A stretch of 64,000 nt of DNA. Origin: Tetrahymena thermophila SB210. Lineage: Eukaryota; Ciliophora; Oligohymenophorea; Hymenostomatida; Tetrahymenidae. This document shows positions 1 through 64,000 of the stretch, piece after piece; the stretch's first letter is position 1; every line of letters starts with the position of its first letter. Position numbers and translations under genes: made by a program. Below the pieces are notes generated by a model. That model saw only the letters and a list, made by a program, of their open reading frames with translations, did not search any database and was not told where the DNA came from. The stretch is from assembly GCF_000189635.1 (NCBI RefSeq), contig NW_002476155.1:466001-530000 (forward strand), read 5' to 3'.

Positions 1-959
1 TATTCACTGAAATGCAGGATTACTTTGTACAATCATTATAAATTTTTAATATTAAAATACTAAATAATAATCATATTCAACCATTCATAAATTTTAAATC
101 ATTGTAAGCTTTATTCATACTTTAATTCTATAAATAGCTTGAAACATTTATGAAAATTAAGAAGAAAAACAAATTCAAATTCAAAGATTAATAAAAGGAG
201 ATAAATAGATACAAATAATCAAGCAAATAAATAAATAATCAAGCAAATAAGCAAAAGCAAGCAAGCAAACAAGCAAACATTTATTTATTATTACTATTGT
301 AGTTTTTTAAATTTAGAATTTTTTCAAACAAGAAGTAATAGTAATTTAAAAAATATAAAATACATTCTCTAAAATCATAGCTTGACGCTTCATTTATCAA
401 CATAACGATTAAAAAAAGGTATGTCATCATAATTTAAAAAAGAGTACAAATTATTTATGTTATTACTTAAATCCAATATAATAAATAAATATCTCCTTTT
501 ATTTCTTAAACAGTAAAGAAATGTTAATCAAAACGTATAAATATATTTATATATATATATAGTTATATAGATAGTAAGTTAGATAATCACTTTGTCTTAT
601 AATCTAGGCTTCATTTAATATTAGCACCAAAAATCAATTAGACATTAACTTATTATAATATTTTTGTATAAATATTTTCGACTTTGAAATTTTAGTTATT
701 TTTAATTTATTTAAACTCTAATTTACTATTTTTTTTTGAAATATTTATGACATAAAAAAAAACATGAATAAATTTTTGACAAATATTATTTGTGATTATC
801 ATTCATAAATATTAAATTAATCTGTTTAATTTTAAAAGTTACTATTTGTTCATTAATTATTTTTTTTAATATTTATCATTTTTTAACCATTTGATGTGCT
901 TTTTGATTTTCATTTTATTGAAACAAGATTTTATTTAATTAAATAAATAAGAATTTTTG
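1..959. other. AT-rich intergenic region
   Basis: No reading frame with coding character was found on either strand using TGA as the only stop. A purine-biased simple-sequence patch built on AAGCAAA/AAATAAAT words lies at about 219-280. The rest is A/T-run sequence typical of spacers in this genome. Confidence 0.7.
219..280. repeat. AAGCAAA/AAATAAAT simple repeat
   Basis: Short words AAGCAAAT, AAGCAAGC and AAATAAAT follow each other in degenerate tandem fashion. It is low-complexity sequence with no coding potential. Confidence 0.7.
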
Positions 960-1522
960 TCATTTGTTATTTTAGGTATTTTACAAATTAAGTTTATTTT
1001 TCGCACTAGAAAGTTTGTCTTCTATCTTGGCCATACGGTTTTTTAATCCTTTGAGCTTTAGTATATATAAGGGAGCTAATTAAAATACTTATCTGATTTG
1101 CTTAATTTTCTCTTCTTCTGAAATGTTTTCTTTCACTTTTTAAATGCTTATTTTATTATTTTCTTGTGCTATCCTATTATTTTATCAACAAATAATTAAT
1201 TGAATTAATCATCTTTTTTTAATTTTTAATGTTACTTTAAGTTACTTATCTTGTCACTAATTTCATTAAGTTCTTTACTTTTATACTCTTCAAAGTAACT
1301 TTTTAAACCTATAATATCGTCAAATACTTTTTCTTTGCATTCATTCTTGACTTTTATCTATTAGGATTCCTAAACATGTTCGCCTTAGATATTTGTTCTG
1401 CTTAGGTTGTTTTTTTATGAATCAGAATTTGAAATTTATTATTACACTTAATTATCTACGTCTTCGTCTATTTCTCCTTCTTATTCTATTACCTTAACAT
1501 TCCTTTGATTTTTATTTGACAT
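960..1522 (-). CDS. small charged coiled-coil protein, unknown
   Basis: Predicted 166-aa protein from two exons. The start is ATG at 1522-1520 and the stop is TGA at 962-960. The intron is 1174-1235 (62 nt, GTAACA...AATAG). Splicing it restores one continuous frame; without it the frame runs into a TGA. The protein is Lys/Glu/Gln-rich with an acidic N-terminal third (EQEGEIDEDVDN) and long helical, probably coiled-coil stretches (for example KENISEEEKIKQI, GLKNRMAKIEDKL). No signal peptide or membrane segment is visible, and I recognise no family. Confidence rests on the clean intron and the contrast with surrounding A/T-run DNA. Confidence 0.65.
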
Positions 1523-4070
1523 GGCTATGAAGCTAAATAATTTTTTACTTTTTTGAGATACTTGCTTTATTGCTTATATAAATAATTAAAGTTGAAGATA
1601 TTTTTGATATAAACGTTTTTAGATTAATATCAAATTCTAAGGATGTAATTAAACAAATTATAACAATAATGTAATTAGATAAACCACAGCAGCTAAAATA
1701 TTTGACTAAATAATTTTATATTTATAATTAAATATATTTTAATAATTTCCAAAATTATTTTTGAATACAAGAAATAATTTTTTTATTAAAATAAAAATTT
1801 ACTATTTTTAAAATTAATTTAGACTTCTAAAAATTACAAAATCAAATTTTAGAATAAATAGAAAAAAAATAAGTCCGTTTAAAAAGTATTTGAAGTAATA
1901 TGATAGAAAATTCAAACCTAAAAATAAAATTATAGATATTTTATTTTATTTATACCAAAATAAATACATTAATACTTTTAATTTACCTGTTTTTCTAGCT
2001 CTCTGTAAGTTTTATTTTCATTAAAAAAAAAAATTTATTTAAATTATAAAATAAAATAGGATGAGAGAAAAGTATTAAAATTTGTTTTTTTTCTGATAAT
2101 CATACTTGAAAGATTAGCATCTGTTTCTCAATTATTTACCATAAATGATTTGAAAAAAAATGAATTCATATAAATTCTTGCTTTAATTCCTTTTTATCTG
2201 AATTAGATTTATTTTATTTCAAAAAACTAAAGATTTCCTGACTATATTCAAAACAATTTATTCAAGGAGTGCTTTGATGAAGGGATAATTTTACTTCCTT
2301 TATAAATTATAGCTGTTTTTAATTTACTATGCTCTCAAAGCATAATTAACTAGCTACTAAGTTGCTTTATTCAGCTATATATTGTTATGAACTTCTTTAT
2401 AGTATATTATCATTTGCTCGTTCACTATTTTGATAAAGATTATTATGCTAATTAAAAAGATTTTTAATATTAAATTATTAAATAATTTATTCTTACATCC
2501 TTCTAGCTTCATATTTACTTAAAATTAATTTTATTATTTCACGAAATGCCATATTTTTGGGAAATTTATACAAGCTTAAGTGTTTTATAAGCTTGTCGGA
2601 TTTGGAAGGAAATTTTTATTAAAGAGAAATAAAAAAAAATACCTCTATACTTTTTTATTTTGTTATAAATTTAACAAATTGCCTTCATAAATCTAGACTA
2701 CAGATTCATACTAAATAAGTTGAATACTAGAGTATTAAAGAATTACGGGTTTTTTGTATTTGATATTATTATAGAAGGTTTTTTTATAATACAGCTGTAT
2801 TTTAGTTGCTACCTGCTATTTTAATTTGATTTTAATATTCTGAAAATAAAAAAATAAGATTATACATTAGTATTTTTGCAGATCCTTAGCTTTTCTATCA
2901 GTACTATCAGATATTATAAATATATTATAACTTCTTATATATATGGATATCCAGCTATCAATATTTATGATTAAGTAAGTTTGAGAAGACTGACATCAAC
3001 ATAAAATTAATAAAAAATAAAAAGCTAATTAGCAAATCTCAAGTATGTAATGATACACATAACTTTATCCGAATAAACATAAGAAGAAATTTTGTTTTAT
3101 TTATTTTACTGCTTTGGAAAAAGTGAAATTTAAGGTAATCTACACAGCAGATCAAATTAAAATTAAAAAAGCTCCTTTCAAGCAGTCTCTATTTAGTTTT
3201 ACTTAAATATAGAATTTTTTTTAAGTGTAATAAAAATTAACAGAAGAATATTACCTCAAATATCCTAAATATATTTAAGAATTAATAAATCAAACAAAAT
3301 AATTTAGTTATTTTAACTGATGCTAGAAGTTGATATGATTACAAAAGTATTTCTGAACTAAAATTTAGATTTATAGTTAGCTCTTAGTAGCTATGTAAAT
3401 TAAATTTAATAGCAATTACACTTTTATTAACTATTCAAAATAAAAGTTGAACCTTTTATGCTTTGCAATCCTAAAATGATTTATTAAGATTTATTTTTTT
3501 GATAAAGTTAAAAATAATATGATGAATTTATTCTTATTAAATTTTAATGTTTGAATATGATACACTTAAGTTAAAAAAATTTCGTTAAATACTTAAAACT
3601 GTAAGGTAAATATGAATACATATAAAATTATTTATTTACTTTGTTTGTTTGTGTGTATTTAAAATTAATATGTGATAAATTTAAAGTTAAATACAATTTA
3701 CAAGCAACTTTTAAAGAAATTTTTTGTAAGAAAACTATTTCAAAGATTCATAAAAAAATTTGAAAAGCAGCTAACTTTGAATTGATACTACAGTCAATTT
3801 TACTTCATTAATAATAATTCGTAATTTTCTTTTTAAAATATTTTTTTTGTTTTTTTTATAATTAATAGTAGAAAGAATTTCAAAAATATGCCTGATATGA
3901 TAAATTCTAATTTCATTAATTAAAAATTTTAATAATTACCTTATTTATGGATATTATTTTTCTATTGGCTTATTTATATAAAAAAGTTCAATGGATAATA
4001 TTAAATAATATTTTGAAAGAAAAATAATATAATTAAATTGAATAATTTTGCATAAATATTATAATATAAA
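1523..4070. other. intergenic, includes leader of tandem unit 1
   Basis: About 2.5 kb without a convincing gene. From about 3535 to 3780 the sequence resembles 11560-11840. The roughly 180 bp before 4071 is shared with the regions before 8029 and 12086, so it is a conserved promoter/5'-UTR block of the tandem module. The rest, 1560-3480, holds nothing I can name. Confidence 0.6.
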
Positions 4071-5360
4071 ATGGGACAGAATAAGTCAAAATGAATAATA
4101 CAATAAACTTCTGAACCATTATAAAACAAAGCAGAACCATAAAAAAAATATGTAGTTTAATATAAGGTAAGGAGTATAACATAATTGACTATTTTGATGA
4201 AAATAATGCTAGAATATCTTACTTTACATGCTAGTATGCTAAGATACCTAATTAAAAAAGGTTTAGAGGTGAGCAAAGATACACTAGCTATATACATAAA
4301 AGATTCTGATAGCGAATAATTTAAAGAATTTTTAAATATTATTAATAAAGAGAAATGCAATTTAATTATGATTCACAAGCTCTCATTAATATCATTAAAC
4401 AGAAATGGTAGATGTAATTTTGTCATCCAAATAACTTATAAAATTAGATTTATTATCTAAAAGGAGAACTGAATCAATCGATCAACTAGTGCGGTTATTT
4501 GGTAAAATTATAGATTATTATGAGTAATCTAACTATTTACGAGATGTAAATTTTCAAATTTAATACAGTACAATCAGAATATATTGTGAAAATAAACTTT
4601 TCTTAGTTGAAATCTTAAAATTACATCCTCCATAAGAGGAACATAAAATTTAGCCAATAAATTTATTTGCTATGAAATCAAAATGCAAATTCAACAAGAT
4701 TTATATAGGTGTTTATGCAGAAATTTTGAAAAACAGAATATTTTCTATTATAGATTTCTTAAAAAATAATCAAGAAGAATTATTAAAGCTTAATTTGAGT
4801 TTTTTCAATGACTTTTAAGAAGATGAAATAGAATTAGCCCTTTAGCGTATAACTCAAATAACTTAAGAAAACAAAATAAGTTAATGTGTTATTTACATAA
4901 GAACTAAATCAAATATAATTTGACATATAGGAATACATAATCAAAAATTAAAATATATTAAAATTTAAGATAAATAATATAGGAATTTATGACAATCATA
5001 CATTAATCTATTTTGATTTAAATAAAAGTATGCAAGCTTAGCTTTAAATTTAAAAAATCATTTAAAACAATCCTAAAATATAAATTCTTAAATTGTAAAA
5101 TGACTTTTTCTAATAATTAAAACCTAACTTAGTAAGAATATTTAAAGCTATTACAGTAGCTTTCTAATGTTAATTAGTTTGAAATAGCAATAAATGATTC
5201 ATATAACTTAAATTGTTAAAATTTTAAAAATATATTAAATAAATATGAAAATGAGATAAAATTATATGCCATTATTTATTTGATTGTAAAAAAATAACTT
5301 TAAAAACTACTCTATCATCAAGCTGAGAATTCCTTCATTGATCTGTGCATAGATTAATGA
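4071..5360 (+). pseudogene. decayed copy 1 of MGQNKSK/TPR-like gene
   Basis: Homologous along its length to the intact genes at 8029 and 12086, but disabled. Codon 8 is TGA (TAA in the other copies). A 1-nt loss lies near 4165 and a 2-nt loss near 4230. Further frame changes lie around 4380-4480 and 4880, and a stretch near 5100-5120 is missing, making the locus 81 nt shorter than its sisters. The terminal codons and TGA (5358-5360) still align. Long in-frame blocks survive, for example around 4490-4870, so inactivation looks fairly recent. Transcription is possible because the leader is conserved, but no full-length product can be made. Confidence 0.88.
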
Positions 5361-5783
5361 ATTAAATCATAGCTTGTCATAATAAAGTATATATATTATT
5401 TTTATAATTAGTATTTTGAATATTAATTTTATGAATGAAACTACTCTATTGATTCAATTTTTTAAACATATATTCTTGGAAAATAATTTATTTTTACTGT
5501 GTTAAGAATATTTAAACTAAAATATATTTTTAAAGATTTTTGTTTACTGATAAATATTTTAGAGTGTATATTTATGTTTATCTGTTTGGTCAATCTTCCT
5601 GTTGTTATTGACATAAAATATAAAAAGATATTTATCAGAATTAATAAAGTTTGATTATTAATTTAATGCATCTACAACAATAATTTATAAAACGAATATT
5701 TTCAAGGTTTCTAAAAGCAAAATTTAAACTTTTAAATATTTATTTATATAAAACTTAAAATTAAAAGAAAAGTATTAAAGACC

Positions 5784-7402
5784 ATGAATAAAAAACCATT
5801 TTAGCTTCTAGTATTTTTCTATATAAAAATAGTCACAGGAGGTTTGATATATTTTTTCTTCTAGTTTTTAGAGGTAATTCGTTTCAGATAAATTATAGAT
5901 GAATACATATTTTTAAAAATATTTAGCATGAAAATAACACATTTAAATACACCTTCTTATCATTTTACATCATAGAGAGACTTATATGCTTCTTTTCTAT
6001 TTTTGCAAATTTAAAGCCTAACATTTTTGAAACAATATTGATAGCTCTCCTCAATCCTATCTAGCTTGAAGAGTTTTATTTACTGATTAGAGGAAACAAA
6101 TATCCACGATACTAAAATGAAGGTATTGATGGCCAGGCTTTTGTGATATCTGTTTTTAGTGTTCCAAATTATATTTTGATCTTAATTTGGACATTTTATT
6201 ATCCAGAAACCGTTAATATAGTTATTACTACTCTTGCTCTTGTTGCTTTAATATTCGGATAATTCTTTATATGCTACATTATAATTTACCAAAGAGATTT
6301 GAATGTTAACTTATATAATTCTCAAATATTTTTGATATTTTTAAAAGAAACTACTTCTGTAGCAATACACTTTTTAAGTTATGTGGCTTTGCTATGCGTA
6401 AATCTCCAAATGGAATATTTTTTATATTATTTAATAGCATTTGAGGTATGCTTGATCAGCTATTATGTTACTTAGATTAATACTAGAATATAAGATTATT
6501 GTAATTCAAGTATTGAAGCAGTTGGTGCTGGCTTTTTATTAATATGTAAGGAAATTCTACACTTAGTAATAGATTTAAGAGATTTGATTGATAGCTTTTT
6601 CAAACATTCAGTCTAATCTTATGGATTAAATATATATAATAACATGCTTCTTTTTGGTTTCTTAGTTAAAACTTATCTTTTTATTATGTTTAATCTATTC
6701 CTTTATCAGCATAATTAATTCCATAACATGAAGCTCTTTTACGTATTACTTTACATACTTTCAATTATAAGCTGTATCATATTAGGTTTCAGGGTATTTG
6801 AATATATGCTATGGCCTGTTATTAATGGTAGAACATTTATAGAATTTAATAGTATTGATTCTTTCATTGAATATTCAAAAAAACAATCTAATACAAAAAA
6901 ATTTGAAAAATTAGAAACAATACTGTTGTTGTGCAAGGAACAAAATGCTACTTAAGATTTTATCTTTTAATTTTTTTATGGTTTTTGTAAAAGTTAAATA
7001 ATATCAAAATCAATTAGCCGTGAGTATATCTAAAAATCACAATCTGAACAACAAAAAATTTGCTTTTAAAGAGCGGTTAATGTAAATGATATTTAATACA
7101 TCATAGAAAAACATGGAAGAGTTCTTCCCTAGATTAAAGAAGTGTATTTTTTACATAGCGATAATAAATATGAATACAATTTGTTTAGAGTATTTTCAGA
7201 AGATAATATCTCTGTTAAATTAAATTTTAATACAAATTTAGTTCCAGATGAATTGACACAACTGAATACAAAAACAGTATAATAAATAAAAGCAATCATT
7301 CATTCATATTTTATATTAAATTCTCAAAAATATGATATTTTGGGTCAGTAATTAACAAATCCTTAATTAGTTTTCTACGATTTATTTGATGAAGTAAATT
7401 GA
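5784..7402 (+). CDS. multi-pass membrane protein, tandem copy 1
   Basis: Predicted 521-aa integral membrane protein. Exon 1 is 5784-5873, the intron 5874-5926 (53 nt, GTAATT...TTTAG), exon 2 5927-7402; the stop is TGA. The N-terminus is a hydrophobic helix (QLLVFFYIKIVTGGLIYFF). Further hydrophobic segments follow, such as FVISVFSVPNYILILIWTFY, IVITTLALVALIFGQFFICY, YFLYYLIAFEVCLISYYV and LFYVLLYILSIISCIILGF, about 7-8 in all. A hydrophilic C-terminal tail of roughly 170 residues begins after the WPVINGRTF segment. Family not recognised; no pore or catalytic signature is visible. It follows the broken MGQNKSK gene and is nearly identical to the protein at 9778. Confidence 0.85.
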
Positions 7403-8028
7403 AAAACAAAATCGATAATTTTGAGAATTATCAATTATTATCTTGGTATTTGTTTAAACAAATAAATTTTCCACTAAATATTTATAAATTATTAGAATAC
7501 TATTAGATTAGTAAGGAAGATTATTTATTTCATATTTATGTTTTGATTAATGTTAATTTTTAGAATTAAATAAAATAAAAAGTTTATTTTTTATAACTTT
7601 TAAAAAAGTATTTAATTTATGCATTGAATCTAAATAAGGATAAGGAAAAATACCCTTACAACAGTTCCTTGTTATAAAATATTAATATATTAACGACTAA
7701 ATAGCAATCTACATATTTTTTCTTTTTTTTTGATAATAATTTATAAAACAGATATACTAGATATACTGTACCTTTAACAATAAAACTAAGCAGAATATTT
7801 TAATTTTTTAAGCAAAAAAATTATTATAAAAATTTTCAAAAATATGCTTGATAAATTCTAATTTGATTAATTTAAATTTTCGTAATCACGTTATTTATAG
7901 ATATTATTATGTATTTATTTATTTGCTTATTTATACAAATTAGCGCAATTGAAAATATTAAATAATATATTGACAAAAAATAAATATCATAATTAAATTG
8001 AATAATTTTGAATAAATATTATAATAAA

Positions 8029-9399
8029 ATGGGACAGAATAAATCAAAATAAATAATACAATATACTGCTGAACCTTTATAAATTGAAGTCTAGCCAAAA
8101 TAACAATATTTAATGTTATTTTAAGGTAAGGAATATAATATAATCGACTATTTTGATGAATCCCATGTTAAAACATCTTATTCTACATGCTAATGTATGC
8201 TAAGATATCTAATTAAAAAAGGTATAGAGGTGAGCAAAGATTCACTAGCTTTATACATGAAAGATTCTAATAATGAATAATTTTATGAATTTTAAAAAAG
8301 CATTAATACTGAGAAGTGTAATTTTATCATGTTACACTTATACTAATTTTATTTGTAAATAAGAATAGTAGATATAATTTAGTAATGCAAACAACTTATT
8401 AAAATAAATGTATAAGCTTATAGGTATGCTGAATCAAACGATTAACTAATATAGCTATTTGGTAAAATTATAGATTATTATGAGTAATCTAACTGTTTAC
8501 AAGATGTATATTTTAAAATTTCATCAAATACAATCAAGATAGATTGTGAAAATAAATATTTCTCAATTGAAATCTTTAAATAGCATCCACCACAAGAATA
8601 GGATATTTAGCAAATAAATTTATTTGCTATGAAATCAAAATGCAAATTCAACAAAATATATATAAATATTTATGCAGAAATTTTGAAAAACAGAATATTT
8701 TCTATCATAGATTTCTTATAAAATAATCAAGAAGAATTATAAAAGCTTGATTTGATTTTTTTCAATGATTTTTAAGATGAAGAAGTTGGATTAGCTCTTT
8801 ATTGTATAACTCAAATATTTTAAGAATAAAAAAAATTAAATGAAGTTAGTGTGTTTTTAACAAAAGATCTAAATCAAATATAATTTGACATATATGAATA
8901 CATAATTAAAAATTAAAATATGGAAAAATTTACGATAAATGATATTGGAATATGTGACAATCTTGCATTAATCTATTTTGATTTATAAAAAAGCATGGAA
9001 GCTTAGCTTGTAATTAAAAAAATCATTTAAAATAATCCTAAAATATAAATTCTTAAACTGAAAAGAGACTTTTACTTATAAGGTTAATTTCTATAAAATT
9101 TTGAAGTGGAAATTCCAAGAAGAATTAAATTATAAATTGAAATAAATAGTTACAACCTAACTCAGTAATAATATTTAAAGATATTAAAGTAGATTTCTCA
9201 TGTTAATTAATTTGAAATAGCAGCAAATGATTCATATACATAAGGAATATAAGGTAAAAATTTTATAAATATATTAAATAAATATGAAAATGAGATTAAA
9301 TTATATGCAATTATCTATTTGATTATAAAAAAATAACTTTAAAAGGTACTCTACCATAAAGCTGAATATTCTTTCATTGATTTATACATAGATTAATGA
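8029..9399 (+). CDS. MGQNKSK protein with TPR-like segment, copy 2
   Basis: Uninterrupted 456-aa frame with TGA stop and no intron. The N-terminus Met-Gly-Gln-Asn-Lys-Ser-Lys fits the classical N-myristoylation signal (Gly2, Ser6, Lys7), so membrane anchoring through a lipid is inferred. There is no signal peptide or membrane helix. Residues about 305-340 (NLALIYFDLQKSMEAQ..., then NNPK) look like one tetratricopeptide-type helix pair; the rest is mostly amphipathic helix. I recognise no named family. The downstream neighbour in each unit is a membrane protein, which suggests, but does not prove, a partnership. The start is fixed by conservation of ATG and the preceding leader in all three units. 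Confidence 0.85.
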
Positions 9400-9777
9400 A
9401 CCAAATAGTTAATTTATCTTAATAAAGTATACATATGGTTTTTATATATTGTATTTTAACTACTAATTTTTTAAAATTACTTGTTGGTTCAAGTTTTTAT
9501 AAAAAATTTAAGCCAATTCTATTTACTAATCTTAAATTTTAGATTATATTTTCTAAAACACTATGTATATTTTTTTGATCAATCTTAAAGTTATAGACAT
9601 AAAATATAAAAAGATATTTATCAGAATTAATAAAGTTTGATTATTAGTTTAACGCATCTACAACAATAATTTATAAAACGAAGATTTTGCTATTAAAAGC
9701 AAATCATAAAGTTTGAAATATTTAGATTAGACTTAAAATTTATAGAAAAGCTAAAAAATAAAAAGGTATTAAAGAAA

Positions 9778-11393
9778 ATGAATGAAAAACCCTTATAGCT
9801 TCTACTATTTTTTTATATAAAATTAGTCACAGGAGGTTTAATATATTTTTTCTTCTAGTTTATTGAGGTAATTCATTTCAGATAAATTATAGATGAATAC
9901 ATATTTTTAAAAATATTTAGCATGAAAACAACACATTTAAATATACATTCGTATCATTTTATATCATTGAGAGACTTATATGCTTCTTTTCTATTTCTGC
10001 AAATTTAAATCCTAATATTTATGAAACAATATTGATAGCTCTTCTCAATCCTATCTAGCTTGAAGAGTTTTATTTACTGATTAGAGGAAACAAATATCCA
10101 CGATACTAAAGCGAAGGTATTGATGGCCAGGCTTTTGTTATATCTGTTTTAAGCGTTCCAAATTATATTTTGATCTTAATTTGGACATTTTATTATCCAG
10201 AAACCATTAATGTAGTTATTACTACTCTTGCTCTTATTGCTTTAATATTCGGATAATTCTTTATATGCTACCTTATAATTTACCAAAGAGATCCAAATGT
10301 TAACATATAGAATTCTCATATCTTTTTCATATTTTTAAAAGAAACTACTTCTGCAGCTATTCACTTTTTAAGTTATGTGGCTTTGCTATGCGTAAATCTC
10401 CAAATGGAATATTTTTTATTTTATTTAATAGCATTTGAGGTATGCTTGATCAGCTATTATGTTACTTAGTTTAATACTAGAATATAAGATTATTGTAATT
10501 CAAGTATTGAAGCCTTTGGAGTTAGCTTTTTATTAATATGTAAGGAAATTCTACATTTAGTAATAGATTTAAGGGATTTGTGTGATAGCTTTTTCAAACA
10601 TTCAGTCTAATCTTATGGGTTAAATATATCTAATAACATGCTTCTTTTTGGTTTCTTAGTTAAAACTTATCTTTTTATTATGTTTAATCTCTTCCTTTAT
10701 CAGCATAATTAATTCCATAACATGAAGCTATTTTACATATTACTATACATACTCTCAATTATAAGCTGTATCATATTAGGTTTCAGGGTATTTAAATACA
10801 TGTTATGGCCTGTTATTAATGGAAGAACATTTATCGAATTTAATAGTATTGATTCCTTCATTAAATATTCAAAAAAACAATCTAATACAAAAAAATTTGA
10901 AAAATTAGAAACATTACTGTTGTTGTGTAAGGAAGAAAATGTTACTTAAGATTTTATCTTTTAATTTTTTTATGGTTTTTGTAAAAGCTAAATAATATCA
11001 AAATCAATTTGCCGTGAGTATATCTAAAAATCATAATCTTAATAACAAAAAATTAGCTTTTATAGAAAGGTTAATGTAAATGATATTGAATAAATCATAC
11101 AAAAGAATGGAAGAGTTCTTCCCTAGATTAAAGAAGTATTTTTACATAATGATAATAAATATGAATACAATTTGTTTAGAGTATTTTCAGAAGATAATAT
11201 CTCTGTTAAATTAAATTATAGTACTGATTAACTTCCAGATAAATTACTAGAATTGAATACAAATACTATATAATAAATAAAAGCAATCATTCATTCATAT
11301 TTTATATTAAATTCTCAAAAATATGATATGTTGGGTCAGTAATTAACAAATCCTTAATTAATTTTCTACGATTTATTTGATGAAGTAAATTGA
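9778..11393 (+). CDS. multi-pass membrane protein, tandem copy 2
   Basis: Predicted 520-aa protein, exon 1 9778-9867, intron 9868-9920 (53 nt), exon 2 9921-11393. Topology is the same as the copy at 5784: hydrophobic N-terminal helix, about 7-8 membrane segments, hydrophilic tail. The two introns differ at a single position, and the coding parts differ by scattered substitutions and a one-codon deletion (near 11135). Such similarity outside constrained codons points to recent duplication or gene conversion. This is the only unit in which both genes of the module are intact. Function unknown. Confidence 0.86.
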
Positions 11394-12085
11394 AAACAAA
11401 ATCAATAATTTTGAGAATTCTACATTCTGGTCTTTCTATTTGTTTATACAAATGAAATCTCTACCAAATATTTATAAATTATTATAAGAAAAATATTAAA
11501 TTAGTAAACTAAATTATTTATTTCATATTTATGTTTTGATTCATGTGAATTTTTAGCATTAAAAAATTTTTTTAAATAAATTAAAATTTTTGAATATAAT
11601 GCTCTTAAATTTAATGAATTTCAGTAAATACTTAAAACTTTAAGGTAAATATGAATAAATATAAAATTGTTTATTTGTTTTATTTATATGTATTTGAATA
11701 AATACGTGATAAATTTAAAGTTAAGTACAATTTTCGAGTATGTTTTAATGAAATTTTTTCTTAAAAAAATTATTTTAAAGATTGACAAAAAAATTTTGAA
11801 AATCATTACTATTAATTGATAATTTAGTCAAATTTACCTCATTAATAACTACTTGTAAGTATTTTTATAAAATAATTTTTTTTTTATTATTGATCATGTA
11901 AAAAATTTAAAAAATATGACTGATAGATAAAATCTTATTTCATGAATTAAAAATTTTCATAATCACCTTATTTATGGATATTATTTATCTATTAGCTAAT
12001 TTTTTTAAATTAGTGTAATTGATAATATACTGTCAGAAAAATATCATAATTAAATTGAATAATTTTGTATAAATATTAAAATAAA

Positions 12086-13456
12086 ATGGGACAGAATAAG
12101 TCAAAATAAATAATATAATAAACTGCTGAACCTTTAAAAATTGAAACTTAACCAGAATAAAAATATGTAATGTTAAACAGTAGGGAATATAACATAATGG
12201 ACTATTTTGATGAAGCTCATGTTAAAACATCTTATATTACATGCTAAAGTATGCTAAGATATCTTATTAAAAAAGGTATAGAGGTGAACAAAGATTCACT
12301 AGCTTTATACATGAAAGATTCTAATAGTGAATAGCTTAAAGAATTTTTGAGAAATATTAATAAAGAGAAATGCAATTTTATTATGTTACACTTATACTAA
12401 TTTTATTTGTAAATAAGAATAGTAGATATAATTTAGTAATGCAAACAACTTATAAAAATAAATATATAATCTTATAGGTATACTGAATCAAATGATCAAT
12501 TAATGTAGCTTTTTGGTAAAATGATAGATTATTATGAGTAATCTAACTATTTACAAGATGTATACTTTCAAATTTAATCAAATACAATCAAAATAGATTG
12601 TGAAAATAAACACTTCTAAATTGAAATCTTAAAATAATATCCTTTTCAATAAGAGTAGGATATTTAGCCAATAAATTTATTTGCTATGAAATCAAAATGC
12701 AAATTCAACAAAATTTATATTTATGTTTATGCAGAAATTTTGAAAAACAGAATATTTTCTATAATAGATTTCTTATAAAATAATAAAGAAGAATTATAAA
12801 AGCTTCATTTGAATTTTTTCAATGATTTTTAAGATGAAGAAGTTGAATTAGCTCTTTAGTGTATAACTCAAATATTTTAAGAATACAAAAGATTAAATGA
12901 AGTTAGTGTGTTTTTAAATAAAGAAATAAATCAATTTTAATTTGACATATATGAATACATAATTAAAAATTAAAATATAGAAAAATTTACGATAAATAAT
13001 ATTGGAATATATAACAATATTGCATAAATATCTTTTGATTTAAATAAAAGTATTTAAGCTTAGTTTATCATTTAAAAAATCATTTAAAATAATCCTAAAA
13101 TATAAATTCTTAAACTGTAAAGAGACTTTTTCTTATAAGGTTAATTTCTATAAAATTTTGAAGTAGAAATTCCCAGAAGAATAAAATTATAAATTCAAAT
13201 AAATAGTTACAACGTAACTCAATAATAATATTTATAGCTATTACAGTAGTTTTCTCATACTAATTAGTTTGAAATAACAGCAAATGATTCATATAAATCA
13301 GGAATATATAGTTACAATTTTATAAATACATTAAATAAATATGAAAATGAGATTAAATTATATATCATTATTTAATTAATCCTAAAAAAATAACTTTAAA
13401 AGGTACTCTACCATAAAGCTGAATATTCTTTCATTGATTTATATATAGATTAATGA
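12086..13456 (+). CDS. MGQNKSK protein with TPR-like segment, copy 3
   Basis: Intact 456-aa frame, exactly the length of the copy at 8029, TGA stop, no intron. The MGQNKSK start is retained; so are the central block LFAMKSKCKFNKIYI and the NNPK-terminated TPR-like helix pair. Many amino-acid differences from copy 2 are spread over the protein, so this gene is more diverged than the membrane genes are from each other. Its membrane partner in this unit is truncated, so if the products act as a pair this copy must rely on partners encoded elsewhere. Lipid anchoring is inferred from the N-terminus. Confidence 0.85.
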
Positions 13457-14194
13457 ACCAAATAATTAATTTATCTAAATAAATAAAACATATGATTATT
13501 ATAATTTAGTATTTTAAATATTAATTTTATGGATGAAATTGTTAATCATCTATTCTTGGAAAATTATTTTTTAGTACTGTCAAATTTATTATTTTTCAAA
13601 AAATTAGTTTTTATTTTATATAAAAAATAAAAATAATCAGCTCTATAAATAGCTGTTCTTGCATATGAAATATCTCAAACTGAAAGTAATTTAATGGTTC
13701 GTGCTATTTCATATCATTTTTATATTATTTTATCAATTTGATTTTGTATCTTCAAGAGCTATTTTATATTTATTATGTATATATTTAATCAAATCTGATT
13801 TATTTATTTTATACATTATAATACTAATAAATTGAGCATTCCTAATTTGAACATCCTATTTATATTTCAAAACTTAAGTTTAAAAAACTTGATAAAATAT
13901 TTGGTTTAAATTACTTTTATTATTTAGCATAACATCAAAAAAAAATCTTACAATTGATTATTTTGTAAATTAAAAATTGTTTTGAGAAAATAAAATTTGT
14001 GCTGAAATTTTAAATTAAAAGCATTGAAAAAAATGCAAACTTTCTATTTCGGAATTAATAAAGTTTGATTATTAGTTTAACACATCTACAGCTATAGTTT
14101 ATAAAACAAATATTTTTAAAAGGTTATTAAAATCAGATCATGAAGTTTAAAATATTTAGATAAGACTTAAAATTTATGAAAAGTGATTTTCTAC
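13457..14194. other. spacer between genes of unit 3
   Basis: AT-rich, no coding frame. The last 150 bp (from about 14045) match the leaders of the membrane genes in units 1 and 2. The part before that, 13550-14040, is not shared with the other units. Confidence 0.6.
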
Positions 14195-14407
14195 ATGAAT
14201 AAAAAATCCTTTTTGTTTCTACTATTTTTTTATATAAAAATAGTTAAAGGAGGATTGATATATTTTTTTTTCTTGTTTTTTGAGATAATTAGTTTTAGAT
14301 AAATTATAGATGAATATATATTTTAAATAATTAAATTTAGTATAAAAGCAACATATTTAAATACACTTTCCTATCATTTTACATCATCCAGAGAATTATA
14401 TGCTTCT
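14195..14407 (+). pseudogene. truncated membrane-protein pseudogene, copy 3
   Basis: The start codon and first 30 codons match the genes at 5784 and 9778. The intron donor has mutated from GT to AT (GAG|ATAATT at 14285), so the intron can no longer be removed normally. Homology stops abruptly at about 14407 within the second exon; nothing of the remaining roughly 1.4 kb of gene follows. It is therefore a 5' fragment that lost splicing and most of its coding sequence, possibly at the end of the duplicated segment. Confidence 0.85.
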
Positions 14408-15166
14408 ATGGTATAATTGGATTTTTAAGTAAAATTACTAACTTTTAATCATTGTTAAAAAATATTTTAATAATTCAGTAGATGAAGAGATAGAAGGATC
14501 TACCTTAGTTATAATTTTTTTACAAGAAATTTTATTAGTCTTTTAATTTATAGCTTTAAGAAGTAAAATATGTTTATATGTATCAAAATCGAAGCAATAT
14601 TAAAAAAATATTTAAATTCTTCATCTGATACTCAGCTCTGAACAAGAGTACCTATTTTATTTATTTAAAATTAATATCTAAATCTAATATAAATTTTTAA
14701 CAATTAAAATAAATAAAATAAAAAATTTGCTTTTTAAATGAAAGACTAAAAATAAGAAAAATGAGTTTATTAATTAGTTAAATATTTATTAATTTTAAAG
14801 CTTCTCTATAAAATGAGTTAAGAAATTAAAAAAAATTAATTTGTTTGTCCAGATTATTGCAATATACTGTTTTATATTTAGACAAAGCTTAATTTTTATA
14901 AAATATAAATTAAAATATTATAATTTAACAAAAAAAAACAAATTTTAAATTTATATTTATATCACAAAAACAATATAAAAATTATTTTAAAGATTTGTTC
15001 AATTTGTTTCGGAAATTACATTCTATATCATACTTGCAAGGCTAAAAAATTAATAGACATATCTAAATGTTTGATATAGATAATAGGAAATATACTTAAT
15101 AATCTATTTTCATACTCATAAATAATACTACAATATTATTGAGTCTAATACTTATTTTAGAATAAT
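14408..15166. other. intergenic; possible upstream exon of next gene
   Basis: Mostly A/T runs. An open frame from ATG at 15067 (MFDIDNRKY..., ILLSLILILEQYD) could be a first exon joined through a GT...AG intron at 15172-15259 to the frame described in the next entry. The alternative is an independent start at 15167. Sequence alone does not decide. Confidence 0.4.
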
Positions 15167-16051
15167 ATGATGTATAAATGCTTTAAATATTAAATGAAAC
15201 AATACTGCTAAAATCTAATATAAATTAAAGGTGACATCTTTTCTAAGAATTTATTTCAGATTTACTCAGAAAAGAAGAAATTTTTTGATTAAAAGTTTGA
15301 AATATTGAAATGTTTTCAGAAATAATTAAAATAAAGCTTCTTAAGAAACAATAAAGAATATAAAGAGAAACTTTATAGAAATTCTGTGATAGACAAATTT
15401 AAGCTGAGAAAAAAAGATAAATAAAAACTTGCTACTCAATTTAAATATTTTGAAAATTATTTTACATTCATAAGTAATTGTAGAACAATTAGCTTATTTG
15501 CAATGACATTAGCTTTTTTTAAATATAGAGAATCATAATTGTAAGTATTGTCAATTGGAATTGAAATTGATAAGAATTTAGTAAAGGTAGATAAATTTAT
15601 GAAATTACAATTATTAATAGAAGAGATTTTAAGATATGAATAAAAGTAACCCAATTTATTTGTGAAATTCTAAATTTGTTTATTTTGAGAAAAACATAGA
15701 ACACAATACAATATAAAATCAGTAAATCCCTTTTTAATTAATAAAAGAAATTAAAAGCTTAATTTTTTCCTTTTTTAAATTTTTAGGTAACAAGGTAGTA
15801 AGACTTTACTAGAAGTAGATGATAAGTTATAAAGAGAAGGTAAAAATTAAGTAATTAAAGCAATCAATGAATAATTCGCTGATTAGATCAACTCATTCAT
15901 TCAAAAATTTCATCAGAAAAGATGTACATCTAAATTTTTATTAATTTTTTCAAAAAAGTTCCTTCCTATTTTCTACATTTTTGAATAAATAAAGTATATT
16001 TTTATCTATTTTCTCAACCTATTTGTTATTCTAGCCATTTCTTCTATTTGA
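15167..16051 (+). CDS. hypothetical protein, tentative model
   Basis: Tentative two-exon model: 15167-15645 and 15787-16051, intron 15646-15786 (GTAACC...TTTTTAG). It starts at a double ATG. The frame is open for about 160 codons with mixed charged residues (FENYFTFISNCRTISLFAM, FMKLQLLIEEILRYEQKQ), and the intron joins it in frame to a charged segment (SKTLLEVDDKLQREGKNQ). The C-terminal stretch is hydrophobic and may really be intron, with a further exon after about 16105 (HKFNKQTQNLL...). The 5' end is also ambiguous (see previous entry). With only one stop codon and this base composition, chance frames of this size occur, so confidence is limited. No family recognised. Confidence 0.4.
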
Positions 16052-16503
16052 ATATCATTCCTTTTTTGTTTCAATTTAGGATAGGTATAAATTTTTAGTT
16101 TTAGGTCATAAATTCAACAAACAAACGTAAAATCTGTTGATTTAACACAGAAGAGTAAAATAGACAAAACATAAATTTTAAATATATTTGAGTAATTCTA
16201 GCTAATTCAGTTATAAATTTAAAAAAATTTTACTCAAATGATGACGAAATCAATCAATCAATAAATCTAAACTATAAAATTTAATATTTAGATTTACTCA
16301 AACTATTTTCTTCTATATTCATTTTATCTCTCTTTTATTTTAATTGAATGGTCTAGTCAAACCTTTAGTTAGCACTTTTTTAATATTGTTTGATTAACAC
16401 TTATATACTTATATGTATTTCTTTAAGTAAAAAAACTTGTTGAAGAAAATTTATTATTCAGTAAGAAATTGGTAATTTAATAAACAGAAGGTTAAAAAAA
16501 TTT

Positions 16504-16707
16504 ATGATTGAAAAAATTAACTATAATGAAATGAGAGGAAGAAAATATTTGATTAAATTTAAGTTATTGGGTAATTATTTGGAAATTTGTTTGAGTAAAT
16601 TGGATGAAATTTTAATGGTATTACCTAATGATGAAATAAATTCAAAGGAAGCATATAATAACAAATTTATTAGTTATAAAATTGTGGGTAGAATTTCATA
16701 TAGTTGA
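16504..16707 (+). CDS. small hypothetical protein
   Basis: A 67-aa frame with ATG start and TGA stop, unusual in containing no TAA or TAG at all. Composition is protein-like (GRKYLIKFKLLGNYLEICLSKLDEI). It could be a small gene or a terminal exon of the preceding locus. No family recognised. Confidence 0.3.
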   Translation: MIEKINYNEMRGRKYLIKFKLLGNYLEICLSKLDEILMVLPNDEINSKEAYNNKFISYKIVGRISYS

Positions 16708-17216
16708 TTTATAGTTTTGTTAAGACAAATATAGTCTCTCAATTTTATTTATTTATTTGATATAATGATCTGATGTAAAGTTGTAATTGCAAACAAGCTT
16801 TCCCTTATTTATCTATTACGAAGGCATTGGATATAAAAGTGCGGAGGTGATTTGTTTATAATTAATTAGTAAGAAAACATTAAAAAGTAAAGAAATTTGA
16901 GAGAAATAAAAAAAGGGATACATAATTTATCTTTTTTAAAGATCGATTGATTGAATTAAAAAATTAAATTTTTTGTTTTTTTACAAATACTTAAAATTTA
17001 AGAATAAAAAGATAATATTACAAATTCACAAACACTAAAAAAAGCAATTTGTAATAGTGAAATTATATAGAAGTACTGAATATTATCATAAAGATTTGAA
17101 AGATAAACGCGCTTAAGGCATTTATTTATTTACAAAAGAGTATAAAGATTTATAATAACCAAAGAACTTCTTTGAAATAAGCATTTTACTTTGAATAATC
17201 TTGGTTATATAACATA
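16708..17216. other. intergenic
   Basis: AT-rich spacer upstream of the RING gene. No frame, RNA gene or repeat could be supported. Confidence 0.6.
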
Positions 17217-19013
17217 ATGATTTAATTTTCTGTAAGGTAGCTTGAAACTATAAAAACACCTGCGCTTGAAAAGATTCTTTAGCTATACAAATTCTATCTA
17301 GTTTCATTCTTAATATGCTTAGCAGCAGCATTAACAGGTATTGCTTATTTGATATTAACTGCCATTAAATCTTGCTCAGTATAGTAAATTCATATCTTTA
17401 CAATTATAACTGTATTATTCTATTGCTTCTTGGTAGTCGATATGTTACTATCTGAAAAAGCAACCCTATAATTTTTTAATTAACACTGTAAAAATTTAAA
17501 TTTGACAGAGAATGTAACCTTCAAAACTTTCTTATAGAGCGTAGAGCGTCTCAGGTATTACTCAAACTAGAAAGAGATTTCTGTGTTTTAGGTTCGTGAA
17601 GTGCTTTGGAACTCTATGCAAATTCCTTATTATAAGATATTTTTTTTAGCTCAAGTCTCTTGTTGGATACTTTATGGAATAAGTTTCTTTTTTGCCTTTC
17701 AATACTTTGGAAAGGGATGCATTCATGAACATGAGTCCCTGATTATTTTTATAGTGTATCTATATCACAATTTATGGTTTATTATTTTAGTAGGATTCTC
17801 CTTAGTAGTAAGCGTTTCCGCCATCTTATTTTTACCATTTATTATTTGTGCTTACTTTAAATTTAATGACAGCTCAGAAATTCCTGACGACCCTGAAGAA
17901 CAATAAAAAATATTCTTGTAAAACTAGTTAGAAAACTTTTAATATGATCAATCAAAAGCTAAAGACACTTTATGTGCTATCTGCTTGGAAGACTTTTAAG
18001 CCGAAGCACCTGTTAAAAGAACTAAATGCTGTAAATCTATCTACCATCCAGTATGTATAAAGGAATGGGTTGTAAATAGTATTACATGCCCTAACTGTAG
18101 AAAATCTCCTTTCACAAAAAACAATAAAAACTCATAGCCAAATGAAGTTCGTGTTGATTCAGTAGTACCTCTAAATAATAATATTTTAAATACAGAATTA
18201 AATAACCAATAAGGAAACAATCCAAACCAAAATAATAATAACAATCCCATTCAACCAATTAATAATCCGAATGAGATTAATATAAATTAAGCTTAACCTG
18301 AATAAATTGCAAATTAAAATGTTGTTGTCCACGAAGATATTATCGCAGATATAGAGAACTAAAATATTCAACCAATGTAGGATGCTTAAATGATTGAAAA
18401 CTAGTAATAAGTAATAAATTTATAGCAAGAAAATCAAGCTAATGCAGAACCAATTAACCCTCAATAAGTTTAGATTTAACACAATAATCAGAGCTAGCTA
18501 CCTCCAGCTTGTAATTAAAATAATAATTTGTAAAATGAAGATAGCTACATCATCTAATTTTCTGATAGTTCTGTAAATTAATCAGCTAATAAAAATCAAA
18601 AAACAAAAGAATTCAATGGTTTATAACAATAAGATAATGAAGAAATAGAACAAGAATAAATATAAGTTGTTGATGATATAGAATAAATTGATTAAAACAA
18701 AGATGCTACCTTTGATAAAAATAAATCTCAAAACGAATCCTCAACGAACAGCAAAGGAAGAAAAAAATTCTAAAGTACATGTACATAAGGTGATGGAATA
18801 AACAACAATGGAATTTCAGAACTCCATGGCTAAAGATTAACCATTTATAATAATATAGATGGAATGGGTATCAACTCAACTGAAATAAGTACTCAAAAAA
18901 TAAATATATATCATAAAAACAATGACATCCCAATCCATAATGCAGGAATAATAGATCATTTTGATGTAAATGATTTTGATAACGCAAATGAAAATAAAGT
19001 CAATGAAAAGTGA
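17217..19013 (+). CDS. four-TM RING-finger E3 ubiquitin ligase
   Basis: Single-exon 598-aa protein. Four hydrophobic segments lie at residues about 28-55, 65-90, 138-165 and 178-215. They are followed by a RING at about 253-295: CAIC, then CC-K-S-I-Y-H-P-V-C, then CPNC. RING proteins of this type recruit E2 enzymes and ubiquitinate membrane or lumenal substrates; ER or endosomal location is inferred only from the membrane segments. The fourth zinc ligand, normally His or Cys two residues after the third Cys, is Ser here, but an extra Cys lies directly before the third ligand and might compensate. The last 300 residues are Asn/Gln-rich and look disordered. The stop is TGA at 19011. Confidence 0.88.
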
Positions 19014-21119
19014 AAAAATAAATACTTGAAAATTAATTAAAGATATATATTAAGTAAGCCTTTTAATTAATTTAAAAACCAAATCCAAGTGAAAAGTTTA
19101 TTATCAATTTCTAATTAATGAAGCTAACATATATTATTAACAATAAATATTTTCAAATTTACAAATAAACAATTATTTCAAATTAAAACAATCATCACAA
19201 ATTTATTTGAGGAAGAAAAAAACTAGAAGAATAGATTAGATAAATAGATAGTTAAATATAGTTATGTAAGCTAAAGTAATAACTAACTTTTTATTTATTT
19301 ATTTATTAATAAAACTTTTAAAATTTTTATAAAAATTTCTAATTAAATTTGACAGACGCACTAAACTAGATATTAAATAGAGAGCTAGCTTTCTTAATAG
19401 ATTATGCTCTTCTACCTATTTAAATATAAAATAAAATTCATATTAAATTATTCTATTTAATTATTATATCTACAATTATATGTAAAAATACTTCTTATTC
19501 ATAATATTTACTACATTAGATTTTCAATTCTAAAATCGTTTTAAAAAGTTTAAAAATATTATTTATAAATTTATTAATTTTTTTCATATTAAATAAAAAG
19601 CTTCTAATTCTTTTAATATACTTCATTTATTTTTAATTCTAAAATAATTTTAATAAGTTTAAAAATCCTATTAATTTTTAAAAAATATTATCATAATATA
19701 CATCTTCTTACTAATTCATTTTATATTATGTTAGATTTTAAATTCTAAAATCATTTTAGTAAGTTTAAAAATCTTATTAAATATTTAAAAAAATATATAT
19801 TATCATAGTTAATATCCAATTTCATTTAAAATTAAATTATTTTATTAAATTAAAATATCTAAACTGAAATTTAAAAACTTCTTTTTCATATTTTTTACTA
19901 CATCCTATTTTAGTTATTTTACAGCTTTTATCTAATAGAGAAAAAATTTATCATAGATTATATCCATCTTCATTTGCAAGCATAAAATAAAATTGAAATA
20001 AAATTATTCAATTAATTACAATATTTCATTATATAAAGAGCTTCTTATTTGTATTATTTACGGCATTCTATTTTAATTTCTAAAATAATTTTAATTACTT
20101 TACAATTTTTATTTATTAATAAAAAAACTTAGATTATTTTCGAGTTATTAAATAATCTTTTGCTACAAGTTTCTGAATTAAAGTTTAATATTAGCTTTTT
20201 TTGATAGATTTTATTTTTTTTAAGTACAGTATGTTTAACTTGATTAAAAATGTATAAGAAATATTTTATTTAGATTAAAAATGTTGAATTAGAATAAATT
20301 ATTAAATAATTTATGTTTGAAAATAAAAATGCTTTATTTCACTTTTGATATGATTTTTAATAAAAGTAAAATTTACCTTTTTTGAAAGTATTTTTTTAAG
20401 ATTTTGAAATCAACATAAATTCTACATTTACTTTTGAATGGTGTAAATTATTGAATAATATAAATAACACTATTTATGTATGTTTAAGTATTAACGAGTT
20501 TTATAATTACTAAAAGAGGAGAAGTATTTATAATATTAGGTTTGAATACATTAAATTCAGATATTTAAAAAATTCAAATTAAAAATTAAAAAACACAAAA
20601 TTTAAGTAAATTGTGTTTAAAGATTTATATTCAAGTTGGAAAGAGATCTAATCAGAACTACTAATTAAATTATATATAATACATATGAAAAGCTTAATCA
20701 AACGAGATATTAATCGAAACTATTTATATTACAATATTGAAAATTTAATTATTTATATTTAAAAAGACACCTCAGACTAAATAATCAAATATCTGAATTA
20801 TATTCATAAATCTCTAGTGTAGATAGAATAAAAGTATTGAAGATATAAAAGCTTAATATTTATTTTTAAAATATTTATAAGCTTTCATTAATTATTAAAG
20901 TAGAATTTATTATATTTATTATATAACTTATATTTCTGTCTCTTAAATCTCAAAGATATAGATAGATCAATCAGTCTATAGTTTTAACCTAAACATCTAT
21001 CTCATAAATAATTATATAAATTAATTAGTATTTAGAAACACTATCATAAATATTCAAGGAACATTAATAAAGTAGATTGAGTCTAAAAAAATATTTTTCA
21101 AGAGTTTTCAAATATTTAG
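19014..21119. other. intergenic with degenerate repeats, upstream of kinesin
   Basis: Two kilobases with no supportable gene on either strand. The 19490-20110 part contains the repeat family listed next. The 20120-21119 part, A/T runs only, presumably contains the kinesin promoter. Confidence 0.65.
19487..20110. repeat. degenerate tandem repeat, unit about 110-180 bp
   Basis: A core resembling AATTCTAAAATNNTTTTA followed by AAGTTTAAAAAT recurs near 19525, 19640, 19740 and, weaker, at 19905 and 20075. A CTTCTTA/T-rich block precedes each core and an ATTATCATA-type block follows several. Spacing is irregular and copies are diverged, so this is an old minisatellite-like array. Confidence 0.7.
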
Positions 21120-24100
21120 ATGAATTAAGCATCAGATAGAAGAAGTGAAGCTTCAGATTAATACGCTGTTGCTTCAGCCAAAAATAGTTTATCAAACACA
21201 TAATCATCTAACTAAAATAATAATGCAAGTAAAATTTTTATTTAGTAAAGCTTTTTAATAATTCTCATTACTATAAAAAGGTTAAAATAATGAAAGGAAA
21301 AATGATTGCAGGGTTTAGGTTGCAGTAAGAGTAAGACCTTTTATAAATAAAGAGCTAGTTGATTGTGAAAGCTCTTGTGTTAAAACACAATCTAATAAAA
21401 TTATAATAGGTGGAGATAAGGATTTTGAGTTTGATAAAGTTATAGACTAAGAAGCGTCTTAGGAAGAGGTATATCAATGGTGTGTCAAAGATTTGCTCAA
21501 TAAATCTTTTGAGGGTTATAACGCCACGGTATTAGCTTATGGATAAACTGGATCAGGTAAAACTTTTACAATGGGAACATCAAATACTAGCCTAAACGAT
21601 GCATAAGAAATGGGTATAATTCCAAGAGTAATTAGAGAAATATTTAGCATTAGAAGGGAGAAAGAAAAATCTGTAGAAATGCTTTTAAAAATTAGCTATT
21701 TTGAGATATATAATGATAATATTATTGATTTGCTTGATCCTAATGCTATATCTGGTACTAATAATGCTGCTGCATCAAAAAAGGGAAAGTCAAATGCAAA
21801 TGCAAATAATATATTTATTAGGGAAGAGCTTGATGGTAGCATTAATTTATATGGAATAACCGAAGAGAAGGTAAATTCTCCTGAAGAAATGCTTGCAGCA
21901 TTAGAAAGGGGAGGTTTATGCAGGTCTACTAGTGCTACTCTCATGAATTAAACAAGCTCTAGATCTCATGCGGTTTTTACAATATTTTTAGAATAGCATT
22001 GTATCGATGATTTATATCAAAATTAAGATTAAAATGCTATGATTCCTGAAGATGCAGATGGGTAAAAAACAGTAGAGAACATTATTAATGAGGGATTTAA
22101 AACAAGTAAGTTTCATTTTGTTGATTTAGCAGGAAGTGAACGTATAAAGAAAACAGGTGCTGTTGGTAATACTATGAAGGAAGGAATAAACATTAATATG
22201 GGTCTTCTTTCTCTTGGTAATGTTATATCAGCTCTCACAGAACCATAAAAGCCTGGAGCTGCAAAAAAGCATATTCCTTATAGAGATTCAAAGCTAACTC
22301 GTATCCTTTAAGATAGTTTAGGTGGAAATAGTAATACACTTATGATTGCTTGTGTAAGTCCTGCAGAAAGCAACTTTGAAGAGAGTCTTAACACTTTGAA
22401 GTATGCCAGTAGGGCAAGAAGAATAAAAAATAAACCAATTGTAAATAGGGATCCACAAAGTGCTTTAATAAGCTCCCTTAAATAGCAAATATAAGAGGCT
22501 CATTTGGAAATAGCAAAGTATAGATAATTGCTAGTTACAAATAATGTAAAAATACCAGATGGCATGATGGGTTTTGGATTAAATGCATTACAAAATGTTG
22601 AAGATGGTGGCCAAAAAAGAAAATTGACATAGGACCTCATGATGCTAAAACAAAATAATAATGTTGGGGGAGCAATTCTTTCAATAGGGATCGGTAATGA
22701 AGCTGATATAGAAGAAATAAAGCAATTGCGTTTAAATTAAGTAAAGTTAGAGAAAAAAGTAAAAGAGCTGTAAGCTGAAAATAGCCAATTGAAATCGCAT
22801 ACTTAAAAAGGAGAGATAGAGGTTTATACAATTTAAAAGCAAAAGGATGAATATAGATTAAAATTAGAAAAAATCTTACAAATAGCAAAAGAAAAAGGGT
22901 TATTACATTAAGCAAGTTCAAATAGTATGGATGTTGAAGGAGAGGATCAAAAATAGCATATTTTTATTAATCAAAATGGTGAACTTGAGTTGGGCTAAGA
23001 GTAGCAAAACTTATTCGATGAGTATAATGAAAACATACAAAAGCTAAAAAAAGACCTTTTAAAAAAAGATCAAGAAAAAGGAGAGATGCAATTTGAATTT
23101 GAAGAGTCGATGAGAGCTTCAATTAGAGATTAATAAATATTGTGTGAAAAAGAAAAAAAGATAATTACCTTGAATAGAAACTTGAAAACAAAAGAGAATG
23201 AAATTAAAAAGCTTATGAAAGAGTTGCAAAACTTAAAAAAAGAAAATGCAGATTTATTAAAAAATGCAAATGTAAAGTTAACAGCAGCAGATATGGAAAA
23301 TATTCAAGATACTAGTATAATGTAAGAAGAGCAAGAAGAAGAGTTTAATGATGAAGGAGAAGGTTTGGATTAAATATCTATGGATCCTGAGTATGTTTAA
23401 ATGGAAAGTTAGTTAAAATTAGAAGAAAACTAAAATAAGCTAAAGCTCTCAAAAGTTGATGGATCTATTTAAGAAAAAAGCGAAGATCTACGCAGATTAA
23501 ACTAAAATTAATTAGAGCTCTAAAAGTAGCTTCTAGAGAAAATGAAAGAACAATACCATTAAAAAATTATTCATCTTGAAACTGACATGAAAAAAATAGA
23601 AAATTAAAGAGATGAGGCTCTTTAAAAGTTATCTAATAATAACTCTAAGGAAGCTATTGCTGAGAAATAAAGAGTTATTGAAAATTTCAAGTAAAAAGTA
23701 GTAGACATGCAATCTAATCTCAATGAATACAAAAGAAAAGCAAAGGAGTAGGAGACACTCTAAAAAACTGTGTAGGCTTAAGAAAGACAAATACAATAAC
23801 TTGGAGTAGAAATAAATAAATTTAAGCAATTAAAGACTAACCTTTATAAAGAACTTAAAAAGAATAATGAAGAATTTGAAAAATTCAAACAGAAAAAATA
23901 TAAGGATTTAATGGATGAAAAAAAAAAGAATATTGAAAAGGAAAAGCAAATATTTAAGTTATAAAATTAGACAAAAAAGTAAGAGCGTCTTTTACAGAAG
24001 AAGTAAGAAGAATACAATAAAATGATTAGGTCACGAGATTTAATTAAGAAAATTATCTCTTCAAAGAGCACTAATTAGCTTAGAGGAAAAATTGCTTCTC

Positions 24101-27100
24101 AGCGTTATAAGCGTAAATAGAAAACAGAATTACAATTTGGTATGTCTGAAGACCAAAATGTAACTTTAAATACGAGCATAAACGCTTTTACAAACTAGTC
24201 ATTTGCAGAAAGTAGCTCTGATGACCTTGAAGAAATTCTTGATAAGTGTCTATGCAAATTAATAGAATCAATAGAAATAGAAATGAATATTGAAAAAGTA
24301 GAGGAGGAGTTAAAAACAACTTCACAAGAGCAAGAAGAAGCTTAATAAAAGTATATTGAGTTTAAGCTAAATCTTGAAAAAAAAGAGAAAGCAATTAATG
24401 AAAAATAAGCTGGCAATAAAAATAAAGATGAGAGTTTATTTGGTGATGATATGATTGAGTAACAACAGCATTAAATAGATTAGTAGAAAATGGAATTAGA
24501 AGAGATTTAGAGCAGACTTGATAGTTTAGAAGCCAAATACGAATTTACAAAGGAGAAGCTAAACAAACTAATCAACGATAAGCGTTCAAGCAGTTTTGAA
24601 ACTTTGTAAAATGAACTTCTAACATCACAGAAATATAACAATATCCAAACTCAAAAAATTCTTTTTAAATATTTAATTGAAAAATTTGGATCGAGCAGTA
24701 ATGAGATACTTCGCAACCAGGATAAAATAGAAAACCTCAAGCTTTAAATAGCAGATTTATAGTAATATGTTAAGATGCTATAAAATCAAAAAGACATATG
24801 CTAAATTTAGCTATAATAACAAATTGATAGTTTACAGAATTAGCTATAAGCAGCACAGACGCTTTAGTCTCAGTCTTAGCCTTGTCCTTCAGATTCTGAT
24901 TCTGAAATTAACTAAACCTAAGATGAACAGAGCTTTGGGTATATGTAAGTAAATTAGATAGGAGATGATGGAAACCGCAGATTTAATAAAAATAAAGGGT
25001 CTCCTCCAAAATAGATATCTAGTAATAGATATAAAATGATGAGACAGCAATATTAAGCAGAGTAATCTCCATTTAAAAAAGACAATAAAAACCAAGAAGA
25101 TACGGTTAAACTTTAATAGAAGTAAATTAATGATCTAACCAGGTAACTCAAGCAACATGAATTAAGAGTAAAAACATTACAAAATAGGAATGATACTTTA
25201 CAGTAAAAGTATGATGATCTTAAGAAAGCTAACTGCAAGGATAAGTTTATTGGCATAAATAAGTAATATATAGAAGAAGAATAAAGCAGCTAGCAATAGT
25301 AAATTCAAGCAGTTGGTGTTGTCACAAATCACACTTCTTAGACGTAGAATGCAACATAAATTTAAGCTTAAAACTAACAACCAAACTTGAATTTACCTGG
25401 ATTATAGCAAAATTAGAGCATAAATAAAAACATTAAGGAAATAGCAAGCATATAGTCTTTGAAAGATAGAAGAAAGGAAATAAAAGGGAAAGTTAATACA
25501 AATGAAGGAACCCCATAAAATAATAACAATAATAGTACGAGCACTCCCGTACAAAATACACCATAATCATAGCATATAAATTCTCTGTAAAATTTGTCAG
25601 CCTAATCAAACTAATAGGAATAGCATTCATTTAGCGAAAACAGAGAAGACAGAAACATACAATTTTAAATACTTGATAAAGTTACAAATAATGATACTCA
25701 TATTAGTTTATTTGCTAGCAAAACCAAAGCTCATTCTCTAGCTTAGAAGAGAAATATAATTCAAGAAGCTCGCCTATAACAAAATTCTTTAGCTTAGCAA
25801 CAGCAACAATAGTAGCAGTAAGCATTATAGCAATTGCAAATTTTAAATACAAATGGTTCTTCAGATTTTGGAGTAAGAGGAAGACTTTCCTAAGGAAATC
25901 CATCAAGACAAGAAACTTAGATGCCTAATTTCAATAATTTAACTCTAGAAATAGAATAATAATAATAATAATAATAAAATAAAAATATAGATACCATTTT
26001 GAATACCTCAAGTGACAATACAAGTTCCTATCACAATTCTTTAGGATTCAGCTTAGGCAGTCCTCTTAAAGTTCCAGAATAAGCAAACACAAACAATGTT
26101 TCTTTAGCAGAGTCAGAAGATTTAACATCGTTACATTAGTAATAAGCTTCATATAATAATAACAATATTAATAAAATAGTAAATGAAATGAATCAACAAG
26201 GTCAAGCAACAAACAATATTTTCAACAATTCAGGTTAGATCTTTTCTTTTGCAAACGACTTAAGCACTTCATTAAATTAAGCTAACCAGATAAATAGCTA
26301 AAATAATTTCAATAATAGCCTGTCATTACAAGGCTAAAATGGAAGTGGATTAAGAAATTCAGTTGAAAGCAATAATGGATTAGCTTCTCCTGGCGATGAA
26401 ACTCCGTTTTCTTGTAAATATGAGTGTTTAGCAAAAATCAATGATGCTCATACAGGTTAAGTATTTTGTGTAGAAAGTCATGAAAACTTTTTATTTTCAA
26501 CCTCTGTAAAATCCCTTAAAATATGGGACTTAGAAACACTAAAATGTGTAAGTGACATACAAGCCCATAACCATTTTGTGAAAGGTTTGGCAATTTTAGA
26601 ATAAGAAAAATGGATTGCTACTGCTTGTGATAAATATATCAATATATGGGATATGATAAGTATGTAAAAAGTATGTACTCTAACTGGACACAATGTAGAT
26701 ATCAAGCAACTTTATGTAGATTAAAACCATATTTTGTATTCTGCAGGTAAAGGCTTAAATAATTTTGGTGCACTTGTAACTTGGGATATCAGAAAATAGT
26801 AAGTTATAGATGAAAGAGAAAAGAATCAAGATATATTTTCAGTTCTACCCTACAATAATATAATCTATTATGCAAGCAGAGATCACTATGTTAGAAGAAT
26901 CAACATGGAAACAAATTAATCCATAGATCCATTTAAGCCTCCTCATTACGATGCAGTTACTTCTTTGGCCATACTGAATGGTTATCTTGTAAGTGGGTCT
27001 AAGGACCATAATTTAAAACTATGGAATACAAATCCTTCAAATATTAGCTTTAAGTAATAGACACACTACTCAAACGAATAAGTTATCTGTTTAGAGTCAA

Positions 27101-27438
27101 ACAAAGATAATAACCTATTATACGTTGGTCAAAAAGATGGTAAAATAAAGGTTGTGACAACTTAAAACAATAGGTTTAGAGATATTAGTGATATTAACAA
27201 TGGACTACAGTCAGTAAATTGCATAACAAAAGTATAAAGTACAAGTGCTGAAAATGTTTTTGCTTGTGGAAGTGCTGATAAAGTAATAAAAATTTGGAAA
27301 CCTACATCTGAGTCATAATACAACTTAGCTCAGCTCAAAAATATGTGTAGCAATGAATTATTGAATGCAAATAATTAACTGACTCCTTTTTAGACATTCT
27401 AGAGTGAATCAGCAAATGATATTATAGAGTCTGAATGA
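21120..27438 (+). CDS. kinesin-4 family (KIF21-like) motor with WD40 tail
   Basis: Predicted 2088-aa microtubule motor. Exon 1 is 21120-21228; the 52-nt intron is 21229-21280; the rest is one exon ending TGA at 27436. The motor begins VAVRVRPF and holds the P-loop GQTGSGKT (124-131), switch I SSRSH (262-266) and switch II VDLAGSE (317-323), then [20 protein letters not shown] and [13 protein letters not shown], typical of kinesin-4. Long coiled coils occupy about 440-1350, then an Asn/Gln-rich linker with polyQ (six TAA codons near 25959). From about residue 1757 there are WD40 repeats ([43 protein letters not shown]). Motor + coiled coil + WD40 is the KIF21 architecture; animal KIF21 regulates microtubule growth. 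A ciliary or cortical role here is inference. Confidence 0.95.
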
Positions 27439-29174
27439 TAAAACTTAATTTAACAAATAGATGGAAAAGCAAATGATCAAATGAACTAATTTTATTTAAT
27501 TAAATGCAAATATAAAAAATGAATATATTATATAATTAAAAATAGGTTTCTTAGTAATTATTTATTTTTATTTCTTTCTTTTTTGTTTTTTTGGTTTTTT
27601 TCAATATCAAAATATGCTTACTACTTTGATTTTAGAAAACCAGTAGGATTTACCTCTTTTTTTATTTAGTGGTTTAATAAATTTGAATTTCTAGCTTGCA
27701 AATAAATTTTAAATAAATTAAATAAGAAAGCTTTAATCTTACATTTAGAACTGTAATTCTGCAAACTATTACAAATTTTTATGGAAATAAATTTCTATCA
27801 TATTTTATATCGAAATTCATTTTTATGTTTTAAGCCTTACTGGGCTACGAATACAATTTATGGATTTACAATAAATTACCAAAAATATTTCTGTTAGTAA
27901 TATTAAAAAAGTATATTAGTAAAGTTAATATAAAAAATTAATCCATTCAAAAAAATAAGTTGTTTTTTAATAATCTTTGTTTTGAAAATTAATCAAGATT
28001 AAAAAAAATAAAAAGTTATCAAAGTATATAGAAAAGTAATATGCAAATATTTTCACCTTAAATTTTCATTAATTTAGACTATTCTAGATAGTTTTTAAAA
28101 ATCTTTTCATTAAGCTTAAGGCTAATTTTTGAGAAAAAGCATTTTTGGTAAATTAATGAGAAAAAAGGAATAAATACACTTTTAATGACCTAAATTTTGA
28201 TATTTCCTATTCTAATTGAAAAAATTGTATATTTTATTTAGTTCATGCATTTCAACATTTATTTTAAAAGGGTTATTTTTTTTATTTAGTGTAAACTATC
28301 TTTATTCAAGTTTTAAAATTAAAAGCAAGTCAGTATAAATCAATTTGTTACATTTAGTTAATTAGTTTGAGTTGAGTATATTATTTGGCTATTCAAGTAG
28401 TTTTATTCTTCTTGATAAATTAACTGATTATGGTTCAATTTGTTAAATTTTAAATTATTTAAAAATCAGTAGAAATTTATTTTGAATCAGTAAATAGATA
28501 GAAACTGAAAATTTATTATTTATAATTATAACAGCTATCAAAGAAAATTTTTTAATTTTAACAAAAATAAATAAATAAATATTTAAAATATTGAGATAAT
28601 TTCCATTAATACAAAAAAATTTGATAAATGCTTGTGAATACTTTGAATTAAATAATAATTATTATGAGTTTTAACCATTAATTATTTTTTGCAATCAAAC
28701 TATTTAATATTTTGTTAATAATTTTTCAGAATTTAGTATATTAATAAATCTTCAATTTTATATTAAATGAAATTTGTTAGTAAATTCTTTTTTTTCAAAT
28801 TAGAGTGATTTCAAGAAAGAAGATATTAAGATAAATAGCTAGTAGCTGACTATCTTTAAATAAATTATTATTTTGAAAAATATTTGAAAATGTACTGATT
28901 TCTAAAGCATGAATTTTATATTATTTTTTTAAAAAAGGTCTTGTTATCTATTTTAGTAAATTTTATAAGGTTGTTAATATTTTGTTTAAGATATGGTAAG
29001 AATAAAGTAGTAATATAAAAGATGTAATTACAAAATACTGATTTTTTAATCAAAATCAAAATAATTTTATCTATTGTAATTATAATAAGTAAAATAAGTA
29101 TATATAATATCAGAAAAAGTTTGAATTTTGATTAAATTCAAGAAGATGAAGTTTTGTATGATGATTGGTGATAC
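27439..29174. other. intergenic
   Basis: Between the 3' ends of the kinesin gene and the convergent gene on the minus strand. It consists of A/T runs with no coding frame of quality; nothing else can be supported. Confidence 0.65.
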
Positions 29175-30941
29175 TCATTATTATTATTATTGTTATTATT
29201 ATTATTATTATGAATAGAATTTATTAATGAATTATTCAGCTTCGATTGTGTAATGAAAGTCATCTAACTTAAATTTTTCAATGACTGCTTATGGAGTCAG
29301 ATACCTTTAGCGATGAACACTATCAATTAATTTTTAATTTCCTTCTAATAATCTCACTTCTAAGAAATCACTAAGTACGTGGCCAGGTATAATTTCAAAG
29401 GGTTAGAGATTAATACGCTTTATTGTTGTTGTAAGTGGGATTTCAAAATCATCGTAAGTTACCATGCTCATGGTAAAAGATGTGCCACCTTCAAATATCA
29501 CACGAGATAAATCTATGATTCCCTTAGCATCCATATAGTGAGGTAGTCCCCAACGAGACATAAATTAGCTCATGATATCAAGATTTTGAGATCCTATAAA
29601 TAAATTACAGAAGGAAGTATTGCCTCCTACAAAATGCTATTTAACTGTTAAAGTATAAGGATCTACTTTCTTGTAATGCAGAGCAATAACTTTGTTTTAA
29701 TCTAACTTATTTATAATGTCAAAAGCTTTTTTTAAAGAGAGTTAGTGGTTTTATGCCACAACTTCACGAATTTTTTATTCATCATTATTGTAGTGATTAA
29801 GCACCTTGTTTTTAAATTCTTGTTATCCACTTAGCTAAACAGAATATTTTTTAGATAAAAATTCTGAAATAAGTCTTGCTTCGTATGTGTTTAATCTATC
29901 AAGCATATGGACAGCAGCATTTACATCAGTTGTTCCATTATAAGTATCATCCAGCTAAGCGAGGCAATAATTATTTCCCTTAAATACTTGCACAGGAGGC
30001 CTAAAGTAATTTATAGGACAACAAGAAGTTTTAATCTTTTCTATGTCAAGATCTGTAAATACATCTTTACAAACGCACATATCACCATAGAATAAGAAAT
30101 TGAATTATTCATCTATCAGCTTGTATAGGCTCTATTTGTATTCAGCTTTTTGTTGAATGCGGATAGGCTTGAATTTCCTCTTTTACTTTAGTACACTTAA
30201 GGCTTCTTCTTCACTTTTTTTCTTTTCTTCATTTTTTCTTCTCTTTTCTAAAATGTATTATTTTTTCTTGTTTTCATATTCCTTTTTATTCAAATAGTGG
30301 AAGTTATCTGAAACGGGTTCATCCTCTTCGAAGATATTGTTTGATAGTCCCTCTTTTTTATTCTTTTACTTCAATTTTTCAAAGTAAATATATAAAGAAT
30401 TATATTGAGTTTCTATAAAATTTTGATTGTCATCTTTTTTTTCTTCAATTTTCTTTCTTTTAATTATAAATGGCTGCACAATACATTAATCTGCATCAGA
30501 TTTCGTGATCAATCCATTTTAAAATCCATATTTTTAAGTGCTAGCTTACTTTTATTATTATAATTATTATTATTATTATTATTCGACAAATTTAGCATCA
30601 AACAAAAATCGATTATCTTCCGAATAATTTTAAGCAGAGTAAGACACTTCAAATGATTTATCTTCTAAATAGGGAGAAGAGACAAAATGTTACACTATTT
30701 CTTGATTAGAATAACCCTCAGTTTCGTTGGAATTAAATATATTTTCTGCGCTGTTATTTTGTTAATTTAAAGAAATTGAGTTATTAATGTATGAGTGGTA
30801 GTCAAAACCAGTGCAATCATCTAGTTTTTCGTAAAACAAACTAAAACATTCTTTTGAGGAATGATCCATTAATTCGTTATTATTTAAATCAGGAGAAGAT
30901 GATTCTTCATCATTTAAAAATGATTTGGATTAACTGTTCAT
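29175..30941 (-). CDS. unknown protein, paralogue of gene at 32926; terminal polyQ
   Basis: Intronless 588-aa protein. The first 170 residues are Ser/Asn-rich and acidic with a polyQ tract (TAA repeat near 30570). A basic coiled-coil-like stretch follows (EKRRKNEEKKKSEEEALSVL), then a folded domain of about 330 residues shared with the gene at 32926. Shared signatures are YNG-T-D, F-VGGNT-F, L-M--(F/Y), R---PH--D--G, F-IPL/PFEG and a final (A/E)-FVNKFY-like motif. The protein ends in eleven consecutive Gln codons (TAA/CAA) just before TGA. The N-F-LG spacing recalls PAS-type folds, but that is weak. No family name can be given; nuclear or regulatory roles are speculation. Confidence 0.85.
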
Positions 30942-32634
30942 TTTATTTAACTTATACTTAGCAGTTATTTAACAAGTATTTTTTATATATGCTTTAGACC
31001 AGAAACTTTTTTATAATTTAGACTGTTTTTTAATTACTTTTTTTTTGTTAAAATCTTAATTTTGCAGAAGGTATGTAAAATATTTAGATTCAATATAGAA
31101 TGTTTTGGGACTATCAAGACTATAAGGATTTTGAATATTAAAGTAATTTGTAAATCAAAAATTTTGTTACTTGTTTTTATATTGGATGAGATATATTAAA
31201 AATACAAACTAAATTTATTGAAATTACGCAGCAGGGTAATAATGAGGATTAATCTTTCTAAAGAAAGAGAGACAGATTACTATAATTTGAATACTTTTTT
31301 TAAAAATTTTGCATCTCATATTTTTGATGAATTTGAACAAAATCAACCTAATTTTGATTTAAAATTCTTTATATTTTCTATAAAAGTTCTATTCAAAACT
31401 ATTGCATGATCCACAATTATCTTTACATTTACTCCTAACGCTCATTTGTTCATTACTAACACTCAAGTTAAATTCATTTACCATAATTTACTAGGACATT
31501 TTTACAGAAAAATGAAATAAACACTAAAATAAAAATTATTAATTCTGTTATTTTAACTTATTCTGAAGAATCTTTAATTTATAAACAATATAAATAACTG
31601 AATAACTATAAAAAAATATTCACAAAATAGCAAAGATGACAAACTAAAGGTTGACGTACTTTAATTTTGATTTATATTTTAGATAATTGTTTGTTTATCT
31701 ATTTAATATTACTATAAAAGATATAAAAATATTTATTATTTGATTCTTTATTTTCATTAATTGTCTTTATCGATTCTGATTATTTATGACCCTTATCAGG
31801 CAATTAGTTACCTAATCTGAAAAATATAATAAATCATGGTAAAATTTTTCTTCTCGTTCTAGACCTTTAATAAATAAGTGAATAAGTTTAAAGCTCTATT
31901 AGCTTTGATTAATTTATTATTACTTTTTGTTACTTTGTTACTTGTGTAGCATACTTAACTTCTAATTTTTAATGTTTTTTTGGTATGATAAAAGCAAGAA
32001 AGAAAAAAAATACTAATGAGAAGTTTTAATCTAAATATTTTAGATAGAATTAACATTTTTAATTAGGAAATGAAAAAAACTTTTTTTTTTGATCAATTTT
32101 AATCGTACTTTTCTACTTGTATCTCTTTACACTTTCCAATTTTAAAATTTATTTATTGATTAATTAAAATTGTCTAAGCTTCTAAAAGCAACCCATTTTA
32201 CTATTAAGCTTGATTATATACATTTTTAGTAATTGATTTGAAATAAAAATAAAATGAAAATTGATGGTTTTTATTGTGTTATAATTTAGGTTATATTTTT
32301 CGGATACAAAAGATTAATAAATATGTATAAATTTTTACTTTATTATTAAAGCTAATAAATAGTTTTTAATATAAGGTACATTGATTTACCTAATTCTTTT
32401 TTAATTTAAATTAAAGATAAAATTACCTTTATTAGTAAAATATATATAATTAGTTTTTTACTTCCTTATTATTTGGTTTTTCCTCGTTGTTTATTCTTTT
32501 ATTAACTTATTTGAATATATAAATTTAATAATATTTTCTATTTATTAATGTTAGAAGTGATTGCTGCAAAAAGCATTTGCAAAATCATGAAAATAATATT
32601 CTGACAAATATTACATAAATTCATGATTTAATTT
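30942..32634. other. intergenic between the two paralogues
   Basis: A/T-run spacer. A 55-codon plus-strand frame at 31242-31409 (MRINLSKERETDYYN...) ends in TGA and has protein-like composition, but it is too short to support as a gene. Nothing else is visible. Confidence 0.5.
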
Positions 32635-32919
32635 AAACGATGGCGTCACCAAGAGAATTAGTGTGTAATCTCTTTAACTCTTTATGCCTATTATTAATAA
32701 TTTAGAGCATTAAAAGCTTTGCATACACTAGTTATTCTCTTTAAAGCGACTACTATAAGAAAATACTACCTCATCTTTGAATTCAAGCAAATTAAAATTT
32801 TGTATGTTGATGATTTTCAATATACTTTCTAACAAATTTATTTCTAAATTGAGGTTAGAGGAAGAGATATTTAATTATATGTTTTAGTTGTGGTTGTGCC
32901 AAAAGCAACGCCATCGTTT
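32635..32919. repeat. nested inverted repeats downstream of gene 32926
   Basis: A perfect 12-bp inverted repeat (AAACGATGGCGT at 32635-32646, complement at 32908-32919) encloses an imperfect pair, AAGAGAATTAGTGTGTA (32651-32667) against TACACTAGTTATTCTCTTT (32724-32742). The GC-containing arms stand out from the surroundings. It begins 7 nt after the stop codon of the minus-strand gene, so it would lie in that gene's 3' UTR or be a decayed small inverted-repeat element. Confidence 0.6.
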
Positions 32920-32925
32920 TGCGAT

Positions 32926-34257
32926 TCAGAGATTGAAGCATGATTTTCTTAATTGAGAATCTGAAGAAGAATCAGATGTAGGAGGATTAGTTTTTGATTT
33001 TTTATTTTTCTTGTAAAATTTATTAACAAAGGCTTCTGCCTCTAAGGTATATCCTAAATCTTCAATTTTCAAGTAAGTTTCCATTTGGTTAGTTTCAGTA
33101 CGAATTTAGGCTACACTTTGATAAACTTTAGGGTTGAACTTCAACTCTCTCATTTCGAATTTATCTCCAACAGAGAGACCAGGAGCAATTTCTAGTTAGT
33201 GGAGAGGAACAAACTCTCTGACACCTTCAAAGGGAAGGACTTCATCGTCAAAAGTAACTAAATTTGAGAAATATGAATTTTTGGATTAGAATTTTGAGTA
33301 CAAAACATTAAGGACACCAGAGACATCATTAAAATGAGGGAAACTATATCGTTAACAGTACTGCCTCATTAATGTGATATCGTTTTAGCCAAGGAATGCT
33401 TCAGTAAATTTGGTGTTACCTCCAACAAAGAATAGTTTATTTGTTCCTGCTTCATAGTCGAACTTCATGTAAAGGAAAACATATGCCTTGTTTTTATCAG
33501 CTTTTTCCATAGCTTCATGAGCAATTTTAAGTGAATTCAAGTGATTAGCTTTTACCTACTCTATCAACTACTCTTTGTTAAAGGCATTATTTAAATTAGT
33601 TCTGATCAACTGCAGCTAATTAATGTAGTTTTAGTAATTCATTATAAATGATGATATTTCAAAAGCTTATTAGTTTTATAAAAGTTTTAGCATAGTTACA
33701 GGAGCTAAAATATCAGTAATACCATTATAGGATTAGTTGAGAGTGCAAATAACATAGTTCTTACCAGTTTATACAGAAACTTAAGGGCGATAATTATGTA
33801 ATGGGCAATAGGCTTCCACTTAAGAAGAGTTTTGTTTTAAAAACACACCTCTATCTACTGTGAAATCTCCAGCGAGCATGAAACATGTTTTATCATCTAG
33901 ATTTCTCAAAAACAATTCCGAGTAGTTAGCAACTCTGCTAACTCTAAAATGTGAACCTCTGTTTCTGGTAATTGTAAAGGGTTTTATTTTTTATACTTTA
34001 TTTGAGAAATTAAACTCTAAAGAGCACTAATTCTTTTATCTGCCAGTATTATCTTCGTTATCATCACTTATTTCATAATCTTCTTCATTTTTTTTTGTGA
34101 CTATATTATCAAATTAAAATGAAGTGACTCTTGTTAAAAGTGCATTTAAATCAGTAGTATCAAATGCTTCCTAAGGTGAAGATAAGAAAGAGTTATAATC
34201 TTGATTTTTAACTTAGAAGTCAGCTAAGAGGGATAAAGTTTATTATGAAGTGTGCAT
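32926..34257 (-). CDS. unknown protein, paralogue of gene at 29175
   Basis: Intronless 443-aa protein, ATG at 34257-34255, TGA at 32928-32926. It has a short Gln/acidic N-terminus (to about residue 75), then a domain of about 330 residues aligned with the gene at 29175: SYNGITDILAPVTML, FFVGGNTKFTEAFLGQ, PHFNDVSGVLNVL, LEIAPGLSVGDKFEMR and a terminal EAEAFVNKFY. A Lys/Ser-rich tail follows (KKNKKSK, then SDSSSDS). Codon use is more GC-rich at third positions than in its paralogue, which suggests higher expression. The two genes are on the same strand with about 2 kb between, a typical old tandem duplicate. Function unknown. Confidence 0.88.
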
Positions 34258-37200
34258 TTTTATAATTTTTTTTGAGTTGATGAGTTTGATTATTTCTTAA
34301 TTTATCTAGTTAATTCAATTTTGATAATTTATTGACAAAAATAAATATAAATCAATGCAAAATTGCAAATTCCTTAATACCAAACAAACAAACAAACATA
34401 CATACATACAATTTATCAATCAATCAAACAAGCAAAATAAATATCAAAATCCAATTTGAAACTTTAGATATATCATCAATCTATATTTTAAAGTTATTTA
34501 TTATCACTTATGAGTAAATTAAAAATTTCGAAAAATGTCCTAAATCTACATTCTAATTCTTTTACAAAAAAAATAACACCTTATCAAAATATTATTATTT
34601 CTGATGACTATCTTTGAATATTTAATACTAATAATGCATCATTATTTTATAAATAAATTTAGATTTATTATTTAAACAAATATTTAAGGGCGCAGCATCC
34701 AAATACAAAAGCATTAACTTTATAAAAGTCATTGCTAATAAATTTTGTAAACAAATTAAAAATTATTTACTATAAAATTATTTCTCAGATTCAATTATCA
34801 TAGAATTTTTCTCATAAAACACAAAATATAAGTAACAAATAAGTTAATTTTTATAATTTTCAGAATACTTTATGCTTATTTAATACATAATTTTTAGTTT
34901 TTGATGTAAAATTTTCACCCACATTTAGGCAAATGGGTTAAAATTAATTATTCTTTTACATAAATTTTACCTTTATATTAAATAAGACCTAAATCATATA
35001 GAAAAATATCATTTTTTATTTAATGAAATCTCATCTTTTAAAAGATTAATTTTTTTAATTCTCAAACTAATCAGATTTATAAATTTATTCTTAATATTAA
35101 ATATTGTCTAGCTATTGTAGAAGGAGTAAACCTAATAGCCACTAAGTATAAACAAAATATGACTAATTAATATTTTACTTACTTTTTAAGCGGTATATTT
35201 GTAAGTTTAGGTTAAATTTAATCTTTAAAAAATTAATCTAGTTTTAAAAGAAAAAAAATTATGCTTAAAAATAATTTAAAATAATTCTTAATTTAAAATT
35301 TATTTATTAGTTTATTAACAATTTTTTAAGTTTTTCCATTTATACAGGATTCATTTTTTATATAATTTAAATAAAATTAAATATAATGTTAGTAGATATT
35401 GTTGTAAACTATAAATATCAATTGATTCAATTCAATTTAAGCTAAGTATTTAATTAATAAGATTTGGGTAGCCTTTTATTTTTCTATTTATAAAAAAGAA
35501 GATAATTTTAGTTTTGTTAAATATTATTTTACATTACTAATCAATTATTTTGAAAATTATTTTAAGTCTGAATTTTGTAATTTCTATTTTCAAATAGATG
35601 TAATTAATTAAAACTCTAAATTAAAATATTGGCAAAGAGTAATTTATTTTTAAATGATAAATAAATACCTTTCAATCTAAAAATATATAGTTCTTTGGAT
35701 AGTAAAGATAAAATACACTCTTCGATTGTGAGAGAATTTCATCTAAATATATTTGATTCATGTTTTTAAGAATAGAAGTTTATTTTTTAAATTTTATAAA
35801 ATAGAAAAAAAAAATAACTTATTAACTCTATTATTATTAGTATAAAAATAATTTTAGTTATGAGGTTTATTTTTCTGATTCATAACATTAAAAAATTAAA
35901 AATTCAAGTTTTATAATAACCAAACTGATTGTTGACAGTAAATTCTTTTATATATAAAACTCTACTTTTAGTTAAAAATTGGATATTTACAATAGATATG
36001 ATTGGTTTATTATATGAATTTAAATTAATTATAGAAGAATAACTAAAAACAAGTTTTACACTCACTTTCAAGAAATTCTAATGAAAATTAATGCTTTTTT
36101 AATATTTTTTCTCTTGGATAAATCTTTATAAAAATAAGATTATTTTTAAACATTAGTTTTTTTAAATCAATTAGATCAATATTAAGATGTTTTCAAAATG
36201 GCAATATATTGAAATTTAAAATAGATAAACAAAAGGCTTTCCATTAAGTGTTTAATTTTAAATTATATTTAGCTATTGTTTTTTGACATGATATATGTGT
36301 TATTTAAATAAATTATTTAAAAAATAAACAATAAAAATGGCTCTGGTGGTTTTTTCAATAATAAACAAAATTTAAAGCTGTATACACAAAGAAGTGTAGT
36401 TTGTATTGATGTATGATCATAAAAAAATATTGTTTTATTAAAGAATGATCAAAGGTTAATAGAAAACTTGATATTTTTATTCATTAACGCTTTCTCCATA
36501 TCATTATTTACGCTTTAAACGAAAAATAAAAAATAAATATGAAACAGTACTATGAGTATAAATGCTTCATCCTAATTCATTCTATTTCATTAGCAAGGAT
36601 AGATGAAAACAGGGAGAGAAGTTAACTGATTTATATATTTATTTTTTATTTTGTATAAAAAAACAAAAACCAAAGTTAGTTAGATAGATAGATTGATAGA
36701 TAGATAGAGATAGGTTAGGAGGCTTTTTGAAAAAAAAATAATAAGAAAGTTTTAAATTATATTAAGGCAATATATGGATAAGATTATTAAAAATGACTAA
36801 TTAATTTACTTATAAAGTATAAAGATGAACAGAGATAAAGAAATAAAAATTGAATCATAACTCAATTTTAGTAATAAATTTTGAATATAATTAGAATTTG
36901 AGTTCTTATTTATTTTTATTAATTGAATGAAGATGTTTTTTTTTAAGAAAATAAAATTCTGAATAATTTTAAAGAAATTATTTAGTTAGTTAGTTGATTA
37001 ATGTTATTATTTTAGTACCTCAATATTGAAAATTATTAATGATTTAAATTATTAAATTATACTCTTTAGTCTTATTTAATTCATATTTAGACAGCATAGC
37101 CAGGAGGCTAGAGATAAAAGAGTATTTTTTAAGTAAGAAAGACAAATAGAAATGAACCAGCGATTTTTGCTTTTAAGATTATTAATTTATTGGTATTTTT

Positions 37201-37279
37201 TTCACTTTGAGTAGAATTTTATTGTGTCGAGAAGAGATGAGTCGGAGTAACTTCGAAGCAGAAAAACAATGTAAAAAAT
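34258..37279. other. intergenic
   Basis: Three kilobases without a supportable gene. The first 200 bp upstream of 34257 contains CAAA/CATA simple repeats (about 34380-34440). A GATA-type microsatellite lies at about 36675-36715. No RNA gene signature was found. Confidence 0.6.
36675..36715. repeat. GATA microsatellite
   Basis: Tandem TAGATAGATAGATTGATAGA-type tetranucleotides with minor interruptions, in spacer DNA. Confidence 0.75.
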
Positions 37280-37820
37280 ATGGTATCTAACATCTACAAT
37301 TTTAAGGCTCTGCTTAAGCCAATCAACTGCGTATACTTCAAGATAGTATTTGAAAAGGATACCAAAACGATCATTCAGTATGAGATCTTTGACAAGAGAA
37401 TTGTTAATGTTTCTCCTTTTAATAAATTTTTTGAATTACTGCCTGAACTAAGCGCATTTTTTTTGATAAATGTCTAAGCACTCAATGATCACTGAATCAC
37501 CTTCATCAAGGATAAAACGATTAAAGGATCTAATCAAGTTTTTTAGGTAGTTTGATTTTTATTGTTCTCTAAAAACTTCAAGACACTCAGAACTAGGCAT
37601 TTCTTAATAAGTAACCAAATACTTATCTATTTTTTATTAGCGAGTTTCTGAAGAATATGATGAAGCTGACTTGCTCATACAAGGCGAAATATCCATAAAA
37701 GATTCTGTTTCTTAATTGGAATTGGAGGTATATTAGTCGAAATTAAGAGAGATATTTTCTTTGCTTAAGCTCATTTTATTTAAAGATATTTTGGTAATTA
37801 TATTTGATATTTTTTATTGA
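37280..37820 (+). pseudogene. small gene with in-frame TGA; nonsense allele or recoded
   Basis: Frame from ATG 37280 with unusually GC-rich, highly-expressed-type codons (ATC, TAC, AAG, TTC, AAC). A TGA at 37493-37495 (codon 72) interrupts it, but the same frame continues with the same codon style (ITFIKDKTIKGSNQVFQ). It then splices through a good intron (37547-37640, GTAGTT...TTATTAG) into RVSEEYDEADLLIQGEI... and ends TGA at 37818. Full ancestral length would be about 148 codons. An upstream ATG at 37237 starts a coding-looking run (MSRSNFEAEKQ) in a different frame, hinting at a frameshift too. Selenocysteine is possible in ciliates, but no Cys neighbours the TGA. I favour a damaged gene. 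No family recognised. Confidence 0.55.
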
Positions 37821-39784
37821 AAGGGTTTTATTATAAATAATTTTAATAAATATTCTATTCTTTTAAATAAAATAGCTTGTTTTCGTTTGATTGATTTAGT
37901 TATTTATTTTTAGTTGCTGCCAATATTTTTATTAAGATTTTATTTTTTTAATTGTTATAAATGTTTGTTTTTATTAATTATTTATCAATTTAAGAACCAA
38001 TTTACATCATTTCAATTTTTTCGATAAATTGGCTATGACGATATGACGATTAAAGTTGAATGAATAACTCTTTTTTATTTTTCTTTTGGTGAATTCGAAA
38101 TAAAACACTCGTTTACTTAGTGATATTAATTATATATCAGTAATAGCTAAAGCTGAAAATTTAATTAATCTTATGATTTTTTTAAATTAAAAAATAAATC
38201 AGATAGATAATTAGATACTCACCCCTTGAATTAAATAATTGCTTTAATTTCAAACTATTCTCCTTAAGGCAAACTATCTTAAACCAGCCAATACATTAAT
38301 AGCTGTTTTTATTTGATAAAAACACTTTCAATGATTGTTACTTACATCATGAAATTAACTATTTTCTAATGCTACGCCAAATTATTATTTTGTATAACAA
38401 AATTTTAGTTAGCTTACCTAATTTATTCTATGCAACAAACAGATAGTTCACGATAAAAGACAAGCGTCATAATTTTCTTTTTTTTACATTTTTATTATTT
38501 TAGCCTTCCACCTAAAATTTCATATGAATAAATTAAGTAATTTTTAATAAAATAAATTTTATTAAGCAATTTTAGATTAGTTCTTTTTCAAATAAAACAA
38601 ACTTTTATATAAAATATTATAAATATTAAAATTTTTATATGGTTTCTCAATAAAAAGCAATCTCAAATAGAAATGTGTAAAATACTAATTATATTTACTA
38701 AATGCTTCAAGTATAAAAAATATTTTATCTAAAGAAATCATTATGATAATTTATATGAGTATATTTGATTGTTGTTATATTTATAATTATATCTCAGTCA
38801 AAAACAAACATTAAATCCATTAAAAAAATGACGTGCTTTCTCTAAAAAATATTTATTTTTTATTTAAAATAAAAATATATTCTTCAGGTCAAATAAGCTA
38901 TGATTGAATAGTAGTGTAAATAGAATTTTTTTTTCTTTAATCTTTTTTATTTTAAGTTTTTTACTATCTTCTCAATATCTTTTATAAATTATATTTGTTT
39001 TCTATAATTTATTTTTAAATAGTCCTTGAGTTATAAGCCAAACTTTTAAAACTGAAAACATTATTGTTGAATGAGAAAGAAATTATTTAGTGATAAATAA
39101 TTCAGCAAACTAATTTCAATAAAAAGGTTTACTCTTTTAGAAGTAAGACCTAAAATGATTTATTCATAAATACTCTTATTTTAATAAAATTAAATTCAAG
39201 AAAAACAATTAATCAATTGGATAAAATAAAATTATCTTTCAATTTGACATCGATTACAGTTGCTGCTTCTAAGATTTTAAATATAGAAAATTGATTTAAT
39301 TTTATGATCAATATTTTGAAATTAAAATGTAATATCATATAAATTAGGATATTAATGTATTTAAATAAAAAAATAAGCAAATTAGTTTTTTAAATGAGAT
39401 TACAAAATTAAATTTTTTAAAAGCTTTATTTTATTGTGAAAATTTAAATATATTTTTCCTTTTTAGGTTTAAATATTTATTATAATTAATATAAGTGTAA
39501 CAATTAAAAATTTTAGTATATTTATTCACATAAATTCAATATTTTGAAGTTAATAAAATAAATTGATATTTAATTATCAATGATTAGATAGCTTGTTAAT
39601 TTAAAGCAAAATACTATTAAACAGGTCTAAATGAAATATATATTTTTATTTGATAATTTGATAATAATATTGAATTTTATAACAAATTATCATTAAAAAA
39701 TGTATTATTAAAACCTAAAAAAATTTTTATTTTATATTATTTTATGTAATCAATTATTTGAATTGATATTTTAATGGATTTTTA
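37821..39784. other. intergenic
   Basis: Convergent spacer of about 2 kb between a plus-strand and a minus-strand gene. A/T runs; nothing could be supported. Confidence 0.65.
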
Positions 39785-42501
39785 TCAAGCAGTTTTTAAC
39801 ACTCCATCTTGATAGAATCCTTCATAAACTATTTAATCATTTTAGTCTAATATATAACATTTGCCTTATGCTTTGCCTTTTATAAAATACCCATAAAATC
39901 TAAAATTGTTTTATAGTAAAATAACTCCTTCTCCTTCCAAATCATTTTTGTAAAACTCAGCTACGCTTTGTATTTACGAAAAATCATCTGAATCAATTTC
40001 GTTTTATAATTAATTTTAAAAATTATTTCCTAGTTTGATTGATTGATTAGATAAATTATTATTTAAGTATTCGCTTTATTAACTGTTAAGATATTATAGA
40101 TTCTAGCATTAGATTGAATAAATTTGTTATTGATAAGAATTCATTTCATTTTAGTCAATTTTAGATCTCTTTATACTTTAATTGCAATTTAGTTTATTTT
40201 ACTCTTCTTCACTTTTTTATTGATTACAGTTAACCTATTTTATTAAGAGAAAAATTTAAGTAAATAGATTGATTCTGTAAGAATAAAATGAATATTAATC
40301 ATCATTGATAACAGCAATATAAATATTTTTAAATTTTGCTAGTTTTTTAAAAAAATGCTTTTATGTTTGATAATATATCCATTTTTTAGGCAATTTTTGA
40401 TGTTTTAATATTATTAGTTTACATTGACAGAATTACTTTTTAAGGGGAAAATATTTGTATTTAACTCTTTCTTCACTAATTCAGGGCTTCGCACTTAGGA
40501 GTATAGTTGTTGCCTTTCAAAGTTTTAGTTTATTTTCATTTGGTTATTTTCAAATTAAAAATCTGAGTTTTATCTTATGCCATCAACTGACTCTATAATC
40601 ACACTTCCATCTAATTAAATTAAAAAATTCCTCATATTTTTCAAATTTTAAATTAATTTTTATTTTTACTGCTTTGCAATTAATCTCTGAAGCTTATTTT
40701 ATTACTTTCATAAATTATTATGCTTTCCATTTAGTGACGTGATTAATCTATTTAGCTTTAACGCCTTTCTAAAAATTAATTTTTTTATATATCATTTAAC
40801 TAATTCATTTATCGTTCTCTGCATGAGCTGTCATTTTCAGTAATTTACACACTTTAAATTAGAGAGTAATTTTATGTGGGAATAAAAACTGATTTAGTTC
40901 TCTCTTCCAATTCATTTTATTTTCCCATAAGGAATTTATTTGCCTTACCCTAATTATTAAATTAACTCTTAATATTGCATAATAATAAAAGCAAATAATT
41001 AAATACTATCCCAAAATTATTATCAATTTCTAATTATTTTTATTGCAATTGATTTTTTTGCAAATTAAATTAATCTTTACAATTTGTGTGCTACGTTTGT
41101 TATTAGCTATCAATTTAACCTAAATTTTAATTACACTTATTGTTCTCTTAAATTAAAATTTTAGGGCTAGGTTATTAATTTTCTATTTTAATAAATTCCT
41201 TTTTACCAAGGATATAGCAATCTTTAATTGAGGTCTATTTTTATTAAGAACACTATTAAGACATTTGGACATCATTTTGTTGTTAAATTGAGCACAGTAA
41301 ATAATTACTTTTTTATTATTTATATTAATCTACTCTCTCATATTTTTAATGTTAGCAATCATGAAAAATACCTTAATTATCTTTTAAGAAAAGAGTAAAT
41401 ATTTATTCAAAAAATAAATTTCAATAAAGTGCTTAATATTTAGATAAGCTTTAATATAATTTTTTGTATACTTTCTTTTTGATCAGCACTGCTAGAGTAA
41501 GATGACATATCACTATTGTTGATTGAAATTTTATATTCTTAAACATTACTTTTAATTGGTTTATTTATAACTCCCAATTTTTCTGCGAGCTCAATAAAAT
41601 CTGGTCTCTTTTCATCATTTTTAACTAACATTTTACACAAAATTTATGCGAAATCGTAGCTGTACATCTTTTCAACTAAAGATAATTATTAATTTATGAA
41701 TTATTAACTAGCAGAGTCACTATTTTAATGGAAAGAAATACCTATATTTTAATTAACGCATAAATTTAGCATCAGACATCCAAGCGAAAAAACATTTTCT
41801 TTATAAATGTTTGTTGGGTTGATACTCAATTATTTTAATGATTTAGGCTATATTTATGTTTTATTATTGAGTTATGAAGTCTTATTTTTATTTTATATAG
41901 GAAGTATAGTATGCTAATCAATTTTGAGTTAAGAGGGATTTTTAAATTTTTCTTTTAAATACTGTTAAGTGAAAAAATGCTCATTGAGTTTTATATTTCC
42001 TTCATTTGTAATTAAAATAGATTTTAAGTTTAAATTTTAATAAGCAATTTTGTGAATTTGAAGATATGCTAAAGCAGATACTAAACTTTTTAATATAAAA
42101 GTTATTTCTTCTAGTGTAAACAAATGTTATTTTGTTAGAGATCTAAATATATATTCAGAAAGTAGATCACGTTCATAATGCTCAAAAAATAAATTAACTA
42201 AAAGCTATTCAGTGCACATCGAATTATGTTCAGCTCGCTAAATTTTTTTAAGCCTGACCAAATTTGTATGTTTTAATTTCTTAAATATTTTCGTCTTTTA
42301 GATGAACTGCTCCATCTCTAATTAATCACTAAAAATGAAAGATTAAACAGCGTATAGATGCTTTTAAGCTTTATCTTCAGCTATTATAATTTCTCCTTAA
42401 GCACCTTGATTATTTTTTATGTGAACATCGAATTATCTAGATATTGAGTTTATATTATTTTCAACTTACACTGAATTGCTTTAGCAATTTTAATTGCCCA
42501 T
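39785..42501 (-). CDS. MORN-repeat pseudokinase with acylation-type N-terminus
   Basis: Predicted 792-aa protein from four exons: 42501-41472, 41380-40670, 40610-40423 and 40234-39785. The introns (91, 59 and 188 nt) all begin GT and end AG and restore one frame. Residues about 25-310 form a protein-kinase fold: LYAVQSF replaces the AVK lysine strand, YQNLNLKSIL (154-163) replaces the HRDLKxxN loop, no DFG is seen, yet the helix-F motif FSLGCLML is kept. It should therefore lack normal catalysis. The middle is Gln/Asn-rich. About residues 727-785 hold MORN-type repeats (YKNDLEGEGV, FYGYFIKGKAQGK, YEGFYQDG), which often associate with membranes or cytoskeleton. The start MGNQNCQS offers Gly2 and Cys6 for acylation. 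Membrane scaffold role is inferred. Confidence 0.8.
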
Positions 42502-43430
42502 TTTTAATTAGAAAAAACTAGTAATAAGAATATATTCTTTTTTTAAATTTATCAATCAAATAGTGAAAACATTTAGATATAGTAAATTACAGTTAAAAAA
42601 CTATTACTTAAAAACAAAGAAAGAGTATAATAGTTCTTTGAATAAATTTATTTTTAAAATTTATATTTTTTTCAATTTTCTAAAAATCTTTTAAAAATAT
42701 CTTAAATAGCTAAATAATATTTATTTTTTTAGAAATAATTTGGCTAAAAAATATTTTTTAAATCTAATTTATTGATATTTTAGTCGTTTTTTTTTTAAAT
42801 TGCTAAAATTTTTTTGATAAATTCTAAAAAATTGATTAGAAAAGATAAAATATTTATATTTTTATAATAATTTCTTTATGTAAGGAAATTTAGAAAAACT
42901 GAATGATAAATATCTAATACTTCAAAAGATATTTTGATAATATTTATTATGAGTTTTTGATTTTCTAACTTTTAAAGATCTAAATTTATATTAGTTAAAA
43001 GAGGTTCACAGTTTCTTGTTATTTTTTATTTACTTCTCCACTCTTTTTTGAGAACTATTTGATTTAAGAATTTGTTTAAAGAAATTTGTTAAATAATTTG
43101 TAATTATTGCGATACTTTTTGACTACTTTTACCTTTAGGAAATCAAATAACATTATTCAATTAACTCAGAAAGTAAATTTATTTGTTATTATACAGACCA
43201 AATTTCTTTTTAATTTGGAAAAAGGGTAACTTAAACAATGAATTTCTTATTTTTAATTCTTAAATAACACAAAAAGCTGTTTGTTGTAAATTTTCAAAAA
43301 AGTTAACTCTTTAATTTATAAATAACAAGAATTTTTTCAAGCTTTGTTCTAAATTTCTAAGCATTCGTTTACCATAAAAACTAAATATTTATGCAAAAAT
43401 TAAAAAAGCACTTAAATAAAAACCTCAAAT
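42502..43430. other. divergent intergenic region
   Basis: Spacer between the starts of the pseudokinase (minus) and the small gene at 43431 (plus); it presumably holds both promoters. No coding frame could be supported. Confidence 0.6.
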
Positions 43431-44084
43431 ATGATTGATTATTCTAGAGGCTGGCTTATTCCAAGCATAATTTACTCCTTGTAAATTATTAATTTCGACA
43501 ATGACTCATAATTTATTTATTCTGAATTAACCTTAGAATTAAGAGCAGCTTTTCTTATTAATCAGTAAGGAAATTCAGATTTTTATCAATGCCTATGTAA
43601 AACCCAAACTTAATTGAGAAAAAAAAGATTAGAAAAAATGTAATATGATTCTTTACCATTTATCATCAGAAACCACTAACAAATAAAGGAATTCGAAAAG
43701 AGGAAAATTTTTAAAATTTGGATGAAGATATCTCTCAAAAAAAATTTGAGGTAATTTTATAGGTTGATAAAACACAAGATAAAAATAGAAGAAAAAAAAA
43801 GATTTATATGCTTGAAAGAAACTTTTAGTTTATATAAATATAAATTGCCTACAAAAATGAATTTTCAAAATGTAAAAAAAATTCAAGAACATTTAATTAT
43901 CTGTAAACTAGTGAACAGAAATTTCAATATTTTGTTAGAAGAAATAATAAATTTAAAGAATGATAATTCTGTTAGTTTCATTGTCTAAATAACTTTTATT
44001 TATTTAGTTAATTAATTTTATGTGATCAAGTCAGACAGTTGGACTTATCTAATTTCCTTATTACTCTTCAAAATAAGGTTTTGA
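43431..44084 (+). CDS. basic hypothetical protein, 3' end overlaps convergent gene
   Basis: A 217-aa single-exon frame, ATG 43431, TGA 44082-44084. It is strongly basic in the middle (QLRKKRLEKM, EFEKRKIFKIWMKISLKKNLR, IKHKIKIEEKKRF), probably helical, with a hydrophobic end (DSWTYLISLLLFKIRF). No family recognised. The last 54 nt overlap the last codons of the potassium-channel gene on the other strand. Either the genes truly overlap tail to tail, or an unseen intron or earlier end shortens this one. The N-terminal 180 codons have convincing protein composition. Confidence 0.55.
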
Positions 44085-47000
44085 AGGATTAAGAAAGTTA
44101 ATCTTATGTCCTTACCCAAATGAATCTTAGCCCCATTTCTCACTGACAAATTAAGAAAAAATATTGTTTTTTTAACTAATTATATCGTTGGGTAGAGGGT
44201 AAGACATTGTAACATCAATATCAGACCTAAAACTAATTTTTGTTTAACTATTCAAATTTTCTTCATTCTCTTTAAGACTAACTATTTAGTTTTATAATTC
44301 GTCCACATCATGTTAATTCTGTTCATTCTACCCGTTCTACAAATAATTAGAAACATTATTTAATTTAAAAGTGTTTCTGCTAGACCTCTGGGTAAAGTTA
44401 GAGTTGTGCTTATTAGATTACCTTCTAGAAAACACAGAACCTCTGCTGTGATATTTTGAATAGTTAGACTGCTATTTTCCTAATTCCTCACCATCTTTTT
44501 GTTACTCGTACTTATTATATAGAGAATTCAAACTTGAAGTTTCTACTTTATTTGACGATTTTATAGTACTACGCTTTGAGCGTTTTTTATTTCTCAAAAA
44601 GTTAATATTTTTTTGAATATTCTTATTTTTGTAAGACAATACCTTGTCAACATTATTATGTGGAAAGTAATATGCAAAATTTTTTATCTAATCTATTTCA
44701 ACAATTATAAACAATTTCTCCTCCATAAGCAAATTAGTAGCAAAATGAGTCAGTTATTTTTCAGTGCCCTACTTTTCAATATTTTTTTCTATATGTTTAC
44801 TATCAGAGCTTGGAATCCTACTAAGTTTTTTATTTATTTGTCTGTTTTGTGTAATTTAAATAGTTCCTTTTCTTTCACTACTTCTCTTAATTACATCTGG
44901 TTAATGTGAAGGAGGAGCAAAGCTTGATGTTATGTTAACCAACATTCCTTCATCTTAAGATAATCTTTATCTAAAAACTGGTTGCTGTGGAAGAAGGGTG
45001 TTTCTTTGCTTGCCTTTTCTAACGACTTTCATTGAACTTGTTCTCACATCTTCTTCTTATTCTTGTTTTAAACCTGTAGACATTTAATTCAAGTAGCTAT
45101 CTCTTTAATTTATTGACGAAACTCCTCCTCCTCCACCACCAATAGATTCAAATTTAAAGTAACTAGGGTTTTCATTCTAAGTCTACTCAAAAGTTTCTAA
45201 ATGATCATAAAGCTCTTCTATTATTTAATCATTCTCTTCATAATAAATTCTTGCTTGTTAATCTATATCTTATTAAATTGATAATGTTCTTCGATATTTA
45301 ATCTTATTTATCCTTTGGAAGTCTTTATTTCTTTCGTTAAATCCAAAATTAGCATCTCTGATTACTTTGTGGCGATTTGCAACATAGTGTAAATAGGGAC
45401 AATCATTTAGTTGATGATTGAAGCTCCTACAAGAGTAGCATCTATAATATACATATTTTTTTTATTTTTTCAATATGAATTAGATGAAATAGCAAAAAAT
45501 TAAGAACAAAAATAATAAACAATGAAAAATTTATTCAAGAAAAGTAAAAATAATAAAATCTTTATTCAGAAATTCAAAATTATCAGCCTTTGTTCATGAC
45601 TTAATGTGATTACATCTACATTATACCAGCCTTTGAAGTATTTTTAATCTAAAAATGAAATATTATCCATAATATTTTATGATTACATGTTGGTTAATTT
45701 TATATTATGTGTTTTTGAATATAATTAAATTTAATGATTGTGCAAAAGTAAATTAAATCATTAGAAAATTATGGTAGTAATATTCATTATTTAAGCTAAA
45801 TAAATTTGCCATATTATAATTAATTACCTTAATCCTAGCTTTTAGTAGTCTTTAACGATCATAATTTTATCTCTCAGATAGCAAAATCTTTCATAGTCTT
45901 AAGGAAATTCTTACAAAATTTGCAAAAATTCGTCTCTTTTAATCATCAATAGTGTTGTAAATTCTAAACTTCTAACACTCTAAGTCCGATGCAACCCAGT
46001 AAAAAATCCAATAGCTCCAAAATTATCTCCTTTTTTAAGCTACTTTAAAGGTTTAAACTATTCTTTTGCGCCTGTTGATATGTCTATGTATATTTCAACA
46101 CTACCTTTTTCAATGAAGTAAATACATCCTTCATCAGTTTCTCCTTCAAAATAAATAATCTCTTCTGGAGTACACCTAAATTCTTATTTCAATTAAAGCA
46201 AAATAGCTCAATAAAATTGGTTTTAAGTTCTTCAATTAATTTTACCTTTAATTAAGGGAACGGTTCTTTTTAAAATTTCTGGGGAAAAATTATCTCTAAA
46301 CACAGGTGAATCACTCAGCACTAAATGGTTTGCTTCTATTATCAAAGTTTCTTTTAGTGAATCACTTAGCTGGTTGATAATCAAATTTTCTTTTTCTCCA
46401 TCTTTGTTTGATTCTTCAGTCCAATAATAAAGTAAATACTCTCTAATTTCATACCTTAATTCATTGGAGATGTTTTTATTGTGCATGTATCGAGATATTG
46501 TTTGCAGATTCTTTTTGATTTCTTGTTAGTTTTTTCTTAGATCTTAGATAAGCGTTCCTATTTCATTAACTGAATACGCAAATACACCACAAGCTGTGGT
46601 CATAATAACAATACATGTTCCTATTTCGATATTTGTCATCTAAAAATTTTTATTATAATCATAAAAAAAATATCAAAAATAAAATCGCCATAATTTTATT
46701 TTATAAATCATAAAATATTTTGATTTTTTAATTATCTGAATTTTTTAATAAAATTAATTTGATTTGGTATTTTGGATTTCATTTAAGATTTTTAAAAATT
46801 TTCAAGTTTTGTATCAAGAAAATTTAATTACATTTAATAAATTATAAAATCATAAAATTAAAATTAAAGAATTTACTGGTGTAATATCTCCGTAACCAAC
46901 AGTTATCATTGTTAAAGTGATAAAGTAATAAGAGTTAATGTACTATGTTGGCCAGTCTTAATTTTCAATACCACGTTTAACAAGCCAGTTTTAATCACTT

Positions 47001-48079
47001 TACGCTCTTCCAATTAGTAACCATAAGCAAGCAAAATAATGAGAAACGAGTAAGTGAACTATAAGTAGTTTAAATAGTTGCATATATGAACTGATTGAAG
47101 AAACAAGATGAAATTAATCTTATATTTTTCCTATTATAGAATACATCCTATTTAACTTGATTAAAAAGACTAAAAATATAAATCTCAATATAGTATAGTC
47201 AAATTAAACTATAAATAGATCGATAGTAATTGGTAAAATAGGTATTAAGTCTAGTAAGAACGATGTTTAAAGATATTTTAAAATTATAATTCTTCTATCT
47301 ACAATTTGTTTACCTTATTCATAGTATGTTGTATTCATATTTACAAGAATATCAAATAGTAAAAGAAAATACATCAAATAGGCAAAAAAAGGATGTATAA
47401 TATCATAAAATGCAATATTAAATGTGATATAAAGAGGCAAGAAGCCGTTAAATGCCATAATAACTATCATTTATAAAATATCCCAAATCAAACGGAATTT
47501 TCCACTAATAGAAAATAGTGGTATGCTCTTTAAAAACGTTATTATCATATTTTTATTTTTTTAAGCATCATATTAATTCATTAACTTAAGCTCTGATTAG
47601 TAAAATCCCTCTTCATTATTTCCTATTCTTTGCGATACCATTTCCAAATGATTACCTCCTTTATAATTGTCTATACTCCAAAAATCTTTTTTTTCATTTT
47701 GAAACTCTATCGTTTTATCACTTAACAAATTGTAATGCCACGAATTTAATACTTTCATCATTCTACTTGGCATAAACTTTCTCCATTATTTAAAATAATT
47801 TTTAGCTTTTAGCATCATCAATAAATCTTTAAATTTATTTCCCTCTTTTTTTTAACTATTAGCTTAGATATTTTACTCATTTTCTTCATCAACTTATTTC
47901 AATTCAATAATTTGATCTACTGCAAATCCTTATTTTGTTCCTTTTAGAGTTGCTAATGTGTTTTTATTTGACGTAATACGCCTCTTTACATGCGAATCTA
48001 TCTTTTTAATCTTGTCACTGTTATCATTTATATTTGCAACAGTCTTTTAATTATCTGTAATCTGACTATTATCAAACAT
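44031..48079 (-). CDS. CNBD potassium channel with C-terminal zinc knuckle
   Basis: Predicted 1120-aa voltage-gated-superfamily K+ channel. Exons: 48079-46877, 46639-46246, 46182-45828 and 45441-44031; introns of 237, 63 and 386 nt. S1-S6 span about residues 180-430. The pore carries TMITVGYGDITP; the filter TVGYGD at 393-398 marks K+ selectivity. The S4 candidate (ILRFIFLVFLIKLNRMYSI) has few basic residues. A C-linker is followed by a cyclic-nucleotide-binding-type domain at about 525-640 (PEEIIYFEGE, IYFIEKGSVEI, GDNFGAIGFF). The canonical Arg of the phosphate-binding cassette is not obvious, so ligand binding is uncertain. After it, residues 652-665 read C-X2-C-X4-H-X4-C, a zinc knuckle. 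The long Ser/Asn/Gln-rich tail ends at TGA 44033-44031. Plasma or ciliary membrane location is inferred. Confidence 0.93.
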
Positions 48080-49024
48080 CTACTAAGTTTTTTTGAACGG
48101 ATTGTTAATTATTGATATATTTTCTATATATGAAGGCGTATTTAAAATGTTAGAAGATGACATATTCTTGTTTAATTTTAAGGAAGTAAGCTACATTTTT
48201 TCAGCGCTTCTAACTATACTTAGATTTATAATTATACTTTTGTATCAAGCTTATTTGAATAAAATAGATTATTATTAATTGAATATGGCTTTGCTACTTA
48301 ATTATAAGCTAATTGAATGATTAAAAATATTCAAAGTTTTCAATTTTTTAATGATTAAAAAATTCTTTTAACTTATATTTTTGTTAAGTGGTATAGATAA
48401 AAATATTTGCACTCATAATATAAGGATTGGATAGCATAAAAATTTAAGATTTATTTTATAATCTCATTATTTTATGAAAATTGTATTGTTTCTTAGTTAG
48501 CCATTAGATTTGGAGACTACTTACTATCTAATAGAACTATTTTTTTTTTTGCATATAAGGATAACCTATCAACCAACACAAACAATATTTTCTTTTCTTT
48601 TTTTAACTAATAAAAAAATATTCTTTTAAAAAATCAACTAATTAATCGAAATCATTCAAAGAAATTTTATCAGCCTACCCTAATTATTGATTGCTTAATA
48701 AAATTAACTTGAATAATCTATTATTCAAATCATAAATTAATCAAAGTAGATTTTCTTTCTATAATTTAAAATTAATCTATGCTAATTGATAAATAAAATA
48801 ATTTACATAATTATAGCTTTCATAAAAAAAATAATTAAATGATTTGAGATTTTTAAGTGAAAATAATAAAAATAATAATAGAATATTTATTTATAAAGAA
48901 TACTTTTATTTGAAAACAAAAGTAGTTAAATAAAAAAAAATATTTAATTATAATTAATTTTATATATGTATATATTAATATAGTTGTAAGTTGGTTGTTA
49001 AAGCTAGGCAGATTTGTAGATTTT
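48080..49024. other. intergenic
   Basis: Spacer between two minus-strand genes; it contains the channel promoter and the 3' flank of the ATPase gene. A/T runs only. Confidence 0.65.
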
Positions 49025-52000
49025 TCAATTGGATTTATCACTTTAATTCTAGAGTTAATTGTCGATCTTTAATGAATTACTTTCTTCATTGTTTTTAGCA
49101 TTGTTATAAACTGGAGCAGTCGAAACTCCTTCATAAACTAATTTTGGATATTTACTTTCTAGTTTCTTAACAATAATTTTGACGATATATTTTTCATAAA
49201 TTATATTAATTAGGCTGTTTAAAATAATAAATCCTAATACTGCCCATCTCCATTTATAAACCATTTCTGTGATAATGGTAGTTCCATCTACATTGGTGAG
49301 TTATGGATATAACATAAAGAAATCAACTACATCATATTATTCAGTATAGAGCATATAGATACTTAAAGCTGTAATAAGGGTCAAATATGTTGTGAAATAT
49401 CTATTTGTATAGAATGGTTTCTTATGCACAGAACCTAAAGAGAATGCAATTATACAAGTGATGTACTAAAAGTTAGAAATCCAATAAAGAACAGTATTAT
49501 CAAAAGAGTTTTGCAATAAATCACTTGGACTCATTCCGCTTTCATTCTAAAAAGTGATTGGGTCAATATACCAAGACTATGTACTAGTTACAGCTACCAC
49601 AATTATTTAAAAACATAACTAAACTATACCAAGACCAGTGATAGATATAACGTTTGGAGGAGAAAAGAGACGATGAGTAGGTTATTCAGTATTTAATTTG
49701 TCAGAAGCTTCAGTCAGACCAAGCAAGAAAGCAAGTGGGAAAATAATGAAAAGATCCCAATAAAGAAATTAGAAATCAGATGGAACAGAACCTCTTTGAT
49801 ACAGAATGGCTGTAGTGGTAACTTAAATCATACTGTAAAGTGCCATAAATTTGAAACACTGGAATGAAGTAGTCAAACAGCATCTTCCTTCACGGAGAGC
49901 ATATTCTGCTGCACTTATATTTAAAATTTTACTTGTGAAAGAAGCAGCAATAGAGGCTTCAGCTTCTCCTAAAGAGATACCCATATCAGCATCCTTAAGA
50001 GCAGAGCAGTCATTAGCACCATCACCACACATACCAATAAATGTATATCCTTTTTTGTTTGCATATTTCTACATTAGTCTAATTAGGGTTTATTTTTAGT
50101 TTGGTTTCATTCTAGCATAAACCTTACACAAATAAAGAAGGGTACTTATTGTTTAAATTTTATTATTTTCTGCATTTTCATCGAAGAACTTTTCAAAGAA
50201 GTTACCTGTGATAACCAATTCTATATTTTTAGTTTATAAGATGGTATCTAAATTTTCGATTTCATTTGATACTCCATTTACTTCGCAGAGGATTCTGTGG
50301 TTACTATAATCAAGAATGTAAGTATTTAAGCTAGGATTTAGTAGTAAACATTATTTAGCTATGTTAAGAGAGGTAATAGGATTATCACCAGTGACCATGT
50401 GTATTTAAATTTTAGCTTCTTGGAGTTTTTAGATATTAGGGATTGTTTCTGGTTTTAATTTATTTTCAAAAATTAAATATCCGACATAATTTAGCCCTTG
50501 CTCGAGTTAATCCCTTGGAGAGCCGATACTATTGGCATCAATTTTTTTATAGCAAAGAGAAATAACACGATATCCTTACTGAGTGTAGCTCCTTAGCTTT
50601 TCAGTATATCCGTTCTCATTATTTCCTTAAGGAATAGATTAAGGATTTGAAATAGTTTTTAATCTTTCTGGTGCTCCTTTTGTTAATAAATAAGTTTCTC
50701 CTTGGTATCTGACAATAGTTGACATACGCTCAAACTCTGATTCGAACTAGAAACATTTTAAAACTTCAATTTTTTCATTTGAAGCACTATCATATATCTC
50801 TTAAATTACTCCATTTCCTTCCTTTTAAAGTTCCTCTTCAGTCTTATCTGAAATCTTCCATCCAGAATTGTTAAACATTTCTTAATCCAGTGGATCTCCA
50901 ACTGATTAACCGTTAAAATTTTACAATGTATGGCATGCTCCTATTATTAATCTTTGAACTTTGCTAAGATCCTTTGCCTCACTTACTTCTTTGAATTATC
51001 CTTACTCATATGCTGAAACCATCTTAAATGACAGGAGATTTTCAGTTAAAGTTCCTGTCTTATCAAAGCATAATATTCTAACAATACCGCAAATGTTAAT
51101 CTTTTAGTGATTAATACAGTAAATTTTACAACGAGCCAAACGTCTCATCGAAAAATTAATACCAAAAGAGAGGCATGTAGGAAGAGCTGGAGGGACACTA
51201 ATGGTAATAAGATCAAAACAACGCAAAAGTACATCTGAAGACTCAATCATTCCGTCATCTAGTTTTTGCATAAATGTTTTCACTGAAGCTAAAAAGGAAA
51301 TCAAAGCACATAATCCCATAATTAATATGAAAAACAGAGAATCTTTAGAGAACGATATTTAGGAATGCTTTTTAGGATACATGATAGATCTTATAAGGTT
51401 ACCCCTTAATGTTTCGAATCCAAGTCTAAATGCTTAACATCTTAAATTAGAAGTTTGTAAAATAATACTACCGCTATAGATGATATTTTATTTTATTTCA
51501 TGGAATTTTTCATTGTCCTGCTAAATAGGTGTCTTAACTATTGGAATACTTTCACCTGTAAGCATGGATTCATTAACTATTGCGCTACCTTGGGTTACTA
51601 CTAAATCACAGCAAGCTACTTCTCCTTTTTTAAGTTCAATAATATCACCAAAAATAACTTCATTATTCAATATTTCTTTTTTTTCTCCGTTTCTTATTAC
51701 TTCTACTTTATATCTTTAATAACTGAATTTTTTTAGTCTTAAAAAGTTGGTTCTTTCTTCAAAAATTCCAAACCAATAACCTAAAAATGCACAGCATAAG
51801 ATAATATATGCGTAGTAAATGTACCCTTCGAAGAACCACAGTGTGCAAGAGCCGATTTAAAAGAAGTAAAATGGAGTAAATAGTTCCAGCATGCACATAA
51901 CAAACAAACCTTAATCTGGGATATCAGTGCAATTCATTCCATTTTTTTCTTGAGAGACACTTATACGAGAAGCATCAACAACATTATTCTAAGGAAATTG

Positions 52001-52453
52001 AATAATTTCTGAATTTTTCATATCAAATACATTTTCAAAGAAAGGGATAAACATTTCATCTTAGTAGATATATCTTTAAAAACGATATTAAAAAATTTTA
52101 CTATTTCTTCCTTTTATTTTGACGAATTTTAAAATTTTTAAATCATCATCAGGACCAAAAACGCAAACTCCTGTAGCTTCTTACTCATTTACTACTTTGA
52201 AAAATAGCATAAACCTCCAGATAGGTACCCAATGCAGAACGACTAAACCTAAACCACCAGTAATTAAATAGAACATAATTTCCATTACAAAAACGGTAAC
52301 TGATTACTTTATGAAGTGAATAGATTATATCTGGCATTCTTCCTAGCAATTAGGATATAATGTAAACTTTACTCCCTTTTTAGGATACACTCTTTTTTAG
52401 TGTCCCATACCGATTTGAGTTGATTGTTGATTTATATCAACTACCTCAGCCAT
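49025..52453 (-). CDS. P5B-type ATPase (ATP13A-like)
   Basis: Intronless 1142-aa P-type ATPase. Seen motifs: actuator TGES (near 300), TM4 PPALP (421-425), phosphorylation loop DKTGT (464-468, Asp464), MVTGDN, and hinge GDGAND (810-815). About ten hydrophobic segments are arranged 2 N-terminal + M1-M2 + M3-M4 + six at the end. The PPALP signature, rather than PPELP, places it in the P5B group; animal ATP13A2 and yeast Ypk9 are late-endosomal/lysosomal or vacuolar, and ATP13A2 exports polyamines. The N-terminus carries the P5-typical hydrophobic hairpin ([20 protein letters not shown]). The start ATG 52453 is preceded by A/T-rich DNA with no upstream in-frame ATG in coding context. All catalytic motifs are intact, so it should be functional. 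Confidence 0.95.
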
Positions 52454-55103
52454 TTCTTTTAAGAGATTAATTATATATTTTCTACTTTCTAATTAAGAAA
52501 TTTTTCAGTTTATATTTATTATAAACTTTTATGTTTTCAGTAAAATTTTTAAATGTACCTAAATCAGAACTATTTAAGTTAATCAAGTGATTAAACAGAT
52601 GCAAGAATAATTTGGAATTTAAAAACAACATCGAATTAATTGTTCGAATCGAATTAATATTTCGCATCAAATGAAAAAATTGCTTCGGATTAATAAATAA
52701 TAAACCACTTTTGTATTAAAAATAGAAAAATTAAACAAAAAATTTACTTTTCGTGCAACTTCCCTTTTTACGAGTTTACCCAAAAAAGGATTAACTCAAA
52801 TCTAAATCTAAAAAAAGAAATATACAAAGAATAATATAAAAAAATAGCAGTTTTTAAAAATAAAATAAATGTCGATTTAAATGATTTAATTTTGGTATAT
52901 TTATTTTTTAAATATTTTGCATTTTAAATTAAAATATAAGAATGAAAAATTAATAAAATCAATTTGTTCCTTTAGCACCAAAAGATATTTAAAAAGTATT
53001 ATATTTGAAAAATCTATCTATAATTGTGAAGTTTCATACAACTTTAGACGTCAAATAGGTTGCTATATCAGATAATTTTATTATAATATACATAAAAAAT
53101 TACGTATTAAGCAGAGATTAATTTTTTTTAAATATAAGCAAAAAAATAAATTAATGATTACAAATTTGATTAATAGTTAACTGATATTGATTTTAGCTGC
53201 ATATTTTATGAGCTCAGTAAATTTTTAAGATGCGTAAAGTTTAAAACAAATTCATGCTTGCTTTGAAACTCAATAGCATCAATAGAGATATTATTATTAT
53301 TGAAAAATTTTCAATTATATTTATGTTATAGAAAATGATCATTTAATAAACAAAATTGAAGTTAGTTTAAAAAAGAGGATTTTTCAATTCCGTTATTTTA
53401 AATTTGAGAGAAAATGGGAATTTTTTTTTTCTCTAAATCAAATATAATAAATAAACAAAAAATTTATTTAAATTTTGTTGTTTATAAAATAATTACTTGT
53501 GTGGTTAATATAGACAAACCTTCATTGCGTTGAGTAGGTCAAAAAGAGTTATTTTAGTAATTAAAAAGTTTTTTTAGACTGCTTATTAAAAATTTTAGAT
53601 AGATAGATAAATATCAACAAATAAAAATTCAAATAAATAAAATAAGAAATATTAATAGATAAGTAGTTTGATATAAGATTTTCTGATAAATTTTATGAAA
53701 ATAAAAATAATTTAAAGGCAAATTTTATAAATTTTTAGCATACGCTTTAATTTTTAAATGCTATGATTTTTAGTGTATGAGATAGTTTATCATTTTATTT
53801 CTAAAAGAGTAATTTACAATTATATTCTAAATAATCTGATTTAAAATATCCTTTCGTTTTTGAAGTAATAATAAAAAGTGATAGATACCTCGATATTTAT
53901 ATATTTCCTTAAATCCTCATTAACTAAGTACAGTACAAAGGCTGTTCTTCTTCATAAGCGATTTTATAAAAATTTTGTTTAAAAATTATTCTATTTTTTT
54001 TGTTTGTTTTAATTAATAACTAAATTTGGTATATAATAATTTTAATAAATTTTAAAAATTTATTTTATTGAATAAAATATTAGATAAAAATATTGAATAG
54101 CTTGATTTAGTTAATCAAATCAAGTAACTAAGTAGAGTATATCTCTTTATTTCAATTTATATCAAACTTTAATAATACTTACCTTTAAATCTTGTGTATT
54201 TGAATATACTTATCATTATTCTAAAAAGAAAAATGTTTTTAGAATGTTTTTTTGTTTAATATATCAAAGAATAATATTTTTTTTTCTTTTATTGATTTTT
54301 TTACTTCGAATTAATATGTTTAAAAAATATATTTTTGAATTTTATTGATTAAAAATATTTTTATTATTAATTTAAATAATATTTTTTAAGTAAAAATCAT
54401 TTTTGACAGTTAATTTATGCAAAAATTTCATTCAATTATCTATGAATTTTTTAAGTTAGTTCATGAAAACACCTCCAAAACATTACAATAAAGGAATAGA
54501 AATAAATTTAAACAATACTTATTTATTTATTGAACTTTTAAACTATTTTATTGATACAGAAAATAAATTAAAAAAAAATAATTATAAATGATATAAAAAA
54601 TAAGTCATATTAGTTTGTATCATAAGTTATTTAATAAAAATAGGTAGAAATATGAATAAATTTAAGTCAGCATTTAAAATAATTACTTTTGCAATTTTAA
54701 TAATATACAATAATTAAGATAAACGCTTATCAAAGAGAGAGAAAAACAATATTCAATCAAAAAAAGAGAAAGAAAGCAAGAGTTTTAATTAGAATAGATT
54801 ATTTAATCTCTTTTTTACATATAGTATTCGAATAATTTCAATTTAAGAAGTAAATTTCTACGTAACATAAATATAAAATATAAAAGGTTTAAGATAAAAC
54901 TTACTGGATTAGCTTTAACCAACCAGAGACGCATATTTATTTCTTGTTAATAAAAGAATACCCATATAGAGTAAGGTTAAAATATTTTTTTATTTACTTA
55001 ATTATCTAATTTTAAACTAACAGGTAGTCATTAATACTGAATCTTACTTACTAACTAAGGAAATTTCAATAGTAATTAATAAAAGTCTATAAACTAGAAA
55101 TAA
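52454..55103. other. intergenic
   Basis: A 2.6-kb divergent spacer between the ATPase (minus) and the HECT gene (plus). No coding frame, repeat family or RNA gene could be supported. A GAGA/AAGAAAG purine-rich stretch at about 54730-54790 is the only compositional feature. Confidence 0.65.
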
Positions 55104-57748
55104 ATGGGTAACTGCACTGAAATGTTTAATAAAAAGAAGAGTATATTTTATTTTTAAGATTTGAACATATAATCTTGTATCACTTATGCCATATTAATTT
55201 GTTTTAGAACAATAACTGATTTATTATTTTTCAGCTTTATAAACTAATTAATTATGACTGGTTCATAAGATATGTTTTTATGATTGGCAAAATAAATGAG
55301 TTATTTTCTATTGGTTTATGTATTTTTTATTTTATATAGATCATAATTAGAGTCGTATATGTCCTACTTGCAATTAAAATATACCTGGAACGAATGACTT
55401 TAATTAGCATTTTGCTTAGTGCTAACGAAACAGAAATCCAATACAACAACATGCACCTAATTAGAACAACAATCGTAATCTTAATCACAGTGTTAGTAAT
55501 AATAATGACTCTATTTAATAAGAAGGACAAAATTAATTCCCAAATCCCTCCTTAATAAATAACAACCCTAACTAACGCCCTTCGAACTAACCTCAAAATA
55601 CAAATACGCACTAACATCACTAAAATCGTGGGCTGAGATAAAATTTTGTGTGGACAAAAGTTTACGATGAAAAAGATAAAACAAAATATACTTGGAAACA
55701 AGTTGAAGTAGGGTTGATTGTAGAACAAGAGCTCATAAAGTAGTTATCAAACACAGATATTAAAAATTTTTCATTTGAAGAGAAACAGGTAGCATTTTTT
55801 ATGAATAAAAGATTCTGTATGATAAATTTAATAAATATAAAATCTACTTTAATACTCCAATTATTTAAATAGCGATCTCTCTTTTTACTATATGATAAAT
55901 AAACTTTAACTTTAAAATTAATTTATATTCAAAACGAATTATTATTGTTGTTGTTAATTGTAATCCAACTACAAAATGATTGAAACGTATTTTATTTTAA
56001 ATCTTTATTAGATATGGTTTAGATATAAGCTAGAGCAGCTAAGAATACCTTGGACTGAAGGCGCTCATTGGTAAATTGGTTTATGGAGTAAAACACCATT
56101 TTGAAGAATATTAATAAACTAGGATGGAGATTCATACAGATAATGTACTTCTTACAAGCTTAACTGCAATAGATTTAGTTGATCTTCATAAAGAAGTCAA
56201 AATAAGTATTAATGGAGATAAAGTCTAAGATGCAGGAGGTCTACTAAGAGAATGGATTCACATGATTACAAAAGAAATATTTGATAAAAATACAGGTAAG
56301 ATTTACTTGAATCATACAAATAAAACTTAATATGAATAAATAATTTAACAAGGACTTTTTAGCCTTGCAGATTCAGAAGAAATCACATATAAAATAAACT
56401 AAGATGCAGATAAGTGTGATCATATTATGAATTGCTTTCGACTATTTGGAAAAGTTTTAGGAAAAGCTATATTTGAAAGAATTCCTCTAGAAGCATATGT
56501 AGATAAAACATTAGTAAAATAATTACTTGGCCAGCCAGTGACTCTCGATGATATCTATTCGTATGACCAATAAGTAAGATTAAAGTTTAAGTTCAAATTT
56601 ATAAACAAAATCATTTATAAAAAAACCGTTTTAAAATTCTTTCCACATTCAAAAAGCTAAAATAAATGAAAAAATGAATAACCAAAAGGCTTCCCATAAT
56701 TATTGTTTTAAAAAAAATAATTTTAGCAATTTTATTTTAAAAAAAGAGAGAAAATCATTTTTGGGATTTGAAAAATTATTTTTTTTTGGTTTTTAAGCCT
56801 AAAACTAATAAATTTGTATTTAAAATTAATATTTTTGAATTAAAATTATTAAATTTTATAAAATAAGCTTTATAAATCATGGCTGTACATTAAAAATAAT
56901 AAATTGAAAGAGGATGACTTTATAGGTTATATGAGCTTTTCTAGAAAGACACCTTAAGGAATGATTGAGATAGATTTGATTGAAAATGGGTAATAAGTAG
57001 AAATAAATGAAAAGAATAAACAACAATATATAGATTTATGTATATAATATATTAGCTATAAATCAGTCAAAGATTTTATTGAAAATATTTAAGCAGGATT
57101 ATATTCAGTATTCGTTTTTTTAAATTTAAATTTTTCTATAAAATAAATGTAATAAATAGGTCGTACCAAAGCATCTATTAGAGATTTTTGATGCTAATGA
57201 GTTTGAAATGATTTTGAACGGTCTTCCATTTATAAATGTAGAAGACTGGGAGCAAAATTCAATCTATAAGAATGGATACACAAAAACCCATCATTTAATT
57301 CAAGAGTTTTGGAGAATTCTAAGGTCTTTTGATTAGTAAAAACTTGAAAAATTCTTACACTTTTGTACTGGTTCTAGCAGGACTTCTGTTGAGGGATTTA
57401 AGTAATTAACTAATTTAAATTAATATATGTTTTTTAAATAAAATAAATAATAATATTAGAAAATTAGAGTCAAATAGAGGCAATTATGCAAAATTTTGTA
57501 TTGAATAAGTTAAGTATGATTAAAGCAATCCATATCCTAAAGCTCATACATGCTTTAATAGACTAGAACTTCCTTTGTAAGATTAAAATTTTTATTTCGA
57601 AGCTAAATATCCTAATAATTATATTTTATAAAATAGATATCCAACAAAAGAATTATTAAATAAATATTTGTAAATAATTGTAAATAATGATTTAGATGGT
57701 ATATTTGGTATGGAGTAAACGGCTTGCCTTAATCATATTAAGGGATGA
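55104..57748 (+). CDS. HECT E3 ubiquitin ligase with N-terminal zinc finger
   Basis: Predicted 611-aa protein in six exons: 55104-55140, 55340-55816, 56023-56573, 56868-57107, 57160-57401 and 57460-57748. It starts MGNCTE, with Gly2 and Cys4 as possible myristate and palmitate sites. Residues 20-40 form C-X2-C-X12-H-X3-C. An Asn/Gln-rich linker follows, then the HECT domain from about 205: LREWIHMITKEIF, FRLFGKVLGKAIFE, FCTGSSRTSVEGF, HTCFNRLELP. Cys547 is the thioester-forming catalytic residue. A short tail follows (YPTKELLNKYLQ...). The enzyme takes ubiquitin from an E2 and passes it to substrates. The third exon start is the least certain: a phase-1 junction at 55816/56023 keeps the frame, while a donor at 55789 would lead to a TGA. 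Confidence 0.88.
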
Positions 57749-58714
57749 TACACTATTTTCAATGGAAGATATGTATCTCAAAGCTTAATTATTATTATTA
57801 TTTTCTTCTTCTCTACTTTTTATTATTTTTCATTTATTATTATTATTTTTTCTTATTTATTGATTACTTATTACTTTTTTACTTACTTATTTACTATTTT
57901 CCTATTAAAATATTTAAATTTTATTTTTGATTCAAATTTTATCATAAAAATTTAATGGTAAATTTATTTTAAATAACAACAAATATTCACTAATAGGTCG
58001 AATAATTTATTGATTCTTTTATTTTGAGAGTAATTTTTAATACTTTCAAAAATTTAAGAAATACTTTAAGATTTATTTTGTTAAATTTTTTAATAATTTA
58101 TAATATAAATTTTGCTTACTTTGAAACTAAATATTTTATGTTTCTTTTTTACATCCAAGTGAAAAGGAAGATACATAACATCCAAAAAATTTTCTATAAA
58201 ATGTATTGAATAAAAAAATATAAAACTATGCATGTCAGAGGATAAATTTTTATTTAATCTACAAAATTAAATATTAGTTTATTTTTTATTATTGTCTTAT
58301 TTAATTTTAACAATTTTTTAATCCAATTTTTTTTAATTATTCAAAGATAAACAATTTTTAACTTATACCAAAACAAAATATTAAAATAGACTTTTTATTA
58401 TCATTCGATTAAATAAATTTTTAGAATTGGTTGTAAAATTTAGAATAAATTTAATATATTTATGGCTAAAATACAAATTAATTTAATTTATAATTTTGTT
58501 TTTAGATATATCATTTTAAAATTAAAATCAATAATTTTATTTTAAATTATAAAGAAATTACAGTATTTACCAGCCACTATTTTTTCTATGTCAATAGATA
58601 TTATTCATTCAGAGAGTTATTATTATCATCATTATTTTTTACAAACCAAACAGAAATTTAGTTAAAAACAATAATTAAATTAAAAAGTAAATAATCTATA
58701 GAAAACTATTAAAA
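57749..58714. other. intergenic, T-rich
   Basis: Starts with a strongly T-rich stretch (57780-57900), probably 3' UTR and terminator of the HECT gene. The remainder is A/T runs with no supportable gene. Confidence 0.65.
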
Positions 58715-59176
58715 ATGAATTAAAATTCAAGAGATAAGTATTTATCTTTTATGAAATCTTCTGCTGAAGATTAGTACTAAAAGGAACAACAATAATTAAA
58801 AATAAAATAACAGTAAAAATAAAAAATTATAAACCATAGAAATGTAGTAATTTTTGGTACAGACGATTAGAAAAAATAGGTTGAGAAGAACCTAAAGAAT
58901 TAGATTTAGCTATAGTGTGAAATCAAAAGACAAATTGAATCAAAAGATAAAGAGGAATAGCGTAAAAATACAGGAATCGATAGCATTACAAATATGCAAA
59001 GAGAAAATTATATAGATAACCAGTATAGAAATCAGATGTTGAAATAAATTCAGAGAGAAAATAAGATTCTCGCTTAGGAAAAGCAAATTAAACAATAAAA
59101 TGAAAAAAGAGAAAATTAGATGTACAATTAAGATAGATTTTTAGATTACTCAAAAAGAAATTAATATTTCTTTTGA
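58715..59176 (+). CDS. small Gln-rich coiled-coil protein
   Basis: Single-exon 153-aa protein, ATG 58715, TGA 59174. It is almost entirely charged/Gln helix (SSAEDQYQKEQQQLKIKQQQ, NLKNQIQLQCEIKRQIESK, QMLKQIQRENKILAQEKQ) with no hydrophobic segment. The pattern of short helical blocks with conserved-looking NQ/YIDNQYRNQ motifs recalls small axonemal microtubule-associated proteins, but I cannot name a family and this is only a hint. It stands alone between T-rich spacers. Confidence 0.65.
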
Positions 59177-59938
59177 TTACATTATTTATTTAAGCAATTT
59201 AGAATAATATTATCTAAATTTAATTTTTTATTCCAAGATAAATGAAAATTATTTTATCTTTTTTATCTTTCAAGCATATTTATAGTATCCAGTAATCAAT
59301 CAATCAATCTTTTTATATTGTTATCAACTTTTAAAATTTATTTTGTTTATTTTTGATTTGCTTTATGATATTTCTTTCCTTTGGATTAAGAAAAACACTA
59401 TTTTTGTTTTTTAAATGTGTGATTTGTTTAAACATGCTAAAAATCTTAGCTGAAAAAAGGAGTTATTTATTTATTTCTCTATCTTTATTTTTTTGATATT
59501 TTTACATTTAATTTACATTGGTTTTAAATGAAAGTATCATTTTTCTATCAATAAATGAAATTTTGAATGTTAGTAAATTCCTAACTAAAATAGGTAGAAT
59601 TTCTTCTCTTAATTCTGTTTTAATTTTTCTGATTGCTAGAATCGTTTGTTTGCTTGTGAGGCAGAAAATGGTTCTTAATAAAAATATATTTATTATAAAA
59701 TAACTAAATAAATACTGATGGTATTATTGATTTTTATTTATTTATTTACTTGTTTTTTAGGAAACTAAATAGTCTTTTTTGAAAGTATACATTTACTTAA
59801 AGTTGACTCGAATTAAGGAATGAGTTACAAAGTGAATAATATATATTAATTGACAATCTTTAATAATAATTATAATTTATTTATCCAAATTTTATTTGGG
59901 GTTAAACATTTTTAGAGTTGAGGTCTTACTAATTTCTT
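59177..59938. other. convergent intergenic region
   Basis: Spacer between two 3' ends. A 61-codon frame at 59518 shows no family resemblance and is probably chance. Nothing else could be supported. Confidence 0.6.
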
Positions 59939-62578
59939 TCACCTAAAAATTAAAAAGAATTATTTTAATATTTATCCATAATTAATATTAAATATATTTA
60001 TTACTAAGATTCTTGCTTTAAGTTGTACTCCTTAATTTGAGTGCTGAAAGTACTTTGAATTTCAGCAAGTACTTTTTCATCTTCCTTAGTTGAGATGAAA
60101 GAAATAGCTTAACCTTTGGTCTCGAAACGACCAGCTCTACCGACTCTGTGCATGTAGTCTTCAGTAATTTATGGCATATCAAAGTTGATAACGAGGTTGA
60201 CTCTTTCAATATCAATACCTCTTCCGACTAAGTCAGTAGCAACTAAAACTCTATTCTTGCCTTCTTTGAATTCAGAGTATATTTTTGTACTATAATTAGA
60301 AAAGTTTTGTTTAGAATAAAGCTAAAGAAAACTTAGTTAATAAGCATAAAGAAATATATATATTTACCGTTCGCTTTAGTCGAGGTTACGATAAATGAAG
60401 GCATTGTCGTGGCCTTTATCGGTGAGATACTTTGAAAGATATTTAGCTCTGTCTTACTTGTTGACAAAAATAATAACTTGGTTGTAGTTACCTTAATCAA
60501 GGAGTTAACGCAAAACTGAGATTTTCTACTTTTCTTCAATTTTAATGTGATATTATTCCAAACCGTGCAAAACAAGCTTTGAATTATCTTCAACGAAGAT
60601 TTCAATTTACTTTTGTTAATTTTTGTTTGTTTATTATTATTATTTCACTTAATCAATTAGTTTTTAAATATTTTTTGATTAATCATGATAGATTAATTAA
60701 TGCAAATAATTAAATTTAGAAAGAAAAAGCTTGGGGAAAATTTTTATTTGTTTTTTTTTTGATGTTTAAAAGTTAGAAGAAGGAGGCAAAAAGTAGGAAA
60801 AATTAAGAATAAATAAATAGTAAAGAAGAGTCCTATTATATATAATTCGTATTTATTAATTACATCTTGCAAGAATTTACGGCAGGTTTTTTTACTTTCA
60901 TCTGACATGGTACCACTAAACATCATAACTTATTTCTTTCTAGGAAGTTCGTAGAAGATATTTTGAACATCAGATCTTTATTTATTATTTTAAGTAAAGG
61001 ATTTTCAATACAAGCTTGATCCAGTTAAATTTTTAAATTTTTAATCGAGATATAAAGCAAATAGAATGGTTATTGATAAATTTTATTCTGATTTTACCTC
61101 ATTTTGTTGCTGCTCAAAACACGATCGCATTCATCGATAATGAAATATTCTATATTTTGAGTTTCAATAACAGAAGGCTTAGCCTTGATTAAAGAAAGGC
61201 AACGACCAGGAGTAGCAACGAGGATATGGGGCTTCTTAGTTTTGAGGGTATGGATGTCAACAGATTCTTCAACACCTCCATAAACAGCCTTAACCTTGAA
61301 GTTGGTGAATTTACCAAGACGCTTGAATTCGTTCTTAATTTGGAAAGCTAATTCTCTAGTGTGGCACAAAACTAAACAACTGAAAGGCTTAGCATCGTCG
61401 GGTAATTGATTGAGCACTGACAAGACAAACACAGCAGTCTTTCCAGTACCGGCCTTAGCTTGGCACAAGACGTCTTTACCATGGATTCTATTTTTTATAT
61501 ACAATCAGAGTTTTTTACATGTATTTTCAAGGAGGGTTAAGGTAAGTTTTTAAGTAGATTTTTGATAATTAAGTGGTTGAGTTAGAAGAGGACGGATGAT
61601 GTTATAATGAACATTAAATTTAATAATTTTTAGTCTCTAAAATGATGAGGTTATTTATACTATTTTGTAGTAAAAACCATTAAATCCATTTATTTATTTA
61701 TTTTATAACAATAAGCTTTTAAAGACCGATTGTATGTATTTATTTTATTTATTTATGTATGTATTTATGTATTTATGTTTTTGTGGATTTATATCAATAG
61801 TAAAGTAACTAATAAATATTTTAAGCTCTAGCTAAGAGACTATAATTCTAATCTATCGTCTTTTATATAACATAATCTTCTTCTCTCTTTCTCTCTCACA
61901 CATTTTCTTATTATATCTAATCTCTCTCTCGCGATTCCTTCTTCTTCGTCAGTAACCATAATATATTTGTTTGCGCAATATATTATACAACGACTCAGGG
62001 GAGGATGTCGGAAGAAAAGAAGTATAATGGCAAGGTTTTGAGTTTGCCATTATATTTTTAGTAGTTTTAAGTAAAGTTGAAGTAGTCTTACGCATTGGGG
62101 ATACATTAGTGTTGAACTATTTTTTTATATAAAAATATTTTAAGATTTATTCTTTTATTGATTACATTTTCATATAATTAATGAGTAAAAGAGTTCGACC
62201 AATCAAACAGATTTTGCCAGCATTCGAAAAAAATATATGATTGCAATCAAATGTTAATAAATGCAACTAAATAAAAGTCTTTATTACCTTCAGATGGTCT
62301 TTCAAAACCAGCTTCTTTGACACTTCTAAGTAAATCTTACTTCAATGAAAAGTCATTAAATGAGGAGTGACCGCCAGTGCTATATTTTTAAATAGACAAT
62401 AATTATTTAAAAATATAATATATAAGTAAAATGCAATAATTTGTTGATAAAAGTATTATTTTCTTATAATAGTTAATTACTTGAAACCTTAGGCATGCTT
62501 CTAAACAGGAGCAGTTGAGTTAGCTTCAATTTCATCATCGGGATCGTAGATAGGGACTTCTTCTTCTTGGTTGCTCAT
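59939..62578 (-). CDS. SUB2: DECD-box RNA helicase Sub2/UAP56 (DDX39)
   Basis: Predicted 415-aa helicase of mRNA splicing and export (TREX complex). Eight exons: 62578-62481, 62379-62288, 62116-62092 (25 nt), 61487-61098, 60975-60864, 60609-60368, 60289-60005 and 59942-59939. Motifs: [16 protein letters not shown]-motif VQHQCIPNA (micro-exon), AKAGTGKT (82-89), TPGR, DECD (190-193), [20 protein letters not shown] rather than DEAD, with the GF/VQH context, identifies UAP56/Sub2. Motif III is SGT instead of the usual SAT. The last intron (59943-60004, 62 nt) splits the penultimate codon; the final exon is one base plus TGA, giving ...NLKQESQ. The protein is slightly shorter than animal orthologues. 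Nuclear location is known for the family. Confidence 0.95.
61958..62054 (+). other. structured GC-enriched block inside Sub2 intron 3
   Basis: Within the 604-nt third Sub2 intron. An exact 11-bp stem TATAATGGCAA (62023-62033) pairs with TTGCCATTATA (62044-62054) around a 10-nt loop. A 9-bp stem ATAATATAT pairs 61958-61966 with 61978-61986. Between them lies a GC-rich segment bounded by CGAC (61991) and GTCG (62007-62010). Introns here are normally plain A/T; strand is arbitrary because the stems pair on either strand. It may be an intron-hosted RNA or a splicing structure. No box C/D or H/ACA motif could be confirmed. Confidence 0.4.
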
Positions 62579-63076
62579 TGTATATATTCTTTTTTATGCT
62601 TTTTCTTTTTGAAAGATCTTTAATTTGATTTATTATTTAGATACAATCAATTATTGCTTTTTTAAAAATTTTTATTTATTTGAAATGACTTTAATTATAA
62701 TTATTCATTATTTTTTAAAATCCTTTCATCTATTAATTTATTTATTTATCTATCTATCAATCAAGCTATCTATATATCTTCTTTGTCTTCTTATCAAAAC
62801 ACTCGTTCACCCTATTCTTTATCTCTAAATCCATTCAATTCAATTGCAAAAATGCATAACTTTTATACACTTCTATATATATTTTTATTTTTGCAGCAAT
62901 TATTATTGTTATTAAAGAAACATCAGTGTCTCCCAAAAGGCTTATCTATTATAAATAAATAAATCTTAAAATACCTACATTTTTTGTAAAATAACATAAT
63001 TAAAAAATAAATCAAAAATACATTCGATAGATTTAATTAGTATACGATAAAAAAAAAAAAGAAACTCATTTGTGAT
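62579..63076. other. divergent promoter region of SUB2 and SKP1-like gene
   Basis: Shared 0.5-kb upstream region of two divergently transcribed genes. It contains CTAT/TTTA simple runs near 62735-62770. No specific element could be identified. Confidence 0.5.
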
Positions 63077-63762
63077 ATGGATATAGAAGAAAAGTAAATT
63101 ACCTTCTAAAGCGAAGAAGGATAGCAATTTAAAATTGATTACTAAGCGATGTTTTAGTTTTCTAAATTTATTTAGGATTAGCCTGATTTAAACTTAAATG
63201 GTAACATATTAGCTTTTCTAAATTTCTAAATAAGTGTATGATATAGAATTAAAAATTAATATAAAAACAGAACCTATAAAATGTGCAATAAGTACTCCTA
63301 TTCTAGAGTTGATAATATAATTTGTAAATGATAGAAAAACTAATTATCAACCTAAGACTATACCAAAGCCTATACTTTCTGGAAATATTTCTTTATACAT
63401 TAATGAAATAGATTATTTATTCTTAAAGAACATAAAATCTGAAAAGGATTTATACCAATTACTAAAAGTAAATTAATTGAGTCGATATCAAGAAATAGAA
63501 TTTTGTTTTAAAATTTTCAAGGCTGGTGAATATTTTTATATGGACACATTATTAGAACTCATTTATGCTTTCACCGCTTCATAGTTTATAGGTATTAATT
63601 CTATAAATAGCTTAATTTGCTCATATTTATTTTAAAATAGATAAAACAAACATTGAGTTAAGAGAAAAATATGGAATTTAGGAACCAATGACAGAAACAA
63701 TAGAAAAAGAGTTGAAAGATAAATATTCAGATATTTTATAAGGTACACCTTTTGAAGAGTGA
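63077..63762 (+). CDS. divergent SKP1-like protein
   Basis: Predicted 188-aa protein in three exons: 63077-63200, 63271-63591 and 63641-63762; introns 70 and 49 nt, GT...AG. The N-terminal BTB/POZ-like part reads ITFQSEEGQQFKIDYQAM, then ISTPILELIIQFVND. The C-terminal part is YFYMDTLLELIYAFTASQFI, then DKTNIELREKYGIQ, matching the Skp1 layout of short BTB fold + dimerisation helices with the K-T-x-E-x-R-x-x-x-x-I motif that contacts F-box proteins. Skp1 links F-box proteins to cullin-1 in SCF ligases. This copy has an expanded middle (about 95-125) and lacks the Skp1 terminal WCEEK, so it is a diverged paralogue rather than the canonical one. Confidence 0.75.
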
Positions 63763-64000
63763 TATTGATATAAAACAATAAAAATTATAATAGTAGTAAT
63801 TTTAAATTTTCGAAGTAAAACAATATATAACTATTTATATGTATGATTAGCAAAAGCTTAAAAAAATATGATAAATTTATTTATAATTCAAATAAAATAT
63901 AATAAATCAATAAATGAACTTTTTATACTATTATATTTTTAATATGAATTTCAGAAAGTTAGTTTTATTTTAATAGGTTTCAGTCTCTATTTTTATTTCA
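63763..64000. other. 3' flank of SKP1-like gene
   Basis: A/T runs to the window edge; no frame could be supported. Confidence 0.6.

Follow-up and report, generated by a model that had tools for sequence, protein, structure and literature searches.

Young, species-specific genes that often stand in tandem are a described class in Tetrahymena; such arrays are frequent, and their function is mostly unassigned. Among the values given for these genes, the median omega is 0.25 and 0.30, and about 0.4 for LRR genes, compared with medians of 0.03–0.07 in the conserved-gene comparison (PMC6564038). Tetratricopeptide repeats (TPR) form one of the seven domain classes in a figure on species-specific genes in that study. 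Tandem gene pairs, some with incomplete copies, are also described for the MTA/MTB mating-type genes (PMC3608545).

In this study, a stretch of 64,000 nucleotides from Tetrahymena thermophila SB210 (contig NW_002476155.1), hereafter the window, was analysed for a tandem array of genes for a soluble and a multi-pass membrane protein. Loci elsewhere in the genome are given by short handles (C429 and so on), and the genes of the array are as follows.

m0, 1900–3502, + strand: divergent open membrane-family gene; exons 1900–2004 and 2060–3502; 515 aa
s1, 4071–5360, + strand: soluble gene decayed to a pseudogene, with a TGA at codon 8 and with six indels
m1, 5784–7402, + strand: multi-pass membrane gene, open; exons 5784–5873 and 5927–7402; 521 aa
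m1 predicted intron, 5874–5926, + strand: 53 nt, phase 0, GT–AG
s2, 8029–9399, + strand: soluble gene, open over 456 aa under code 6; MGQNKSK start, IDLYIDQ end
m2, 9778–11393, + strand: multi-pass membrane gene, open; exons 9778–9867 and 9921–11393; 520 aa
m2 predicted intron, 9868–9920, + strand: 53 nt, placed by homology to the m1 intron; frame open after splicing
s3, 12086–13456, + strand: soluble gene, open over 456 aa under code 6
m3, 14195–14407, + strand: 5' fragment of a membrane gene at the array end; blastn similarity stops at 14407

Tandem duplication, partial decay and selective retention

Comparison of the window against itself using blastn revealed three tandem units at 3525–14407 with copies about 80–91% identical, in agreement with the original prediction of a triplicated two-gene module. 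The main matches were 5604–7574 against 9590–11566 (91.5% identity), 7827–9470 against 11899–13528 (88%) and 3525–5116 against 11565–13138 (83%), and further pieces of the array reach 14407. All genes lie head to tail on the + strand, the soluble gene preceding the membrane gene. The predicted fates of the copies were also recovered: the soluble copy of unit 1 is lost, with the early TGA and copy-specific indels of 1, 2, 1, 8, 68 and 6 nt; the membrane copy of unit 3 is reduced to its 5' fragment; and unit 2 retains both genes open.

Two parts of the prediction were revised. Exactly two intact copies of each gene had been claimed, and this count fails because m0, an open membrane gene upstream that had been overlooked, brings the open membrane genes in the window to three. 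The m0 model is open when its 55-nt intron (2005–2059) is spliced, the protein has seven hydrophobic segments, and m0 matches m2 at E 4e-11 (phmmer). The decay had further been called complementary. The losses do fall in different units, but if each gene lost one of its three copies at random, this would happen two times in three by our own arithmetic, and the pattern therefore says little.

For the m1 intron, three GT–AG options share one acceptor and all preserve the conserved frame; the donor was chosen that retains most of the first exon of the family, and the resulting position matches that in m0 (spliced model) and at C429:66641 (by eye). At the corresponding donor, m3 carries AT where m1 carries GT (by eye). 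Gene finding by codon usage proved too weak for use. AlphaFold2 models built from window-only alignments reached a mean pLDDT of 34 for the membrane protein and 31 for the soluble protein.

Purifying selection on the intact copies, the absence of which would have counted against the prediction, was found for both genes. Omega was 0.28 for m1–m2 (LRT 29.9 against 1, dS 0.175) and 0.39 for s2–s3 (LRT 16.3 against 1, dS 0.22), well under 1 and above the conserved genes, as in young tandem families. Singleton changes in s1 are even over the three codon positions (47/38/41), and third positions account for 41 of the 126 changes in s1 versus 50 of the 107 in s2 and s3. The ratio of synonymous to nonsynonymous singleton codon changes was 18:48 in s1, 12:22 in s2 and 9:19 in s3, a modest contrast.

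The membrane family and its TPR neighbours

The membrane gene is one of a family spread across the genome, of which 16 open members were read; it comprises m0, m1 and m2 in the window and members at C429, C91, C179, C200, C167 and C241, and has expanded separately at several loci. Four open reading frames at C91 that were outside the model matched the family profile at E 4.7e-15 or lower (hmmsearch), and those at C167 and C241 matched a model built without them at E 3.8e-37 and 2.2e-33, respectively. C134 gave no match to the profile at E up to 100. No Pfam family was found in the 13 membrane members scanned, a set to which the C91 members do not belong: m0, m1 and m2 had no match at E up to 1, C167 and C241, together with C134, had nothing at E 0.01, and one chance-looking match (E 0.028) appeared among 11 members. 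Two short frames were taken as chance matches, one of 75 residues at C288 to the membrane model (E 0.0098, 7.3 bits) and one of 68 residues at C179 to the TPR model (E 0.041). Word-7 blastn of the array units against the other loci was swamped by matches of about 57–62% identity and was disregarded.

At C429, six membrane-family members are interleaved with three TPR genes. Pfam TPR matches were obtained for the soluble genes of C429, C103, C363 and C288. Of the five other loci for which at least 20 kb was read, C429 is the one where both families occur together; in the 20–30 kb read, C91, C179 and C200 have membrane genes and no soluble relative, and C103 has a TPR gene and no membrane relative.

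Matches to the soluble protein in a search of this genome are confined to the array, and its threefold pairing with the membrane gene is therefore one copied event rather than three independent observations. The MGQNKSK start is present in s1, s2 and s3; N-myristoylation calls for glycine at position 2 and a small residue at position 6. Pfam matches of the soluble proteins (E 0.0034 to 0.17) are all under the cut-off: s3 has one TPR_8 match at E 0.086, and s2 has two chance-looking matches at E 0.0034 and 0.005, which are stronger. TPR units above Pfam cut-offs, by which a TPR family with an HWD-type tail was to be recognised, are absent from the soluble protein. Sequence searches of the PDB with the window proteins gave no match in one case and one at E 2 in the other. 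An impression by eye that the soluble protein begins like Skp1/BTB was dropped. Among the paper titles listed in literature searches, none concerned these families.

A C-terminal tail common to parts of both families

Many TPR and membrane proteins have in common the C-terminal signature [AVTI][YF]-x17-D-[LIMN]-[YFH], which was found in 16 of 23 family reading frames versus 1 of 2098 other reading-frame ends, the controls being stop-to-stop frames from the loci read, with non-genes included. The spacing is 17 residues in all 18 tails listed. The six sequences tested from the window all lack the strict signature.

Some profile comparisons place the soluble protein near the TPR family. The C-terminal 110 residues of s2 and s3 scored 21.1 and 19.7 against the TPR C-terminal profile, above all 121 controls (maximum 15.0), and aligned C-terminus to C-terminus, as none of the 121 controls did. 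Scored at full length with the TPR profile, s2 and s3 also exceeded all 80 controls, s2 through a single TPR unit; the membrane protein of C241 likewise exceeded all 80 through a mid-protein stretch (22.2), and scores of 20–22 are therefore inconclusive. With hmmsearch and the TPR profile, the soluble proteins were unlisted at E up to 1, and in full-length Smith–Waterman comparisons with six TPR rows and four membrane rows their z-scores lay within the control range. The soluble family had been regarded as unrecognisable, a view that these control comparisons qualify; given the C-terminal result, the soluble protein is probably a diverged, fast-evolving relative of the TPR family. Many proteins of the TPR family have the same kind of C-terminal end as the membrane family, and three TPR genes alternate with membrane genes at C429.

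Among the membrane proteins, 7 of 14 rows scored above all 121 controls with the TPR C-terminal profile; m1 and m2 gave no such match, 59 and 82 of the 121 controls scoring as high. At C429, the C-terminus of the membrane protein at 75260–76963 aligned to the TPR profile over 96 columns with a score of 34.1 versus a control maximum of 19.7. Cross-family C-terminal matches also occur at other loci, namely the C179 membrane tail and the C103 and C363 TPR tails. With a 32-residue TPR tail HMM, only 2 of the 18 membrane tails outscored every one of the 2099 background tails, and with the reciprocal membrane HMM only 2 of 6 TPR tails rose above background; the soluble tails were ranked by neither and fell to background. 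With a 45-residue joint membrane and TPR tail HMM, the soluble tails stood at ranks 4 and 5 of 2103. Whole-genome queries with the tail of one family found no tail of the other. Overall, the tail common to parts of both families hints at a link.

Alternative readings and comparison with known systems

We favour, with a rough probability of 0.55, a duplicated and selected soluble and membrane pair with a putative joint role at the membrane, which is plausible from the sequences. A two-gene segment, soluble then multi-pass membrane on the same strand, was duplicated in tandem twice, and the array is in birth-and-death evolution, purifying selection keeping two soluble and two membrane copies while one soluble copy decayed and the array-end membrane copy was truncated. 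Tentatively, the soluble protein, which may be anchored to the membrane through a myristate predicted from its N-terminal motif, may act as a scaffold with the multi-pass protein, and the common tail may be a docking or sorting element for a common partner. It is rather unlikely, though conceivable, that the pair represents a ciliate class of two-component membrane complexes, in which a TPR-type scaffold and a multi-pass protein with the same docking tail would be encoded by neighbouring, co-duplicating genes at at least two loci, the partners being amplified or lost in step.

Unrelated fast-evolving neighbours may instead have been duplicated as one segment, giving a young tandem array without a functional link. 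This explanation carries some weight while falling short of even odds: the pairing in the window counts as one event, C91, C179 and C200 yielded no soluble relative, and omega values of 0.28–0.39 lie near the published values for young and LRR genes (PMC6564038). Against it stand the recurrence of TPR-gene interleaving at C429 and the C-termini of several rows that match across families above all controls. The persistent pairing and the possible joint work originally proposed are supported in part, by that interleaving and by the common tail, and weakened in part, as four of the five other loci showed one family only over the stretches read. The tail and the adjacency could also be traces of origin rather than partnership, one gene having acquired its C-terminus from its neighbour, in either direction, by local duplication or gene conversion. 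The 96-column match at C429 and the constant 17-residue spacing would fit such common descent; matching tails at the separate loci C179, C103 and C363 argue against local conversion alone, and we consider this origin somewhat improbable. A diversity array with incomplete pairs as rearrangement donors, as at the mating-type locus, is very improbable. Tandem pairs with some incomplete copies recall that locus (PMC3608545), but head-to-head pairs are absent from the array, its proteins have 456 and about 520 residues versus 1423–1494 for MTA, and the broken copy s1 carries scattered indels.

Within known systems, the array resembles the described MTA/MTB pairs in its tandem two-gene units, some incomplete, and membrane-spanning parts, and differs from them in how the genes are oriented, in the size of the proteins and in the way copies are incomplete, the comparison being by description rather than by sequence (PMC3608545, PLoS Biol 2013). 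Among TPR proteins, s2 aligns to one TPR unit of the profile from C429, C103, C363 and C288, but the soluble protein passes no TPR cut-off and has its own MGQNKSK start and DLYID end. A tail common to members of interleaved soluble and membrane families provides a concrete, testable handle on the function of the array, and a tail-based search is suggested as a route to further partners. The young, species-specific tandem genes of Tetrahymena, as described (PMC6564038, PLoS Biol 2019), resemble the array in their tandem copies and omega of about 0.25–0.4; what differs from that description is that a two-gene unit was copied here, and that parts of the two families have a common tail and stand together at a second locus.

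Gene models and copy number of the array

The assembly, taken to be a Tetrahymena somatic genome, comprises 101 Mb in 445 contigs, with the window at C334:466001-530000. The G+C content of the window is 18–31% in 2-kb steps, and long open frames were obtained using code 6, in which TAA and TAG encode Gln. Self-comparison of the window confirmed the three tandem units originally predicted, in each of which the soluble gene precedes the membrane gene. The genes of the array are as follows:

1900-3502, + strand: m0, fourth membrane-family gene, open, with its own 55-nt intron
4071-5360, + strand: s1, soluble gene, TGA at codon 8 plus indels of 1, 2, 1, 8, 68 and 6 nt
5784-7402, + strand: m1, membrane gene, open at 521 aa after splicing one predicted 53-nt phase-0 intron picked from three candidates
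8029-9399, + strand: s2, soluble gene, open, 456 aa
9778-11393, + strand: m2, membrane gene, open at 520 aa after splicing one predicted 53-nt phase-0 intron placed by homology
12086-13456, + strand: s3, soluble gene, open, 456 aa, 82% identical to s2
14195-14407, + strand: m3, 5' fragment of a membrane gene with an altered donor

The proposed losses of the soluble gene from unit 1 and of the membrane gene from unit 3 were borne out by s1 and m3. The claim that exactly two intact copies of each gene remain held for the soluble gene (s2 and s3) and failed for the membrane gene, because the finding of m0 brings its open copies to three. Hydrophobic segments, counted on a simple scale in five proteins, numbered seven in m0, eight in m1, nine in m2 and none in s2 and s3. 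The MGQNKSK start of the soluble protein fits the motif of a putative N-myristoylation start.

Elsewhere in the window, a kinase-like gene (41407-42555) carries an early MGNQNC in its ORF and is a possible second candidate N-acylated protein. A frame of 2097 aa (21145-27438) encodes a kinesin motor with C-terminal WD40 repeats. Two neighbouring minus-strand genes (29175-30941 and 32926-34257) look alike by eye, and neither has a match to Pfam at 1e-5.

Relatives and recurrence of the pair

Genome searches yielded no match to the soluble protein outside the window array. Membrane relatives were detected on contigs C429 (six open ORFs), C91 (three open ORFs plus one that is broken), C179, C200 and C186 (one broken copy), and tail searches added C167 and C241. 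At least 16 open members, including m0, m1 and m2, were read, with introns checked in few. Pfam analysis of 13 of the 16 gave a single match (E 0.028), judged to be chance. A tree of these 16 and an ORF on C134 recovered locus-specific clades for m1 and m2 (99/99), the three C91 rows (100/100) and the six C429 rows (97/99), leaving m0 and the single-locus rows without placement.

In the 90 kb read on C429, six membrane genes (63867-84088) are interleaved on one strand with three tetratricopeptide-repeat (TPR) genes, T1-T3 (71634, 80498 and 87830), and with one further TPR copy, which is broken (72898-74508). Neither a TPR nor a soluble relative was detected in the stretches read on C91 (30 kb), C179 (20 kb) and C200 (20 kb), and C103 (30 kb) held a TPR gene and no membrane relative; co-occurrence was therefore found at one of the five other loci read over at least 20 kb. 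On C288, the TPR-family C-terminus occurs at four places on both strands (171335-188771), two of which read as whole ORFs, and a search of 7 kb there yielded no membrane relative. The soluble and membrane proteins may act together at a membrane, a plausible reading to which we give somewhat less than even odds.

By eye, two look-alike ORFs (ITRVALL...NMTVC; 53463-55430 and 92043-94127) flank the C429 array, one on each side, and two divergent tubulin-like ORFs lie in tandem at 39313-43569 on the minus strand.

The shared tail and probable descent of the soluble protein

Many membrane and TPR proteins end in [AVTI][YF], 17 residues, D[LIMN][YFH] and at most five further residues. This signature, defined post hoc with the families already seen, fits 16 of 23 family ORFs and, outside the families, a single ORF end among 2098. 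The seven family ORFs that do not fit are m0, m1, m2, s2, s3, part of s1 and a frame on C91 with a different end. The spacing is 17 in all 18 listed tails (six TPR and twelve membrane, including C134), a set without m0, m1, m2 and near-duplicates. Six of these tails (C167, C134, C241, C363 and two of C288) had been picked up by tail searches or close to the matches. Single-tail whole-genome queries returned own-family tails, C134 and an internal match on C77 judged to be chance, and no tail of the other family. The C134 ORF (C134:1066801-1068240) is rich in hydrophobic stretches by eye and ends in AYNK...YDLFELY; the membrane-family profile did not recover it even with E as high as 100, and it perhaps represents a third tailed family.

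Of 18 membrane tails, a 32-residue TPR tail HMM scored just two, from C179 and m0, higher than every one of 2099 background tails; of six TPR tails, the reciprocal membrane HMM did so for just two, from C363 and C103. Neither HMM ranked the s2 and s3 tails. In hhalign comparisons with a 110-residue TPR C-terminal profile, none of 121 controls aligned C-terminus to C-terminus, and all scored below s2, s3 and seven of the 14 membrane rows (m0, C179 and five of C429). m1 and m2 did not stand out: 59 controls scored as high as one of them and 82 as high as the other. With the 110-residue membrane profile, C103 and C363 exceeded all 121 controls, and C288 was equalled by one, the soluble proteins by two and T1-T3 by 14–18. 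Full-length Smith-Waterman tests gave nothing significant. Against the TPR profile at full length, s2 (22.0) and s3 (20.5) exceeded 80 controls (maximum 19.7). In s2 the highest-scoring stretch (304-338) corresponds to a single TPR unit and lies close to the position of a weak TPR_8 match in s3 (308-338), whereas in s3 it falls elsewhere (130-187).

These profile comparisons suggest, with a probability of about 0.6, that the window soluble protein derives from the TPR family that bears the tail. The estimate is set no higher because the membrane protein C241 also scored 22.2, via a mid-protein stretch, and because s2 has two stronger chance Pfam matches.

Selection on the copies and comparison with young genes

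Purifying selection on the intact copies, the test set beforehand, was supported by pairwise maximum likelihood under code 6 for m1-m2 (omega 0.28, dN 0.049, dS 0.175, LRT 29.9) and s2-s3 (omega 0.39, dN 0.087, dS 0.22, LRT 16.3). Across about 420 codons in the three soluble copies, one-copy-only changes at codon positions 1/2/3 numbered 47/38/41 in s1, taking in those on the branch leading to s2 and s3, 16/12/28 in s2 and 20/9/22 in s3. The contrast was smaller for synonymous:nonsynonymous single-base codon changes (18:48, 12:22 and 9:19, respectively). Over 210 nt at the membrane gene 5' end, identity was 194/210 for m1-m2, 182/210 for m3-m1 and 179/210 for m3-m2.

Judged by selection and setting, nothing distinguishes the array from other young tandem arrays; its interest lies in the tail common to many TPR and membrane proteins and in C429 as a second site of interleaving. 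According to PMC6564038, genes found in one or two Tetrahymena species are in tandem in 8-51% of cases, vs 7-14% of the most conserved genes, and have median omegas of 0.25 and 0.30, to which the window values of 0.28 and 0.39 are close.
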